Source of the DNA: Limnohabitans sp. 2KL-17
Lineage (GTDB): Bacteria; Pseudomonadota; Gammaproteobacteria; Burkholderiales; Burkholderiaceae_C
Length of the DNA stretch: 64,000 bases
Direction: 5' to 3'
NCBI RefSeq assembly: GCF_003063415.1
Contig: NZ_NESK01000001.1
Span: 62,001-126,000, forward strand
Numbering within the stretch: the first letter of the stretch is position 1; each line of letters opens with the position of its first letter. Shown here piece by piece: positions 1-64,000 of this stretch. The notes under the pieces were generated by a model, which saw only the letters and a list, made by a program, of their open reading frames with translations, had not been told where the DNA came from and searched no databases. The position numbers and the translations under genes were made by a program.

Positions 1-167
1 GGGTTTCCTGGCGGGCGGCGGCCTTCGATCGCCCGGCCAGTTTGCCTCGCTACTACCAGCCTGAGGCTTTGGTAACCACGGTCTGGTGGTCCAAGTCGAC
101 CAACGCCACGCCCGTCTCGTCGGGCAGTGCATCGACCACCCATGCTGTCGTCAAGAAAGGCCCTTGA
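1..167 (+). CDS. yejA: YejA-like solute-binding protein, C-terminal end (partial)
   Basis: Open frame entering from the left edge and stopping at TGA 165-167. About 54 residues remain, including AAFDRPASLPRYYQPEALVT followed by a Trp-Trp pair, which resembles the C-terminal end of family 5 periplasmic solute-binding proteins of the YejA type. The next gene, yejB, starts 3 bases after the stop, so this is the first visible gene of a yejABEF-type operon. In that system the protein would bind a peptide or peptide-like substrate in the periplasm and hand it to the permease. Identification rests on the short tail plus the operon position; the N-terminal part lies outside the window. Confidence 0.75.
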   Translation, partial: VSWRAAAFDRPASLPRYYQPEALVTTVWWSKSTNATPVSSGSASTTHAVVKKGP

Positions 168-170
168 CCG

Positions 171-1208
171 ATGTTGTCCTATATTTTCAAACGCTTGATG
201 CTGATGATCCCGACATTGTTCGGGGTGTTGTTGATGACCTTTGTGGTCATTCAGTTTGTGCCGGGGGGGCCCGTCGAGCAAATGGTCGCGCAGTTGCAAG
301 GACGAGACACCGGCGGTGAGGGGGCGGCTGCCGCGGGAAGCGGTTACCGGGGGCGACAGGGGGTGGATGCTGCTCGCATTGCCGAGATCAAAACCCTCTA
401 CGGGTTTGACAAGCCTCCCGTCGAGCGTTTCTGGATGATGCTCAAACAGTTTGTTCAATTCGACTTGGGTAAAAGTTTCTTCTACCCCAAAGACGTCTGG
501 AGTCTCATCAAGGAAAAACTGCCCGTCTCGATCAGCCTTGGACTGTGGACATTTTTTCTCAGCTACCTGGTGTCGGTGCCTTTGGGCATTGCCAAGGCGG
601 TGCGGGCAGGCAGCCGTTTTGACACGCTGACTAGTCTGCTGGTTTTGCTCGGTTATGCGATTCCAGGCTTCGTGCTGGGTGTGGCATTGCTGGTGATTTT
701 TGGTGGGCAGCTGCAATGGTTTCCTCTGCGCGGACTGACCTCGTCCAACTGGGATCAGCTCAGCTGGAGTGCCAAAGTGCTTGATTATTTGTGGCACATT
801 GCCTTGCCGGTCACGGCCAGCGTGCTGGGCTCCTTTGCGGTCATCACCATGCTGACCAAGAACGCGTTTCTGGAGGAAATCCGCAAGCAATACGTTTTGA
901 CGGCTCGCGCCAAAGGGCTGAGCGAAAACCGTGTGCTGTATCGCCATGTCATGCGCAATGCGCTGATTCCACTGGTGACCGGATTTCCTGCGGCTTTTAT
1001 CGGTGCTTTTTTCACGGGCTCATTGCTTATAGAAACCCTGTTCTCGCTCGACGGTCTGGGTTTACTCAGTTACGAGTCGGTGATCCGGCGCGATTACCCC
1101 GTGGTCCTGGGCACCCTGTATTTGTTCACGCTGATGGGTCTGTTCACCAAACTTGTCAGCGATCTTTGTTATGTGTGGGTCGACCCCCGTGTGAAGTTCG
1201 ACAAATGA
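171..1208 (+). CDS. yejB: ABC transporter permease YejB
   Basis: 345-residue inner-membrane permease of the binding-protein-dependent transport family. The first membrane segment covers about residues 9-30, followed by a periplasmic insertion with the Gly/Arg-rich stretch that YejB proteins carry. Further hydrophobic segments fill residues 120-330, and the cytoplasmic EAA-type loop (RAKGLSENRVLYRHVMRNA) that docks onto the ATPase is near residues 244-262. The ATG at 171 follows the yejA stop by 3 bases. The stop overlaps the yejE start (ATGA at 1205-1208), which implies translational coupling. With YejE it should form the membrane channel of a YejABEF peptide importer (microcin C-like peptides in E. 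coli, by family knowledge). Confidence 0.93.
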   Translation: MLSYIFKRLMLMIPTLFGVLLMTFVVIQFVPGGPVEQMVAQLQGRDTGGEGAAAAGSGYRGRQGVDAARIAEIKTLYGFDKPPVERFWMMLKQFVQFDLGKSFFYPKDVWSLIKEKLPVSISLGLWTFFLSYLVSVPLGIAKAVRAGSRFDTLTSLLVLLGYAIPGFVLGVALLVIFGGQLQWFPLRGLTSSNWDQLSWSAKVLDYLWHIALPVTASVLGSFAVITMLTKNAFLEEIRKQYVLTARAKGLSENRVLYRHVMRNALIPLVTGFPAAFIGAFFTGSLLIETLFSLDGLGLLSYESVIRRDYPVVLGTLYLFTLMGLFTKLVSDLCYVWVDPRVKFDK

Positions 1209-2260
1209 CACCCTTGCCATCTGCTGTTTTTCTGCCTCAGGTCTCGCCATCGACCCGAGCCTGGCTTCGCTTCAAGCGCAACCGACTCGGTTTTGTAAGC
1301 CTCGTCGTTTTTGTGATCTTGTTCGTGATGAGTCTTGGTGCCGAGTTTTTGTCCAACGACAAACCCCTGATCGTGCGCTTTCAGGGGCAATGGTATGCAC
1401 CGGTGGTGCAGACGCTGCCTGAAAAAGTCTTTGGTGGTGATTTCGAAACCCCTGCCGACTACCTCGACCCCTTTATTCAGCAGCAATTGAACAAGGACGG
1501 CAACTGGGCATTGCAAGCCCCAAACCCCTACCACCACGGCACGCTCGATTACTTTGCCCCTTTGCCCAACCCGGCGCCACCCACTTCGCGCAATTTGCTG
1601 GGGACCGATGACCGGGGCCGGGATGTGCTGGCCCGATTGATCTACGGTTTCAGGGTGTCGGTGCTTTTTGCTTTGGCGCTGACGCTTTTTGGCGTGTTGT
1701 TAGGTGTTTTGACTGGCGCGATACAGGGGTTTTTTGCAGGCAAAACTGATTTGGTTTTGCAGCGTTTTATTGAAATTTGGGGTGCCATGCCCGAGTTGTA
1801 CCTGCTGATCATCTTCTCTGCAGTGTTCGAGCCCAGTGTGGGATTGTTGCTTGTACTGCTGAGTCTGTTTGGCTGGATGGGCTTGTCCGACTATGTGCGG
1901 GCAGAGTTTTTGCGCAACCGCCAGCTCGATTACGTCAAGTCAGCCCGTGCCTTGGGTTTGGGACATTGGCAAATCATCTGGCGCCATGTCTTGCCCAACA
2001 GCATGACCCCGGTGGTGACTTTTTTGCCATTCCGAATGAGTGGCGCTATTTTGGCTCTGACCTCGCTCGATTTCCTGGGCCTGGGCGTGCCGCCCGGCAC
2101 GCCATCTTTGGGTGAATTGCTGGCCCAGGGCAAGAACAACATCGACGCCTGGTGGATTTCCATCTCCACCTTTGGCGTGTTGGTGCTGACCCTTCTTCTG
2201 CTGACATTCATGGGCGATGCGCTGCGCGATGCGTTGGACCCCAGGAAGCTTGACTTATGA
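1205..2260 (+). CDS. yejE: ABC transporter permease YejE
   Basis: 351-residue permease, partner of YejB. The frame is open further upstream, but the ATG at 1205 overlapping the yejB stop is the sensible start (MTPLPSAVFLPQV). It has one membrane segment near residues 30-50 and then a large periplasmic region with the YejE-typical NLLGTDDRGRDVLARLIYGF motif that precedes the permease core. The EAA loop (SARALGLGHWQIIWRHVLPN) is near residues 248-267. The gene ends in an ATGA overlap with the ATPase gene. Its role is the second half of the inner-membrane channel for oligopeptide uptake. Confidence 0.93.
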   Translation: MTPLPSAVFLPQVSPSTRAWLRFKRNRLGFVSLVVFVILFVMSLGAEFLSNDKPLIVRFQGQWYAPVVQTLPEKVFGGDFETPADYLDPFIQQQLNKDGNWALQAPNPYHHGTLDYFAPLPNPAPPTSRNLLGTDDRGRDVLARLIYGFRVSVLFALALTLFGVLLGVLTGAIQGFFAGKTDLVLQRFIEIWGAMPELYLLIIFSAVFEPSVGLLLVLLSLFGWMGLSDYVRAEFLRNRQLDYVKSARALGLGHWQIIWRHVLPNSMTPVVTFLPFRMSGAILALTSLDFLGLGVPPGTPSLGELLAQGKNNIDAWWISISTFGVLVLTLLLLTFMGDALRDALDPRKLDL

Positions 2261-3873
2261 ACAAGGTCACGGTTCAGCCGGCCTTGCTGGAATTGAAAGA
2301 CCTGCGCGTTGCTTTCGCCGGGCAATCGGTGGTGCATGGCGTCAACCTGAGTATTCAGTCGGGCGAGCGTGTGGCCCTGGTCGGCGAGTCGGGTTCTGGC
2401 AAGTCGGTCACAGCTCTGTCGATCTTGCGTTTGCTGGAGTCGGCCCAACTCAGTGGTCAGGTGCTTTGGCAGGGGCGCGACCTCCTGCGGCAACCACTGG
2501 CCGAGATGCAGCGTATTCGTGGCGATGAGATCGCGATGATTTTTCAGGAGCCGATGACCGCGCTGAACCCTTTGATGACGGTGGGTCAGCAGATATCGGA
2601 AGTTCTTCAGCTCAAAAAAGGGCAGGCCAGGCGCGATGCAGATGAGCGATCGGTGCACTTGCTGTCCGAAACCGGCATCGATGACCCGCAGCGAAGGTTC
2701 GGCGCTTACCCCCATCAACTGTCGGGGGGGCAACGTCAGCGCGCCATGATGGCCGTGGCTTTGGCCTCAGAGCCCAAACTTTTGTTGGCCGACGAGCCCA
2801 CCACGGCGCTGGATGCCACTTTGCGCCTGCAAATGCTGAGCTTGCTGTCAGAGTTGCAGCGGAAAACGGGCATGGCTGTGCTGTTGATCACCCACGATCT
2901 GGCCTTGGTTCGTCACTTTGCTGACCGGGTGGCCGTCATGGAAAAAGGGCACCTTGTGGAGCAGGGCGCCTTGACCGCTGTATTCACGCAGCCGCAGCAC
3001 GCTTACACCCGAAAACTGCTTGACAGTCGACCAAGCCGGGACGGATTGGTGCCAGCCGATGGCACCTCAAAACCCCGCCCCTTGCTGGAAGCCAAAGGCC
3101 TTCAGGTTCGTTATCCTATGGCGACACCCGGATTTCGGGGCTGGTTTCGTCAACACCATTTCACGGCCCTGTATGGTGCAGATTTCAGCATCGCGCCGGG
3201 AACCACCTTGGGGGTCATGGGCGAGTCGGGTTCGGGTAAGTCCAGTTTGGCGCAAGCTGTATTGGGCCTGATCCCCTTTGAAGGGGTATTGTCTTTCGAG
3301 GGCCAAACCTGGCAAAACTCGCCTGCGCGTGACAAAGCCCTGCGCCAACGTGTTCAGGTGGTTTTTCAGGATCCCTATGGCAGTCTTTCGCCACGCATGA
3401 CCGTGGGAGAAATCGTTTCTGAGGGACTTCGATTGCACCAGCCAGAGGCGACTGAGCCAGTCATTGAGGCGCGCATTCTGGATACTTTGGCCGAAGTGGG
3501 TTTGAACAGCGCCGATTTTCCCGATTTGCTCAACCGATACCCCCATGCCTTTTCGGGTGGACAGCGCCAACGCATCGCTTTGGCGCGTGCACTGGTTGTC
3601 AACCCGGATTTGTTGGTTTTGGACGAGCCCACCAGTGCGTTGGATGTGACTGTACAAAAACAAATTTTGAAATTACTTCAGGATTTACAAACGAAACATG
3701 GCGTGGCTTATTTGGTGATCACGCACGATATCGATGTTTTGAGGGCCATGGCCCACCAAGTGATGGTGCTGCAAGCGGGGCAAGTCGTTGAGGCAGGCTC
3801 AGCCGAGCAGGTGCTGTACCAACCAAGCCACGCCTACACCCGCAGCTTGCTTTCGGCCTTCCCGGATGAGTGA
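2257..3873 (+). CDS. yejF: Dual ATP-binding subunit YejF
   Basis: 538-residue ABC ATPase carrying two complete nucleotide-binding domains in one chain, as YejF and related dipeptide-transport ATPases do. The first domain has Walker A GESGSGKS at residues 43-50, an LSGGQRQR signature near 154 and Walker B LLLADEPTTAL. The second repeats the set: Walker A GESGSGKS near 325, FSGGQRQR signature and LLVLDEPTSAL. OppD/F-type C-terminal segments (QPQHAYTRKLL, QPSHAYTRSLL) follow each domain. It energises import through YejB/YejE and is the last gene of the operon. The ATGA start overlaps yejE. Confidence 0.94.
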   Translation: MNKVTVQPALLELKDLRVAFAGQSVVHGVNLSIQSGERVALVGESGSGKSVTALSILRLLESAQLSGQVLWQGRDLLRQPLAEMQRIRGDEIAMIFQEPMTALNPLMTVGQQISEVLQLKKGQARRDADERSVHLLSETGIDDPQRRFGAYPHQLSGGQRQRAMMAVALASEPKLLLADEPTTALDATLRLQMLSLLSELQRKTGMAVLLITHDLALVRHFADRVAVMEKGHLVEQGALTAVFTQPQHAYTRKLLDSRPSRDGLVPADGTSKPRPLLEAKGLQVRYPMATPGFRGWFRQHHFTALYGADFSIAPGTTLGVMGESGSGKSSLAQAVLGLIPFEGVLSFEGQTWQNSPARDKALRQRVQVVFQDPYGSLSPRMTVGEIVSEGLRLHQPEATEPVIEARILDTLAEVGLNSADFPDLLNRYPHAFSGGQRQRIALARALVVNPDLLVLDEPTSALDVTVQKQILKLLQDLQTKHGVAYLVITHDIDVLRAMAHQVMVLQAGQVVEAGSAEQVLYQPSHAYTRSLLSAFPDE

Positions 3874-3960
3874 GCAGATTCACAGGAAGCCGGGCTTGGT
3901 TTTCCTTAGAAATCACACACTTAGAACGTTTTTCGGCTAGAATACCGGCTTCACGACCAA

Positions 3961-3990
3961 ACGGGCGGGTTTTCACCGCCCGTTTTTTTT
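3961..3990 (+). terminator. Strong hairpin with T-tract between yejF and rimP
   Basis: ACGGGCGG (3961-3968) pairs with CCGCCCGT (3976-3983) around a 7-base loop and is followed by a run of T to 3990. It can end the yej operon. A -10-like TAGAAT lies at 3938-3943, upstream of the hairpin, without a clear -35. If that promoter is real, the hairpin sits in the leader of the rimP-nusA operon and could act as an attenuator. Both readings fit the sequence. Confidence 0.85.
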
Positions 3991-4027
3991 GGGTCTTACT
4001 TTTTTAACGTTGATATTTCGAAGCTCT

Positions 4028-4591
4028 GTGGCATTACAGCAAATTGTTCAAGAAACCGTGACTGGACTGGGTTATGACCTGGTCGAGATTGACCGCACAG
4101 CGGGCGGTTTGTTGCGCATCACCATCGACTGGCTCTGGCAACCGGGCTCCGAGCTCTTTATCAATGTGGAAGACTGCGAAAAAGTCAACCGACAGTTGCA
4201 GTTTGCCCTGGAAGTCGACGGGATCGAATACAACAGACTTGAGGTCTCATCCCCAGGCATTGACCGCCCATTGCGGCATGAAAAAGATTTTGAACGTTTT
4301 GTGGGTGAGTTGATTGACGTCACCCTCAAGGCGCCGATGGGTGACAGTGCTGGTGGTTTGGTGAGTGCCAGCCGCAAGAAATTTCGTGGCACCCTGGAGA
4401 GAACGGCCAATGAAGAAGGCTGGCAAATCGTCTGGAGCGATGCGCCTGCTGTCAAGCCGGGTCAAAGGATCAGTAAAAAAAGAGTCCCTGCGCCCTTGCA
4501 TGCGCTGGGTTTCACATTAGATGAGTTGCGCGAGGCCCGTTTGGCGCCCGTGGTGGATTTCAAAGGGCGAAAGCCAAAGGTTGAAGCCTGA
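4028..4591 (+). CDS. rimP: Ribosome maturation factor RimP
   Basis: 187 residues from GTG 4028 (MALQQIVQETVTGLGYDLVE). The frame is open to a TTG at 3989, but that start lies in the terminator T-tract, so GTG 4028 is preferred. It shows the RimP pattern: N-terminal domain with GYDLVEIDRTAGGLLRITID, then CEKVNRQLQFALEV and the hallmark YNRLEVSSPGIDRPLRHEKD, followed by the SH3-like C-terminal domain. It assists 30S subunit maturation. It heads the conserved rimP-nusA-infB-rbfA-truB cluster; the 71 bases to nusA contain no evident terminator. Confidence 0.92.
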   Translation: MALQQIVQETVTGLGYDLVEIDRTAGGLLRITIDWLWQPGSELFINVEDCEKVNRQLQFALEVDGIEYNRLEVSSPGIDRPLRHEKDFERFVGELIDVTLKAPMGDSAGGLVSASRKKFRGTLERTANEEGWQIVWSDAPAVKPGQRISKKRVPAPLHALGFTLDELREARLAPVVDFKGRKPKVEA

Positions 4592-4662
4592 CCTGGGTGT
4601 CGGGTTTTGAGCATTTTTATCGGGTCTGAACCGCAGACCCAGTGATACAGGAGAGTCAAGTC

Positions 4663-6147
4663 ATGAATCGCGAAATGTTGATGTTGGTCGAAGCCATCTC
4701 ACGTGAAAAGAACGTTGAGCGCGACGTGGTGTTTGGTGCCGTCGAGGCCGCTTTGGCCCAAGCCACCAAAAAGCTGTATTCCGGCGAAGTAGACATCCGG
4801 GTTGCTGTGGACCGCGACAGCGGCAGTTACGAAACTTTCCGCCGCTGGCACGTGGTTCCCGATGAGGCCGGCCTTCAGTTGCCTGAGCAGGAAATCCTGC
4901 TGTTTGAAGCCAAAGAGCAGATTCCCGACGTCGAAGTCGACGAGTACATCGAAGAGCCAATCGAGTCCTTGCCCATCGGCCGCATCGGGGCCATGGCCGC
5001 CAAGCAGGTCATCCTCCAAAAAATTCGCGATGCTGAACGCGAAATGTTGCTCAACGACTTCATGTCGCGTGGTGAGAAGATTTTTGTCGGCACTGTCAAA
5101 CGCATGGACAAGGGCGACATCATCTGCGAGGCTGGGCGCATCGAAGGCCGTCTGCGTCGCAGCGAAATGATTCCGAAGGAAAACTTGCGCAGCGGAGACC
5201 GTGTGCGCGCCATGATCATGGAAGTCGATCTGACTTTGCGCGGCGCCCCCATCCTGCTGTCTCGTTCGGCACCCGAGTTCATGATCGAACTCTTCCGCCA
5301 GGAAGTGCCCGAAATTGAACAAGGCTTGCTGGAAATCAAAACCTGTGCCCGTGACCCAGGTTCGCGCGCCAAGATCGCTGTGTTGTCGCATGACAAGCGC
5401 GTGGACCCGATCGGCACCTGTGTCGGTGTGCGCGGAACCCGTGTCAATGCCGTGACCAACGAACTGGCTGGTGAGCGCGTGGACATCGTTTTGTGGAGCG
5501 AGGACCCAGCCCAGTTTGTGATCGGTGCCTTGGCCCCTGCCAATGTTCAATCCATCGTGGTGGACGAAGAAAAGCATGCCATGGATGTGGTGGTGGACGA
5601 AGAGAACCTTGCGATTGCGATTGGACGTGGCGGTCAAAATGTGCGCTTGGCTTCCGACCTGACCGGCTGGAAAATCAACATCATGGATGCTGCTGAGTCT
5701 GCCCAGAAGCAGGCCGAAGAATCCACGGGCATTCGTCAGTTGTTCATGGAAAAGCTGGATGTCGACCAGGAAATTGCCGATATTTTGATCGGTGAAGGCT
5801 TCACCAGCCTGGAAGAAGTGGCTTACGTGCCGATCCAGGAAATGCTGGAGATCGAAAGCTTCGACGAAGACACCGTCAACGAATTGCGCACGCGCGCTAA
5901 AGACGCGTTGTTGACCCTTGAAATCGCACGTGAAGAGAGCGTCGAAGACGTCTCTCAAGACCTGCGTGACCTGCCAGGCTTGACGCCTGAGCTTATTTCT
6001 AAGCTGGTCGAAGCGGGTATTCAAACCCGTGACGATTTGGCTGACTTGGCCACCGATGAACTGACTGACATCACTGCTCAATCAGCCGAAGAGGCGACCG
6101 TCTTGATCATGAAAGCCCGCGAACATTGGTTCGCTGGCCAGGCCTGA
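4663..6147 (+). CDS. nusA: Transcription termination/antitermination factor NusA
   Basis: 494 residues from ATG 4663, preceded by AGGAGA about 8 bases upstream; an in-frame ATG at 4642 has no comparable site. Domains in order: N-terminal RNA-polymerase-binding domain ([20 protein letters not shown]), S1 domain around residues 135-200, KH domains ([17 protein letters not shown] and [16 protein letters not shown]), then two C-terminal acidic helix-hairpin repeats. The length matches long proteobacterial NusA. It binds RNA polymerase and nascent RNA and controls pausing, termination and antitermination. Its place between rimP and infB is the conserved one. Confidence 0.96.
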
Positions 6148-6173
6148 AGTCTGATGGAGACTTGAACAAAATT

Positions 6174-9140
6174 ATGTCCAGTACCACTGTTGCAGAGTTC
6201 GCCAATGAACTCAAAAAATCTGCCGATGTCTTGCTCGATCAATTGCGATCAGCGGGCGTTGCCAAAACCTCGGACAGCGATACGCTGAACGATGCTGACA
6301 AGCAAAAATTGCTCAGCTACCTGCAAGCCAGCCACGGCACTGTCACAGCAGACAGAAAAAAAATAACCCTGGTGAAAAAATCCACCAGTGAGATCAAGCA
6401 AGCTGATGCGTCCGGCAAAGCCCGCACAATTCAGGTGGAGGTGCGTAAAAAGCGCACGCTGATCAAGCGCGACGATGAGCCTGTGGCCCAGGTCGAAGAA
6501 CCCGTGATCGATCACGCCGATCTGGCGCGACGAGAAGAAGAAGCCCGCCGCCAAGCCGAATTGATCAGTCGCCAGGAAGAGGAGTTGGCCGAAAAACGAC
6601 GCTTGCGCGAAGCACAAGAGGCTCAAGAGCGCTCCGATTTGGCCGCCCAGGAGTCCAAGGCCCGCGCTGAAGTCCAGGCACTGGCCGAAGCAGCCGCTTT
6701 GGCCGCCGGACAGGCTGCGCCTGCCAAGCCCCAGTTGAGCCGTGAAGACCGTGAGCAAATTGGCCGCGCTGAGGCAGCCAGCATCAATGCCGCATCGCAG
6801 ACTAAAACTGCTGCAGTCGTGCCCGCTGAGAACCTTGTTGCCAATCAGATTGCACAGGCTGCAGAAGCTGCTGCTGCCAAAGCCAAAGACGAACAAGCCG
6901 TCCGAGAGGCGGCTGCACAAAAAGCGGCAGCCGCTTCAAAGGCCAAAGCCGACGAGGAAACCGCCCGCGCCTTGGATCTGGATTCGCGCCGCCGCAAGGC
7001 TTTGGCCGAGGCCGAAGCCATCCGCACCATGATGAATGCACCCAAGAAGGTGTTGGTGGCCAAGAAGGAAGAGCCCAAGATTGAAGCAAAAGCCGCTGTC
7101 AAAGGCACTTTGCACAAGCCTGCAGGAACACCTGCACCCGGCGCACGCGCAGCTGCGGCTCAAGCCGCCGCACCATCGGCGCCAGGTGGTAACAAAGAAG
7201 TCAAATCTGCCAAGCTGTCTTCCAGCTGGGCCGGTGATCCAGCCAAAAAGAAAGCCATTCCCACCCGTGGCGACACCAGTGGTGGCGTGGGTCGCAACAA
7301 CTGGCGCACCGGACCACGTGGTCGCCGAGGCAATGAACGCGACCGCGATGACTCGCACGCTCAGCAAGCCCCGGCGGAAGTGCGTGTACTTGAAGTGCAT
7401 GTCCCTGAAACCATCACAGTCGCTGAGTTGGCGCACAAGATGGCGATCAAGGCTTCTGAGGTCATCAAGCACTTGATGAAAATCGGCCTGATGGCCACCA
7501 TGAACCAACCGTTGGACCAGGACACCGCCATGATCGTGGTGGAGGAAATGGGCCACAAGGCGGTGATTGCAGCATTGGATGATCCCGAAGCTTTCACCGA
7601 CGACGAAGTGTCGGATCAACAGGCTGAATCGCTCCCGCGTGCGCCTGTGGTCACCGTCATGGGTCACGTTGACCATGGCAAGACATCTTTGCTCGACTAC
7701 ATCCGACGCGCCAAAGTCGCCTCGGGTGAGTCCGGTGGCATCACGCAGCATATTGGCGCTTATCACGTCGAAACACCTCGTGGCATGATTTCCTTTTTGG
7801 ATACACCCGGACACGAGGCCTTCACGGCCATGCGTGCGCGTGGTGCACAAGCCACCGACATCGTCATCCTTGTGGTGGCGGGTGACGACGGTGTGATGCC
7901 CCAGACCAAAGAAGCCATCAAGCATGCCAAGGCAGCGGGTGTGCCCATCGTGGTCGCCATCAACAAGATGGACAAGCCCGACGCCAACATTGAGCGTGTG
8001 CGCAGCGAGCTGATTGCTGAAGAAGTCGTGCCCGAAGAATTTGGCGGCGATGCACCCTTCGTGTCTGTTTCGGCCAAAACCGGCATGGGCATCGACACTT
8101 TGCTGGAACAAGTGCTTCTGCAAGCTGAAGTGCTAGAGCTCAAAGCGCCAGTGAAAGCTGCTGCCAAGGGCCTGGTCATCGAGGCACGACTGGACAAGGG
8201 CCGTGGACCTGTAGCCACCATCCTGGTGCAGTCGGGCACTTTGAACACTGGGGATGTGGTGCTTGCGGGTCAGACTTTTGGCCGTGTGCGTGCCATGCTG
8301 GACGAAAACGGACAGGCGATCAAATCGGCTGGGCCTTCGATTCCGGTTGAAATCCAGGGTTTGACCGAGGTGCCACAAGCCGGTGACGAGTTCATGGTCA
8401 TGAACGATGAGCGTCGTGCCCGTGAGATCGCCACTTACCGTGCAGGAAAGTTCCGCAACACCAAGCTGGCCAAGCAACAAGCGGCCAAGCTCGAAAATAT
8501 GTTCACCGACATATCGGCGGGCGAAATCAAGATGTTGCCCATCATCGTCAAGGCCGATGTGCAGGGCTCGCAAGAAGCCCTGGGCGCTTCCTTGCTCAAG
8601 TTGTCAACCGAAGAAGTCAAAGTTCAACTGGTTTATTCCGGTGTCGGTGGCATCAGCGAGTCTGACATCAACCTGGCGATCGCCTCCAAAGCCATCGTGA
8701 TCGGATTCAACGTGCGAGCCGATGCCGGTGCGCGCAAATTGGCCGAAGGCAATGGGGTTGATATTCATTACTACAACATCATTTATGACGCTGTGGATGA
8801 ACTCAAGGCCGCTATGTCGGGCATGCTGGCTCCAGAGCAACGCGAAGAAATCATGGGTATGGCCGAAATCCGTACTGTGTTCGTGGCGTCGAAAATCGGC
8901 ACTGTGGCGGGTTGTATGGTCACTTCGGGTCAAGTCACTCGAAGCGCCAAATTCCGCCTGCTGCGCGAAAACGTGGTCATCTACACGGGCGAACTCGATT
9001 CGCTCAAGCGCGGTAAGGACGATGTGCGCGAAGTCAAAGAAGGCTTTGAGTGCGGTATCAAGCTCAAGAACTACAACGACATCAAAGAAGGCGATCAACT
9101 CGAATTCTTCGACGTCAAGGAAATCGCGAGAACACTGTAA
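6174..9140 (+). CDS. infB: Translation initiation factor IF-2
   Basis: 988 residues from ATG 6174. The GGAGA upstream is rather far (about 12 bases), and a TTG at 6162 gives a four-residue longer alternative. An IF2 N-terminal domain is followed by a long Ala/Glu/Lys-rich charged linker (about residues 90-330), a second IF2_N module near 415, then the GTPase with G1 [16 protein letters not shown] and NKMD, and the C-terminal initiator-tRNA binding part. The linker explains the large size compared with Gram-positive IF2. It delivers fMet-tRNA to the 30S subunit and promotes subunit joining. Confidence 0.96.
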
Positions 9141-9515
9141 ATGGCGCGCAAGAAGCCATCGTCCGTTCCCAACCGCGGGTTTCGCGTAGCCGACCAGATC
9201 CAGCGTGATCTGGCCGAGTTGATCGCACGCGAGTTGAAAGACCCGCGTGTGGGCATGGTCACGATCAATGCGATTGAGGTCACGCCCGATTACGCGCATG
9301 CCAAGGTCTATTTCAGTGTCTTGACGGGCAATCCCGAAGATGCGACTGAGGGATTGAATGCGGCAGCGGGCTTTTTGCGCAATGGTTTGTTCAAGCGTTT
9401 GCACATTCATACCGTGCCGACATTGCATTTTTTGTTCGATCGCACCACCGAGCGTGCGTCCGACATGAATGCATTGATCGCCAAGGCCGTGTCTTCTCGC
9501 GCACAGGAGGACTGA
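9141..9515 (+). CDS. rbfA: 30S ribosome-binding factor RbfA
   Basis: 124 residues, ATG immediately after the infB stop. The KH-like fold signature is visible: [20 protein letters not shown], then [20 protein letters not shown] and the C-terminal [20 protein letters not shown]. It is needed for late 16S rRNA 5'-end maturation and cold adaptation in the family. It overlaps no neighbour; truB starts 3 bases later, so both genes are probably translated from the same message. Confidence 0.95.
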
Positions 9516-9517
9516 GC

Positions 9518-10498
9518 ATGAACGCGCCTCGCACAAGGGTGCAGCGGCGCCCTGTGCATGGGGTGCTTCTGCTTGACAAACCGCTGGGTCTTTCCAGCAA
9601 CCAGGCTTTGCAAAAAGCCAAGTGGTTGCTGCGCGCTGAGAAAGCAGGGCACACGGGCACATTGGATCCGTTGGCCACGGGTGTGTTGCCATTGTGTTTT
9701 GGAGCAGCCACCAAGTTCAGCCAACAACATCTGGATGCCGACAAAACCTATGAGACCACGGTTCGTTTGGGATTGAAAACGAGCACAGCGGATGCTGAAG
9801 GTGATGTCATTTCCAAGCGTGAAGTGTCATGTACGCCTGGTAGGGTGGTCGAAGTGCTGGACCGGTTCATGGGGCCGATCAGCCAGGTGCCGCCGATGTA
9901 CAGCGCTTTGAAAAAAGACGGCAAGCCCTTGTACGAATATGCCCGTGAGGGTGAAACAGTTGAGCGTGAAGCGCGCAATTTGGTGATTCATGACCTGGAG
10001 TTGCTTGAGATGCAGTTGCAGGGCGATACGCCTTTCTTGCGTTTGCGCGTGCGATGTAGCAAAGGCACCTACATCCGGACACTGGGCGAGGACATCGCTG
10101 AGGCCCTGGGTTGTGGTGGCCACTTGAGCGCTTTGCGCCGTGTGGTCACCGGTCATTTTGATGCTTCACAGTGCGTGTCCCTGGAGCAACTGGAAGCCAT
10201 GCATGAAGACAGGCGTTTGGACGCCTTGTTGCCAGTGGATGTGTTGCTGACCAGCTGTAGTGAGGTTAGCCTGGACAGTGACAACGCTGGCCGTTTTTTG
10301 AGTGGGGTGCGCAGACCTGGCCCCTGGGTTGATTGTGATCAAGTCGTTGTTTATGGAGAACATCCTCGTGCCTTGCTGGGAACAGCACATGTGCATGGCG
10401 GCGAATTGATTCCGGGTCGATTGTTGAGCCCGATTGAAATTCAACAGATTTTGAAAAAATCACCTGCACCCGAGCCATTACTGGCCGAGCAGGTTTAA
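9518..10498 (+). CDS. truB: tRNA pseudouridine(55) synthase TruB
   Basis: 326 residues. N-terminal [18 protein letters not shown] and the catalytic motif [12 protein letters not shown] with the nucleophilic Asp at about residue 50. [19 protein letters not shown] and the [15 protein letters not shown] box also match the TruB family. A PUA-like C-terminal segment occupies roughly residues 250-315. It makes pseudouridine 55 in the T-loop of tRNAs. AGGAGG lies a few bases before the ATG. It is the fifth gene of the rimP operon. Confidence 0.95.
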
Positions 10499-10511
10499 AG
10501 GAAGAGAAAGC

Positions 10512-12329
<1,818 letters not shown>

Positions 12330-12342
12330 TCGGCTGAAAATC

Positions 12343-13227
12343 ATGCGTTTGACCCACGGCATGGCCGTTTGGACCATGCTGGGTGTCACGGCACTCTGGT
12401 CCATGGCCGGTGTCGTGACAAGGCATTTGGAGCAAGCGCGCAGCTTTGAAGTCACCTTCTGGCGCAGTTTCTTCACCGTGCTGTCCTTGTTGGTGATCCT
12501 GCCCTTGTGGCAGGGGCGCAGTGTCTGGTCGAGGTTGCCCTGGCGCAGCCCTTATTTTTGGTTTTCTGGCTTGTGCTGGAGCGTTATGTTCACGGCGTTC
12601 ATGGTGGCGCTCACATTGACCGCAGTGGCGAATGTGCTGATCACCATGGCCGTAGGGCCATTGCTTACCGCCTTGATTACCCGGGTGTTTTTGGGCCATC
12701 GCTTGCCTGCACGAACCTGGCTGGCCATTGTTCTGGCCGGCATCGGCATCGGCTGGATGTATGGCTCCCAACTCAGCTTGGGTGACCCTAACTTTCTCAT
12801 CGGCTCCTTGGTGGCACTGTGCGTTCCTGTCGCGGGTGCCGTGCAATGGACACTGACTCAAAAAAGCCAAAGCGAAGGCTTGAGCCTTGACCTGGTGCCT
12901 TCGGTCTTGCTTGGCGCCATCATGTCCTCGGCCTTTACCTTGCCAATGGCCATGCCTTTTCAGGCGTCGGCCCATGATGTCGGCTTGCTGGCCGTGCTGG
13001 GCTTGTTTCAGTTGGCCATTCCCTGTGCTTTGTCGGTGGTGTGCGCCCGGGTGCTCAAAGCGCCCGAGGTGGCCCTTCTTGCCTTGCTGGAAATTGTTTT
13101 CGGCATCGCCCTGGCTTGGTGGGGTGCGAACGAGGCCCCTCAAATAAGCATACTCTTGGGCGGTGCCCTGGTTTTGGGCGCCTTGCTTCTCAACGAATGT
13201 TTAGGCTGGAGGCAAAAAAATGTCTGA
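12343..13227 (+). CDS. EamA/DMT-superfamily transporter
   Basis: 294 residues made almost entirely of hydrophobic segments (about ten), arranged as two EamA repeats. The first begins with ALWSMAGVVTRHLEQARSFEVTFWRSFF, split here across the characteristic first-loop arginine region, and the second begins near residue 150. The final basic tail is KNV. Substrate cannot be read from sequence; the family covers amino-acid and metabolite exporters. It starts 13 bases after typA and overlaps the next gene by 8 bases. Confidence 0.85.
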   Translation: MRLTHGMAVWTMLGVTALWSMAGVVTRHLEQARSFEVTFWRSFFTVLSLLVILPLWQGRSVWSRLPWRSPYFWFSGLCWSVMFTAFMVALTLTAVANVLITMAVGPLLTALITRVFLGHRLPARTWLAIVLAGIGIGWMYGSQLSLGDPNFLIGSLVALCVPVAGAVQWTLTQKSQSEGLSLDLVPSVLLGAIMSSAFTLPMAMPFQASAHDVGLLAVLGLFQLAIPCALSVVCARVLKAPEVALLALLEIVFGIALAWWGANEAPQISILLGGALVLGALLLNECLGWRQKNV

Positions 13228-14302
13228 TGTCATCGCACAAATTGAAGGCCGAATCGGCTGCTTGACTCTCAACCGACCGAAGGCGTTGAACGCTTTGTCG
13301 CTGGACATGGTTCGCAGCATCACCGCAGCTTTGTTGGCTTGGCAAACCGACCCGCAAGTGCTGGCTGTGGCGGTTCGCGGTAGCAACAAAGAAGGCCCTT
13401 TTGGGGCTTTTTGCGCGGGGGGGGACATCCGGTTTTTCCACCAGGCGGCCACGACAGGGGACCCACGGCTGGAAGATTTTTTCACCGAAGAGTACCAATT
13501 GAACCACCTGATTCACACCTACCCCAAGCCCTATGTGGCCTTGATGGACGGTATTGTCATGGGTGGTGGCATGGGCATCAGTCAGGGTGCCAGTGTGCGT
13601 GTGGTCACCGAACGCAGCAAGATGGCCATGCCGGAAACCAATATCGGACTTTTCCCCGATGTGGGGGGGGGCTATTTTCTTAGCCGCTGCCCCGGTCATC
13701 TGGGGGAGTACTTGGGTCTCACAGGCCATATGTTGAATGGTGAGGAGGCTGTTCACGCCGGTCTGGCCGATGGCTACATGACATCCGGCAAATTGGCGCA
13801 CCTTTGGCAAACCCTGATCGACACCCCATTTGAAAACGGCGAAGCGGTTGAGCGCTGGGTCATCACCCAGTTCGATCGTCTTCAGAAAACTGGCCTTGAG
13901 AACCGTGCCCAGATGGACGCCGCATTTGCTCAAGGCAGTGTGGTGGAGATCCTTCATCAGTTGGAGTCTGCTGCAGACGACTGGTCAAAACTCACTGCCC
14001 AAACATTGCGTACCCGTTCCCCCTTGATGCTGCATGTGGTGTTGGCGCAAATTCGACGTGCACGTAAGTTGAGTCTGGCTGACGACTTGCGCATGGAGCG
14101 CGATCTGGTTCGGCATTGTTTTGCCCTGCGCCCTGTGGCCCAAAGCGAAACGGTAGAAGGCATTCGTGCATTGGCCATAGACAAAGACCACAAGCCGCGT
14201 TGGCACCCGGCGCGGGCTGAAGATGTCAACGTGGAAGAAGTTGCCGCCTTCTTTGACAGCCCATGGCCAGCGCATGCACATCCGCTGCGAGCGTTGAGCT
14301 GA
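13220..14302 (+). CDS. Enoyl-CoA hydratase/isomerase family, 3-hydroxyisobutyryl-CoA hydrolase-like
   Basis: 360 residues, longer than a plain enoyl-CoA hydratase and matching the ECH_2/HIBCH type. Crotonase landmarks: GRIGCLTLNRPKALNALS at the N-terminus, FCAGGDIR oxyanion loop, MDGIVMGGGMGIS and then PETNIGLFPDVGGGYFLSR, the motif that marks 3-hydroxyisobutyryl-CoA hydrolases with the catalytic Glu/Asp. The expected reaction is hydrolysis of 3-hydroxyisobutyryl-CoA in valine degradation, but related enzymes act as hydratases, so substrate remains open. It overlaps the transporter gene by 8 bases. Confidence 0.85.
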   Translation: MSDVIAQIEGRIGCLTLNRPKALNALSLDMVRSITAALLAWQTDPQVLAVAVRGSNKEGPFGAFCAGGDIRFFHQAATTGDPRLEDFFTEEYQLNHLIHTYPKPYVALMDGIVMGGGMGISQGASVRVVTERSKMAMPETNIGLFPDVGGGYFLSRCPGHLGEYLGLTGHMLNGEEAVHAGLADGYMTSGKLAHLWQTLIDTPFENGEAVERWVITQFDRLQKTGLENRAQMDAAFAQGSVVEILHQLESAADDWSKLTAQTLRTRSPLMLHVVLAQIRRARKLSLADDLRMERDLVRHCFALRPVAQSETVEGIRALAIDKDHKPRWHPARAEDVNVEEVAAFFDSPWPAHAHPLRALS

Positions 14303-14357
14303 CCGTTAAGTGGACTCGCTGTTGCCGGTGTGAAAACAGCTGACCGCCCTGGCAAGA

Positions 14358-14852
14358 TCAGCGGTCGCGGTGTCGGCTTTTCATGGCACGCTCAACCTCG
14401 CGCTTGCCTTCGCGGTCCTTGATGGTGTCACGCTTGTCGTGCTCGGCTTTGCCTTTGGCCAGTGCAATGTCGCATTTCACTTTGCCTGATTTCCAATGCA
14501 GGTTGATCGGCACCAAGGTGTAACCCTTTTGCTCGATTTTGCCGATCAGGCGCTTGATTTCTTCTTTGTTCAGCAGCAGCTTGCGTGTGCGTGCGGCTTC
14601 CGGGCTGATGTGGGTTGAGGCGGTATTGAGGGGGTTGATCAGGCAGCCGATGATGAACAGTTCACCATTTCGGATCACCACATACCCGTCTGTCAGTTGC
14701 ACTTTGCCTTGTCGGATGGCCTTGACTTCCCAGCCTTCCAGCACCATGCCCGCCTCGAAGCGCTCTTCAAAAAAGTAGTCGAAGGCAGCCTTTTTGTTCT
14801 CGGCAATTTTGGCAAAAACTGGGGCAGCAGTAGACTTTTTGGTGGTGGCCAT
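14358..14852 (-). CDS. smpB: SsrA-binding protein SmpB
   Basis: 164 residues read on the minus strand. Signature blocks: [40 protein letters not shown], the loop [19 protein letters not shown] and a basic C-terminal tail ([20 protein letters not shown]) that folds in the mRNA channel. It binds tmRNA for rescue of stalled ribosomes. It is divergently arranged with ratA, the usual smpB-ratA neighbourhood in proteobacteria, leaving 94 bases between the two starts for both promoters. It converges with the hydrolase gene. Confidence 0.97.
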
Positions 14853-14946
14853 GGTAAGCAGATAAGGACGGCACGGCCGTTAGCAAGAGATCGCAGCCCG
14901 CCACAGCGCAAAGTGCCGAGTCAAAAAACTACAATCGGTGCATTGT

Positions 14947-15387
14947 ATGAAGAATATCCACAAGTCCGTCCTCATCTGGTATGCCCCAGAGGAAATGTTT
15001 CGCCTCGTGACTGACGTGGCCCGTTACCCCGAATTTTTGCCTTGGTGCGATCAAGCCAGGGTGTTGGAAACCGATGCCCAAGGCATGGTGGCCGAAGTGG
15101 GGATCAGCCTCGGGGGCATCAAGCAAACCTTCACCACCCGCAATGAGCACGAAGAAGGCCGATCGGTCGACATGAGCCTCATCAAAGGGCCGTTTTCCAA
15201 CTTGAGCGGTGTTTGGCGCTTTATTCCTGTGGGCGATGGCACCCAAAGGGCCTGCAAGGTCGAGCTGGATTTGCAATACGGTTTTTCCAGCAAGACCTTG
15301 GCTGCACTCGTGGGGCCGGTTTTTGACAAGATCGCTGCCAGCTTGGTTGATGCGTTTGTCAAACGCGCTGAAGCGGTCTATGGCTGA
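14947..15387 (+). CDS. ratA: RatA-type SRPBCC protein
   Basis: 146 residues from ATG 14947; a GTG at 14938 would add three residues. START/SRPBCC fold of the RatA/COQ10 type: [50 protein letters not shown] and a C-terminal helix [20 protein letters not shown]. In E. coli RatA was described as inhibiting 70S assembly, and homologues bind ubiquinone precursors; the sequence does not decide between these roles. A -10-like TACAAT lies at 14930-14935. It overlaps rnfH by 8 bases. Confidence 0.9.
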
Positions 15388-15748
15388 GTCCACCCTTCAA
15401 ATTACTATTTGCTGGAGCCTGGCCCCCCGGCATGTGCAGGAACTCAGCCTGCTCGTGCCAGAGGGCACCACGGTGGATGCCGCATTGGATTTGGCCCTGC
15501 TGCATTTGTCGCAAAACGGCGCGCAAGCGGCTGCTTCAGTTGCAGCCAAGCTTAAATTCCAGCAACCTGGCATCTGGGGTCGCAAAGTGCCCTGGACGCA
15601 AGCTGTGCAGGCGGGTGATCGCATTGAGCTTTACCGCCCGCTGCAGGTCGACCCCAAGGTGGCGCGCCGCCAACGCTTCAAGCGCCAGGGCAAAGGCCGT
15701 GCGGGCCTGTTTGCCAACCGTAAGAGTGGTTCGGCTGCAGGCTATTGA
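15380..15748 (+). CDS. rnfH: RnfH-family protein
   Basis: 122 residues from ATG 15380 ([14 protein letters not shown]), chosen because it overlaps the ratA stop by 8 bases, as is common for this pair. It has a ubiquitin-like/beta-grasp pattern: [40 protein letters not shown] and [20 protein letters not shown], the latter being the RnfH hallmark. A basic tail follows. Function is not established in the family; it is usually next to ratA and smpB, as here. Confidence 0.9.
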
Positions 15749-15788
15749 GTCGATCAAGCTTTTCACAAGCAGAAATAAGCGCCGCCTC

Positions 15789-18327
<2,539 letters not shown>

Positions 18328-18345
18328 AATCGGTCAATGACCTTC

Positions 18346-18377
18346 AAGGCGTCTGTACCCCAGACGCCTTTTCATTT
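18346..18377 (+). terminator. Hairpin between guaB and guaA
   Basis: AAGGCGTCTG (18346-18355) and CAGACGCCTT (18361-18370) form a perfect 10-bp stem with a 5-base loop, followed by TTCATTT. The T-run is interrupted, so termination may be partial, which would allow unequal guaB and guaA expression. Confidence 0.7.
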
Positions 18378-18388
18378 CTTAAAGAACG

Positions 18389-20011
18389 ATGCCTGCCATG
18401 CAGCACTCCAAAATCCTGATCCTTGATTTCGGCTCGCAAGTCACTCAGTTGATCGCACGCCGAGTGCGCGAAGCGCATGTATTTTGCGAAGTACACCCCT
18501 GTGATGTGACCAGTGACTGGGTCCGGGACTACGCCAAGGACGGCAACCTCAAGGGCGTGATCCTGTCGGGTTCGCACGCCAGTGTTTACGAAGTCGATGA
18601 CCGTGCACCGGATGCCGTGTTTGAGCTGGGTATCCCGGTTTTGGGCATTTGCTATGGCATGCAGACCATGGCGGAGCAGTTGGGTGGCAAGGTCGAAGCG
18701 GGCCACACGCGCGAGTTTGGTTATGCCGAAGTTCGCGCCCACGGGCACACCGAACTGCTCAAAGGCATTGAAGACTTCGCTACGCCCGAAGGGCACGGCA
18801 TGCTCAAGGTCTGGATGAGCCACGGCGACAAGGTGACCCAGTTGCCTGAAGGCTTCAAGGTCATGGCCTCTACCCCGGCTTGCCCGATTGCTGGCATGGC
18901 CGATGAAGCCCGCCGCTTTTATGCGGTGCAGTTCCACCCCGAAGTGACGCACACCGTGCAGGGCCAGGCGCTGCTTAACCGCTTCGTGATCGACATTTGT
19001 AAAGCCCGCCAAGACTGGATCATGGGCGATTACATCGAAGAAGCGGTGGCCAAAATTCGCGAACAAGTCGGTGACGAAGAAGTCATTCTCGGCTTGTCGG
19101 GCGGCGTTGATTCGTCGGTGGCTGCGGCCCTGATTCACCGTGCCATTGGCGACAAACTCACCTGTGTGTTTGTGGACCACGGCCTGCTTCGCCTGAATGA
19201 GGGCGACATGGTCATGGACATGTTTGTTGGAAAACTGCATGCACATGTCATTCGAGTGGATGCCAGTGATTTGTTCCTGGGCAAATTGGCGGGGGTGAGC
19301 GAACCCGAAGCCAAACGCAAGATCATTGGTGGTTTGTTTGTCGATGTGTTCAAAGAACAAGCCGCGAAACTCAAAGCCGGAAACGGCGGGCACAAGGGCG
19401 CGACGTTCCTGGCCCAAGGCACGATTTACCCCGACGTGATCGAGTCTGGCGGCGCCAAGAGCAAGAAAGCCGTGACCATCAAGAGCCACCACAATGTGGG
19501 GGGCTTGCCCGAGCAACTGGGCCTGAAACTTCTGGAGCCGTTGCGAGAATTGTTCAAGGACGAAGTGCGCGAACTCGGTGTGGCCCTTGGCTTGCCGCGC
19601 GAGATGGTTTACCGCCACCCATTCCCTGGTCCCGGCCTGGGTGTGCGAATTCTGGGCGAAGTGAAAAAAGAATACGCCGACTTGTTGCGCAGAGCAGATG
19701 CGATCTTCATTGATGAGCTGCGCAACTTCACCGACGACACCGGCAAAAGCTGGTATGACCTGACCAGCCAGGCCTTCGCCGTGTTCCTGCCCGTGAAAAG
19801 CGTGGGTGTGATGGGCGATGGCCGTACCTATGACTTTGTGGTGGCTTTGCGCGCGGTACAAACCAGTGACTTCATGACCGCCGACTGGGCCGAGCTGCCT
19901 TATGCGCTGCTCAAAAAAGTGTCGGGCCGCATCATCAACGAGGTGCGTGGCATCAACCGGGTCACCTACGACGTGAGCTCAAAACCACCCGCGACAATTG
20001 AGTGGGAGTGA
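18389..20011 (+). CDS. guaA: GMP synthase (glutamine-hydrolysing)
   Basis: 540 residues. The class I glutaminase domain comes first: GICYGMQ with the nucleophilic Cys and FHPEVTHT with the catalytic His. The ATP-pyrophosphatase domain follows with the PP-loop [13 protein letters not shown], then the dimerisation domain ([26 protein letters not shown]). An alternative ATG lies 9 bases downstream. It converts XMP to GMP. The last codons and stop lie inside the 16-bp repeat that marks the left end of the genomic island, so the protein is complete but the native terminator is now nearly 12 kb away. Confidence 0.97.
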
Positions 20012-20012
20012 C
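19997..20012 (+). repeat. attL core: left 16-bp direct repeat at the guaA 3' end
   Basis: ATTGAGTGGGAGTGAC, identical to 31755-31770. The flanking bases differ on both sides, so 16 bp is the full exact match. It covers the last guaA codons, the stop codon and one further base. It is read as the integration core generated by the island integrase. Confidence 0.92.
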
Positions 20013-20022
20013 TTTTTGAACG

Positions 20023-20068
20023 TAAGTAGTTGATTTATATAGGTTTTCTACTTACACAAAAGTTTCAC
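20023..20068 (+). promoter_or_regulatory. Left arm sites: IHF-like box and arm-type repeat
   Basis: TAAGTAGTTGATT (20023-20035) fits the IHF consensus in its reverse-complement form (YAA-N4-TTGATW). The segment from 20024 aligns with the right end from 31717 as an imperfect direct repeat of more than 20 bases. At 20054-20068, ACACAAAAGTTTCAC matches 31683-31697 at 14 of 15 positions. A further AGTTACAC is at 20111-20118. These are candidate IHF and integrase arm-binding sites; binding is inferred. Confidence 0.55.
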
Positions 20069-20171
20069 AAACTCAAAAAGTCTGTTGATTTTATTGAGAA
20101 AAGACTTTACAGTTACACGTTAAGTAGCACAGCGTTGCGGCTACTCAAAAACGTAGTTACTCTAAAGTCCA

Positions 20172-21458
20172 ATGGCACTCAAAAAAGCTGAATTTAATGA
20201 CGACGAAGTTCCAATATTTGAGGAAGCGTTAGTCTACAAACGTGGCGAATATTGGCAAATGCGTATGTGGCTTGCTAAAGAACACAAGTACGCACGATTT
20301 AGCTTAAAGACACGTAATAGAGCCACAGCCATTGATAAAGCTAAGCTCCACTATCACGAGCTTATGGCGGGACAGCTACAAGGAAAAACGTACTTTTCAA
20401 TCACAACACGTATGGGTGTTGAGATGTACTTAGAACACAGAAAGAAAGACGTAACTAACGGATTTATCGTTAGCGGTAGGTACAACACAATCTCTACACA
20501 CCTTAACCACTGGCTAAAGTTTATTGGTAAAGATGTAAAGCTTAAGGAGCTTGAGCGTACAGATTGTGAAGATTATTTCGCCAGTCGTACAAAAACTAAG
20601 AAGAAAAAAACGATACGCATAAGTCAAACAACAGTTGAAAACGAACAAAGTTCAGTCAACGCAATGATGGCTTGGCTATACAAGCATAAGGAAACATACA
20701 TTGATGGATTTGACTTTAAGAAGTTAAAAGCTGTTGACAAAGGTTCCGAAGAAAACAGACGAAGCACATTTACAGATGACGAAGTAGCACGATGGACTAA
20801 GTCATTAGCTGATTACATTAAGGATGCGGAAAAGGACTTAACAGAGCCAAATAACTTAGTCAAAGCTGTCTGTGGCTATTACTTGGGATTCAGTTTAATC
20901 ACAGGCTTAAGGCGTGGCGAACAGCTTCAGCTTAAGTGGAGTGACATTGAGGATATGGAGCATTCAGAAGCAAGAGGCAATGACTTTGACTTGATTAAAG
21001 TTACTGTACGTGGCGAAACGAGTAAGGTAAGAAAGACACGTAAGTTTGTTGTTAAAGATTCTGTTTACTTAAAAGGCTTAATTGAACTAACAAGAAAAAG
21101 ACACACAGGTAAAATATTAGAGGCTGACTTAGTCAATTTAGTACAAGACGAACTAATGTTTAGCACTAACGGAATGACTGCTGTTACAGCAAGAGCTATT
21201 GGAGTTCACTTTGATAATTTGATTGTTAAAGCTGAAATACCTAATCCAGATAAGCGTGGATTAGTTCCGTACAGTCTGCGTCACTACTTCATTACACAAC
21301 GTGTCAACAGCAATCTTCCTCCAGCTATTGTTGCGGAGATGTGTGGCACAAGCATTACACAAATTGAGAAGACTTATTACCATACAACGGAAGATAAGAT
21401 GGTGAGTAACGCACTTGCTGGCTACTACGTTAAGGATGGAATGCTGATTCCTAAGTAA
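20172..21458 (+). CDS. int: Tyrosine recombinase (island integrase)
   Basis: 428 residues. N-terminal arm-binding part (WQMRMWLAKEHKYARFSLKT), core-binding SAM-like domain around residues 80-185 and a C-terminal catalytic domain. Catalytic candidates: Arg in ITGLRRGEQLQLKW (247/248), box II YSLRHYFIT with Arg370 and Tyr tandem in IEKTYYH (402/403). The usual first His of the HxxR box is Tyr367 here, and the GH position before the nucleophile reads CGTS, as in some island integrases. The gene lies 159 bases inside the left repeat and points inward. It is the best candidate for catalysing integration into guaA. Confidence 0.93.
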   Translation: MALKKAEFNDDEVPIFEEALVYKRGEYWQMRMWLAKEHKYARFSLKTRNRATAIDKAKLHYHELMAGQLQGKTYFSITTRMGVEMYLEHRKKDVTNGFIVSGRYNTISTHLNHWLKFIGKDVKLKELERTDCEDYFASRTKTKKKKTIRISQTTVENEQSSVNAMMAWLYKHKETYIDGFDFKKLKAVDKGSEENRRSTFTDDEVARWTKSLADYIKDAEKDLTEPNNLVKAVCGYYLGFSLITGLRRGEQLQLKWSDIEDMEHSEARGNDFDLIKVTVRGETSKVRKTRKFVVKDSVYLKGLIELTRKRHTGKILEADLVNLVQDELMFSTNGMTAVTARAIGVHFDNLIVKAEIPNPDKRGLVPYSLRHYFITQRVNSNLPPAIVAEMCGTSITQIEKTYYHTTEDKMVSNALAGYYVKDGMLIPK

Positions 21459-21617
21459 GGGTAGGGTGGGGGTATAGGTAAAAAATCACCACCCCAAAAG
21501 CGTAAGTACTTGACTACAATTTTTCGTAGCCCATTTTTTTAAGAGCTACAGAACCAATTTGGGGTTAGATTAAATCACCAATGGTTAGGCTCTCCATACC
21601 TTAAAGAAATTGCGTAA
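21459..21617. other. Intergenic gap between converging integrase and Pro-rich gene
   Basis: 159 bases between two convergent genes. G-rich then AT-rich, with short inverted words (GGGTGG/CCACCC; CTAC/GTAG before a T-run) that could serve as weak terminators. No open frame or RNA gene that I can support. Confidence 0.4.
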
Positions 21618-22133
21618 CTATTTTTTAAGGGTGGCAATACCATTTTTGCTATGCCTGTCATCCCCATCATCTTCTTTTTCTGTAGCACCTATATTCTTTC
21701 CAAAATACCCGTCTTTTACGCCGTAATGCGGTTTTAATGGGGTATTGGCTATAGGCTTAGGGTATGCGACAGACGCAAGCTTAGGGTTGATAGCTGTGTT
21801 TATAGGTAGCTGTTTAAGCTGAGGGTTGGTAGGGGGTACAGGCTTTACAGCGTTTAAGGCGTTAGGGTTGGACTTGTTAAGGGGTGAGGGTGGCTGTTTA
21901 GCTAAGGGGGCTTGTGGCTTTTTGGTAGGGGGTGGTGGAGGGGTGGGTATACGTATGCTTGTACCCTTACTTGATTTCTTACCACGTGGCTTAAGCTTAG
22001 CTTGTGCCTTACGTTCAGCCTCAGCTCGTTTCTCTTGTTCTGCCTGCTGTGCTATTGCTGTCCAAGTGTTGTCAATTACTGTGCGTAGTAACTCCAACTG
22101 TCCTTGTGCGTCTGTTATCTCGCTAATCCTCAT
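21618..22133 (-). CDS. Proline/lysine-rich protein of unknown function
   Basis: 171 residues on the minus strand, ATG preceded by AGGAGAC at good spacing. The N-terminal 50 residues look helical and charged (QQAEQEKRAEAERKAQAKLK), followed by a low-complexity Pro/Lys/Asn-rich region (TPPPPPTKKPQAPLAK and similar words) and a charged end. No signal peptide and no recognised domain. It follows the DUF6641-like gene with a 73-base gap containing a stable hairpin, so both may share one transcript. I do not recognise a function; it looks like an island-specific disordered protein. Confidence 0.7.
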   Translation of the reverse strand: MRISEITDAQGQLELLRTVIDNTWTAIAQQAEQEKRAEAERKAQAKLKPRGKKSSKGTSIRIPTPPPPPTKKPQAPLAKQPPSPLNKSNPNALNAVKPVPPTNPQLKQLPINTAINPKLASVAYPKPIANTPLKPHYGVKDGYFGKNIGATEKEDDGDDRHSKNGIATLKK

Positions 22134-22174
22134 AACTGTCTCCTATTCTTATATTTAGCGAGAATAGAAGACAA

Positions 22175-22198
22175 GGACTGACACTTGTGTGCCAGCCC
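22175..22198 (-). terminator. Hairpin between the DUF6641-like and Pro-rich genes
   Basis: Read on the minus strand, GGGCTGGCAC and GTGTCAGTCC form a 10-bp stem closed by ACAA, with two G-U wobbles; on the plus strand these become A-C mismatches, so the structure favours the minus-strand RNA. A loose T-rich stretch (TTGTCTTCT) follows. It may be a partial terminator or an RNA processing/stability element. Confidence 0.5.
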
Positions 22199-22206
22199 TT
22201 AATCAA

Positions 22207-22644
22207 TCATTTAGCAAATCCAGCTCGTAACTTATCGCTTGCGTTGTTGATAGCTTCGTCAAGTTCGCCGCCAATTACAACTTGCTGTAGCAATGCTAAG
22301 GTTTCAATTAGTTCGTCTTGTGTGCCAAGTTCAATAGCATTCTTGCCTTTAGCAAGTTCCAAAGTCTTGCTACCGTAACGCACACTAAGATTGATTTTAT
22401 TGTTTGGTGTTTTCCAAAACCATTCTTTAACACGTTTGGTAGTCTCAACTACAACACGTTCGCCGCTTTCATTAGTTACAGTCTTAAGCCGCTTAGGTGC
22501 GTACAAAGTTCCACTCTTTTGGCAACGAGCAAGTTCAAGTTGTTCTTCAATCTTTGTAGCAAGTTTCTGCCTACGCAACATAATTGGGCTAAGGTTACGT
22601 TCACGCTTGCTTGTTACAAGCTTAAGTTTGGCAATAAAAGACAT
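22207..22644 (-). CDS. DUF6641-like hypothetical protein
   Basis: 145 residues, ATG preceded by AAGGAG. Begins MSFIAKLKLVTSKRERNLSP with a basic helical segment (RRQKLATKIEEQLELARCQK), then a central KRVKEWFWKTPNNKINLSVR stretch and an acidic C-terminal helix. I recall this layout from island and plasmid proteins grouped as DUF6641, with no known role; that link is from memory and uncertain. It is divergent from the Rep-like gene, with a large inverted repeat in the 104 bases between them, so the two may be co-regulated. Confidence 0.7.
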   Translation of the reverse strand: MSFIAKLKLVTSKRERNLSPIMLRRQKLATKIEEQLELARCQKSGTLYAPKRLKTVTNESGERVVVETTKRVKEWFWKTPNNKINLSVRYGSKTLELAKGKNAIELGTQDELIETLALLQQVVIGGELDEAINNASDKLRAGFAK

Positions 22645-22699
22645 AAAAGCTCCTTTTGTTAAGTGAACTTTTACTGTAGCTTCAGACTTTATTTAGGAC

Positions 22700-22732
22700 A
22701 ACCTAAAGGAAAATATTTTCTTTCCTTTGGTT
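22700..22732. promoter_or_regulatory. Large inverted repeat upstream of the Rep-like gene
   Basis: Left arm AACC-T-AAAGGAAA (22700-22712) and right arm TTTCCTTTGGTT (22721-22732) pair over 12 bases with one bulged T, around an 8-base AT loop. It lies just upstream of a -10-like TATAAA (22736-22741) for the rightward gene. It could be an operator, a replication-origin type element or an RNA hairpin. Confidence 0.55.
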
Positions 22733-22748
22733 TTGTATAAATAATAGT

Positions 22749-23273
22749 ATGAAATTACAAGACATTCGCACTCGTACAGCCTATAACCCACTTGCTTTGC
22801 CTACGCAGAAGGCGGCGACACGCACGTGGTTAAGCGGAATGAGTAAGGATTTCCCGTTAGCTTTGACGCTGACTTTGAAGCAGACTATTGTTGAGACTAC
22901 AGATAGAGGCACATACAAGCGTAAGTTGACACGCATTGACTGCGAACGTATTGCCAAACGCTTTACGCAGAAATTGAACAGAGAAGTTTTTGGTAAGTAT
23001 GCGGCAGAGAAGGGCGGTAAGTCACTTAAGTATCTGCCAGTGGTTGAAGGTGAACGTAGCAATAAGAATTTACATCTTCACTTTGCCATTGGTGGTTTGC
23101 CAAGTCACGTTAAGTTTAATCAGTTTGATACGTTAGTTAGTCAAGCTAAGTTACAAGTTGAAAGCATTGAAGCTGAATACAAAGTGTCACTTGCTGATAG
23201 CGGATGGATTGAGTACATCACAAAAGAGTTAGGGACTAAAGACACAGACAATGTGCTTTGGACTTTAGCTTAA
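22749..23273 (+). CDS. Small HUH-type rolling-circle Rep-like protein
   Basis: 174 residues. Shows the three rolling-circle motifs in order: motif I-like PLALTLTLKQT (36-46), motif II with paired His in LHLHFAIGG (His109, His111), and motif III with the candidate catalytic Tyr in WIEYITKEL (Tyr156, Lys159, a YxxK pattern). It consists of little more than the nuclease domain; no helicase domain follows. Such proteins nick DNA and start rolling-circle replication or transfer. No Shine-Dalgarno sequence is visible, and a TATAAA lies only 7 bases before the ATG, so the transcript may be leaderless. The role in this island is unknown; it may allow episomal replication or mobilisation after excision. 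Confidence 0.7.
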   Translation: MKLQDIRTRTAYNPLALPTQKAATRTWLSGMSKDFPLALTLTLKQTIVETTDRGTYKRKLTRIDCERIAKRFTQKLNREVFGKYAAEKGGKSLKYLPVVEGERSNKNLHLHFAIGGLPSHVKFNQFDTLVSQAKLQVESIEAEYKVSLADSGWIEYITKELGTKDTDNVLWTLA

Positions 23274-23363
23274 TAGCATTACTGCCCACGTTTGGCTCTT
23301 GCTACTTCCAATAAAGCTTGTTAGCTTTAATTGGCGAAGCTTTGCCTAAAATTAAGTAAACAC

Positions 23364-23708
23364 TCAAACAAGCAAGAACTTAGACACAAGGTATTGAGTT
23401 AAAGCAAACAAGATAGCGGTAATGACACAACAGGCTAATAGTGAAAGATAGAAGTTGTATTCATTACGCAAAAAATAAGACATTAAAAGAAACATTGGGA
23501 GAGTAGGTAGGACATACCAGAAAGTTTCATAGGTAATGTCAGCTATCTTCAAAGTGTCTTCACTTTCATAGTAAATCCAACAGATAGCAATAATTGACAC
23601 AATAGGTAGTGCCAAAATGAATGCGGCTAAGCTACTGCTACGTTTGCTAAGTTCTGTAGCAATCACAATAATTAAAGCACTTAAGAGCGTTTTGACAGCG
23701 TACAGCAT
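23364..23708 (-). CDS. DUF3147-like small membrane protein
   Basis: 114 residues, ATG preceded by AAAAGGA. Four hydrophobic segments: about residues 3-20, 27-46, 63-80 and 87-110, with the short acidic loop YYESEDTLKIADIT between the second and third. The arrangement and the TELSKRSSSLAAFILALPIV stretch resemble the DUF3147 family of inner-membrane proteins. Function is unknown. It stands alone between the Rep-like gene and the second recombinase. Confidence 0.7.
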   Translation of the reverse strand: MLYAVKTLLSALIIVIATELSKRSSSLAAFILALPIVSIIAICWIYYESEDTLKIADITYETFWYVLPTLPMFLLMSYFLRNEYNFYLSLLACCVITAILFALTQYLVSKFLLV

Positions 23709-24044
23709 AACTAATCCTTTTAGTCAATTCTATAGCAACGCACTAAAACAAGCTACAAACGCACAAAGCAAGCTGAGCTAAGCTTGGGTAGCTGGTACAG
23801 CTTAAAAAAGCGTACAGGGCTTATACGCAAGTCTGCTTAAAAAAGTCGCAATCAACTAAAAATTCCAATAAATATAAAACCAAAGCTAATTACTAAAAGC
23901 TTTGTTTTTAAGTTAAAGACACGTTAAGTCTTTGAAATCATTGGAGAAAATACATTGACGCACTTAGGTAAAAAATCGGTAGGAATTGAGAAACAAAGAA
24001 AATACACTTTACGCACTGAAAAGCTTACATTAAGGAGAACGCTA
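23709..24044. other. Non-coding gap in the island
   Basis: About 335 bases without a supported gene. It contains two copies of GCTTAAAAAAG (23800-23810 and 23835-23845) and several AGCT-rich words, then an AT-rich stretch leading to the recombinase. An open frame with TTG at 23955 continues into the recombinase but has no ribosome site. No RNA gene is recognisable. Confidence 0.4.
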
Positions 24045-24620
24045 ATGTCTAAACAGGCTAAAGTGCTAACAGCACAAGAAATCCGTAGAGTGCTGGACTA
24101 CGTTGCTACACGTCCCCACGCTGAACGCAATAGGGCAATGTTTTTAACAATGCTGTACGCAATGCTACGTGTAAAAGAATGTGCGGCACTACGCTACGCA
24201 GACGTACTTGACGCAGAGGGTAAGATTAAAACTGAGATTTATCTGAGTGCTGAGCAAACAAAAGGACGTAAGGGCGGTACTGTTTTTGTCAGCGATAAGC
24301 TACGCAAAGAGCTACAGGTTTACGTTAAGGCTGTGCCGTACAAGGAATTAACAGACAAGCTTTTCTACTCACAAAAGCGTCCACAAGAGGGTTGGAACAG
24401 CAATACCTTATGTCAGCATTTTCACCACTTATTCCGTAACTGTGCCATTTCAGGTGGTAGTAGTCACAGTCCAAGACGCACAGGAATAACCAATTTAGCA
24501 GACAAAGGTGTGAGCGTTAGGGTGCTACAAAGCATCGCAAGGCACGCGAATTTATCTACTACGCAATGCTACATAGACGTGAATGATTCTATGAAGAGGA
24601 AGGCGATTGAGTTGGTTTAA
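24045..24620 (+). CDS. Minimal tyrosine recombinase (second recombinase of the island)
   Basis: 191 residues from ATG 24045, which has AAGGAG 7 bases upstream; a TTG 90 bases earlier is not supported. It is only a catalytic domain, about the size of FimB/FimE. Catalytic set visible: Arg in AMLRVKECAALRYADV, HxxR as HSPR in SSHSPRRTGITN, His in IARHANLS and nucleophilic Tyr in TQCYIDV. It lacks the N-terminal core-binding domain of a full integrase. It could be an invertase-like switch, a helper in excision or a remnant; no invertible repeats were identified around it. Confidence 0.85.
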   Translation: MSKQAKVLTAQEIRRVLDYVATRPHAERNRAMFLTMLYAMLRVKECAALRYADVLDAEGKIKTEIYLSAEQTKGRKGGTVFVSDKLRKELQVYVKAVPYKELTDKLFYSQKRPQEGWNSNTLCQHFHHLFRNCAISGGSSHSPRRTGITNLADKGVSVRVLQSIARHANLSTTQCYIDVNDSMKRKAIELV

Positions 24621-25045
24621 TTATTACTTTCGTAAGCTTCTCTAATGTAAGCGGTGTGAAAGTCAATAAACTCCAGTGTTTCATTTCTGAAACTTATTGG
24701 GTTCTTCTTAATTTCTATAAGAATTGACTGTACTTCATCTCTTATTAATTTCCAGTCCCAATCGTTTCCATCTTTAGCAATTTTGTATGCCACTAAAGCA
24801 GACAAGAAGTAGATAGCACCTTCTCTGTATTCATTACGTTTTGAATTCACGAAATTATCAAATTCAATTCTAAGCTTAAGAATTGCATTTGCTTCAACCA
24901 TGGATTTGAATAAATCCATAGAATCCAGTTTTACTTGTTCTTCAAGATTGAGAACAGTTTTACCGAAATTATAATAAGGTAGAGATGTTTTAGCAGAATC
25001 AGTTGTCTGTTTTCCAATCAAAAAAACATCTGTAAAAAAACCCAT
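24617..25045 (-). CDS. Hypothetical protein, partner of the 309-aa gene
   Basis: 142 residues, mostly predicted helical and charged (KLRIEFDNFVNSKRNEYREG, LIRDEVQSILIEIKKNPISF). No signal peptide, membrane segment or recognised motif. It starts 14 bases after the stop of the 309-aa gene on the same strand, so they are likely co-transcribed, and its 3' end overlaps the recombinase stop by 4 bases in convergent orientation. AT content is higher than in the island backbone genes. I do not recognise it. Confidence 0.65.
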   Translation of the reverse strand: MGFFTDVFLIGKQTTDSAKTSLPYYNFGKTVLNLEEQVKLDSMDLFKSMVEANAILKLRIEFDNFVNSKRNEYREGAIYFLSALVAYKIAKDGNDWDWKLIRDEVQSILIEIKKNPISFRNETLEFIDFHTAYIREAYESNN

Positions 25046-25059
25046 AATAAGAATCTTAG

Positions 25060-25989
25060 TTAGTCAAATGCTCTTGGCTTGATGAAGATGTGCTCTTGAA
25101 CGTATGGGCTAAATGAACTAAAGTAATTTTTTCCATCATCATCAGTGAAGTACATCTTCAACGCTAAGTCATAGATACGACGTTGCCACCATCCTCCGTT
25201 ACGGGCTCGTTGCCAAACAACATCATTTACTTTACTTGAAATAGGCATTTCATACTTTGAAAGAACATGCCAATTTCTTTCGTATCCTTCATCCAAGAGT
25301 TCATAATACTTGTCAATTAAGACTGAATTGTAGCTGTTAGAAAGCCTTAGTCCCCTGTGAATTCCAGTTGAGTAGTTGTACACACACAAGTCTGGAAAAC
25401 CAAAGTTAAGTAAACGTGATGCTATTGCTGGTTGATTGCCCGTTGAAACACCATTTACTTTAACGCAAAGTTCTTCACTAAGCTTCTTAACCATTTGCTT
25501 AGCTAATTCAGGATTTGGATTCTTGTAGTTATCTTTATTCCATTTTTTATACAGGACTACCAAATCATTTTTGAGAAAGTTTAGTCCGTTTGGAATATCA
25601 ACTGAGGTTTTATTTGTATTGACTGCGGAATTCAACTGTGCCGCATCCAACAAGGCTCCAAAGTTGTTGTAGGTTATGGTATCTCCACCTTTGTATGTTT
25701 TGACTCCACTAACTCCAGCATTACGAAGTAGATGAGTAGCAAAGATGGTTAGAAAGTTTTCGTCTGATAGATATGTTGAAAAACTTTCCTTAGTAATCAC
25801 ACCATACTCATCAGTAATCTCTATATCAAGATGTTGACTTTTCTTTTTACCTGTTTCATAGGATTTTCCAAGCCAAGCCTCTCTCGCACACAAATCGGCA
25901 ATGTAAATCGCCGCTTCACTAAAATTAGGAACTTTAGGAGTTCGTGCGAACGTAGCTGACGAAGGTTTGCTTTTAGTCTTTGTTGCCAT
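25060..25989 (-). CDS. Unrecognised 309-aa protein, candidate defence/stress gene
   Basis: 309 residues, ATG with GGAGA 6 bases upstream. The N-terminus is Ser/Lys-rich, followed by a soluble mixed alpha/beta protein. Notable blocks: NNFGALLDAAQLNSA, the segment AIASRLLNFGFPDLCVYNYS (about residues 192-211) and WQRARNGGWWQRRIYDLALK near 265. The SRLLNFGFPDLCVYNYS block faintly recalls the helix-hairpin/Asp region of OGG-fold glycosylase-like proteins in defence islands, but I cannot confirm this. It lies between the H-NS-like gene and the 142-aa gene, all on one strand, close to the restriction-modification genes. Confidence 0.65.
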   Translation of the reverse strand: MATKTKSKPSSATFARTPKVPNFSEAAIYIADLCAREAWLGKSYETGKKKSQHLDIEITDEYGVITKESFSTYLSDENFLTIFATHLLRNAGVSGVKTYKGGDTITYNNFGALLDAAQLNSAVNTNKTSVDIPNGLNFLKNDLVVLYKKWNKDNYKNPNPELAKQMVKKLSEELCVKVNGVSTGNQPAIASRLLNFGFPDLCVYNYSTGIHRGLRLSNSYNSVLIDKYYELLDEGYERNWHVLSKYEMPISSKVNDVVWQRARNGGWWQRRIYDLALKMYFTDDDGKNYFSSFSPYVQEHIFIKPRAFD

Positions 25990-26028
25990 TTATTTCTCCA
26001 ACTTTGTCGCACGTAATCCTATAAGTTT

Positions 26029-26250
26029 TTACTTTGTGATTTTCTTAGCCACAGTCTTCTTAGCCGCAGTACCAGTACCACGCTTCTTACGTGTAGCAAG
26101 TACACCCTTAAAGTCACTTGTCTTAAAGCCGTAAAGCTTGATATCTTCCTTCATTTTGGCAAGCACGTTAGCTTTTTCTTTCAGCATTACGCTTTCACGC
26201 TGTGCTGTCAGTTGTGCGATTTGTTCGTTAATTTTGTCGACTTCATTCAT
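26029..26250 (-). CDS. Short H-NS-like nucleoid protein
   Basis: 73 residues from ATG 26250, which has GGAG 7 bases upstream; an upstream start at 26301 is less likely. The N-terminal half is a coiled-coil dimerisation helix (EQIAQLTAQRESVMLKEKAN), followed by IKLYGFKTSDFKGVL, matching the H-NS family of Burkholderiales. The usual C-terminal DNA-binding core (W-x-GRGR type) is absent; instead there is a Lys-rich tail (RKKRGTGTAAKKTVAKKITK). It could bind DNA through the basic tail or act as an antagonist of host H-NS, like truncated H-NS proteins on other islands. It is first in a three-gene minus-strand unit. Confidence 0.7.
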   Translation of the reverse strand: MNEVDKINEQIAQLTAQRESVMLKEKANVLAKMKEDIKLYGFKTSDFKGVLATRKKRGTGTAAKKTVAKKITK

Positions 26251-26273
26251 TTGATAGCTCCATAGGTTAGTCA

Positions 26274-26316
26274 TGTTGACATTTAACTCTACCAACGGCA
26301 TAGTTACATGTCAACA
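26274..26316. promoter_or_regulatory. Inverted repeat in the hns-like/hsdM divergent region
   Basis: TGTTGACAT (26274-26282) and ATGTCAACA (26308-26316) are perfect 9-bp inverted arms separated by 25 bases, inside the 146-base region between two divergent starts. A -10-like TATACT at 26364-26369 could serve hsdM. It is a candidate operator coordinating both directions. Confidence 0.5.
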
Positions 26317-26396
26317 GCTTGTAGAATGACAAGTGTCCATAGTGTAGCTAAAAGCTCACTCTTTATACTGAATTCCATCTAAAAACAAGGCAACGC

Positions 26397-27851
26397 ATGT
26401 TTGAGACAACTTTCCGCAATTTGGACGACACACTACGCAAAGACGCAGGCTGTAGTAGTGAGTTGGACTACATTGAACAGACAAGTTGGGTGTTGTTTTT
26501 GAAGTACTTGGATGACTTTGAAGCAGACAGGGAAGCGTCAGCACAGCTTAATGGTGAACGCTACAAACGCATTCTTAGCAACGAATACGCATGGACAACT
26601 TGGGCTGTACCAAAGACAGCAGATGGCAAGTTGGACTACAACACAGCACTTACAGGAGAAGACTTAAAGGAATTTGTAGACGGTAAGCTGTTTCCATATC
26701 TCAAAAGCTTCAAAGTTAGTGCTGAAAACGCAGACACACTTGAGTACAAGATTGGCGAGATTTTCCACGAGCTTAAGAACAAGCTACAAAGTGGCTACAG
26801 CTTGCGTGAAGTAATCAATAAGGTGGACGAGCTTCGTTTTCGTAGCAACGAAGAAAAACACGAAATGTCCAGCTTGTATGAGGACAAGATTAAGAACATG
26901 GGTAATGCTGGACGTAACGGCGGTGAATATTACACACCACGTCCACTAATTAAGACAATTGTTAAGGTTGTTAATCCCAAAATTGGAAATAAAGTCTATG
27001 ACGGTGCTGTTGGTAGTGCTGGATTTTTGTGCGAAGCATATGAGTACATGCGAACAAGCAAACAGCTAACAGCTAAGGAATTTGAACAGCTACAGCGTAA
27101 GACTTTTTACGGAAAAGAGAAAAAGTCACTTGCTTATATCATTGGCGTTATGAACATGATATTACATGGGATTGAAGCTCCCAATATCATTCACACAAAC
27201 ACCTTAGGTGAAAATAATGCGGACATACAAGAAAAAGATAGAGTAGATGTTGTTCTGGCTAATCCACCATTTGGTGGCAAAGAACGAGCAGAGGTTAGGC
27301 AAAACTTTGCTATTTCAACAGGTGAAACTGCCTATTTATTTTTACAACACTTTATTAAAATTCTTAAGAACAACGGACGTGGCGGTATTGTAATAAAAAG
27401 TACATTTCTTACTGCTAACGATAACGCAAGCATCGCACTTAGAAAGCAACTTCTTTCTGAAACATCATTAGACGCTGTACTAATATTGCCTAAAGGTGTT
27501 TTTACAAAAACACCAGCAACTACTGTAGTTCTGTTCTTTACTAAAGGTTTGTCAACTTCTACTACTTGGTTTTATAAGTTAAAAGCTAAAGAAAGTTTCG
27601 GTATCAATAATCCAATATCTGAGGTTCATTTGAAGGATTTTGTTGATAATTATCCAAATAAAATCAATACTGATAATTCGTGGACAGTCGATATTTCTAA
27701 ATTGAATATTGATACTTTATCTTTACCCATTAGACATCCTGATGCTAATCCTTACGAAGATATATCTCCAAGTTCTGATATAAGAAATTCGCTTGTTGAG
27801 TTATCTAAGGAAACACAAAAACTTATGGAAAAAATTGGTGCCACAGAATGA
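26397..27851 (+). CDS. hsdM: Type I restriction-modification methyltransferase subunit HsdM
   Basis: 484 residues. N-terminal HsdM domain (LDDTLRKDAGCSSELDYIEQ), then GNAGRNGGEYYTPRPLIKTI (169-188), SAM motif I region VYDGAVGSAGFLCEAYEYM (200-218) and the catalytic motif IV NPPF (289-292), typical of N6-adenine methylases. It modifies host DNA together with HsdS. The 3' third is visibly more AT-rich than the 5' part. Its stop overlaps the hsdS start (ATGA at 27848-27851). Confidence 0.95.
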   Translation: MFETTFRNLDDTLRKDAGCSSELDYIEQTSWVLFLKYLDDFEADREASAQLNGERYKRILSNEYAWTTWAVPKTADGKLDYNTALTGEDLKEFVDGKLFPYLKSFKVSAENADTLEYKIGEIFHELKNKLQSGYSLREVINKVDELRFRSNEEKHEMSSLYEDKIKNMGNAGRNGGEYYTPRPLIKTIVKVVNPKIGNKVYDGAVGSAGFLCEAYEYMRTSKQLTAKEFEQLQRKTFYGKEKKSLAYIIGVMNMILHGIEAPNIIHTNTLGENNADIQEKDRVDVVLANPPFGGKERAEVRQNFAISTGETAYLFLQHFIKILKNNGRGGIVIKSTFLTANDNASIALRKQLLSETSLDAVLILPKGVFTKTPATTVVLFFTKGLSTSTTWFYKLKAKESFGINNPISEVHLKDFVDNYPNKINTDNSWTVDISKLNIDTLSLPIRHPDANPYEDISPSSDIRNSLVELSKETQKLMEKIGATE

Positions 27852-28459
27852 AAATGGTAAAACTTAAAGATATCTGTGAATTTCAACCCAAAAAAGCTGA
27901 AGTTAGAGCATTGCTTTCTTCAAGTGAAGTGGTGAGTTTTTTGCCAATGGAGGATTTAGATGCTTACTCAAAGTACGTAAAACCAAAACATCAAAGAACT
28001 CTATCAGAGGTAATTAAGGGATACACTTACTTTCGTGAGAATGATATTCTACTGGCAAAGATAACGCCATGTTTTGAAAACGGTAAGATTGGCATTGCTA
28101 AAGATTTGGTTAATGGTATTGGATTTGGCTCAACTGAGTATATCGTCATTAGAGTTGGTAATGAAGTTCTTTCTGAATGGGTTTATCAATTTTTAACATT
28201 GCCATTTATTCGTGAGCAAGGTAAGGAGCTAATGACAGGTGCTGTTGGGCATAAACGTGTTCCTAAAGAGTTTATAGAGAATTTATCTATTCCATTGCCC
28301 CCAGTTAAAACTCAGATTGAGCTATTAAAAAAACTTGATGAAAAGCTTGATGACATCTCTCACTGTGAGTCAATGCTTGAACAACAAATCTTACTGCTTA
28401 GGGAGTTAGAGACTTCAACTGTTTCTGAAACTTTAGGATTGGCTAATGAACGAAGCTGA
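27848..28459 (+). CDS. hsdS: Half-size type I specificity subunit HsdS
   Basis: 203 residues, about half of a normal HsdS. One target-recognition domain (KMVKLKDICEFQPKKAEVRA; YTYFRENDILLAKITPCFEN; VGHKRVPKEFIENLSIPLPP) is followed by one coiled-coil dimerisation helix (QIELLKKLDEKLDDISHCES). No second recognition domain follows in any frame, because hsdR starts within its last codons. By analogy with other half-subunits, two copies should dimerise and read a palindromic split target. The gene is AT-richer than hsdR. It overlaps both neighbours and is read as functional, not as a frameshifted fragment. Confidence 0.88.
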   Translation: MKMVKLKDICEFQPKKAEVRALLSSSEVVSFLPMEDLDAYSKYVKPKHQRTLSEVIKGYTYFRENDILLAKITPCFENGKIGIAKDLVNGIGFGSTEYIVIRVGNEVLSEWVYQFLTLPFIREQGKELMTGAVGHKRVPKEFIENLSIPLPPVKTQIELLKKLDEKLDDISHCESMLEQQILLLRELETSTVSETLGLANERS

Positions 28460-30767
28460 TACACGAGCAGAACTAATTGATCTCCAGCTTAAGCTTGCTG
28501 GATGGGGTGATATAGCTGAATCACGTGTACAGCGTGAGTACAACATTAACGCTGGTGAGATTAGAGTTGGTGGCATACGTAGTAGCCAAATGAAGGCTGA
28601 CTATGTGCTTATCTATAAAAATAGAAAGCTTGCGGTCATTGAAGCTAAGAGCAATGAACAGGAAGTAGGTGAAGGGGTAGCACAAGCAAAGCTATACGCT
28701 ACCAAGCTTGAACTTGACTACACCTATGCGGCTAACGGTAAAGAAATCTACGAAATCAACTTAGGCACGGGTACAGAAGGACTTGTTAGCGGATTTCCAA
28801 CACCTGATGAGCTTTGGAATAAGGTATTTGGAGATAGCAATGAGTGGCAAGCTAAGTTTAATGCTGTGCCATTTGAAGACGTTAACGGTACCAAGCAAGC
28901 TCGCTACTATCAAGAAATTGCTGTCAACAAAGTTATGGAGGCTGTTGCTAATAATAAGCAAAGAATCTTGCTTACGTTAGCAACGGGTACAGGTAAGACG
29001 TTTGTAGCGTTTCAAGTAGCTTGGAAGTTGTTTCAATCACGTTGGAACTTGCGTAAAGATGGAAAACGTACCCCCCGTATCTTGTTCTTAGCTGATAGAA
29101 ATATTCTTGCTAATCAAGCTTACTTAGACTTTGGAGCATTCAAAGAAGACGCACTTGTTCGTATCAATCCAGCTCAGATTGCTAAACGTGGAGAAGTTCC
29201 CAAGAACGGTAGTGTGTTCTTCACTATCTTCCAAACGTTTATGAGCGGAGCTGAAGGTAAGCCGTACTTTGGAGACTATGAGCCTGACTTCTTTGACTTT
29301 GTAATCATTGACGAGTGTCATAGAGGTGGAGCTAATGACGAAAGTAACTGGCGTGAAATTCTCAACTACTTTAGTCCTGCTGTTCACTTAGGGCTAACAG
29401 CAACGCCTAAACGCATTGATAACGCTGACACATACAAATATTTTGGAGAGCCCGTTTATAAGTACAGCTTGAAAGAGGGTATACAAGACGGCTTCTTAAC
29501 CCCATTCAAAGTTAAGCGTATCCAAACGACTATGGACGAATACGTTTACACACCTGACGACGAAGTATTAGAGGGTGAAGTAGAAGAAGGTTACGTCTAC
29601 ACAGAAAAAGACTTTAACAAAAAAATTGTTATACCTGAGCGTGAGCGTAAGCGTGTACAAGAGATGTTGGCTAACATTAACCAACAAGAAAAGACGCTTG
29701 TATTTTGTGCTAACCAAGCTCATGCCGCTATGGTTAGAGACATTATAAATCAAGAAGTTAAAGTCAAAAATACTGACTATTGTGTACGTGTTACATCTAA
29801 TGATGGTCCTATTGGTGATACGTACTTAAAGCAATTTCAAGACAACGATAAGACTATTCCTACAATCATTACTACAAGTCAAAAACTAACTACTGGTGTT
29901 GACGCACGAAATGTAAGGAACGTTGTTCTTATGCGTCCAGTTAACTCAATGATTGAGTTTAAGCAAATCATTGGACGAGGTACACGTTTATTTGAAGGTA
30001 AACATTACTTCACTATTGTTGACTTTGTGAACGCATATCACTTGTTCAGTGACGCTGAGTGGGATGGAGAACCCATAGAGCCTGAACCTAAAGTTCCTAA
30101 GAAACCTAAAGAACCAGAAGGCGAAGAAGGTAGTGGTACTGGCGAAGGTGAGGGTGGTGACGAAGAGCCAACATTTAAGAAAATTAAGATTAAGCTGAGT
30201 GATGGTAAGGCACGTGAGATACAAAGTATGCGTAGCACTATGTTCTACGTAGACGGAAAACCTATCAGTGCTGAGGAGTTCTTACAACGCCTTTTCAATA
30301 CTCTTAAGCTTCCTGAATTCTTTGGAACTGAAGATACTTTACGTAAGTTATGGGCTAATCCAATTACACGTAGCGAGTTGCTTAAGAAGTTAGAACAGCA
30401 AGGTTGCGGTAAATCTGACTTGCTTAAGCTACAAGAAATGATTGATGCAGACAACTGTGACTTGTTTGATGTGCTTGAGTACATTAGCTACGCACGTAAA
30501 CCAATTACTCGTGCTGAACGTGTAGCTAACGCACAAGGCAACATTTATACGTTTCTTAACGAGAAACAACGTGACTTCATTGGATTTATCTTAAGGAACT
30601 ACGTTCAAGATGGCGTAGACGAATTGGACATTTCTAAGCTCAGTGCTACGCTTACTTCTAAGTATGGAAGCGTCTATGAGGGGCAAAAAGCACTTGGTGA
30701 AGTTGAAGAAATAAAGCGTGTCTTTGTTGATTTTCAACAACACTTGTATAGCGTTAAGTTTGCTTAA
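28446..30767 (+). CDS. hsdR: Type I restriction endonuclease subunit HsdR
   Basis: 773 residues, EcoEI-like size. N-terminal PD-(D/E)xK nuclease with Asp52 (KADYVLIYK) and Glu66-x-Lys68 (VIEAK), then a superfamily 2 translocase: Walker A ATGTGKT (179-185), IIDECHRGG Walker B box, LTATPKR motif III and the IIGRGTRL arginine finger motif. A Gly/Glu-rich linker (GEEGSGTGEGEGGDEEP) precedes a C-terminal EcoEI_R_C-like domain. It cuts unmodified DNA after translocation. It overlaps hsdS by 14 bases and the following ORF in its last codons, so hsdMSR and the next gene look like one transcription unit. Confidence 0.95.
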   Translation: MNEADTRAELIDLQLKLAGWGDIAESRVQREYNINAGEIRVGGIRSSQMKADYVLIYKNRKLAVIEAKSNEQEVGEGVAQAKLYATKLELDYTYAANGKEIYEINLGTGTEGLVSGFPTPDELWNKVFGDSNEWQAKFNAVPFEDVNGTKQARYYQEIAVNKVMEAVANNKQRILLTLATGTGKTFVAFQVAWKLFQSRWNLRKDGKRTPRILFLADRNILANQAYLDFGAFKEDALVRINPAQIAKRGEVPKNGSVFFTIFQTFMSGAEGKPYFGDYEPDFFDFVIIDECHRGGANDESNWREILNYFSPAVHLGLTATPKRIDNADTYKYFGEPVYKYSLKEGIQDGFLTPFKVKRIQTTMDEYVYTPDDEVLEGEVEEGYVYTEKDFNKKIVIPERERKRVQEMLANINQQEKTLVFCANQAHAAMVRDIINQEVKVKNTDYCVRVTSNDGPIGDTYLKQFQDNDKTIPTIITTSQKLTTGVDARNVRNVVLMRPVNSMIEFKQIIGRGTRLFEGKHYFTIVDFVNAYHLFSDAEWDGEPIEPEPKVPKKPKEPEGEEGSGTGEGEGGDEEPTFKKIKIKLSDGKAREIQSMRSTMFYVDGKPISAEEFLQRLFNTLKLPEFFGTEDTLRKLWANPITRSELLKKLEQQGCGKSDLLKLQEMIDADNCDLFDVLEYISYARKPITRAERVANAQGNIYTFLNEKQRDFIGFILRNYVQDGVDELDISKLSATLTSKYGSVYEGQKALGEVEEIKRVFVDFQQHLYSVKFA

Positions 30768-31311
30768 TTTGGCAATTGCTTTGACTAATAAAAAATACAT
30801 TAAAGATACATTTATTAAACATCCAAAAGTTGATTGGGGTGTTGGTAGAGTTGTTTCTGATTCAACAACTGAGTCAGTTACTGCTGTATTTGAAAAAGTT
30901 GGATTAAAGACAATTCATTTGAGTTATGTAGAGCCTTTGATTGTTGATTATGATAGTGAAATAGGAAGAAGTAAATTCAATGATTTAATAAAGCTAAGAA
31001 TTTATTTTAATGACTCTTTTGAGGATATTTACAGAGATATAAAGAGCAAGGCTCCTAATCATTTAATCATTATTGAGAATGGTACTTACTATGAGGTTAT
31101 CAATGATGATGCTGAAAAGTGTAGGGAGATTTATGGATGGAAAGTTTACTCAAGAGCTAATAATCAAGCACTTACAGGATTTCCTATTGGTAGCAAAAAT
31201 GTTTTTTACAATCTTGAAGAAAAGAGGATTTCATATGTCTTAGTTTCCCAAGTAAGTCATAAAACTAAGAATATTGAACGTCAAGTTGACAGAATTTTTA
31301 CTGCTTCATAG
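30718..31311 (+). CDS. DUF3553-like domain joined to a free-standing MutS domain I
   Basis: 197 residues from GTG 30718; TTG at 30769 or 30781, after the hsdR stop, is at least as plausible. The first part, KHPKVDWGVGRVVSDSTTES to VGLKTIHLSYVEPL, resembles the DUF3553 domain. The second part (from about residue 112) follows MutS domain I closely: HLIIIENGTYYEVINDDAEK corresponds to the MutS GDFYELF region, then ALTGFPIG to MAGIPYH, SYVLVSQ to VAICEQ, and IERQVDRIFT to VERKVVRIVT. The mismatch-wedging Phe is Tyr124, and the Glu two positions later is kept (Glu126). No other MutS domains follow. It is transcribed behind hsdR, so a link to restriction or DNA repair is possible; function is unknown. 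Confidence 0.7.
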   Translation: MSLLIFNNTCIALSLLNLAIALTNKKYIKDTFIKHPKVDWGVGRVVSDSTTESVTAVFEKVGLKTIHLSYVEPLIVDYDSEIGRSKFNDLIKLRIYFNDSFEDIYRDIKSKAPNHLIIIENGTYYEVINDDAEKCREIYGWKVYSRANNQALTGFPIGSKNVFYNLEEKRISYVLVSQVSHKTKNIERQVDRIFTAS

Positions 31312-31338
31312 TCTCATTTTTTCCAAAGTAAGTCTCTT

Positions 31339-31572
31339 ATGACATCACCTGTTATCTGTAATGCTGATTATATTAAGGATTTTCTTAGAAGGCTTGAGAC
31401 TAACTTTTCTTTTCCTTTTCGTTGGGTTGACAAGTACACATTAGAAGGTTTGGATGTTTACGAAGCGTGGTTGGATGAACAAAAAAAGGCTGTACAAATG
31501 AAGCGTCTTATCCGTAAAAATTATTTGGAAGTAAATAACTTTACTGAAGAAGACTATGAAGATGACTTTTGA
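31339..31572 (+). CDS. Small hypothetical acidic protein
   Basis: 77 residues, ATG with only a weak ribosome site (AAAGTAAGT). Contains FRWVDKYTLEGLDVYEAWLD and a very acidic end (NNFTEEDYEDDF). It lies 27 bases after the MutS domain I-like gene on the same strand and is the last gene before the right end of the island. No family recognised; coding status is supported by position and length only. Confidence 0.5.
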   Translation: MTSPVICNADYIKDFLRRLETNFSFPFRWVDKYTLEGLDVYEAWLDEQKKAVQMKRLIRKNYLEVNNFTEEDYEDDF

Positions 31573-31754
31573 TTTGGAGTAAGCTTAAATTCCCGCACAG
31601 CGTGTAACAAACTTGCTCCTGAGTCTTTGAAAATATACACTTAAGAAAATCCTTAAGACACTTAAAAATGACACGCAAACTCACACAAAAGTTACACACA
31701 CGCTTTCAGTCAATGCAAGTGCTTGATTTTATTCAGGTTTTTTCTTGTGTTAGT
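31573..31754. other. Right end of the island, non-coding, with arm-like sites
   Basis: 182 AT-rich bases. Contains the palindrome CTTAAG-N6-CTTAAG, then ACACAAAAGTTACAC (31683-31697), nearly identical to 20054-20068, and CAAGTGCTTGATT (31716-31728), a full match to the IHF consensus. The segment 31717-31745 aligns with the left end at 20024-20049. It is interpreted as the attR arm region. Confidence 0.6.
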
Positions 31755-31770
31755 ATTGAGTGGGAGTGAC
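31755..31770 (+). repeat. attR core: right 16-bp direct repeat
   Basis: Second copy of ATTGAGTGGGAGTGAC, identical to 19997-20012. It is followed immediately by the terminator that must have belonged to guaA before the insertion. Confidence 0.92.
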
Positions 31771-31773
31771 CAG

Positions 31774-31799
31774 AAAGGCACCTTCAGGTGCCTTTTTTT
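31774..31799 (+). terminator. Displaced guaA terminator
   Basis: AAAGGCACC (31774-31782) and GGTGCCTTT (31787-31795) form a 9-bp stem with a TTCA loop, followed by T residues. It lies 3 bases beyond the right repeat; precise excision would put it directly behind the guaA stop. Confidence 0.88.
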
Positions 31800-31816
31800 G
31801 TTACATTCTGCTCGAT

Positions 31817-33834
<2,018 letters not shown>

Positions 33835-33849
33835 AACAGAACACCCGCC

Positions 33850-34761
33850 ATGGCCCATATTTATATTTTTTCTCCCTCCAGCGCGGTGCGCGACAAGGCG
33901 GCTTTTCGCCGTGGGCTCAAACGCTTGAAGTCGCAGGGTCATGAAGTTGAAGTGGATGAAGCCGCATTGACCAGTCACATGCGTTTTGCGGGCGATGACG
34001 CTGTGCGCATTGCAGCCATTGGCCGTGCGGCTGCCAGTGGCGCTGATGTGGCGCTGATCTCTCGCGGGGGCTACGGGCTCACCCGCATCCTGCCGGACTT
34101 GCCCTACAAAGCCATTGGCAAAGCCATCGATGGCGGCTTGCAGTTTGTCGGCCTGAGTGATTTCACAGCGTTTAATCAAGCGGTGTTCACCAAGACGGGC
34201 CGCATCACATGGCAAGGCCCGGCTTTGGGCGAGGATTTCGGTTCGGCTCAAGAGCCTGACGACATCATGCAAGCCTGTTTTGACGACCTGTTGCTTGAGC
34301 AAGGGGAGGGCACCGGCTGGCAATTGCCCAAGACTGAAACCGAGCGCCGCGTGCTGCTCAAGGATGCCCCGCTTTGGGGGGGCAACCTGTCGGTGCTGGT
34401 CTCCTTGCTGGGGACGCCTTATTTTCCACAAATCAAGGGCGGTGTGCTGTTCCTCGAGGATGTGGGCGAGCACCCCTACCGCGTCGAGCGCATGTTGACG
34501 CAACTGTTGCATGCCGGCGTGCTGGCTCGGCAAAAAGCCGTGTTGATGGGGCAATTCACCCATTACAAACTGGTGCCTGCCCACGACAAGGGCTTCAAGC
34601 TGGCCACGGTGGTGGATTGGCTGCGCAGCCAGATCAAGGCGCCGGTCTTGACGGGTCTGCCTTTTGGCCATGTCGAGACCAAGGTGCTGCTGCCTGTCGG
34701 CGCCAAGGTGGATCTTGTCACCGAGGGGCGTGACGCCTTGATGGTTTGGGGCCATATTTAA
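33850..34761 (+). CDS. ldcA: LD-carboxypeptidase (peptidase S66)
   Basis: 303 residues. S66 family landmarks: ISRGGYGLTRILPDL, then FVGLSDFTAFN with the nucleophilic Ser, LWGGNLSVL, the Glu-containing GGVLFLEDVGEHPYRVERML and GLPFGHVETKVLLPVGAKVD with the catalytic His. It removes the terminal D-alanine from cytoplasmic tetrapeptides during peptidoglycan recycling. No signal peptide is visible, which fits a cytoplasmic enzyme. It starts 15 bases after the tadA fusion. Confidence 0.93.
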   Translation: MAHIYIFSPSSAVRDKAAFRRGLKRLKSQGHEVEVDEAALTSHMRFAGDDAVRIAAIGRAAASGADVALISRGGYGLTRILPDLPYKAIGKAIDGGLQFVGLSDFTAFNQAVFTKTGRITWQGPALGEDFGSAQEPDDIMQACFDDLLLEQGEGTGWQLPKTETERRVLLKDAPLWGGNLSVLVSLLGTPYFPQIKGGVLFLEDVGEHPYRVERMLTQLLHAGVLARQKAVLMGQFTHYKLVPAHDKGFKLATVVDWLRSQIKAPVLTGLPFGHVETKVLLPVGAKVDLVTEGRDALMVWGHI

Positions 34762-34850
34762 AAACTGAGACTTGCCGCGGGTTTTAGGGCACATGGGGCC
34801 TGAAGGCGGCTGTTGCTGTTGAAACAAAAAAACAAACAAGGGAGACGATC

Positions 34851-37331
34851 ATGAAGTGGATCGCACGAGTTCTGCTGGCAGGCCTGACTGTTTTATTGCT
34901 TGCAGGAGGTGTGGTCAGCGTGCACCTTTTGCGCGGACTGCCCCAGCTGGATGGCGAGGTGCAACTCAAGGGCTTGTCGGCCTCGGTGCAAATCACCCGC
35001 GATGCTTCTGATGTGACCCATATCAGCGCCAGCACGGCCCCGGATGCCTGGCGAGCCTTGGGTTTCGTGCACGCCCAAGAGCGGGGCTGGCAAATGGAAT
35101 TCAACCGACGGGTGATGCGCGGCGAACTGTCCGAGATTCTGGGCGCCGCCACGCTGGACACGGACAAACTGATGCGCACCCTGGGCATTATTGGCATGGC
35201 ACAGCAGCAGCTCAAAGGCTTGTCGCCTGCCGCCCAAGCCGCTTTGCAGGCCTACAGTGAGGGCGTTCAGACCGCTTGGCAAAGTGGCTTGGTAAGGCCA
35301 TCGCCAGAGTTCACGTTGCTCTCGGCCCAAGCCGGCGGCTTGACCGGCCAAGCCTGGACACCTGAAGACAGCGTGGGCTGGGCTTTGATGATGGCCTTGG
35401 ACTTGGGGGGCAACTGGGGTCAGGAATTTGCACGTTTGTCAGCGTCCCAGGTGCTGAGCAGCGAACAGCTGTGGCAACTGCTGCCGGCTTATCCGGGTGA
35501 AAAACCCGCCACATCGGTTGATTTGCCAGCCCTCTACGCCAGCCTGGGTGTCTATTCGCCCCCTGCGGCAAAGGCCTCGGGGTTGCCCACAAACACATCC
35601 CCTTTGGCGCAATGGTCGGCAGACACTGTGCGCGACATGGGCGTTCTGGATGGCAAGGGCAGCAACAACTGGGTGGTGCCCGGTAGCCACACGGTATCGG
35701 GCAAGCCCTTGTTGGCCAATGACCCTCATTTGGCGCTGAGCTCTCCTGCGATTTGGTACTTTGCCCACCTGAAAGCCCCTGCTGGCGAATTACCCGGTGG
35801 GCAAAAGCACCCGGCACTGGACGTGATCGGTGCCACCTTGCCAGGCTTGCCTTTTGTGGTGTTGGGTCGCACATCGGGCGTGGCCTGGGGCTTCACCAAC
35901 ACAGGTCCCGATGTGCAGGATTTGTACCTGGAACAACTCGATACAGCCCAGCCTGGTCAATACCGCACGCCCGAGGGTTGGCGTGCTTTCACACAACGCA
36001 GCGAAACGATTCGCGTGAAGGGGCAAGCGGATGTCGCAATCAAGGTGCGCAGCACCCGCCACGGTCCGGTCATCAGTGATGTGCAGCCGCAGTACAAGGG
36101 GCTGATTGACACGAACCGTTACGCCGTCAGCCTGCGCTGGTCGGCGCTGACGCCGGACAACAAAACCATTGAGGCAGGCATGCAAGCCAATTGGGCCCAA
36201 AGCGTGCCGCAATTGCAGCAAGCCTTTGCCGACCACCATGCACCCATGCAAAGCGTGGTGATGGCCGACACTTCGGGTGAAGTGGCGTATCGCGCAGTGG
36301 GCAAAGTGCCCACACGTGCGCCCCAAAACGACATTCGCGGCGTTGCCCCGTCACCGGGTTGGTTGGCCCAATACGATTGGACAGGCTGGTTGCCCTACGC
36401 GCAAAACCCCGCAGTCGACGCTGCCCAGATCGAGAAAAAGGGCTGGCACGCGACCGCCAACCAGAACATCTTGCCGCCAGGCTATCCGCATTTTGTGGGA
36501 GGTGACTGGACCACGCCCGAGCGTTTTCAGCGCATCGAGCATTTGCTGGCAACTACGCCCAAGCACAGCCGTGAAAGCATGCAGGCCATCCAGAACGATG
36601 TCATGTCTTTGGGCGCCAAAGCCCTGCAGTCCAGGCTGGGCAAGGTGCAGTCACTGCACCCCTTGGCCCCGGTCGCATTGAAGTTGGTAGCCGAATTTGA
36701 CGGCCAGATGCGAACCGACAGCGCAGCGGCATTGCTTATCAATGTCTGGGCCGATGAGCTGACGCGGGGCTTGTTGGTGCCACATCTGGGGGCTGAGCGC
36801 TTTCAGGGCTTGTATGGCAAGCGCCATTTCAGGGCTGCCGTGGAGGGCATTCTTGACCGGTCCGATGCATTTTGGTGTGGCCCTGGTGCGTGCCCTGCCC
36901 AGACCTCAGCGGCACTTGACAGGGCGCTTGATCGCATCTCTGCCAGTATGGGCAGCGATGCGAAGAAGTGGCGTTGGGGCGCTTGGCATCCGGCCATCAG
37001 CAGCCACAAGCCATTCGGCAAAGTGCCTTACTTGAATGCGCTGTTCGACGTGCGCGTTGAAAGTGCCGGTGACTTGTTCACCGTCAACGTGGGCCAGTAC
37101 TGGGCCAACGAAAAGAAGACGCCTTTTGCCAATCGCCATGCGGCATCGATGCGCGCCGTCTACGACTTGGGGCAACCGGATCAGTCGGTGTTCATTTACC
37201 AGACAGGCCAGTCGGGCCATGTGCTGGATCCCCGAAGCCGCAACATGGCCAACCGCTGGGCTGAAGGCGGCTATCTGGACTTGCAACAAACGCCCCAAAC
37301 GGTGCTGCACCGCATGAGTCTGCTGCCTTGA
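34851..37331 (+). CDS. Penicillin acylase family N-terminal nucleophile hydrolase
   Basis: 826 residues with a signal peptide or N-terminal anchor (ARVLLAGLTVLLLAGGVVSV) for export. The alpha part carries ITRDASDVTHISASTAPDAW and GFVHAQERGWQMEFNRRVMR. The expected autocatalytic site precedes the beta chain at GKGSNNWVVPGSHTVSGKPL, Ser being the nucleophile, followed by LLANDPHLAL. GFTNTGPDVQDLYLEQL also matches. Family members cleave penicillins, acyl-homoserine lactones or other amides; the substrate cannot be chosen here. A GGGAGACGATC leader precedes the ATG. The stop overlaps the start of the MFS gene (TTGA). Confidence 0.9.
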   Translation: MKWIARVLLAGLTVLLLAGGVVSVHLLRGLPQLDGEVQLKGLSASVQITRDASDVTHISASTAPDAWRALGFVHAQERGWQMEFNRRVMRGELSEILGAATLDTDKLMRTLGIIGMAQQQLKGLSPAAQAALQAYSEGVQTAWQSGLVRPSPEFTLLSAQAGGLTGQAWTPEDSVGWALMMALDLGGNWGQEFARLSASQVLSSEQLWQLLPAYPGEKPATSVDLPALYASLGVYSPPAAKASGLPTNTSPLAQWSADTVRDMGVLDGKGSNNWVVPGSHTVSGKPLLANDPHLALSSPAIWYFAHLKAPAGELPGGQKHPALDVIGATLPGLPFVVLGRTSGVAWGFTNTGPDVQDLYLEQLDTAQPGQYRTPEGWRAFTQRSETIRVKGQADVAIKVRSTRHGPVISDVQPQYKGLIDTNRYAVSLRWSALTPDNKTIEAGMQANWAQSVPQLQQAFADHHAPMQSVVMADTSGEVAYRAVGKVPTRAPQNDIRGVAPSPGWLAQYDWTGWLPYAQNPAVDAAQIEKKGWHATANQNILPPGYPHFVGGDWTTPERFQRIEHLLATTPKHSRESMQAIQNDVMSLGAKALQSRLGKVQSLHPLAPVALKLVAEFDGQMRTDSAAALLINVWADELTRGLLVPHLGAERFQGLYGKRHFRAAVEGILDRSDAFWCGPGACPAQTSAALDRALDRISASMGSDAKKWRWGAWHPAISSHKPFGKVPYLNALFDVRVESAGDLFTVNVGQYWANEKKTPFANRHAASMRAVYDLGQPDQSVFIYQTGQSGHVLDPRSRNMANRWAEGGYLDLQQTPQTVLHRMSLLP

Positions 37332-38503
37332 GCCTCGTGTCCAACGCCTTAAAGCCCTGGCAAGTGATTGTGGGGGGCATCTGCGGTCTGGTGCTGACCA
37401 TCGGCTTGGCGCGTTTCGCCTTCACGCCCTTGTTGCCCCAGCTGCAGTTGCAAACAGGCCTGACCGATGCCGCCGCCGGAGGCTTGGCTGCGATCAATTA
37501 CGCGGGTTATATCTCTGGCGCATTGGCTGCAGCCTGGATTGACGATGTGCGATGGCGTCACCGGCTCTACAGCATGGGCCTGTGGTTGTCGCTTTTGTCT
37601 GTGGCCGGCATGGCCCTGTCGACCTGGATGCCCAACTGGGCGCTGTGGCGTTTTTTGGGCGGGTTGTGCGGAGCCACCGGCATGCTGCTTGGGGCAGGAC
37701 TTGTGTTGGGCTGGCTCATGCGGCAAGGTCGAAGGCCCGAGCTGGGCGTGCATTTCATCGGCCTGGGCTTGGGCATTGTGGTGTCTGCCCTCGGCGCCTG
37801 GGGGGTGTCGCAGCTGTGGACGCTGTGGTCGTCACAGTGGTTGGCCATGGCTGCCATGGGGCTGCTGTTTTTCATACCGGCATGGTTTTGGCGGCCTCCG
37901 GTGCCGCCCGTGCCACCCGCTGCATTGACACAGGACGCAAGCAAAGTGTCTCGGCGCTGGATGCTGACCATGGCGGGTAGCTACTTTGCGGCAGGCTGGG
38001 GCTTTGTGATCAGTGCCACCTTCACCGTGGCCATTGTCGAGCGCGAACCGGCTTTGGCCGGGCAGGGCGCATTGGCCTGGGCCCTGGTCGGATTGGCGGC
38101 CATGCCCGCCGTGTTTTTGTGGGACAAGGTGGCCCGGCGATTGGGTGACACGCGGGCTTTGCTGCTGGCCTTTGGCTTGCAAACGGTGTCGGTGATCTTG
38201 CCCGCTCTGTCCGGTTCTTTGGCGGCTGCACTGGGCGGTGCCCTGGGTTATGGGGCCACGTTCATTGGCATTGTGAGCTTGACGCTGGCCCTTGTTGGGC
38301 GGCGTGCACCGCACAACCCGGGCAAGGCCATGGCCCGCCTGACTTTGAGTTATGGCGCAGCGCAGGTCATCGCCCCCATCGTGGCCGGCGCCATGGCACA
38401 AGCCACTGGCACTTTCAAGGGGGCGCTTTGGCTGACGGCCGCTGTCATGCTGCTGGGCATGGCTTTGCTGGCCACTTTGCCGGACGAGGCTGAGCCTGGC
38501 TAG
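37328..38503 (+). CDS. YbfB/YjiJ-family MFS transporter
   Basis: 391 residues with about 12 hydrophobic segments. The start GGICGLVLTIGLARFAFTPL, with the LPQLQLQTGLTDAAAGGLAA loop following, is typical of the YbfB/YjiJ group. The TTG start overlaps the acylase stop; GTG 37337 is an equally reasonable start. Substrate unknown; it may export or import a product related to the acylase, since the two genes are coupled. It converges with the LysR gene, whose stop overlaps its end by 4 bases. Confidence 0.85.
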   Translation: MSLVSNALKPWQVIVGGICGLVLTIGLARFAFTPLLPQLQLQTGLTDAAAGGLAAINYAGYISGALAAAWIDDVRWRHRLYSMGLWLSLLSVAGMALSTWMPNWALWRFLGGLCGATGMLLGAGLVLGWLMRQGRRPELGVHFIGLGLGIVVSALGAWGVSQLWTLWSSQWLAMAAMGLLFFIPAWFWRPPVPPVPPAALTQDASKVSRRWMLTMAGSYFAAGWGFVISATFTVAIVEREPALAGQGALAWALVGLAAMPAVFLWDKVARRLGDTRALLLAFGLQTVSVILPALSGSLAAALGGALGYGATFIGIVSLTLALVGRRAPHNPGKAMARLTLSYGAAQVIAPIVAGAMAQATGTFKGALWLTAAVMLLGMALLATLPDEAEPG

Positions 38504-39405
38504 CCTTTACCCTTATCGATCAAACCTTGCGCCACATGCTCGCTCAAGAAGTCGTAGACCGAACGGATCAGCATGCTGGTGCGCAGCTCCCGATGCACTG
38601 TCAGCCACACCGGCAGCGCCGGCAGTGCCAGTGAGGGCAGTACGCTTGCGATGCCTGGCTCGTTGAGGGCAAGGTATTCACCCACAAACCCAACACCCAA
38701 TCCGGCTTTTACGCCCGCCCATTGGGCATTGAGGTCATCGGTGCACAGGCCATACCGCAGGTTGTGGGCTGACAGGCCCAGGGCTTCAAAGCCAGCTTCA
38801 ATCTCGGCGGTGCGGTTACCTGCAATCAGGTCATGGTGCATCAGGTCGTTGGCATGTTGCGGTGTGCCCATGCGCTGCAGATAGTCCAAGCTGGCACAGG
38901 CACGCAGCCTGACTTGGCCAATTTGCTTGGCCACCAGACTGCCTTGTTCGGGTCTGACCATGCGCAGCGCAATGTCCGCTTCACGCATCAGCAAGTTGCT
39001 AATTGAATTGCTAACGACCAACTCGACCACGACATCGGGCAAGGCCTGGCGCATTTGGACCAGGATGGGCGGCAATAAAAAGCAGGCCACGGGCTGGCTG
39101 GCAGTCAGCCTCACCTTGCCTTTTATCGCCTGGCCCGCCCCCGAAGCCAGACGCGAAACACTGGCCGCGCCTACTTGCATGGCGCTGGCAGCCTCGGCCA
39201 GGGTGATGGCCTGGCTGGTGGGTTGCAGGCCGCGCCCGGTGCGTTCAAACAAGACCATCTGAAGCTGTTGCTCCAACTCGGCAATGTGCCGTCCCAGCGT
39301 GGGTTGGCTGACGCCGGTAGCCCGCGCTGCGCCCATCAAGCTCCCTTGTTCCATGGCGGCCAAAAATGACGGGATCAAAGACCAGTTGAATTCTCTGGTA
39401 TTCAT
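38500..39405 (-). CDS. LysR-family transcriptional regulator
   Basis: 301 residues from ATG 39405 (MNTREFNWSLIPSFLAAMEQ); a start at 39444 would add 13 residues. Winged helix N-terminus: GSLMGAARATGVSQPTLGRH then LEQQLQMVLFERTGRGLQPT. The effector domain follows (RLTASQPVACFLLPPILVQM). Divergent from the nitroreductase gene, the classical arrangement for a LysR regulator and its target. The short palindrome ATTCA-TAAG-TGAAT (39400-39413) overlaps the start codon and could be an autoregulatory site. Confidence 0.9.
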   Translation of the reverse strand: MNTREFNWSLIPSFLAAMEQGSLMGAARATGVSQPTLGRHIAELEQQLQMVLFERTGRGLQPTSQAITLAEAASAMQVGAASVSRLASGAGQAIKGKVRLTASQPVACFLLPPILVQMRQALPDVVVELVVSNSISNLLMREADIALRMVRPEQGSLVAKQIGQVRLRACASLDYLQRMGTPQHANDLMHHDLIAGNRTAEIEAGFEALGLSAHNLRYGLCTDDLNAQWAGVKAGLGVGFVGEYLALNEPGIASVLPSLALPALPVWLTVHRELRTSMLIRSVYDFLSEHVAQGLIDKGKG

Positions 39406-39499
39406 AAGTGAATTTCTGTTATTTGAAAAGAAACCATTGTGCATTCACTGCTGACTTCAGACAATCGAGCGCACTCAAATCAAACTCAGGAGTAATTGA

Positions 39500-40660
39500 A
39501 TGAACAGACGACAAATTTTGCGAATTGCGGGTGGCGGCTTTATCGCTGCTGCCACTGCAAGCACATTCACAGGTTGCAGTGCCGATATGCCGCCAGAGGC
39601 CATCGCGGCTTGGCTGCCGCCTGCAGACACTTTGGACATCCGTCGCTGGGTGATCTCGCATGCGCTGTTGGCGCCGCATGCTCACAACCTGCAGTCTTGG
39701 TTGGTTGATCTGGCGACGCCCGACACCATCGTGCTGCGCATGGACATGAAGCGCCTGCTGCCCGAGACCGATCCTTTGTCGCGCCAGTTGGTGATCAGCC
39801 AAGGAACCTTCATCGAATTGCTTGACCTTGCTGCCCGTCAGCGCGGTTACCGAACCGAGGTCAAAATATTCCCTGAAGGCGAGTTCGATGACAAAACTCC
39901 CGACGCACGCCCGACTGCAAGCGTCCGTTTGGTGCTGGATGCTCAGGTCAAACCGGATCCTTTATTTGCCCAGATTTTTCGGCGCCACACCAACCGGGCT
40001 GCTTACGAAACTCGGGCACCGGATGCGGCCGCTTTGCAGGCCTTGACCGAAAGCGTAGCGGGTTTGCCAGTGACATCGGGCTGGGTGACCCTTGCTGACG
40101 ATGTGGCCATGAAACGCCATGCCCAGATCGCCATGGACGCTTGGCGCACTGAGCTCGTCACCCCCCGAACCTTGCTGGAGTCGTACAAAGTATTGCGCAT
40201 CGGTCCGAAAGAAATTGTGCAGCACCGCGATGGGGTCTCGTTGAATTCGCCCATGTTGCGCGCCATTGCCGCATTGGGTTTGTTTGATCGCACCCAGGCC
40301 TCGGCCGCAGACAGCTCGGAAATCAAAGACCAGGTGGCCCAATTCAATGCCAAGATCGCCACCACTCCCGCATATTTTTGGCTGAACACGAAGCGCAACG
40401 ACCGCACAACCCAGCTGCTGGCCGGGCGTGCCTATGTGCGGGCGCAGTTGGCTGCCACGGCCCATGGTTTGTCCATGCACCCTTTGTCGCAGGCATTGCA
40501 AGAATACACAGAGCAGGCACCGCATTACCAGGCCATCCACCAGTTGCTTGGGGCCACCGAGCCTGGTCACACGGTTCAGATGTGGACGCGGCTGGGTTAT
40601 GGACCATCGTTATCGCCATCGCCGCGCAGGGGCTTGGATGCACATTTGCCTCGAACCTGA
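39500..40660 (+). CDS. Acg-like nitroreductase family protein, predicted Tat lipoprotein
   Basis: 386 residues. N-terminus MNRRQILRIAGGGFIAAATA has a twin-arginine and a hydrophobic stretch ending in a lipobox-like FTGC, so export by Tat and lipidation at Cys are likely. The rest resembles nitroreductase-fold proteins of the Acg type: HALLAPHAHNLQSWLVDL (FMN-site like), IFRRHTNRAAYETRAPD and GRAYVRAQLAATAHGLSMHP. Members bind flavin or sequester it; the activity here is unknown. It starts 94 bases from the divergent LysR gene with CAGGAG upstream. Confidence 0.8.
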   Translation: MNRRQILRIAGGGFIAAATASTFTGCSADMPPEAIAAWLPPADTLDIRRWVISHALLAPHAHNLQSWLVDLATPDTIVLRMDMKRLLPETDPLSRQLVISQGTFIELLDLAARQRGYRTEVKIFPEGEFDDKTPDARPTASVRLVLDAQVKPDPLFAQIFRRHTNRAAYETRAPDAAALQALTESVAGLPVTSGWVTLADDVAMKRHAQIAMDAWRTELVTPRTLLESYKVLRIGPKEIVQHRDGVSLNSPMLRAIAALGLFDRTQASAADSSEIKDQVAQFNAKIATTPAYFWLNTKRNDRTTQLLAGRAYVRAQLAATAHGLSMHPLSQALQEYTEQAPHYQAIHQLLGATEPGHTVQMWTRLGYGPSLSPSPRRGLDAHLPRT

Positions 40661-40748
40661 AATGCGTGTTCCAGCCTGGGTGTGGCAACAAGCTTTGGCC
40701 TCAAAATAGCCGCTCATTACAAACGCCTTCCAAGGCGTCAGGGAGAAC

Positions 40749-42863
40749 ATGAACACAACCACCGACCCACAGCCGGATCGCCGGCAACGCGACTTTGCCG
40801 CACAGCACATGCACACCGTGCTGGCGCGCCTGGCGGGGCCAGATGCCAAGCCAAGGGCTGACCAACTGTACGCCGTGCATGCCGTGTTGCAACCGGCTTC
40901 TCGTGTGCTTGTGGTGCAGGCCACGGGCTGGGGCAAATCGGCGGTGTATTGGGCGGCGACTCACGCGATGCGCAGTACGGGTTCTGGCCCCACGCTGGTG
41001 GTGTCGCCGCTGCTGGCACTGATGCGCGATCAGGTGGCGGCAGCCGAGCGCGCTGGGCTGAAGGCGGCCACGGTCAATTCGACCAACATCGACGATTGGG
41101 ACGATGTGTTCCAACGACTGGACGATGACGCTGTGGATGTGCTGCTGGTCTCGCCCGAGCGGCTGGGCAATCCGCGTTTTGCGGCACGGCTGGTTCAATT
41201 GCTGTCCCGTGTGGGCCTGATCGTGATCGACGAGGCCCATTGCATCAGCGACTGGGGTTTTGATTTTCGCCCCGACTACCAGCGGCTGGCGCGGGCCCTG
41301 CTGTCTACGCCCACAGCCAGCGTACTGGCCACAACGGCGACTGCCAACGAACGGGTGACGCATGACATCGGTCAGCAGTTGGGCGCGGGCACGGTCACGT
41401 TTCGGGGCACGCTGGCCCGTACCTCGCTCACCTTGTCGGTGGTGCCGGGTTTGTCACCACTTGCGCGTTATGCCTGGATGGCCGATGCGCTGAAGCAGTT
41501 GCCGGGTTCGGGCATTGTGTATGTGCTGACCGTGGCCGAGGCCGATCGCCTGACAGCCTTTTTGCGCAGTTGTGGCCATGCGGTCGATGCCTACACCGGT
41601 CAGATCGACGCCGATACGCGGCTGCAGGTGGAAGACCGTTTGCGCCACAACCAGGTCAAGGCGGTGGTGGCTACATCGGCACTGGGCATGGGCTATGACA
41701 AACCCGATCTGGGGTTTTGTGTGCACGTGGGTTCGCCATCCACCCCGGTGGCTTACTACCAGCAAGTGGGCCGGGCAGGGCGCGCTGTGGTCCATGCCGA
41801 GGGCGTGTTGCTGCCATCAGATGCAGACGAACGCATTTGGGATTACTTTGCCACGGCTTCAATTCCAGACCCGCAAACGGCCGACAAGGTGCTGGCCTGT
41901 CTGGCTGCGGCAGGGCGGGGGCTGCTGGAGATCGAAGCCCAGACCGGTGTGCGCCGAGGCCGGCTTGAGGCTTTGCTGAAAATATTGGCAGTGGAGGGCG
42001 TGGTCATCAAAGACGGTTCGGCTTGGAAGGCCACTGGCCAGACTTATGTGCACGACACCGCCAAATGGGCGGCTTTGGCCCGGGTGCGTCAACAAGAGGC
42101 GAACATCATGCGCCAGTACGCCAACGGCCAGGGTTGTTTGATGGCGTATTTGCAAACCGCACTGGACGACTCGTCGCCAACGCCTTGTGGGCGCTGCTCG
42201 GTCTGCACCGGGCATCTGCCTTATCCGGGACTCACGCCATCCCAAGACAAAATGATTGCCGCCCGCGATTTTTTGCGTGGTATGGATGTGCCCATTGAGC
42301 CACGCAAACGCTGGCCTGCAGGCGTCAGCCGCAAGGGCAATATTCTGGGCTTTGAGGCCGGGCGCGCAGTGGCCTTTGCCGATGACCCTGCCTGGGTGAA
42401 CGAGTTGCAGGCTTTGCTCGTGTCAGGCGCCCTTGTTTCTCCTGGCGGGGATGTGTCCGAGCCATGCTTGCCCGAAGCGTTGCTGGCAGGTGCCTTGGCG
42501 ACTTTGGGGCGATGGTCCAAGGTATGGGGCCATCGCCCGGTGTGTGTGGTGCCTTTGCCAGCCCCCCGCATGTTTGCAAACCAGCAGATGGCTTTGCACA
42601 TCTCCCAAAAAGGACGCCTGCCGCTGCACAAGGTGTTGAGCTGGACAGGCCATGCTGCGCCCGATGACGCGGCATCGACCCCTGTGGTGGCGCATCTTGA
42701 GTCGGTCATTCGGCTGTTGCCCGGTGCATCCTTGCCGGATGGGCCGGTCTTGCTGGTGGCGACCGAAGTCAGAACCCGCTGGGCAGCCACCGTGGCAGCA
42801 GCGCTTCTGCGTGAAAATGGGGCCAGCCAAGTGCTTTTGCTGGCTTTGCATCTGCAGCCCTGA
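40749..42863 (+). CDS. RecQ-family DNA helicase with C-terminal phosphoribosyltransferase-like domain
   Basis: 704 residues. Helicase core: Walker A in VVQATGWGKSAVYW, DEAH box IVIDEAHCISDWGFDFRPDY, ATTATANERV and QVGRAGRA. A zinc-binding region is visible as CLMAYLQTAL then CGRCSVCTG near residues 460-490. Beyond the helicase, residues from about 560 resemble a PRTase-like domain found in some RecQ proteins, ending LLVATEVRTRWAATVAAALL. The PRPP-loop acidic pair is not conserved (see findings). It probably unwinds recombination or repair intermediates. Confidence 0.9.
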   Translation: MNTTTDPQPDRRQRDFAAQHMHTVLARLAGPDAKPRADQLYAVHAVLQPASRVLVVQATGWGKSAVYWAATHAMRSTGSGPTLVVSPLLALMRDQVAAAERAGLKAATVNSTNIDDWDDVFQRLDDDAVDVLLVSPERLGNPRFAARLVQLLSRVGLIVIDEAHCISDWGFDFRPDYQRLARALLSTPTASVLATTATANERVTHDIGQQLGAGTVTFRGTLARTSLTLSVVPGLSPLARYAWMADALKQLPGSGIVYVLTVAEADRLTAFLRSCGHAVDAYTGQIDADTRLQVEDRLRHNQVKAVVATSALGMGYDKPDLGFCVHVGSPSTPVAYYQQVGRAGRAVVHAEGVLLPSDADERIWDYFATASIPDPQTADKVLACLAAAGRGLLEIEAQTGVRRGRLEALLKILAVEGVVIKDGSAWKATGQTYVHDTAKWAALARVRQQEANIMRQYANGQGCLMAYLQTALDDSSPTPCGRCSVCTGHLPYPGLTPSQDKMIAARDFLRGMDVPIEPRKRWPAGVSRKGNILGFEAGRAVAFADDPAWVNELQALLVSGALVSPGGDVSEPCLPEALLAGALATLGRWSKVWGHRPVCVVPLPAPRMFANQQMALHISQKGRLPLHKVLSWTGHAAPDDAASTPVVAHLESVIRLLPGASLPDGPVLLVATEVRTRWAATVAAALLRENGASQVLLLALHLQP

Positions 42864-42910
42864 GACCCTTTTTTATACATTTGTGCAAGCCACTTGCACG
42901 CAGCTTGCCC

Positions 42911-43405
42911 ATGACCGAAGACACACAAGACACGCCCCTGATTCAAGAGCCCCGCCTGTGGCAAGGTGACGACTGGACCGCCAAGGTCATCAAAAATGAC
43001 GACGACGATGGCTGGGCTGTGGCGATGTTCAAGGAGGGTGAAACCGAGGCGGCATTGATTGGCCCGTGGACCATGGGTCGCGATAAAAAGAACCCCAAAC
43101 CGCTCGATGGCAACGCATTCATCACCTTGGTGAAAACCGCTAGCGAGTTTGTGCGCCGCCATGAACAGCAACTGCATGCTTCGTTGCACCAGTCGGTGAT
43201 CGTCAATGGCCTGGCTGGCCGAATCACGGTGCTTTTGGACATCGTGCCTGACGATGACAACCCTTTTGCGGTGCTGACTGCGCAAGATGAGGGCGGCGAC
43301 ACCCTGGCCGAAGTCAAGCTTGAGGCTGGCTTCAAGCTCAACCGGCAGACTGCCCAAGCCTGGGTGGATGCCGGTTTTGCGAAGCCTGGCAGTGGACGGC
43401 GCTGA
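42911..43405 (+). CDS. Conserved hypothetical protein
   Basis: 164 residues from ATG 42911 (MTEDTQDTPLIQEPRLWQGD), 48 bases after the helicase. Soluble, acidic, with EDDWTAKV-like N-terminal beta strands (LWQGDDWTAKVIKNDDDDGW), a helix around TLVKTASEFVRRHEQQLHAS and a final beta-rich part. No signal peptide or known domain that I recognise. An upstream ATG at 42881 would add 10 residues. Possibly co-transcribed with the helicase. Confidence 0.75.
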   Translation: MTEDTQDTPLIQEPRLWQGDDWTAKVIKNDDDDGWAVAMFKEGETEAALIGPWTMGRDKKNPKPLDGNAFITLVKTASEFVRRHEQQLHASLHQSVIVNGLAGRITVLLDIVPDDDNPFAVLTAQDEGGDTLAEVKLEAGFKLNRQTAQAWVDAGFAKPGSGRR

Positions 43406-43441
43406 TTCTCTCCGGTTCAGGCTACAAAGGGCCTGGCTGAA

Positions 43442-44149
43442 TCAAACGGCCAGGCTTTGCAACTGAACCAAGCCCTTGGGGGTTTGGAGCGTTGCCACCA
43501 GGTTCGCCGGGCCTGTGTCTATGCGGATGCCGTCCAAGCCAATGGATTCATAAGCGGCTTGGAGTTTGTCACTGCTCGGGTGGCTGACGGCCAGGCTTTG
43601 CAGCGTCACGCCAGAGCGCGGCAAACTGTTGCGCGGATGAAGGCGTAAAGGGTCTGTGGCATCTGGCTTGCCCCATTGGATCAGGGTGGGCAGGGTGCCA
43701 TCGAAGAGGCGTGCACCGTCTTCGCGCACCGTGATTTGCCAGTTCAGCGTGCCCTTGCCGGACTTGCGACTGGCATGCACCACTTGGCCGCGTTCGATGC
43801 CCTGGGTGCGTAAAACATGCCGGGCCGCCTTCACATCGTCGGTGCTGGCCACAAAGTGAATCAACCGTGGGCCTTGTGCCACGGCTTTTTGCAAGCTCAC
43901 ATCGTCCATGTCAAACCAACGCGGTACTTGCGATCGTTTCGGGATCACCGCTTGGGGATTGATCGCGATGATTTCAAAATAAGCCATTGGGAATTTGGGG
44001 GATGCGATTTTGAACAGCCGGTTGTGGGTCCCGTATTTTTCATGTTCGCCGCCAGGGGCTGGCGTGATGCCCAAGGTTTCTTCGCACCACTGCACACCTG
44101 CTTCGAGCGATGAGGCCATCACCACGAGGTGATCAATTTGAGTTTTCAT
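43442..44149 (-). CDS. VOC/glyoxalase-like domain protein
   Basis: 235 residues from ATG 44149 (MKTQIDHLVVMASSLEAGVQ); an ATG at 44179 with GAAGG upstream is an alternative. It begins as a vicinal-oxygen-chelate fold (IDHLVVMASSLEAGVQWCEE, then GGEHEKYGTHNRLFKI, a Glyoxalase_3-type pattern). Two VOC modules appear to be present (about residues 1-135 and 145-235). Metal ligands are not certain. Divergent from the isochorismatase gene. Substrate unknown. Confidence 0.8.
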   Translation of the reverse strand: MKTQIDHLVVMASSLEAGVQWCEETLGITPAPGGEHEKYGTHNRLFKIASPKFPMAYFEIIAINPQAVIPKRSQVPRWFDMDDVSLQKAVAQGPRLIHFVASTDDVKAARHVLRTQGIERGQVVHASRKSGKGTLNWQITVREDGARLFDGTLPTLIQWGKPDATDPLRLHPRNSLPRSGVTLQSLAVSHPSSDKLQAAYESIGLDGIRIDTGPANLVATLQTPKGLVQLQSLAV

Positions 44150-44285
44150 GTTCTTTGAAGTTGGGTTTTGTTCAAGCATAACGGATGGCCTTCAAGACAA
44201 ACGTGCCGCCTGTTCGTGCGTTGGTCCGCTGGTCAGCCCTGTGTGCGCTCCTGCCACAATGGCGGTCATTACAAATGGAACGCTT

Positions 44286-44891
44286 ATGTTGATTGATGCA
44301 GATGAAAGCCAACTGGTTTTGGTCGATTTCCAGGCCCGCTTGAAACCCGTGATGCTGGACGCCGATGCCGTTTGGGCCAATGCGGCCAAACTGGCCACCT
44401 TGGCACAGGCGTTGGATGTGCCGACCTGGGGCACCGAGCAAAACCCTTCTCGCCTGGGTGAGATGCCAGCTGAAATCCGCAGCCATTGCCGCAAGGTTCT
44501 GGCCAAGATGCAGTTCAGCGCGGTGGAAGAGGGTTTGGGTGAATGGTTGCAACCCGAGCCTGAACAAGCCCCACGCGGCAATGCCCGCAGCTTGCCTCGC
44601 CACCTGCAAAAGCCCCAGCCGGGTGCCCAAGAGCGCAAGACCATCGTGTTGGCGGGGTGTGAGGCCCACATTTGCCTGATGCAAACAGCACTTGATTTGC
44701 TCGAAGACGAATTTGAGGTGTGGGTCGTGACCGATGCTTGCAGCTCGCGCACCGAGCGTAACCGGGATGCTGCTTATGACCGTTTGGCCGGCGCAGGGGC
44801 CGAACTGGTGACGGCTGAAATGGTGGCTTTCGAGTGGATCCGCAGCGCTGAGCATCCTGACTTCAAATTGTTGCAAAGCCTGTTCAAATGA
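44286..44891 (+). CDS. Isochorismatase-family cysteine hydrolase
   Basis: 201 residues from ATG 44286. Catalytic Asp in LVLVDFQARLKPVM, Lys in CRKVLAKMQFSA and the nucleophilic Cys in VLAGCEAHICLMQTALDLLE match the family triad. VVTDACSSRTERNRDAA completes the pattern. Members hydrolyse isochorismate, nicotinamide or N-carbamoyl compounds; the closest relatives are often called YcaC-like with unknown substrate. The frame is open upstream into the VOC gene region but without a better start. Confidence 0.88.
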   Translation: MLIDADESQLVLVDFQARLKPVMLDADAVWANAAKLATLAQALDVPTWGTEQNPSRLGEMPAEIRSHCRKVLAKMQFSAVEEGLGEWLQPEPEQAPRGNARSLPRHLQKPQPGAQERKTIVLAGCEAHICLMQTALDLLEDEFEVWVVTDACSSRTERNRDAAYDRLAGAGAELVTAEMVAFEWIRSAEHPDFKLLQSLFK

Positions 44892-45055
44892 TTTTTTAGG
44901 CGCTTTGAGCGTTTCCATCTTGGGAAACTGTCCAGTGCGCGACAAAGTCAGCTTGTAGCAAGTCCTCTGCCCATAATTATGAATTCAGAAGTGGGGCGCT
45001 TGCTTGGTTTGTGTGCCCTCATAAAACTCATTTGGCTGGTAATCAGGAGACTTTC

Positions 45056-46954
45056 ATGGGCAGCTTTGCTGACTTTCACGCACGTTCAATCAACGACCGC
45101 AATGCCTTTTGGGCCGAGCAGGCCAAGCTGGTGGACTGGAAAGTCCCGCCACAGCAAATTTGCGATTACAGCAACCCGCCTTTTGCCAAGTGGTTTGTGG
45201 GCGGCCAGACCAACCTGTGCCACAACGCAGTAGACCGCCACTTGGCCGCGAGGGCAGACCAGCCCGCCTTGATTTTTGTCTCGACCGAGACCGACCAGGA
45301 AAAAACCTACACCTACCACGAATTGCACGCCGAAGTGCAGCGCATGGCCGCCATCTTGAAAGATCTGGGCGTGGTCAAAGGCGACCGCGTGTTGATTTAC
45401 ATGCCCATGATTGCCGAAGCCGCTTTTGCCATGTTGGCTTGCGTCCGCTTGGGGGCCATCCATTCGGTGGTGTTTGGTGGTTTCGCCTCGCATTCGCTGG
45501 CCACCCGCATCGAAGACGCTTCGCCAAAGGTCATCGTCAGCGCCGACGCCGGCTCCCGTGGTGGCAAAGGCGTGCCCTACAAGCCCCTGCTGGACGAGGC
45601 CATCCAACTGTCTGCCCACAAGCCTGCCCATGTGATCATGGTGGACCGAAAGCTGGCCGCCTACACGCCCGTGGCGGGTCGCGATGTGGATTACGCCACC
45701 GAACGTGCCAAGCACATGGATGCCGTGGTGCCTTGCGAGTGGGTGGATGCCACACATCCCAGCTACACCTTGTACACCTCCGGCACGACCGGCAAACCCA
45801 AGGGCGTTCAACGCGACACCGGTGGCTACACCGTGGCCTTGGCTGCCAGCATGCCCAATGTCTTTGAGGGCAAACCTGGCGGCACTTTTTTTTGCACCAG
45901 CGACATCGGCTGGGTGGTCGGCCACAGTTACATCATTTACGGCCCGCTGATCGGCGGCATGGCGACCATTCTTTACGAAGGTTTGCCGATTCGGCCCGAT
46001 GGCGGCATCTGGTGGAGCCTGGTCGAGAAGTACAAAGTCAACGTGATGTTCAGCGCCCCCACGGCCATTCGGGTGCTTAAAAAGCAAGATCCTGCCTTGC
46101 TTTCCAAGTATGACTTGTCCAGCTTGCAGGCGCTGTTTTTGGCCGGTGAACCCCTGGACGAGCCCACCGCCAAGTGGATTTCTGAAGGCCTCAACGGCAA
46201 ACCGATCATCGACAACTACTGGCAGACCGAGACAGGCTGGCCGATTCTGAGCATCTGCAATGGCGTGGAAAAAGCCCCCAGCAAGTTCGGCTCACCCGGC
46301 AAAGCCATTTATGGCTACAACGTCAAACTGGTCGATGATCAGACTGGCGAGGAGCTGACCGGCGCCAACCAGAAGGGCGTGTTGACCATTGAAGGCCCGC
46401 TGCCTCCGGGTAACCTGCAAACCATCTGGGGCGATGACGACCGTTTCGTCAAGACCTACTGGAAAACCGTCCCAAACAAGCTGGTCTACAGCACCTTTGA
46501 CTGGGCGGTGCGCGACGAAGATGGTTACTTCTTCATTTTGGGCCGCACCGACGACGTGATCAACGTCGCCGGTCACCGCCTGGGCACCCGCGAGATCGAA
46601 GAAAGCATCTCCAGCCACCCCAACATCGCCGAAGTCGCTGTGGTGGGTGTGGCCGATCAGCTCAAAGGGCAGGTGGCCATGGCTTTTGCCATTGCCAAAG
46701 ACACCTCGGGACTCACCGATGCCGCTGCGCGCCAAAAGCTGGAAAGCGAAGTCATGAAGGTTGTGGATTCGCAACTCGGCGCTGTGGCCCGTCCATCCCG
46801 GGTGCTTTTTGTCTCGGCATTGCCCAAGACACGCAGTGGCAAGTTGCTGCGCCGCGCCATACAGGCTGTGGCGGAAGGCCGCGACCCAGGCGACTTGACC
46901 ACCATGGACGATCCCGCTGCCCTGCAGCAGATCGTTGATCTGATCAAGGCGTGA
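45056..46954 (+). CDS. prpE: Propionyl-CoA/acetoacetyl-type acyl-CoA synthetase, PrpE-like
   Basis: 632 residues from ATG 45056, preceded by CAGGAG. ANL superfamily: the P-loop-like YTSGTTGKPKGVQRDTGGYT is characteristic of propionyl-CoA synthetases (RDTGGY), then NYWQTETGWPI and the hinge DWAVRDEDGYFFILGRTDDV. The catalytic Lys is in the C-terminal TRSGKLLRRAIQAV. It activates propionate (or acetate) to the CoA thioester using ATP. It is monocistronic, followed by a terminator, and lies upstream of the 2-oxoglutarate dehydrogenase operon. Confidence 0.93.
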   Translation: MGSFADFHARSINDRNAFWAEQAKLVDWKVPPQQICDYSNPPFAKWFVGGQTNLCHNAVDRHLAARADQPALIFVSTETDQEKTYTYHELHAEVQRMAAILKDLGVVKGDRVLIYMPMIAEAAFAMLACVRLGAIHSVVFGGFASHSLATRIEDASPKVIVSADAGSRGGKGVPYKPLLDEAIQLSAHKPAHVIMVDRKLAAYTPVAGRDVDYATERAKHMDAVVPCEWVDATHPSYTLYTSGTTGKPKGVQRDTGGYTVALAASMPNVFEGKPGGTFFCTSDIGWVVGHSYIIYGPLIGGMATILYEGLPIRPDGGIWWSLVEKYKVNVMFSAPTAIRVLKKQDPALLSKYDLSSLQALFLAGEPLDEPTAKWISEGLNGKPIIDNYWQTETGWPILSICNGVEKAPSKFGSPGKAIYGYNVKLVDDQTGEELTGANQKGVLTIEGPLPPGNLQTIWGDDDRFVKTYWKTVPNKLVYSTFDWAVRDEDGYFFILGRTDDVINVAGHRLGTREIEESISSHPNIAEVAVVGVADQLKGQVAMAFAIAKDTSGLTDAAARQKLESEVMKVVDSQLGAVARPSRVLFVSALPKTRSGKLLRRAIQAVAEGRDPGDLTTMDDPAALQQIVDLIKA

Positions 46955-46961
46955 CAAGCGC

Positions 46962-46988
46962 AGACCCTGCTTTGCGGGGTCTTTTTTT
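46962..46988 (+). terminator. prpE terminator
   Basis: AGACCC-T-GC-TTT-GC-G-GGGTCT forms a stem of eight pairs with one internal mismatch, followed by seven T residues, eight bases after the prpE stop. Confidence 0.88.
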
Positions 46989-47162
46989 GTCCATGCTCTT
47001 GTCACCCTGTAAGTAACATGTGGGGCAGGCCATGGCACAATGCTCTCTGAACTCAGGCCCTTCCCCTGCCACAGTCGCATCCGCCAATCGGTTTAGCCGT
47101 GTCGCGGAAGGTAAATCTCAACCAACTAATGTTTCCCTGAGGGGAACGGAGGTCAGCGAAAT

Positions 47163-50030
47163 ATGAGCGAGACTAATTCCGTCTACGCTGCCTATTCAGG
47201 CAACACCCACCTTTTCGGAGGTAACGTTCCTTACGTCGAAGAGATGTACGAGAACTACCTTGCCAATCCAGGCAGCGTACCCGACTCCTGGCGCGAATAT
47301 TTCGACGCCCTCCAACATGTTCCCGCAGTCGATGGCTCCAACGCCAAAGATGTGCCCCACCTGCCGGTGATCAACGCCTTTGCCGAACGCGCCAAAGCCG
47401 GTGGCACCAAGGTCGTCATGGCCAGCGAAAACGTCGAGATGGGCCGCAAGCGCACTGCCGTTCAGCAGCTGATCGCCGCGTACCGCAACGTGGGCCAACG
47501 CTGGGCCGACCTGGACCCGCTCAAGCGAACCGAGCGCCCCAATATTCCTGACCTTGATCCCGCTTTCTTTGGCTTCACCGATGCCGACCAGGAAACCGTG
47601 TTCGATACCAGCAACACTTTCTTCGGCAAGAACAACATGTCCTTGCGCGAGCTGCTCAATGCGCTGCGCGAGACCTATTGCGGCACGCTGGGCGCCGAGT
47701 ACATGTACACCACCGAGCAGGCAGAAAAGCGCTGGTGGCAACAAAAACTCGAAAGTATCCGCAGCAAGCCGAATTTCGGCGCTGAAAAGAAAAAGCAAAT
47801 CCTTGACCGCCTGACTGCTGCCGAAGGCCTTGAGCGTTATTTGCACACCAAATACGTGGGCCAAAAGCGGTTTTCACTCGAGGGCGGCGAAAGCTTCATT
47901 GCGGCCATGGACGAGTTGGTTCAGTCCGCAGGTGCCCAGGGCGTCCAGGAAGTCGTGATAGGTATGGCCCACCGTGGTCGCTTGAACGTCTTGGTCAATA
48001 CCATGGGCAAGCTGCCCGCAGACCTGTTTGCCGAGTTCGACCACACTGCCCCAGAAGAGCTGCCTGCCGGTGACGTGAAATACCACCAGGGCTTCAGCTC
48101 GGACGTGAACACCACCGGTGGGCCGGTTCACTTGTCGCTGGCGTTTAACCCATCTCACCTGGAAATCGTGAACCCCGTGGTCGAAGGCTCGGTGCGTGCC
48201 CGCATGGACCGCCGTGATGACCCTCTGGGCAAGCAAGTTCTGCCCGTTTTGGTGCATGGTGACTCGGCTTTTGGCGGTCAGGGTGTCAACCAGGAAACCC
48301 TGGCCCTGGCCCAGACCCGTGGTTACTCCACCGGCGGCACTGTCCACATCATCATCAACAACCAGATCGGCTTCACCACCTCTGACCCTCGCGACATGCG
48401 TTCCAGCGTGTTTTGCACCGACATCGTCAAGATGGTCGAAGCCCCTGTGTTGCACGTCAATGCAGACGATCCTGAGACCGTTGTGCTGGCCACTCAGTTG
48501 GCCCTTGAATACCGCATGACTTTCCAAAAGGATGTGGTGCTCGACGTGGTTTGCTTCCGCAAACTCGGCCACAACGAGCAGGACACGCCTGCGCTGACGC
48601 AGCCCCTGATGTACAAAAAGATTGCCACCCATCCGGGCACCCGCAAGCTGTTTGCCGACAAGCTGACCGCACAAGGTATGGGCGACACATTGGGCGACGA
48701 CATGGCCAAGGCCTATCGTGCTGCGCTGGATGCGGGCAAGAACACCACCGAACCTGTGTTGACCAACTTCAAGACCAAGTTCACGGTGGACTGGGCCCCG
48801 TTCATGGGCAAGAAGTGGACCGACGCTGGCGATACATCCATTCCGCTGGCCGACTGGAAGCGACTGGCCCAGAAAATCACGACCATTCCCGAGTCTGTCA
48901 CCCCACACCAATTGGTCAAGAAGGTCTACGACGACCGAGCATCCATGGGCCGAGGTGACACGCCTGTGGATTGGGGCATGGGCGAACACATGGCGTTCGC
49001 CTCGCTGGTGGCCAGCGGTTACCCCGTTCGTCTGTCGGGCGAAGATTCCGGCCGCGGCACGTTCACACACCGGCATGCAGTGATTCACGACCAGAAGCGG
49101 GAAAAGTGGGACACCGGAACTTATGTGGCTTTGCAGAACGTGTCAGACAAGCAGGCACCTTTCGTGGTCATTGACTCGATCCTGTCTGAAGAGGCCGTGC
49201 TGGGTTTTGAATACGGCTATGCCTCTAACGACCCCAACACCCTGGTGGTTTGGGAAGCCCAGTTTGGTGACTTTGCCAACGGTGCGCAGGTCGTGATCGA
49301 TCAGTTCATTGCATCGGGTGAAGTCAAGTGGGGGCGTGTCAACGGCCTGACACTGATGTTGCCTCACGGCTACGAAGGACAGGGCCCAGAGCACAGTTCG
49401 GCCCGTGTCGAGCGTTTCATGCAGCTGGCAGCCGACACCAACATGCAGCTGGTTCAGCCAACCACGGCCAGCCAGATTTTCCATGTGTTGCGTCGCCAGA
49501 TGGTGCGTGATCTGCGCAAGCCCTTGGTCATTTTCACGCCCAAGTCCTTGTTGCGTAACAAAGATGCCACATCGCCGATATCCGAGTTCACCAAGGGCAG
49601 CTTCCAGACAGTGATCCCCGAGAACAAGGTGCTCAAGGCAGAGAAGGTCAAGCGTGTCATTGCTTGTTCGGGCAAGGTTTATTACGACCTGGTGAAGTTC
49701 CGCGAAGCCAAGGGTGCTGACGATGTGGCCATCATCCGTGTGGAGCAGCTCTATCCGTTCCCGCACAAGGCCTTCGCTGCCGAAATCAAGAAATACCCGA
49801 ACGCCACCGACACCGTCTGGTGCCAGGACGAGCCTCAAAACCAGGGCGCCTGGTTCTTTATTCAGCACAACATCCACGAAAACATGCTCGAAGGTCAAAA
49901 GCTGGGTTATGCCGGTCGTGCGGCCTCCGCATCGCCTGCAGTGGGTTACTCACACCTGCACCAAGACCAGCAAAAAGCACTGATCGAAGCCGCGTTTGCC
50001 AAGCTCAAGGGCTTTGTGCTGACCAAGTGA
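47163..50030 (+). CDS. odhA: 2-oxoglutarate dehydrogenase E1 component
   Basis: 955 residues, usual SucA length; ATG preceded by GGAGG at longish spacing. N-terminal YLANPGSVPDSWREYFDAL, ThDP-binding core with VIGMAHRGRLNVLVNTMGKL, HGDSAFGGQGVNQET, and HNEQDTPALTQPLMYK. The transketolase-like C-terminal half holds GEDSGRGTFTHRHAVIHDQ and HGYEGQGPEHSSARVERFM. It decarboxylates 2-oxoglutarate in the TCA cycle. A 7-bp hairpin GTTTCCC-TGA-GGGGAAC lies immediately upstream of the ribosome site and could influence translation. Confidence 0.96.
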   Translation: MSETNSVYAAYSGNTHLFGGNVPYVEEMYENYLANPGSVPDSWREYFDALQHVPAVDGSNAKDVPHLPVINAFAERAKAGGTKVVMASENVEMGRKRTAVQQLIAAYRNVGQRWADLDPLKRTERPNIPDLDPAFFGFTDADQETVFDTSNTFFGKNNMSLRELLNALRETYCGTLGAEYMYTTEQAEKRWWQQKLESIRSKPNFGAEKKKQILDRLTAAEGLERYLHTKYVGQKRFSLEGGESFIAAMDELVQSAGAQGVQEVVIGMAHRGRLNVLVNTMGKLPADLFAEFDHTAPEELPAGDVKYHQGFSSDVNTTGGPVHLSLAFNPSHLEIVNPVVEGSVRARMDRRDDPLGKQVLPVLVHGDSAFGGQGVNQETLALAQTRGYSTGGTVHIIINNQIGFTTSDPRDMRSSVFCTDIVKMVEAPVLHVNADDPETVVLATQLALEYRMTFQKDVVLDVVCFRKLGHNEQDTPALTQPLMYKKIATHPGTRKLFADKLTAQGMGDTLGDDMAKAYRAALDAGKNTTEPVLTNFKTKFTVDWAPFMGKKWTDAGDTSIPLADWKRLAQKITTIPESVTPHQLVKKVYDDRASMGRGDTPVDWGMGEHMAFASLVASGYPVRLSGEDSGRGTFTHRHAVIHDQKREKWDTGTYVALQNVSDKQAPFVVIDSILSEEAVLGFEYGYASNDPNTLVVWEAQFGDFANGAQVVIDQFIASGEVKWGRVNGLTLMLPHGYEGQGPEHSSARVERFMQLAADTNMQLVQPTTASQIFHVLRRQMVRDLRKPLVIFTPKSLLRNKDATSPISEFTKGSFQTVIPENKVLKAEKVKRVIACSGKVYYDLVKFREAKGADDVAIIRVEQLYPFPHKAFAAEIKKYPNATDTVWCQDEPQNQGAWFFIQHNIHENMLEGQKLGYAGRAASASPAVGYSHLHQDQQKALIEAAFAKLKGFVLTK

Positions 50031-50077
50031 TCGACCAGAACAAGCTTGCCTTCAACCTTTATTAAGAGAATCTAAAA

Positions 50078-51325
50078 ATGGCTATCGTAGAAGTCAAAGT
50101 CCCCCAATTGTCAGAGTCTGTGGCAGAAGCCACCATGCTGCAGTGGAAAAAGAAAGTCGGTGATTTGGTCGCCGCGGACGAAATCCTCATTGAAATCGAG
50201 ACCGACAAAGTCGTGCTGGAAGTGCCTGCTCCGGCTGCTGGCGTGATCGCCGAAATCCTTGTCGCTGATGGCGGCACCGTGAATGCCGAGCAACTGATTG
50301 CCCGCATTGACACCGAAGGCAAGGCTGGAACTGCAGCCGCAGCACCTAGCGCTGTGGCGGCTGTTGCGACAGCGCCAGTCGCTGCAGCCACTGCGACCAG
50401 CGCAAGCATGGCTGGTGTGGCCATGCCTGCTGCTGCCAAATTGATGGCAGACAACAACCTGGCTACTGGCACGGTTGCTGGTTCTGGCAAAGACGGCCGT
50501 GTGACCAAGGGCGATGTGCTGTCAGCCGTGGCCGGTGGCGTCAAGTCAACCGCTGCTGTGATCCCCACAGGCGTGCCGACCAAGGCTTTGGTTCAAGTGG
50601 CGGCTCCTACTGTCAACATGGGCGACCGCCCTGAGCAGCGCGTGCCCATGACGCGTTTGCGGGCCCGTGTGGCAGAGCGTCTGTTGCAGTCACAGTCGAC
50701 CAATGCCATCCTCACCACCTTCAACGAAATCAACATGGCCCCGGTCATGGACATGCGCAAACGCATGCAAGATCGTTTCGAAAAAGAACACGGTTGCAAG
50801 CTCGGCTTCATGAGCTTCTTCGTCAAAGCTGCTGTGCACGCCTTGAAGAAGTTCCCTGTGCTGAACGCATCTGTGGATGGCAATGACATCGTGTACCACG
50901 GTTACTTTGACATCGGTATCGCTGTGGGCTCGCCTCGTGGTTTGGTGGTGCCCATCTTGCGCAATGCCGACCAGATGAGTTTTGCTGACATCGAGAAAAA
51001 GATCGCCGAGTATGGCGTGAAGGCCCGTGACGGCAAGCTGGGTATGGAAGAAATGACCGGCGGCACATTCTCCATCTCCAATGGCGGCACGTTCGGCTCC
51101 ATGATGTCCACCCCCATCATCAACCCGCCCCAGTCGGCCATTTTGGGCGTGCACGCGACCAAGGACCGCGCCATGGTGGAAAACGGCCAGGTCGTGGTTC
51201 GCCCCATGAACTATTTCGCCATGTCGTACGACCACCGCATCATCGACGGCCGCGAAGCCGTGCTGGGTTTGGTGGCCATGAAGGAAGCGCTGGAAGATCC
51301 AGCCCGCTTGCTGTTCGACATCTGA
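50078..51325 (+). CDS. odhB: 2-oxoglutarate dehydrogenase E2 (dihydrolipoyl succinyltransferase)
   Basis: 415 residues, 47 bases after odhA. One lipoyl domain with the modified Lys in [20 protein letters not shown], an Ala-rich linker, a peripheral-subunit-binding domain ([20 protein letters not shown] ... [10 protein letters not shown]) and the catalytic core with [20 protein letters not shown] and the active-site [14 protein letters not shown]. It transfers the succinyl group to CoA. It is the second gene of the complex and is followed by a hairpin before lpd. Confidence 0.96.
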
Positions 51326-51341
51326 TTTCCCCCTATTGAAT

Positions 51342-51366
51342 GCCCCCTGCCAAGGGGGCGTTTTTC
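51342..51366 (+). terminator. Hairpin between odhB and lpd
   Basis: GCCCCC (51342-51347) and GGGGGC (51354-51359) pair around TGCCAA, followed by GTTTTTC. A short stem with a modest T-run, it probably acts as a partial terminator lowering E3 transcription relative to E1/E2. Confidence 0.65.
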
Positions 51367-51384
51367 ATCCAGAAGGCATTTAGC

Positions 51385-52812
51385 ATGAGCAAACAATTTG
51401 ACGTCGTCGTCATTGGTGGTGGCCCAGGTGGCTATATTGCGGCCATTCGTGCTGCACAACTCGGTTTTCAGGTTGCCTGTATCGACGAATGGAAAAACGC
51501 TGCGGGCGGCCCTGCTCCCGGCGGCACTTGTACCAACGTGGGTTGCATTCCTTCCAAGGCTTTGCTGCAATCCAGCGAGCACTTTGACCACGCCAACCAC
51601 CACTTTGCAGAGCACGGCATCAGCGCCAAAGATGTGAAGATGGATGTGGCCCAGATGTTGGCCCGCAAGGACAACGTTGTAAAGCAAAACAACGATGGCA
51701 TTTTGTATCTGCTGAAGAAAAACAAGGTCACGTTCTTTCACGGCCGTGGCAGCTTTGCCGGCAAAGCCGATGGCGGCTACGAGATCAAAGTTGCTGGCAA
51801 GACCGAAGAGTCCATCACCGGCAAACAGGTCATCATCGCTACCGGCTCCAACGCACGGGCTTTGCCTGGTACCCCGTTCGACGAGGTGAACGTGTTGAGC
51901 AACGATGGCGCATTGCGCTTGGGCGGCGTACCCCAGAAGCTGGCATTGATCGGCTCCGGCGTGATCGGCCTCGAAATGGGGTCAGTCTGGCGTCGTTTGG
52001 GCTCGGACGTCACCATCCTCGAGGGTCTGCCGACCTTCCTGGGTGCTGTCGATGAGCAAATTGCCAAAGAAGCCAAAAAAGCATTCGACAAGCAAGGCCT
52101 AAAGATCGAACTTGGCGTGAAAGTGGGCGAGATCGTCAACGGCAAGAAGGGCGTGACCGTCAACTACACCAACGCCAAGGGCGAGTCGGTGGTGCTCAAC
52201 GCAGACAAATTGATCATCTCGATTGGCCGCGTGCCCAACACCATCGGGCTGAATACCGAAGCCGTTGGCCTGCAGCTTGATGAGCGCGGTGCCATCGTGG
52301 TCGATGCTGACTGCAAAACCAATTTGCCTGGCGTTTGGGCAGTCGGTGACGTGGTGCGTGGCCCGATGCTGGCGCACAAAGCTGAAGAAGAGGGCGTTGC
52401 CGTGGCCGAGCGCATCGCTGGCCAGCATGGACACGTCAACTTCAACACCATCCCTTGGGTTATTTACACCAGCCCTGAGATCGCTTGGGTGGGCCGCACA
52501 GAGCAGCAACTCAAGGCCGACGGTGTCGCGTACAAGGCGGGTTCGTTCCCGTTCTTGGCCAATGGCCGTGCACGCGCTTTGGGCGATACGACTGGCATGG
52601 TGAAAATGCTGGCCGACGCCACAACCGACGAGATTTTGGGGGTGCACATTGTGGGCCCGATGGCGTCTGAGTTGATTGCCGAAGCCGTGGTGGCCATGGA
52701 ATTCCGCGCCAGCGCAGAAGACATTGCCCGCATCTGCCACGCACACCCATCCTTGAGCGAGTCGACCAAAGAAGCGGCTTTGGCGGTCGATAAGCGCACA
52801 CTCAACTTCTAA
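51385..52812 (+). CDS. lpdA: Dihydrolipoamide dehydrogenase (E3)
   Basis: 475 residues from ATG 51385 ([20 protein letters not shown]); an upstream in-frame ATG at 51340 falls in the intergenic hairpin. FAD-binding GGGPGGY, redox-active disulfide in [23 protein letters not shown]-binding [19 protein letters not shown] and the C-terminal His-Glu active-site region [13 protein letters not shown]. No extra lipoyl domain is present. It reoxidises dihydrolipoamide on OdhB. It is the third gene of the operon. Confidence 0.96.
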
Positions 52813-52872
52813 GCCCATGGCTTGCCCGGAACTGACGTTTCTGGTGAGTTGGGTTAAAGTTCTGCATCCCTG

Positions 52873-52903
52873 AAAACCCGGGCCTGGTCCCGGGTTTTGT
52901 TTT
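52873..52903 (+). terminator. Terminator of the odhA-odhB-lpd operon
   Basis: AAAACCCGGG (52873-52882) pairs with CCCGGGTTTT (52889-52898) around CCTGGT, followed by GTTTT. The perfect 10-bp stem lies 60 bases after the lpd stop. Confidence 0.88.
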
Positions 52904-52924
52904 GAATTGAAGAGCAATCAACCC

Positions 52925-54022
52925 ATGTCTGTTCGTGCAGTTTACGAAGAAGAGCTCCAAAAGCGCGGTTACCAAAGCGACCCTGCCCAGTTGCGGGCCA
53001 TCGAGGCATTGGAGCGTTGCGCCAGCGAATGGGCGGCGTACAAATCCAAACGCTCGAATGTCCTGAAGAAATTCCTCAGCCGCCCGCCAATACCCAAAGG
53101 GGTTTACATGTTTGGCGGGGTCGGGCGCGGCAAGAGTTTCCTGATGGATTGCTTTTTTGCGGCGGTGCCGATTGAGCGCAAGACCCGTTTGCATTTTCAT
53201 GAGTTCATGCGCGAAGTGCACCGCGAATTGGCCGCCATGCAGGGAACCGTGAACCCGCTGGACGAACTGGGTCGGCGCATGGCCAAGCGATATCGGCTCA
53301 TTTGCTTTGACGAATTTCATGTGGCGGACATCACCGATGCCATGATCCTGCACCGTTTGCTGGTATCGCTTTTTGATAACGGTGTGGGATTTGTCACCAC
53401 CTCCAACTTTGCACCTGACGGCCTTTACCCTGACGGTTTGCACCGCGACCGAATTCTGCCTGCCATTTCCTTGCTCAACGAGCGCATGCAGGTGCTCAAC
53501 GTCGACAACGGCACAGACTACCGCCGCCGCACGCTGGAAATGCTCAATCTTTACAACACCCCGCTGGGTGAGCAAGCCGATGCAGCGATGAGCGATGCGT
53601 TCAACCGCCTTGCCACGGGGCCGGATGAAGACACGGTTTTGCACATCGAGGCGCGTGAAATCATGGCAAGGCGCCGTTCTGGAGATGTGGTTTGGTTTGA
53701 TTTTCGGGCCATTTGCGGTGGCCCGCGTTCACAAAATGATTACCTGGAAATTGCGGCCCAGTTCCACACCGTCTTGCTGAGCAATGTGCCCCACATGCCG
53801 GTGAGCATGGCTTCTGAGGCCCGACGTTTCACCTGGCTGATTGATGTCTTGTACGACCGCCGTGTCAAATTGATCATGTCAGCGGCGGTACCGCCTGAAG
53901 GCCTGTACACCGCGGGGCCCATGTCGCACGAGTTTCCGCGAACAGTCTCACGCTTGCACGAAATGCAGTCCAGCGAATTCCTGGCTCTGGAACACCGCAT
54001 GGTGGACACAAACCTCACATGA
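52925..54022 (+). CDS. zapE: Cell division ATPase ZapE (AFG1 family)
   Basis: 365 residues from ATG 52925. AFG1-like ATPase: PIPKGVYMFGGVGRGKSFLM with Walker A GGVGRGKS, FHEFMREVHREL, Walker B RLICFDEFHVADITDAMIL and the TSNFAPDGLYPDGLHRDRIL block. It interacts with FtsZ at the division ring under stress in E. coli. The last codons overlap the next gene by an ATGA. It is common immediately after the 2-oxoglutarate dehydrogenase genes in Burkholderiales. Confidence 0.93.
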   Translation: MSVRAVYEEELQKRGYQSDPAQLRAIEALERCASEWAAYKSKRSNVLKKFLSRPPIPKGVYMFGGVGRGKSFLMDCFFAAVPIERKTRLHFHEFMREVHRELAAMQGTVNPLDELGRRMAKRYRLICFDEFHVADITDAMILHRLLVSLFDNGVGFVTTSNFAPDGLYPDGLHRDRILPAISLLNERMQVLNVDNGTDYRRRTLEMLNLYNTPLGEQADAAMSDAFNRLATGPDEDTVLHIEAREIMARRRSGDVVWFDFRAICGGPRSQNDYLEIAAQFHTVLLSNVPHMPVSMASEARRFTWLIDVLYDRRVKLIMSAAVPPEGLYTAGPMSHEFPRTVSRLHEMQSSEFLALEHRMVDTNLT

Positions 54023-54357
54023 AGCGACTTGCATTGGCTGGCCTTGCCGCATTGACCACATCCTGGCTTGGTGCACAGTCCTTGCTGGGGGAGCCCGAGT
54101 TCATCCGCGCTGAGCGTCAAGAGATCACCGTGCAGCGTGAATCGGTCATGGCGGTTTACCAACAAGAAGCTAAAGCCTGTTGGCAAAAATTCGCAGTCAA
54201 TGCCTGCCTCAGTGAAGCCCGCAGCAAGCGCCGGATTGCGCTGGAGTTGTTGCGACCGCAAGACCTGATTTTGAACGAACAAGAGCGTCATTGGCGAACC
54301 GAGCAGCGCAATTTGAGACTAGAAGGCAAGCAGCCAGAAAATCGAAGCACACCATGA
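54019..54357 (+). CDS. Exported hypothetical protein
   Basis: 112 residues. A hydrophobic N-terminal signal (RLALAGLAALTTSWLGAQSL) precedes a charged mature part with ERQEITVQRESVMAVYQQEA and two Cys (ACWQKFAVNACLSEARSKRR), which could form a disulfide in the periplasm. No known domain that I can name. Translationally coupled to zapE (ATGA) and to the next small gene (ATGA), so these three are co-expressed. Confidence 0.75.
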   Translation: MKRLALAGLAALTTSWLGAQSLLGEPEFIRAERQEITVQRESVMAVYQQEAKACWQKFAVNACLSEARSKRRIALELLRPQDLILNEQERHWRTEQRNLRLEGKQPENRSTP

Positions 54358-54572
54358 CGGACATCACTTCCGAGGATCTTCGTTCTCCGCGTCGCCAGTT
54401 GATTGAATGGCAGATGGCGCATGCCGACCTGGATGCCCTGATCGACCAGGCCGTGCTGGCGCCGCAACCGCTGGATGAGTTGCTTTTGCGGCGTCTGAAA
54501 AAACGCCGTTTGGCTTTGCGCGATCAAATTAACCAATTGCAATGGATGCTCGACCCTAAGGAGCCTGCTTGA
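54354..54572 (+). CDS. YdcH/DUF465-like small protein
   Basis: 72 residues from ATG 54354, which overlaps the previous stop; the frame is open upstream inside the previous gene but that is a shadow. The helical hairpin pattern QLIEWQMAHADLDALIDQAV and LLLRRLKKRRLALRDQINQL matches the DUF465/YdcH family. Function unknown. The stop overlaps the TTG start of the DinG gene. Confidence 0.8.
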   Translation: MTDITSEDLRSPRRQLIEWQMAHADLDALIDQAVLAPQPLDELLLRRLKKRRLALRDQINQLQWMLDPKEPA

Positions 54573-56674
54573 GTTTGCTGCTCCAAAGGGTTGCAGAGAC
54601 CTTGTCAAACCACGGGGCCTTGGCCCATGCGGTTCCGGGGTTTCAACCCCGCGAGGGCCAGACCGATATGGCCATGGCGGTCAGCCAGACGTTGGAGCAG
54701 GGTGGCCAGTTGGTGGTCGAGGCCGGCACTGGGGTCGGTAAAACCTATGCCTACCTTGTGCCCGTTTTGCTCAGCGGTCAGCGGGCGCTGGTTTCAACGG
54801 CCACCAAGGCGTTGCAAGACCAATTGTTTTCGAGAGACATTCCGCGCCTGGTGGAGGTTTTGGGTTTGCCCATCAGGGTGGCCTTGCTCAAGGGGCGTTC
54901 CAATTACCTTTGCTTGCACCGCATGGAGCAAGCACGACACAGCTCAGAAGCAGCTCAACCGGGTGCACAGCGTGCGCTTGCCAAAATTGAAACCTGGTCA
55001 CAGGCCACCCGCACTGGTGACATGGCCGAGCTGACAGGCCTGGACGAGCGATCTTCCTTGTGGCCGTTGGTGACTTCAACAAGGGACAACTGCCTGGGCT
55101 CAAGTTGTCCACGGTATCGCGCGTGTCATGTGAACCTGGCCAGAAAAGAGGCCATGGCCTCCGACGTGGTGGTCATCAACCACCATCTTTTCTTTGCCGA
55201 CATGGCAGTGCGCGAATCGGGTGTGGCCGAATTGCTGCCCACCGTGCGCGTCACGGTGTTTGACGAGGCGCACCAGCTCAATGAGATCGGTGTGAATTTT
55301 TTGGGCAAGCAATTGTCGATGACCCATTTGCTGGAGTTGTCGCGTGATGTTCTGGCCACAGGTTTGCAGTTGGCCCGTGGCTTGGTGGAATGGCATGCGT
55401 TGACAGACCTTCTTGAAAAATCTGCCCGTGACTTGCGCCTGGCTGCGGGCATGCACCGTGGCTCTGTGCGATTGCGCTGGACGGAGACCGTGCCCGAAGG
55501 TGTGGACGCCTCTGATTGGAGCCTTGCTTTGCAAAATTTGGTTCATTCACTGGCACAGTTGCAAACCGGTTTGGAAGCTGTGGTTGAGTTAGCCCCCGAT
55601 TTTCAGCGCCTCTTTGAACGCGGCCGCGAGCTGAGCGAAAAGGCTGTTTTGTTCTCCAGTGCGCCGGACAGCGAGGGCGTTCGCTGGGCCGAAGTCAGCG
55701 CGCAACTGCGCTTGGTGGAGTCACCCTTGGACATCGCGCAGGCTTTTTCGGCCTGGGTCAAACCGGCGCAAGAGCCCTTGGCCCCCGACACCGAAGACGC
55801 ATCTGATGCTGATTCCGTGCAGGCCTTGATGGCGGGAGACCCTCGGCATGTTGTGGAAAATCCATTACTCACGGGTGGTGGTGTCGGCCAAAGGGCCTGG
55901 ATTTTCACATCGGCCACTTTGGGCGACGAACCCAGTTTGCGTTGGTTCACCGAGCCTTGCGGCTTGACCTCAGCGCAAGTGATGCAAGTCAGCAGCCCGT
56001 TTGACTATGCGCAGCAAGCCGCCTTGTATGTGCCTGAACATTTGCCCAAGCCCGGCGATCCTGGGCATGCTGCCCATGTTGCGCAATTGGTGGCCGAGGC
56101 TGTGGTGCTGCTGGGTGGGCGAACATTGGTTCTCACGACCACCCTGAACGCCATGCGCGCAATCGGTGAGTATTTGCAGACCCGATTGGACGCCAGTGCA
56201 AATGTTGAAGTTCTGGTTCAAGGACAAAGCCCCAAGCGGCGACTGATGGAGCGCTTCAGGGAGGGGGCAGGTGATCAGCGGCCTGGCTGCGTTCTGGTCG
56301 CTTCGGCATCGTTTTGGGAAGGTTTTGACGTTCCCGGTGAGGCCTTGCAGTTGGTGGTCATCGACAAACTGCCGTTTCCGCCACCGGGCGATCCACTGTT
56401 TGAAGCAAGAAGTCAGCGCATGACGCGCAAGGGGCGCAGCGCCTTTGCAGATCATGCCTTGCCTGAGGCCGCTGTGGCCCTTAAACAAGGCGCTGGGCGA
56501 TTGATACGCAGCGAGACTGACCGCGGCGTTCTGGTCGTTTGTGACACGCGGTTGGCCACCATGTCATATGGCCGAAGGCTGGTGAGGGGCTTGCCGGAAA
56601 TGCGGCGTCTGAACGGGCACCCGGAATTTTTGTCGACCTTGCGTCAATTCACCACAGACGCCACCAGCTCGTAG
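54569..56674 (+). CDS. dinG: ATP-dependent DNA helicase, DinG/YoaA type
   Basis: 701 residues with TTG start at 54569, supported by AAGGAG five bases upstream and the TTGA overlap. XPD-like superfamily 2 helicase: Walker A VVEAGTGVGKTYAYLVPVL, iron-sulfur Cys set in YLCLHR then DNCLGSSCPRYRACHVN, DEAH box VFDEAHQLNEIG and motif VI GAGRLIRSETDRGVLVVCD. The four Cys are as expected for a 4Fe-4S domain. It unwinds forked DNA and R-loops and counters replication stress. It converges on bamD with a 26-base overlap of 3' ends. Confidence 0.92.
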   Translation: MSLLLQRVAETLSNHGALAHAVPGFQPREGQTDMAMAVSQTLEQGGQLVVEAGTGVGKTYAYLVPVLLSGQRALVSTATKALQDQLFSRDIPRLVEVLGLPIRVALLKGRSNYLCLHRMEQARHSSEAAQPGAQRALAKIETWSQATRTGDMAELTGLDERSSLWPLVTSTRDNCLGSSCPRYRACHVNLARKEAMASDVVVINHHLFFADMAVRESGVAELLPTVRVTVFDEAHQLNEIGVNFLGKQLSMTHLLELSRDVLATGLQLARGLVEWHALTDLLEKSARDLRLAAGMHRGSVRLRWTETVPEGVDASDWSLALQNLVHSLAQLQTGLEAVVELAPDFQRLFERGRELSEKAVLFSSAPDSEGVRWAEVSAQLRLVESPLDIAQAFSAWVKPAQEPLAPDTEDASDADSVQALMAGDPRHVVENPLLTGGGVGQRAWIFTSATLGDEPSLRWFTEPCGLTSAQVMQVSSPFDYAQQAALYVPEHLPKPGDPGHAAHVAQLVAEAVVLLGGRTLVLTTTLNAMRAIGEYLQTRLDASANVEVLVQGQSPKRRLMERFREGAGDQRPGCVLVASASFWEGFDVPGEALQLVVIDKLPFPPPGDPLFEARSQRMTRKGRSAFADHALPEAAVALKQGAGRLIRSETDRGVLVVCDTRLATMSYGRRLVRGLPEMRRLNGHPEFLSTLRQFTTDATSS

Positions 56675-57455
56675 GCTTTTTGAATCCTTCTGCCTTGAGG
56701 TAGTCGGACTGTGGAAAGTTCTTGGCGAGTACCCGCTTGGCGTCATCGCGCAAAGCAGTCATGCCCAAGGCATCGTAGGAGCTCACCAAAATGGACAAAG
56801 CTTCCTCCACTGCGGGCACACCTTGGTAGTCGGCGATGGCTTGCTGAGCGCGGTTGACTGCTGCAACATGCGCGCCGCGAGTTGCGTAAAAGCGGGCAAC
56901 ATGCACTTCGTAAGAGGCCAATGCATTCACGATGTGAAGCATGCGCTGGCGTGCTTCGGGCGTGTATTTGGAATCAGGAAAGCGTGTGGTCAGCTCTTTG
57001 AAGGCTTCATAAGAATCTTTGGCCGCCTTCTGGTCGCGCTCGGACAAGTCTTGCTTGGTGAGGAAGGAAAACATGCCCAGGTTGTCATTGAAATTGACCA
57101 AGCCCTTTAAATAGATGGCGTAGTCCAGGGCCGGACTTGCGGGGTGCAATCGGATGAACCGGTCCAAAGTTGCTGTGGCCTGAATTTTGTCACCTGTCTT
57201 GTACTGGGCATAAGCCTTGTCGATCTGGGCCTGCTGAGCCAAAACGGTGCCCGCAGCACGGCCCTCGAGCTTCTCGTAAAAACCAATGGCCTTTTCCCAG
57301 GCTCCTGAATTGGCCTCGTCGCGTGCTTCTTTGTAAATTTTCTCCGGGGTCCAACCAGCAGTCACATCCTTGGTGGTGTTGGCGCAGCCGGAAAGAAACA
57401 GCAGCACTGAAACAACCAGGCCGACCGGAACCATCGATAATCTGAAGCTACGCAT
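56649..57455 (-). CDS. bamD: Outer membrane assembly lipoprotein BamD
   Basis: 268 residues from ATG 57455 (MRSFRLSMVPVGLVVSVLLF); the frame continues upstream but this start gives a clean lipoprotein signal with lipobox LSGC. Tetratricopeptide repeats cover the mature part: KIYKEARDEANSGAWEKAIG, AQQAQIDKAYAQYKTGDKIQ, LDRFIRLHPASPALDYAIYL and the FPDSKYTPEARQRMLHIVNA block. It is an essential partner of BamA for outer-membrane protein insertion. Divergent from rluD, 52 bases apart; an RluD-BamD pair is common in proteobacteria. Confidence 0.95.
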   Translation of the reverse strand: MRSFRLSMVPVGLVVSVLLFLSGCANTTKDVTAGWTPEKIYKEARDEANSGAWEKAIGFYEKLEGRAAGTVLAQQAQIDKAYAQYKTGDKIQATATLDRFIRLHPASPALDYAIYLKGLVNFNDNLGMFSFLTKQDLSERDQKAAKDSYEAFKELTTRFPDSKYTPEARQRMLHIVNALASYEVHVARFYATRGAHVAAVNRAQQAIADYQGVPAVEEALSILVSSYDALGMTALRDDAKRVLAKNFPQSDYLKAEGFKKPTSWWRLW

Positions 57456-57507
57456 CTGTGACACCCTAGAACTGTTGAACATTTTGATTATATCGGCCGA
57501 CCCTGCA

Positions 57508-58509
57508 ATGCAAGACAACGTCACCTTGATGGAAGACGGTGAACGCCCACTGGAAGCGTCTGAAGAAGAGGTTCGCACGATCCAGGTGCCCATGGCGCTT
57601 CATGGCCAGCGGCTGGACCGCGCTTTGGCACAGCTGGTGCCCGAGTTCTCACGCAGTTATTTGCAGCAATTGATCGAACAAGGCGATGCCCTGATCGATG
57701 GAAAGACTGTGACCAAGGTGTCGTCCAAGGTGCGTCTGGGGCACCGCATCGAAGTGACCCTGCGGGCCACACCACAGTCACAGGCTTTTGTACCTGAAGA
57801 GATGCCAATCGATGTGGTCTATGAGGATGCGCACCTGCGCGTGATCAACAAGCCTGCGGGTCTGGTGGTCCATCCGGCCCCTGGCAACTGGCGCGGCACC
57901 TTGCTCAATGGTCTGCTGGCCCTGGATCCTCTGGCGTCTGAGGTGCCCAGAGCAGGCATTGTTCACCGCTTGGACAAAGACACCAGTGGCTTGATGGTGG
58001 TGGCGCGAACACGCCAGGCCATGGATGCTCTGGTTCAGCAAATTGCGGCCAGAGAAGTGCATCGCCAATATTTGGCCATTGCCCACAAGTCATGGATGTC
58101 GACTTCCCCCACAACCTTAGAGGCTGCAGTTGGCCGGGACCCGGCGAACCGTTTGCGCATGGCGGTGGTCGATTTGACTTACCAATCGGGAAAGACGGCA
58201 GCGACGACGGTCGAAGTGCTTGATAAAAACACCCTGGCGAGCCTGGTGAAATGCACTCTGCACACAGGCCGCACCCACCAAATTAGGGTTCACATGGCCC
58301 ACGTCGGGCACCCGCTGCTAGCGGACGTTGTTTACGGGGGCGCCAAGGCCGCCGACATGACGCGCCAAGCCTTGCACGCATGGCATTTGGCCTTCATTCA
58401 CCCCATCACAGGACAATCGGTCGATTTGACCTCCGCCTTGCCTGCAGACATGGCGCAAGCCCTTTCAATTTTGGGGCTCAGCTACAATTCAGAGCTCCTG
58501 GGAGCTTGA
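57508..58509 (+). CDS. rluD: 23S rRNA pseudouridine synthase RluD
   Basis: 333 residues from ATG 57508 (MQDNVTLMEDGERPLEASEE); a later ATG at 57529 is possible. S4 domain near residues 30-85 (ALHGQRLDRALAQLVPEFSR), then the pseudouridine synthase core with the catalytic Asp in GIVHRLDKDTSGLMVVART and LHTGRTHQIRVHMAHVGHPL. It modifies helix 69 of 23S rRNA. Divergent from bamD and followed by a terminator-like hairpin before scpB. Confidence 0.94.
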   Translation: MQDNVTLMEDGERPLEASEEEVRTIQVPMALHGQRLDRALAQLVPEFSRSYLQQLIEQGDALIDGKTVTKVSSKVRLGHRIEVTLRATPQSQAFVPEEMPIDVVYEDAHLRVINKPAGLVVHPAPGNWRGTLLNGLLALDPLASEVPRAGIVHRLDKDTSGLMVVARTRQAMDALVQQIAAREVHRQYLAIAHKSWMSTSPTTLEAAVGRDPANRLRMAVVDLTYQSGKTAATTVEVLDKNTLASLVKCTLHTGRTHQIRVHMAHVGHPLLADVVYGGAKAADMTRQALHAWHLAFIHPITGQSVDLTSALPADMAQALSILGLSYNSELLGA

Positions 58510-58609
58510 GTCAGATTTTTCTGGCTCGGACAATCCCGGTGATTGGCAGCTTGCCAAGCCTCCAGAACGGGGTTTTTCTTGTCTGAAAAACCATGTTCTC
58601 TGCACCTTC

Positions 58610-58630
58610 GACGCCGTGAGGCGTCTTTTT
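58610..58630 (+). terminator. rluD terminator
   Basis: GACGCC-GTGA-GGCGTC (58610-58625) followed by TTTTT. A second hairpin, GGTTTTTC-TTGTCT-GAAAAACC, lies about 20 bases upstream. Both are in the 137-base gap before scpB. Confidence 0.75.
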
Positions 58631-58646
58631 CCCGAAAGATAGACAC

Positions 58647-59501
58647 ATGAATACGGCGCAAGCCAAGCGTGTCCTGGAAACCGCCTTGCTCACGGCAGGT
58701 CAGCCATTGTCAATTCGCGACATGCGCGTTTTGTTTGACGACGCACTCGGGGCCGACACCTTGCGGCAGATGCTGCAGGATCTGAAGCTCGAGTGGACCC
58801 CAAAAGGCCTTGAGCTGACCCGTGTAGCCAGCGGTTGGCGCTTTCAAAGTCGCCCGGAGTTGCGCCAGTTTCTGGACCGTTTGCACCCTGAAAAGCCTCC
58901 CAAATACACCCGCGCTGTGCTCGAGACGCTGGCGATCATCGCCTACCGTCAACCGGTTACCCGGGGGGACATGGAAGACATCCGTGGGGTCACCATCGGC
59001 TCCCAGATCCTCAAACAACTGGAGGATCGCGGTTGGGTGGAGGTCATTGGCCACCGAGAGACCGTGGGCCGTCCTGGCTTGTACGCCACGACACGACAAT
59101 TCCTCGATGATCTGGGTCTTTCTGCACTTGACCAGTTGCCGATGCTGTCCCAGAGCAATGGCCAAACAACTGCTTTGTCCAGCCTCGTCGAGCAGATGCC
59201 TGTCCAGCCATCCTTGTCGCTTGAAGAAGACAACAGCGTCAAGCCTTTCGACATGCCCGTCGCGGCTGACGCAGCGCAACAAGTTCAAGATCAGGCCGCA
59301 GCCAAGGCCCTGCATGAATCTGAGGACTTTTTGCAAGAGGCGCACGATGAAGCGCACATATTGCCCGTAGCTGCAAGCCCGTCCGAGCCACGCGATGACA
59401 TCGGCATGCCTCACGACCGCAGCGATGGCCCCCCCCTTTCTGCGAACCCAGATAACCACCCTGACCACCCTCTGCATGGCGAAAAGTCCACCCCTGAATG
59501 A
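58647..59501 (+). CDS. scpB: Segregation and condensation protein ScpB
   Basis: 284 residues. Two winged-helix domains in the first 180 residues: [60 protein letters not shown] and [20 protein letters not shown], all standard for ScpB. A long acidic, apparently disordered C-terminal tail (about 100 residues) follows and has no core counterpart. It works with SMC and ScpA in chromosome organisation; scpA is not in the window. It overlaps the next gene by 4 bases (ATGA). Confidence 0.93.
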
Positions 59502-60709
59502 ACCAAGAACCTCACGACGACACCTCGTCCTTTCTCCCGGATACAGATGTCCGCCAGCCCCAAGCGGGCCCGTCGGGCGAGTCGGCCTATAAGCCGATTG
59601 CGTTGGCCGATGTGGTGTCTGGCCAATTCGACGATGAAGAAGCCACCCAAGACCTCACCGTCGACTTGGGAAAACGCGTATTGGCGCCCCAGACCGACTC
59701 TCCCAAACTGCACAAAGTCCTTGCGCAAGCGGGCATGGGCTCACGTCTGGAGATGGAAAAGCTGATTGTGGAAGGCCGCATTTCGGTCAACAATGAACCT
59801 GCCCACGTCGGTCAGCGGGTGCAATACGGCGACCAGATCAAGGTCAATGGCAAACCCATTCACATCCGGATTGACCCGCCACCGGCCCGGGTGCTCGCGT
59901 ACCACAAGCCTGCAGGCGAGATCGTTAGCCATGACGATCCGCAAAACCGCCCATCCGTGTTTCGTAAATTACCCCGTTTGCAAAATGGCAAATGGCAATC
60001 TGTGGGGCGTCTTGACCTGAACACCGAGGGCTTGCTGCTTTTCACCAGTTCGGGTGAGTTGGCCAATCAGTTGATGCATCCCCGGTTCGGGCTTGAACGT
60101 GAATATGCTGTTCGCGTGCTGGGCGCTTTGAGCAAAGACGAAAAGCAGCGCTTGCTGGATGGCGTGATGCTGGACGACGGCGCCGCCCAGTTTGGCTCCA
60201 TCGAAGACGGCGGGGGCGAGGGCTCCAATTGTTGGTACCGTGTCACGATTTCCGAGGGGCGCAACCGGGAGGTTCGTCGCATGATGGAATCGGTGGGCCA
60301 TGCGGTGAGCCGCCTGATCCGCATCCGATACGGTGCCATGGTTTTGCCGCACGGCTTGCGTCGCGGTGCCTGGCTTGAACTGGATGAAGCCGATATTCGG
60401 GCACTCATGCGTGCTGCTGGCACAACAGAGCGTCCTCGGTCTACCGAGGCGCGGCCAGTGTCGCGAACGAACCGCAATGATCGACGTCCACGCACAGGCG
60501 GTCAGGGCCGCACAGGAACAGCTGTGCCGCGCGCCAAACCAGTCGCCAAGCCCAACAGGGCGCCAGGCGCCTCGGGGACCGGTTTGCCGGATCCAGTGAA
60601 GACAAATACGTCTTTCATTGGTGCAGAGAGTTTCAACCGGCTGAAGAAAACGCCTGGCAGCCCAGGCCGGGGCGGACGTGGCAGCGGCGGTGGAACCCGC
60701 AGTCGCTGA
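59498..60709 (+). CDS. rluB: 23S rRNA pseudouridine(2605) synthase RluB
   Basis: 403 residues. A 65-residue acidic N-terminal extension precedes the S4 domain ([20 protein letters not shown]), then the RsuA/RluB core with the catalytic Asp in [20 protein letters not shown] and [20 protein letters not shown]. The C-terminal 100 residues are basic and rich in Gly, Arg and Pro ([17 protein letters not shown]), a usual but variable feature of betaproteobacterial RluB. scpB-rluB is a conserved pair; here the genes overlap by ATGA. Confidence 0.93.
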
Positions 60710-60833
60710 TTTCTGTTTCAACTGTGGGGGAATATGCTGCCATGGTGCCTTTTTGCAGGGCTCCTCAGGTTAGAATGACGGGCTTTGCTGTAGGGCAAAA
60801 ATGCTTATAAATCACTCTGTTACAGGAAAAACA

Positions 60834-61259
60834 ATGGCCATCGAACGCACACTCTCCATCATCAAGCCCGACGCAGTCGCCAAAAACGTCATTGGGCAGA
60901 TTTATGCCCGTTTCGAAGCTGCAGGCCTGAAAGTGGTCGCATCCAGGATGGCGCATCTGTCGCGCGGCGAAGCCGAAGCTTTTTATGCTGTGCACAAAGC
61001 ACGTCCTTTCTTCAAGGATTTGGTCGATTTCATGATTTCCGGTCCCGTGATGATTCAGGCCTTGGAAGGCGAAAACGCCATCTCCAAGAACCGTGACCTG
61101 ATGGGCGCGACAGATCCCAAGAAAGCAGATGCCGGCACCATCCGTGCTGATTTTGCGGACAGCATCGATGCCAACGCCGTGCATGGCTCTGATGCGCCTG
61201 AAACTGCTGCCGCTGAAGTCGCATTCTTCTTCGCTGGCATGAACGTTTACACCCGCTGA
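60834..61259 (+). CDS. ndk: Nucleoside-diphosphate kinase
   Basis: 141 residues from ATG 60834 ([20 protein letters not shown]), preceded by AGGAAA. The phospho-accepting His is in [12 protein letters not shown], and the [17 protein letters not shown] and [18 protein letters not shown] blocks match Ndk. It balances NTP pools by phosphate transfer. ndk-rlmN-rodZ-ispG is the conserved proteobacterial order, as here. A -10-like TAGAAT at 60771-60776 may serve it; no convincing -35 is visible. Confidence 0.97.
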
Positions 61260-61292
61260 CAGCGTCGCGGCAACAACGCGACCTCAAACATC

Positions 61293-62444
61293 ATGACGGC
61301 CAACCTTCTCGAATTTGATCTGGATGGTTTGGCCGTTTTTTGTGAGAGCCTTGGCGAAAAGCGTTTCAGGGCGACCCAATTGTTTCGTTGGATACACCAA
61401 CGGGGTGCCAGTGATTTTGACCAGATGACCGATCTGGCGAAGTCATTGCGCCAAAAACTCCAGTCTCGCGCACATGTTTCTTCGCTGCCCTTGATCAGTC
61501 AGCACATTTCGACAGACGGCACCATCAAATGGCTGTTCGATGTCGGCGATGGCAACGCCATAGAGTCGGTGTTCATTCCCGAAGACGACCGGGGCACCTT
61601 GTGCATCTCATCCCAGGCCGGTTGCGCTGTAGGGTGCCGTTTTTGCTCTACGGGTCACCAGGGCTTCAGCCGCAATCTGACAACGGGTGAAATTCTCGCC
61701 CAGTTGTGGTTTGCCGAGCATTTTTTGCGCAAGCACCTGCAGACCGATGAACGCGTCATCTCCAACGTGGTGATGATGGGCATGGGCGAGTCCCTGCAAA
61801 ATTACACCGCATTGGTACCGGCACTGCGTGCCATGCTGGACGATCACGGTTACGGCTTGTCGCGCCGCCGTGTCACCGTGTCCACCTCAGGTGTGGTGCC
61901 CATGATCGAGCGACTGTCGACCGATTGTCCCGTCGCTTTGGCCGTGTCTCTTCACGCACCTCATGACACCTTGCGTGACCATTTGGTGCCACTCAACCGC
62001 AAATATCCGCTGGATGAATTGATGCAAGCTTGCATCGCTTATCTGGCCCATGCGCCGCGAGACTTCATCACGTTTGAATATTGCATGCTGGACGGCGTCA
62101 ACGACCAGGCTGAGCACGCCAACCAGCTCATTGATCTGGTTCAAAAGCATGCTCGTCAGGGCCTTCGATGCAAATTCAACCTGATTCCCTTCAACCCGTT
62201 TCCTGCTTCTGGGTTGCTGCGCTCGCCCAACGCCCGCGTACAGGCCTTTGCCAAACAACTTCAGGATGCGGGTTTGGTCACCACGGTTCGCAAAACCCGA
62301 GGGGACGACATTGACGCCGCTTGTGGTCAACTGGCGGGAGATGTAAAGGACCGCACACAAGTGCAAAATCGCATGGCTCAGCAGCGAACCATCATGCTGG
62401 TGCCCGCTTATTCTGTTCAAACACAGGAGTCTGGTGATGCCTGA
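61293..62444 (+). CDS. rlmN: 23S rRNA/tRNA adenine-C2 methyltransferase RlmN
   Basis: 383 residues. Radical-SAM cluster motif [20 protein letters not shown] (Cys-x3-Cys-x2-Cys), [19 protein letters not shown], and [20 protein letters not shown]. The C-terminal methyl-carrying Cys region ([17 protein letters not shown]) is present. It methylates A2503 of 23S rRNA and A37 of some tRNAs. It overlaps the rodZ-like start by 8 bases. Confidence 0.96.
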
Positions 62445-63390
62445 AAACGATCGTTTGGACAATACCTCGGGGCCAACCGACGGCACTCCTGCCCCGCCCC
62501 TGACGGCAGGCAAGTTGTTGAAAACCGAACGGGAGCGGGCGGGTGTGCATCTGGGGGTTTTGGCTGTCAACATGAAGGTTTCGGTCCGTCAACTGGAGGC
62601 CCTAGAGGCTGACCAGTACCCAGCAGACCAAAGCCCTGTTTTTGCCCGTGGACTGGCAGCCAGTTTTTGCCGTCAATTGCGTATCGACCCTGCGCCAATT
62701 TTGGCTTTGATGCCACGCACCGCCAATTATCTTGAGCCACATGGTGCGGTACGCCAAGCGCTTGTTGCACCTGCTGATTTTCGGCGAGTGACCCGGTCGC
62801 CGAGAGGCTTGCAGGTTCAGGCCTGGTGGACTGCGGGCGGGATGCTTCTCCTGATCGCCGCACTCATCTGGCTACCAGGCCCGTCGCAATGGTCCTGGCT
62901 GGAAAGCGTGACGGCTTACATGAACCCACCGGATGCCGATGTGCGTACGCTCAGCCTGCCTCCTCAAGCCATGCCGATGCCAGTCCCCTCTACCTCAGAC
63001 TCTGCATCAATGGGGGCTGTTGCGGGTGTCCCTGCCCTGACAGAGGCATCACCCGCAACCCCTGCAGTCGAGCCACCCGCTGTCATTGAAAACCCGCAAA
63101 CTGCTGTCACGGGGAAAAATATCCAGGCAATCCCATCTGTCGGATCACCGGCTTCAGCGCTTTTGGTTGTCGCAACACAGACCAGTTGGGTTGAAGTTCG
63201 GGATGCCAAAAACCAGGTGATCTGGAGTGGTGTATTGAGCCCGGGCGACACCCAACGCCTGCCAACAGCGGATCTGATGTCCGTCGTTGTGGGCCGCGCA
63301 GACGCCGTTCAAGTGACTTTCAAGGGGCAATCTTTTGATCTTAAACCGCACACCAAAGCCAATGTGGCACGTTTCGAGGTGAAACCATGA
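62437..63390 (+). CDS. rodZ: RodZ-like helix-turn-helix membrane protein
   Basis: 317 residues from ATG 62437 with AGGAG 8 bases upstream; a GTG 3 bases earlier is nearly equivalent. N-terminal HTH ([20 protein letters not shown] to [20 protein letters not shown], a HTH_25-type domain), one membrane segment near residues 130-148 ([17 protein letters not shown]), a Pro/Ser/Ala-rich linker and a C-terminal DUF4115-like beta domain ([20 protein letters not shown]). RodZ links MreB to the membrane. ATGA overlap with ispG. Confidence 0.9.
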
Positions 63391-64000
63391 TCACGCCATC
63401 ACCCATTGCCATCGCTTTGCCCGCACAACGCAAGAGCCGCCAGTCCCGAGTTGTCTGGGGGTCCCGTGTGGTGACCGTCGGCGGGGGCGCCCCCGTTCGC
63501 GTGCAGTCCATGACCAACACCGACACCGTGGATGTGATTGGCACGGCCATCCAGGTCAAGGAACTGGCCATAGCCGGTTCCGAAATGGTGCGGATCACGG
63601 TCAACACCCCCGAGGCAGCGCAAGCTGTGCCGCATATTCGTGACCAACTCGACAAAATGGGCATCGACGTGCCTCTGATTGGCGATTTTCATTACAACGG
63701 CCACCGTTTGCTGACCGATTACCCTGCATGCGCCGAGGCACTGTCCAAGTACCGCGTCAACCCCGGCAACGTGGGCAAGGGTGATAAACGCGATGTGCAG
63801 TTCGGCCAGATGATCGAAGCGGCTGTGCGCTGGAACAAAGCCATACGCATTGGCGTGAATTGGGGCAGCCTAGACCAGGAGTTGCTCGCAGAGTTGATGG
63901 ACCAGAACAGCCTGCGAGCTGAACCCTGGGAGGCTCGGCAGGTGATGTACGAAGCCCTTATTTCGTCGGCTATTTCCTCTGCACAGCGTGCTGAAAGCAT
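63387..64000 (+). CDS. ispG: 4-hydroxy-3-methylbut-2-enyl diphosphate synthase IspG (5' part)
   Basis: Open from ATG 63387 to the right edge (about 204 residues; the C-terminal iron-sulfur part is outside). Typical IspG start: [60 protein letters not shown] and the [10 protein letters not shown] and [16 protein letters not shown] blocks. It acts in the MEP pathway of isoprenoid synthesis, converting MEcPP to HMBPP. Its place after rodZ is the conserved one. Confidence 0.95.

Follow-up and report, generated by a model that had tools for sequence, protein, structure and literature searches.

A short gene joining a UvrD-type Tudor-like domain to MutS domain I on an integrative island of Limnohabitans

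Directly behind the hsdR gene of a type I restriction system in Limnohabitans sp. 2KL-17 lies a short open reading frame that a sequence-only reading had taken for a free-standing MutS domain I joined to a DUF3553-like domain, and the question is whether these assignments hold and what such a protein might do. We analysed the whole surrounding stretch of 64,000 nucleotides (the window). The gene is carried by an integrative island of 11.8 kb inserted at guaA, the ends of which carry 16-bp direct repeats (ATTGAGTGGGAGTGAC, found twice on the + strand of the window); that the island is an integrative element follows from its integrase, the direct repeats and an empty site in two congeners. The features discussed here are the following.

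19997..20012, no strand: left direct repeat ATTGAGTGGGAGTGAC, attL, at the 3' end of guaA (exact 16-bp repeat)
20172..21458, + strand: tyrosine integrase of the island (Pfam Phage_integrase 9.7e-8; PHROG integrase 7.5e-26)
26397..27851, + strand: hsdM, type I methyltransferase (Pfam N6_Mtase 3.1e-57; PADLOC MTase_I 1.8e-141)
27848..28459, + strand: hsdS, 203 aa, with a single Methylase_S match (Pfam 4.9e-11; PADLOC Specificity_I 4.2e-55)
28446..30767, + strand: hsdR (Pfam ResIII 7.9e-37, EcoEI_R_C 2.7e-24)
30769..31311, + strand: Tudor-MutS_I fusion gene, probable coding part (start TTG 30769 or 30781)
30793..30933, + strand: DUF3553 domain, Tudor-like, of the type found at the C-terminus of UvrD/PcrA (ORF residues ~26-72)
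31018..31302, + strand: complete MutS domain I (ORF residues 101-195; Pfam, hhalign, model and fold search)
31339..31572, + strand: small acidic protein of 77 aa with EEDYEDDF at its end (unmatched in Pfam, PHROG and PADLOC)
31755..31770, no strand: attR, the right-hand copy of direct repeat ATTGAGTGGGAGTGAC (the site is empty in the congeners G1406 and G1409)

As called, the fusion ORF runs from 30718 to 31311 (197 aa, first codon GTG). No ATG lies among the in-frame codons of 30718-30799, and in-frame TTG codons are found near the hsdR stop codon (TAA 30765-30767) at 30760, 30769 and 30781; the real start is probably TTG 30769 or 30781, which would give a protein of ~180 residues. Because these TTG codons flank the hsdR stop and no terminator-like site was found in 30300-31800, translational coupling of the fusion gene to hsdR is plausible. 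The protein consists of an N-terminal Tudor-like DUF3553 domain followed by a complete MutS domain I, and the ORF stops 2 residues past the stretch matched to MutS_I. The clamp, lever, connector, core and ATPase domains (MutS II-V) are absent and Pfam matches nothing in the next gene, in keeping with the original claim that no clamp, lever or ATPase follows. Neither a catalytic nor an ArdC-N domain was found in the protein, only MutS_I and DUF3553 exceeding the Pfam cut-offs.

The assignment to MutS domain I was borne out by Pfam, hhalign, the domain model and the fold search alike, and the four sequence blocks on which it had been based align to domain I. Pfam MutS_I (PF01624) matched residues 101-195 of the window copy (E 7.7e-8, 33 bits, cut-off 20.6) over profile positions 3-105 of 113. 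Profile-profile comparison with MutS_I (hhalign, two alignments) gave probabilities of 97.6 (E 4.7e-12) and 96.7 (E 3.1e-10), and a control comparison with the Tudor alignment gave 0.1. A model of the domain alone, made from an alignment that includes MutS rows, reached a pLDDT of 91.0 and a pTM of 0.84, and a Foldseek search with it against the PDB returned 65 matches at E <= 0.001, the 50 listed being all MutS or MSH (TMq 0.65-0.81). An earlier full-length model from a shallower alignment had a pLDDT of only 33-42 within MutS_I, and the fold search with it gave no match at E <= 0.001, Tudor-, PWWP- and Agenet-type folds appearing among many others; phmmer with the single fusion protein against the PDB recovered neither MutS nor UvrD. 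An early reading in which domain I lacked a helix was dropped, as most gaps in the deeper alignment lie in loops or towards the end.

By our reading of the alignment, Phe36 and Glu38 of E. coli MutS correspond to Tyr124 and Glu126 (ORF numbering), as had been proposed for the wedge Phe and the retained Glu. The Phe-X-Glu mismatch motif is without its Phe, reading Tyr-Tyr-Glu in both known copies of the fusion, and does not define the fold family, since it is also missing from MSH2 and MSH3 according to the part of PMC3848065 used here. Among 21 columns conserved at >= 85% in MutS_I, the fusion keeps 9 and replaces 12, with Thr at the position of MutS Asp35 and Glu at that of Arg32. The protein thus shares with the MutS ATPase the domain I fold and Glu38, but differs from it in having no connector, core, clamp or ATPase and in the change of Phe36 to Tyr.

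The DUF3553-like domain was likewise recovered, Pfam PF12073 matching residues 32-72 of the window copy (E 4.6e-5, 23.4 bits, cut-off 20.3). A Tudor profile of 7 rows, 2 of them fusion copies, matched UvrD in the PDB (7egt, E 7e-6; 4c2t, E 2.5e-4) and, more weakly, 7egs, 6yi2 and 5dma (E 0.09-0.37). The domain resembles the UvrD/PcrA Tudor by its matches to 7egt and 4c2t, but it is N-terminal, has no helicase or polymerase attached and, in our reading, carries 2 additional residues in its first loop relative to the UvrD rows compared. Also by our reading, His35, Trp40, Lys64 and Ile66 stand at the positions of PcrA H681, W684, K712 and L714, which the part of PMC5397179 used here gives as required to bind RNA polymerase. 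A DUF3553 search of genomes yielded other frames in 5 of 369; it missed the window's own copy and is therefore insensitive.

One full-length relative of the fusion was found, 92% identical, at locus L036 in a Burkholderiales bin. Its MutS_I match is as strong as that in the window (33.1 bits, cut-off 20.6), whereas its DUF3553 match falls under the 20.3 cut-off (15.2 bits), and Tudor His35 is replaced by Asn. Compared in 60-base steps, the block 30735-31334 and L036 share 90-98% of their bases, and the order there is an hsdR tail with an in-frame stop, then the fusion, then the small gene. Constraint was estimated from this one sequence pair: dN was 0.022 and dS 0.160 for the MutS_I part, and 0.036 and 0.141 for the whole fusion gene. 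The codon-position test gave p = 0.0036 for MutS_I and p = 0.073 for the whole fusion gene.

These values bear on two alternatives. A functionless fragment of a MutS gene might be expected from the very small number of relatives and the long branch that the fusion forms in a tree; since the frame is open and MutS_I dN/dS low across two loci, the domain is complete, a second domain stands in front of it and the neighbour gene is common to both loci, we consider this highly improbable. The protein might instead be a regulator bound to RNA polymerase whose MutS_I serves as a protein scaffold and has lost its DNA contact, as the UvrD/PcrA type of the Tudor and the 12 replaced MutS_I columns would allow. 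However, dN/dS is lower in the MutS_I part (0.14) than in the Tudor part (0.41), and Glu38 and an aromatic wedge residue are kept, so that such a regulator also seems improbable.

The place of the gene raises a further explanation, that of a type I accessory or regulator in which the fusion would detect distorted DNA or HsdR complexes that have stalled, and would adjust or relieve restriction. The fusion lies directly behind hsdR with a start that looks coupled, and an hsdR tail stands directly upstream of it in both known loci (2 of 2). L036, however, keeps the fusion although hsdR is otherwise gone from the locus, with no hsdR match in the bin at E <= 1e-10 (in a search made without a positive control), and recurrence beside hsdR at large, which the sequence-only reading had raised, failed to appear: fusion and small gene are absent from the flanks of all 29 other hsdR loci. 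This survey covered up to 1.5 kb on each side of all 30 loci by tblastn on both strands, with less downstream DNA where a locus lay at a contig end or the hsdR match was partial. The suggested link to type I restriction thus holds for the position behind an hsdR tail and does not extend to other hsdR loci or to the retention of hsdR, and we think an accessory role possible but doubtful.

Other searches added no further relative. Single-protein scans found no close relative in viral contigs or in genome contigs, and tblastn of the fusion against phages and plasmids gave weak matches only (E 0.1 or higher). In searches of 299 genomes of the family and 398 of the phylum, the fusion itself was the only full-length match among the matches listed, and the same was true, at E <= 0.1, of 399 genomes of the order, where the rows were mostly MutS-sized (the three sets overlap). 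A 233-aa frame in one genome (G385) was ruled out as a lone domain, being a MutS start that continues into a different tail, which we take to be HU-like. Fusion and small gene are known together from two loci only, the window and L036.

The small gene shows a codon-position signature between these two loci (p = 0.0005). Its product in L036 ends DDDKDDIPF and the SSB of the host ends MDDDIPF; the window protein has DDF at its end and lacks the Ile-Pro of SSB, and the likeness is confined to the tip. Judged by these residues, the tail somewhat resembles the SSB tip, more closely in the L036 copy (DDIPF). Among 4819 frames of >= 60 aa, these two small proteins alone combine an acidic tail with Phe as the last residue (the count covers the window, the loci below L068 without duplicates L001, L038 and L236, and L155-L234, and most of the frames need not be genes). 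Against phages the window protein gave E 2 and, across 35 residues of a gene of Dulem virus 33 with the annotation reductase, E 0.01; the L036 protein gave E 3 against plasmids and, against 150 genomes of the order, 4.2e-24 for the window copy and E 0.0027 for a 685-aa frame in G398, presumably an acetyl-CoA synthetase. We judged this frame, like all matches other than the window copy, to be chance.

With an SSB-like tail beside a MutS domain I, the pair might be an anti-phage or anti-plasmid sensor, in which domain I binds distorted incoming DNA and the tail of the partner recruits nucleases. The mobile island places the two genes beside a restriction system, and the SSB tip recruits repair proteins (PMC7913777, in the part used here). 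Neither protein, however, was matched by PADLOC, no catalytic domain was found with Pfam, and only two loci are known; we consider such a sensor unlikely.

The reading that we favour, tentatively, is that the fusion is a repair-factor adaptor or decoy of the mobile element, acting on distorted DNA. Fusion and small gene, which keep their order in both loci, would form a two-gene module carried by the integrative island, and the fusion protein would be an adaptor without ATPase. Its MutS domain I, complete in fold and constrained, would bind kinked, mispaired, looped or partly single-stranded DNA; its Tudor domain would dock on a host protein with a helicase interaction motif (for example RNA polymerase beta or UvrB); and the SSB-tip-like tail of the small protein could engage SSB-interacting repair proteins. 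Co-operating, the two proteins would sequester host repair factors where DNA is distorted, or divert them locally, possibly during element entry, recombination or replication.

Against this adaptor or decoy counts that an isolated domain I without the clamp offers little DNA contact surface. So do the mere 9 of 21 conserved columns, with Asp35 changed to Thr and Arg32 to Glu, the whole-gene codon test (p = 0.073) and the single pair behind the constraint, the His-to-Asn change and sub-threshold DUF3553 match of the L036 Tudor, the DDF tail in the window, and the report, in the part of PMC5397179 used here, that mismatch repair is apparently unaffected when PcrA/UvrD loses its C-terminal domain. 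For it count both domains over their Pfam cut-offs in the window, the MutS_I fold with its Glu kept and an aromatic Tyr, the UvrD profile match and PcrA-contact-like residues, the low MutS_I dN/dS, the persistence of both genes in L036 despite the reduction of hsdR, the rare acidic tail with terminal Phe and the MDDDIPF end of the host SSB. In addition, a 939-aa frame of the host matches MutS_I strongly and is presumably the cell's own MutS, and the occurrence of MutS_I in proteins of mobile elements has been described before (PMC5512222, in part).

A MutS sensing domain, a docking domain like the UvrD tail and a neighbour with a somewhat SSB-like tail together suggest a module that may meddle with the cell's DNA repair. 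In a more specific version, the two genes would be a repair decoy that imitates MutS domain I, the UvrD Tudor tail and the SSB tip and damps mismatch repair or heteroduplex rejection, favouring the element's own establishment or recombination; this we think distinctly unlikely. That the protein recognises distorted DNA, or disturbs the mismatch repair of its host, as first suggested, is a hypothesis. A small two-domain protein would make it possible to ask directly whether domain I alone recognises such DNA and whether mobile elements act against mismatch repair in their hosts; interference of this kind would affect the mutation rate and the recombination barrier between diverged DNA.

MutS domain I outside MutS has precedents. 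The part of PMC5512222 used here describes MutS-I domains in polyvalent proteins of phages and conjugative elements, from Bacteroidetes and Firmicutes and ~80% with ArdC-N, and gives these as the sole instance of the domain outside MutS. The fusion resembles them as a mobile-element protein with MutS domain I outside MutS, but has two domains, a UvrD-type Tudor, a chromosomal island in a presumed betaproteobacterium and no ArdC-N; among its weak tblastn matches (E 0.1-0.5) is a large protein from a Prevotella plasmid with the annotation helicase-related, which we take for a polyvalent protein. The titles and abstract openings listed by literature searches gave no description of a Tudor-MutS_I fusion (most subscription journals lie outside this search), and the combination appears to be new, MutS_I outside MutS being already published. 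In a tree with MutS_I sequences the fusion is a long branch without placement, and its score with some phage MutS_I (33.8 bits) is slightly above that with the best MutS (26.4 bits).

Viral contigs hold the other likeness, MutS_I with little else: 22 of 80 MutS_I loci, some of them near-identical, have a stop-to-stop frame of <= 147 aa, and L153 encodes 114 aa from the chosen ATG and matches Pfam MutS_I at 2.8e-14. These loci differ from the fusion in GDFYE, present in 72 of the 80, and Pfam found no DUF3553 in L151 or L153, the two of them that were scanned. The domain behind hsdR is thus "lone", as first described, in that no other MutS domain follows it, but it is not unique, and the short viral frames suggest that MutS_I outside MutS is commoner than the part of PMC5512222 used here reports.

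The open reading frame at window positions 30718-31311 (197 codons) had been described from sequence alone as a lone MutS domain I joined to a DUF3553-like domain, and this was confirmed, both MutS_I (7.7e-8, 33 bits, cut-off 20.6) and the N-terminal DUF3553 (4.6e-5, 23.4 bits, cut-off 20.3) being found above their Pfam cut-offs. NCBIfam MutS models also touched the C-terminal (MutS_I) stretch (2.8e-5 and 0.0018), at scores far below their whole-protein cut-offs. The ORF overlaps hsdR, whose stop codon is at 30765-30767, by its first ~16 codons. A likelier start than its first codon is one of three TTG codons in the same frame (30760, 30769 or 30781); no terminator-like site was found in window 30300-31800.

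Two of the checks proposed in the sequence-only reading supported it. With hhalign, the MutS_I part of the fusion aligned to two MutS_I alignments at probabilities of 97.6 (E 4.7e-12) and 96.7 (E 3.1e-10), and the control, a Tudor alignment, gave 0.1. A predicted model of the MutS_I part (window bases 31003-31308) reached a pLDDT of 91.0 and a pTM of 0.84, and its predicted fold is that of MutS domain I: Foldseek returned 65 PDB matches at E ≤ 0.001 (best E 1.2e-6), and the 50 listed among them all belonged to MutS or MSH, with TMq of 0.65-0.81. The predictor's alignment comprised the only full-length relative found (L036) and 47 other MutS_I rows (12 taken from MutS-sized or cut frames, plus 35 further MutS_I, all of viral-contig origin), and because it includes MutS the model is not independent of alignment choice; an earlier full-length model from a 20-row alignment gave a pLDDT of 33-42 across the same part. 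Alignment to E. coli MutS likewise bore out the claim that the wedge Phe (Phe36) is replaced by Tyr with the Glu (Glu38) kept. In the cited passages of a review (PMC3848065), Phe36-to-Ala disrupts specific binding and the Phe36-containing motif is absent from MSH2 and MSH3. The fusion keeps 9 of the 21 columns conserved in at least 85% of the other MutS_I rows.

The cited section of PMC6511836 assigns DUF3553 to the Tudor-like domains and places it nearest the part of PcrA/UvrD that interacts with RNA polymerase. A 7-row Tudor profile (two rows being fusion copies) matched UvrD (7egt, 7e-6; 4c2t, 2.5e-4), with weak matches to 7egs, 6yi2 and 5dma (0.09-0.37). RNA polymerase binding by PcrA is described in the cited part of PMC5397179 as needing H681, W684, K712 and L714, at which we read His35, Trp40, Lys64 and Ile66 of the fusion as standing; Asn replaces His35 in the L036 copy. 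According to the cited part of PMC8318588, RpoB and UvrB both carry a helicase interaction motif, and the one in RpoB is a binding site for the PcrA domain. In the full-length model the Tudor part (residues 11-60) had a pLDDT of 71-83, and a fold search with that model gave no match at E ≤ 0.001, Tudor-, PWWP- and Agenet-type domains being among the matches listed.

Polyvalent proteins are named as the sole instance of MutS-I outside MutS in the cited passage of PMC5512222. When we scanned viral contigs with the polyvalent-type MutS_I, 22 of 80 loci had a stop-to-stop open frame of ≤ 147 aa, and a separate scan found MutS_I alone (2.8e-14) at L153:2971-3312 (114 aa from the chosen ATG, whole frame 182 aa). 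Short MutS_I frames therefore do occur in viral contigs; among the best 80 of 425 loci from a classical-MutS scan, no closed frame was shorter than 855 aa, and 8 ran off the contig piece. The viral loci seen (L153, L233, L228, L232, L182 and others) include short frames holding little besides MutS domain I as well as larger MutS_I frames, and the viral family is apparently wider than the polyvalent proteins in that passage. A UvrD-type Tudor joined to MutS_I was seen only in the window and L036, with a minority of the 80 phage frames scanned for other domains.

The surroundings of the fusion gene contain the following features.

19997-20012 and 31755-31770, exact 16-bp repeats; the first lies at the 3' end of a gene that we take to be guaA, and a tyrosine integrase gene stands behind it
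22207-22644 (-), island protein matching PHROG_31551 (unknown function, E 5.7e-22)
22749-23273 (+), gene of the island whose product has an HLHF motif, presumably like that of an HUH replication or relaxase protein, and a weak PHROG replication initiation match (E 0.027)
23955-24620 (+), short second tyrosine recombinase of the island, 221 aa (PHROG integrase, 1.4e-35)
26029-26301 (-), divergent from hsdM, small protein with a weak likeness to MvaT/MvaU silencers (NCBIfam 0.006; PHROG_10171 1.7e-4)
27848-28459 (+), HsdS, only 203 aa (about half the usual length), one Methylase_S match
31339-31572 (+), small gene, 77 aa
32455-33834 (+), single ORF combining two enzyme-like parts, which we take to be a TadA-like deaminase and an alpha/beta hydrolase

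G+C content is 31-44% over window 20000-31499 vs 57-65% over 32000-35999. Of ten other congeners searched, two have the end of guaA adjoining the right flank, the overlap being 16 bases in G1406 (27332-27347) and 15 in G1409 (6760-6774); in the remaining congeners the two were spaced apart or unresolved, or the right flank had no match. The repeats, the integrase and these empty sites place the fusion gene close to the right-hand limit of an integrative island of 11.8 kb, in the order hsdM, short hsdS, hsdR, fusion gene.

A search of genome contigs with a two-row alignment yielded two loci from 102 stretches: L036 carries the fusion at full length and comes from a Burkholderiales metagenome bin, and L037 has the Tudor part only. 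The L036 fusion differs at 15 of 180 residues (92% identity). It is followed by a small-gene homologue and preceded by an hsdR tail that contains an in-frame stop and matches window 30675-30770 at 73 of 96 bases; unrelated genes stand before that tail. In 60-base steps, DNA identity is 90-98% over 30735-31334, vs 67% in the preceding hsdR tail and 45-77% in the small gene, a contrast suggesting either that related elements exchanged the fusion gene or that it is under much stronger constraint. Values of dN/dS were 0.036/0.141 for the whole fusion gene, 0.022/0.160 for MutS_I, 0.063/0.154 for Tudor and 0.31/2.4 (saturated) for the small gene; codon-position tests gave p = 0.0036 for MutS_I, 0.0005 for the small gene and 0.073 for the whole fusion gene.

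Among 260 genomes from the order, 35, the host included, gave an hsdR match at E ≤ 1e-100. In flanks of up to 1.5 kb at 30 hsdR loci, the fusion and small gene were found only in the window, three other matches being at chance level (E 0.36-0.62); the fusion is thus not a regular part of such restriction systems. An hsdR tail does precede both known copies. A restriction accessory seems a rather doubtful role. The L036 bin yielded no hsdR at E ≤ 1e-10, in a search run without a positive control on a possibly incomplete bin. PADLOC matched neither the fusion nor the small-gene protein, and a role as defence sensor we consider unlikely. A second host hsdR (G000:C2:79047-81380) is 60% identical, with one in-frame stop.

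The small-gene product (81 aa in L036) matched nothing in Pfam in either copy, and the window copy had no PHROG match, its single NCBIfam match being at chance level (E 0.11). In both copies an acidic tail closes with a terminal Phe (window YEDDF, L036 DDDKDDIPF). In a subset of the examined sequences, 188 of 4819 distinct frames of at least 60 aa end in Phe, and in only two of those, the small-gene copies, are four or more of the preceding eight residues acidic; the host SSB, outside that set, ends MDDDIPF. Many repair proteins dock on the tip of E. coli SSB, MDFDDDIPF (cited part of PMC7913777). The window tail differs in lacking Ile-Pro, so this is a resemblance to the SSB tip, not a proven SSB-type tip. 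The most likely reading, held tentatively, is that the fusion is a mobile-island adaptor or decoy for repair factors: it would act on distorted DNA, with the small-gene product as partner. A bolder one, in which the decoy imitates three parts of mismatch repair, is improbable.

Several other frames of mixed composition were seen. L027:799-1689, L028:787-1695 and L029:748-2199 join a DUF3553-type Tudor to a C-terminal region of ~220 aa that looks common by eye, and the part in front of the L029 Tudor is presumably an HD-type hydrolase. L022:2262-2954 begins as MutS domain I and ends in what we take to be an HU protein-like part, possibly as an assembly chimera. At L036, an ~80-bp repeat (10739-10818 and 11763-11843, 87% alike) resembles a tRNA 3' end by eye, ARAGORN finding no tRNA there, and at 6286-8649 the start of a tctC-type gene continues in frame into a MORN-AAA protein.
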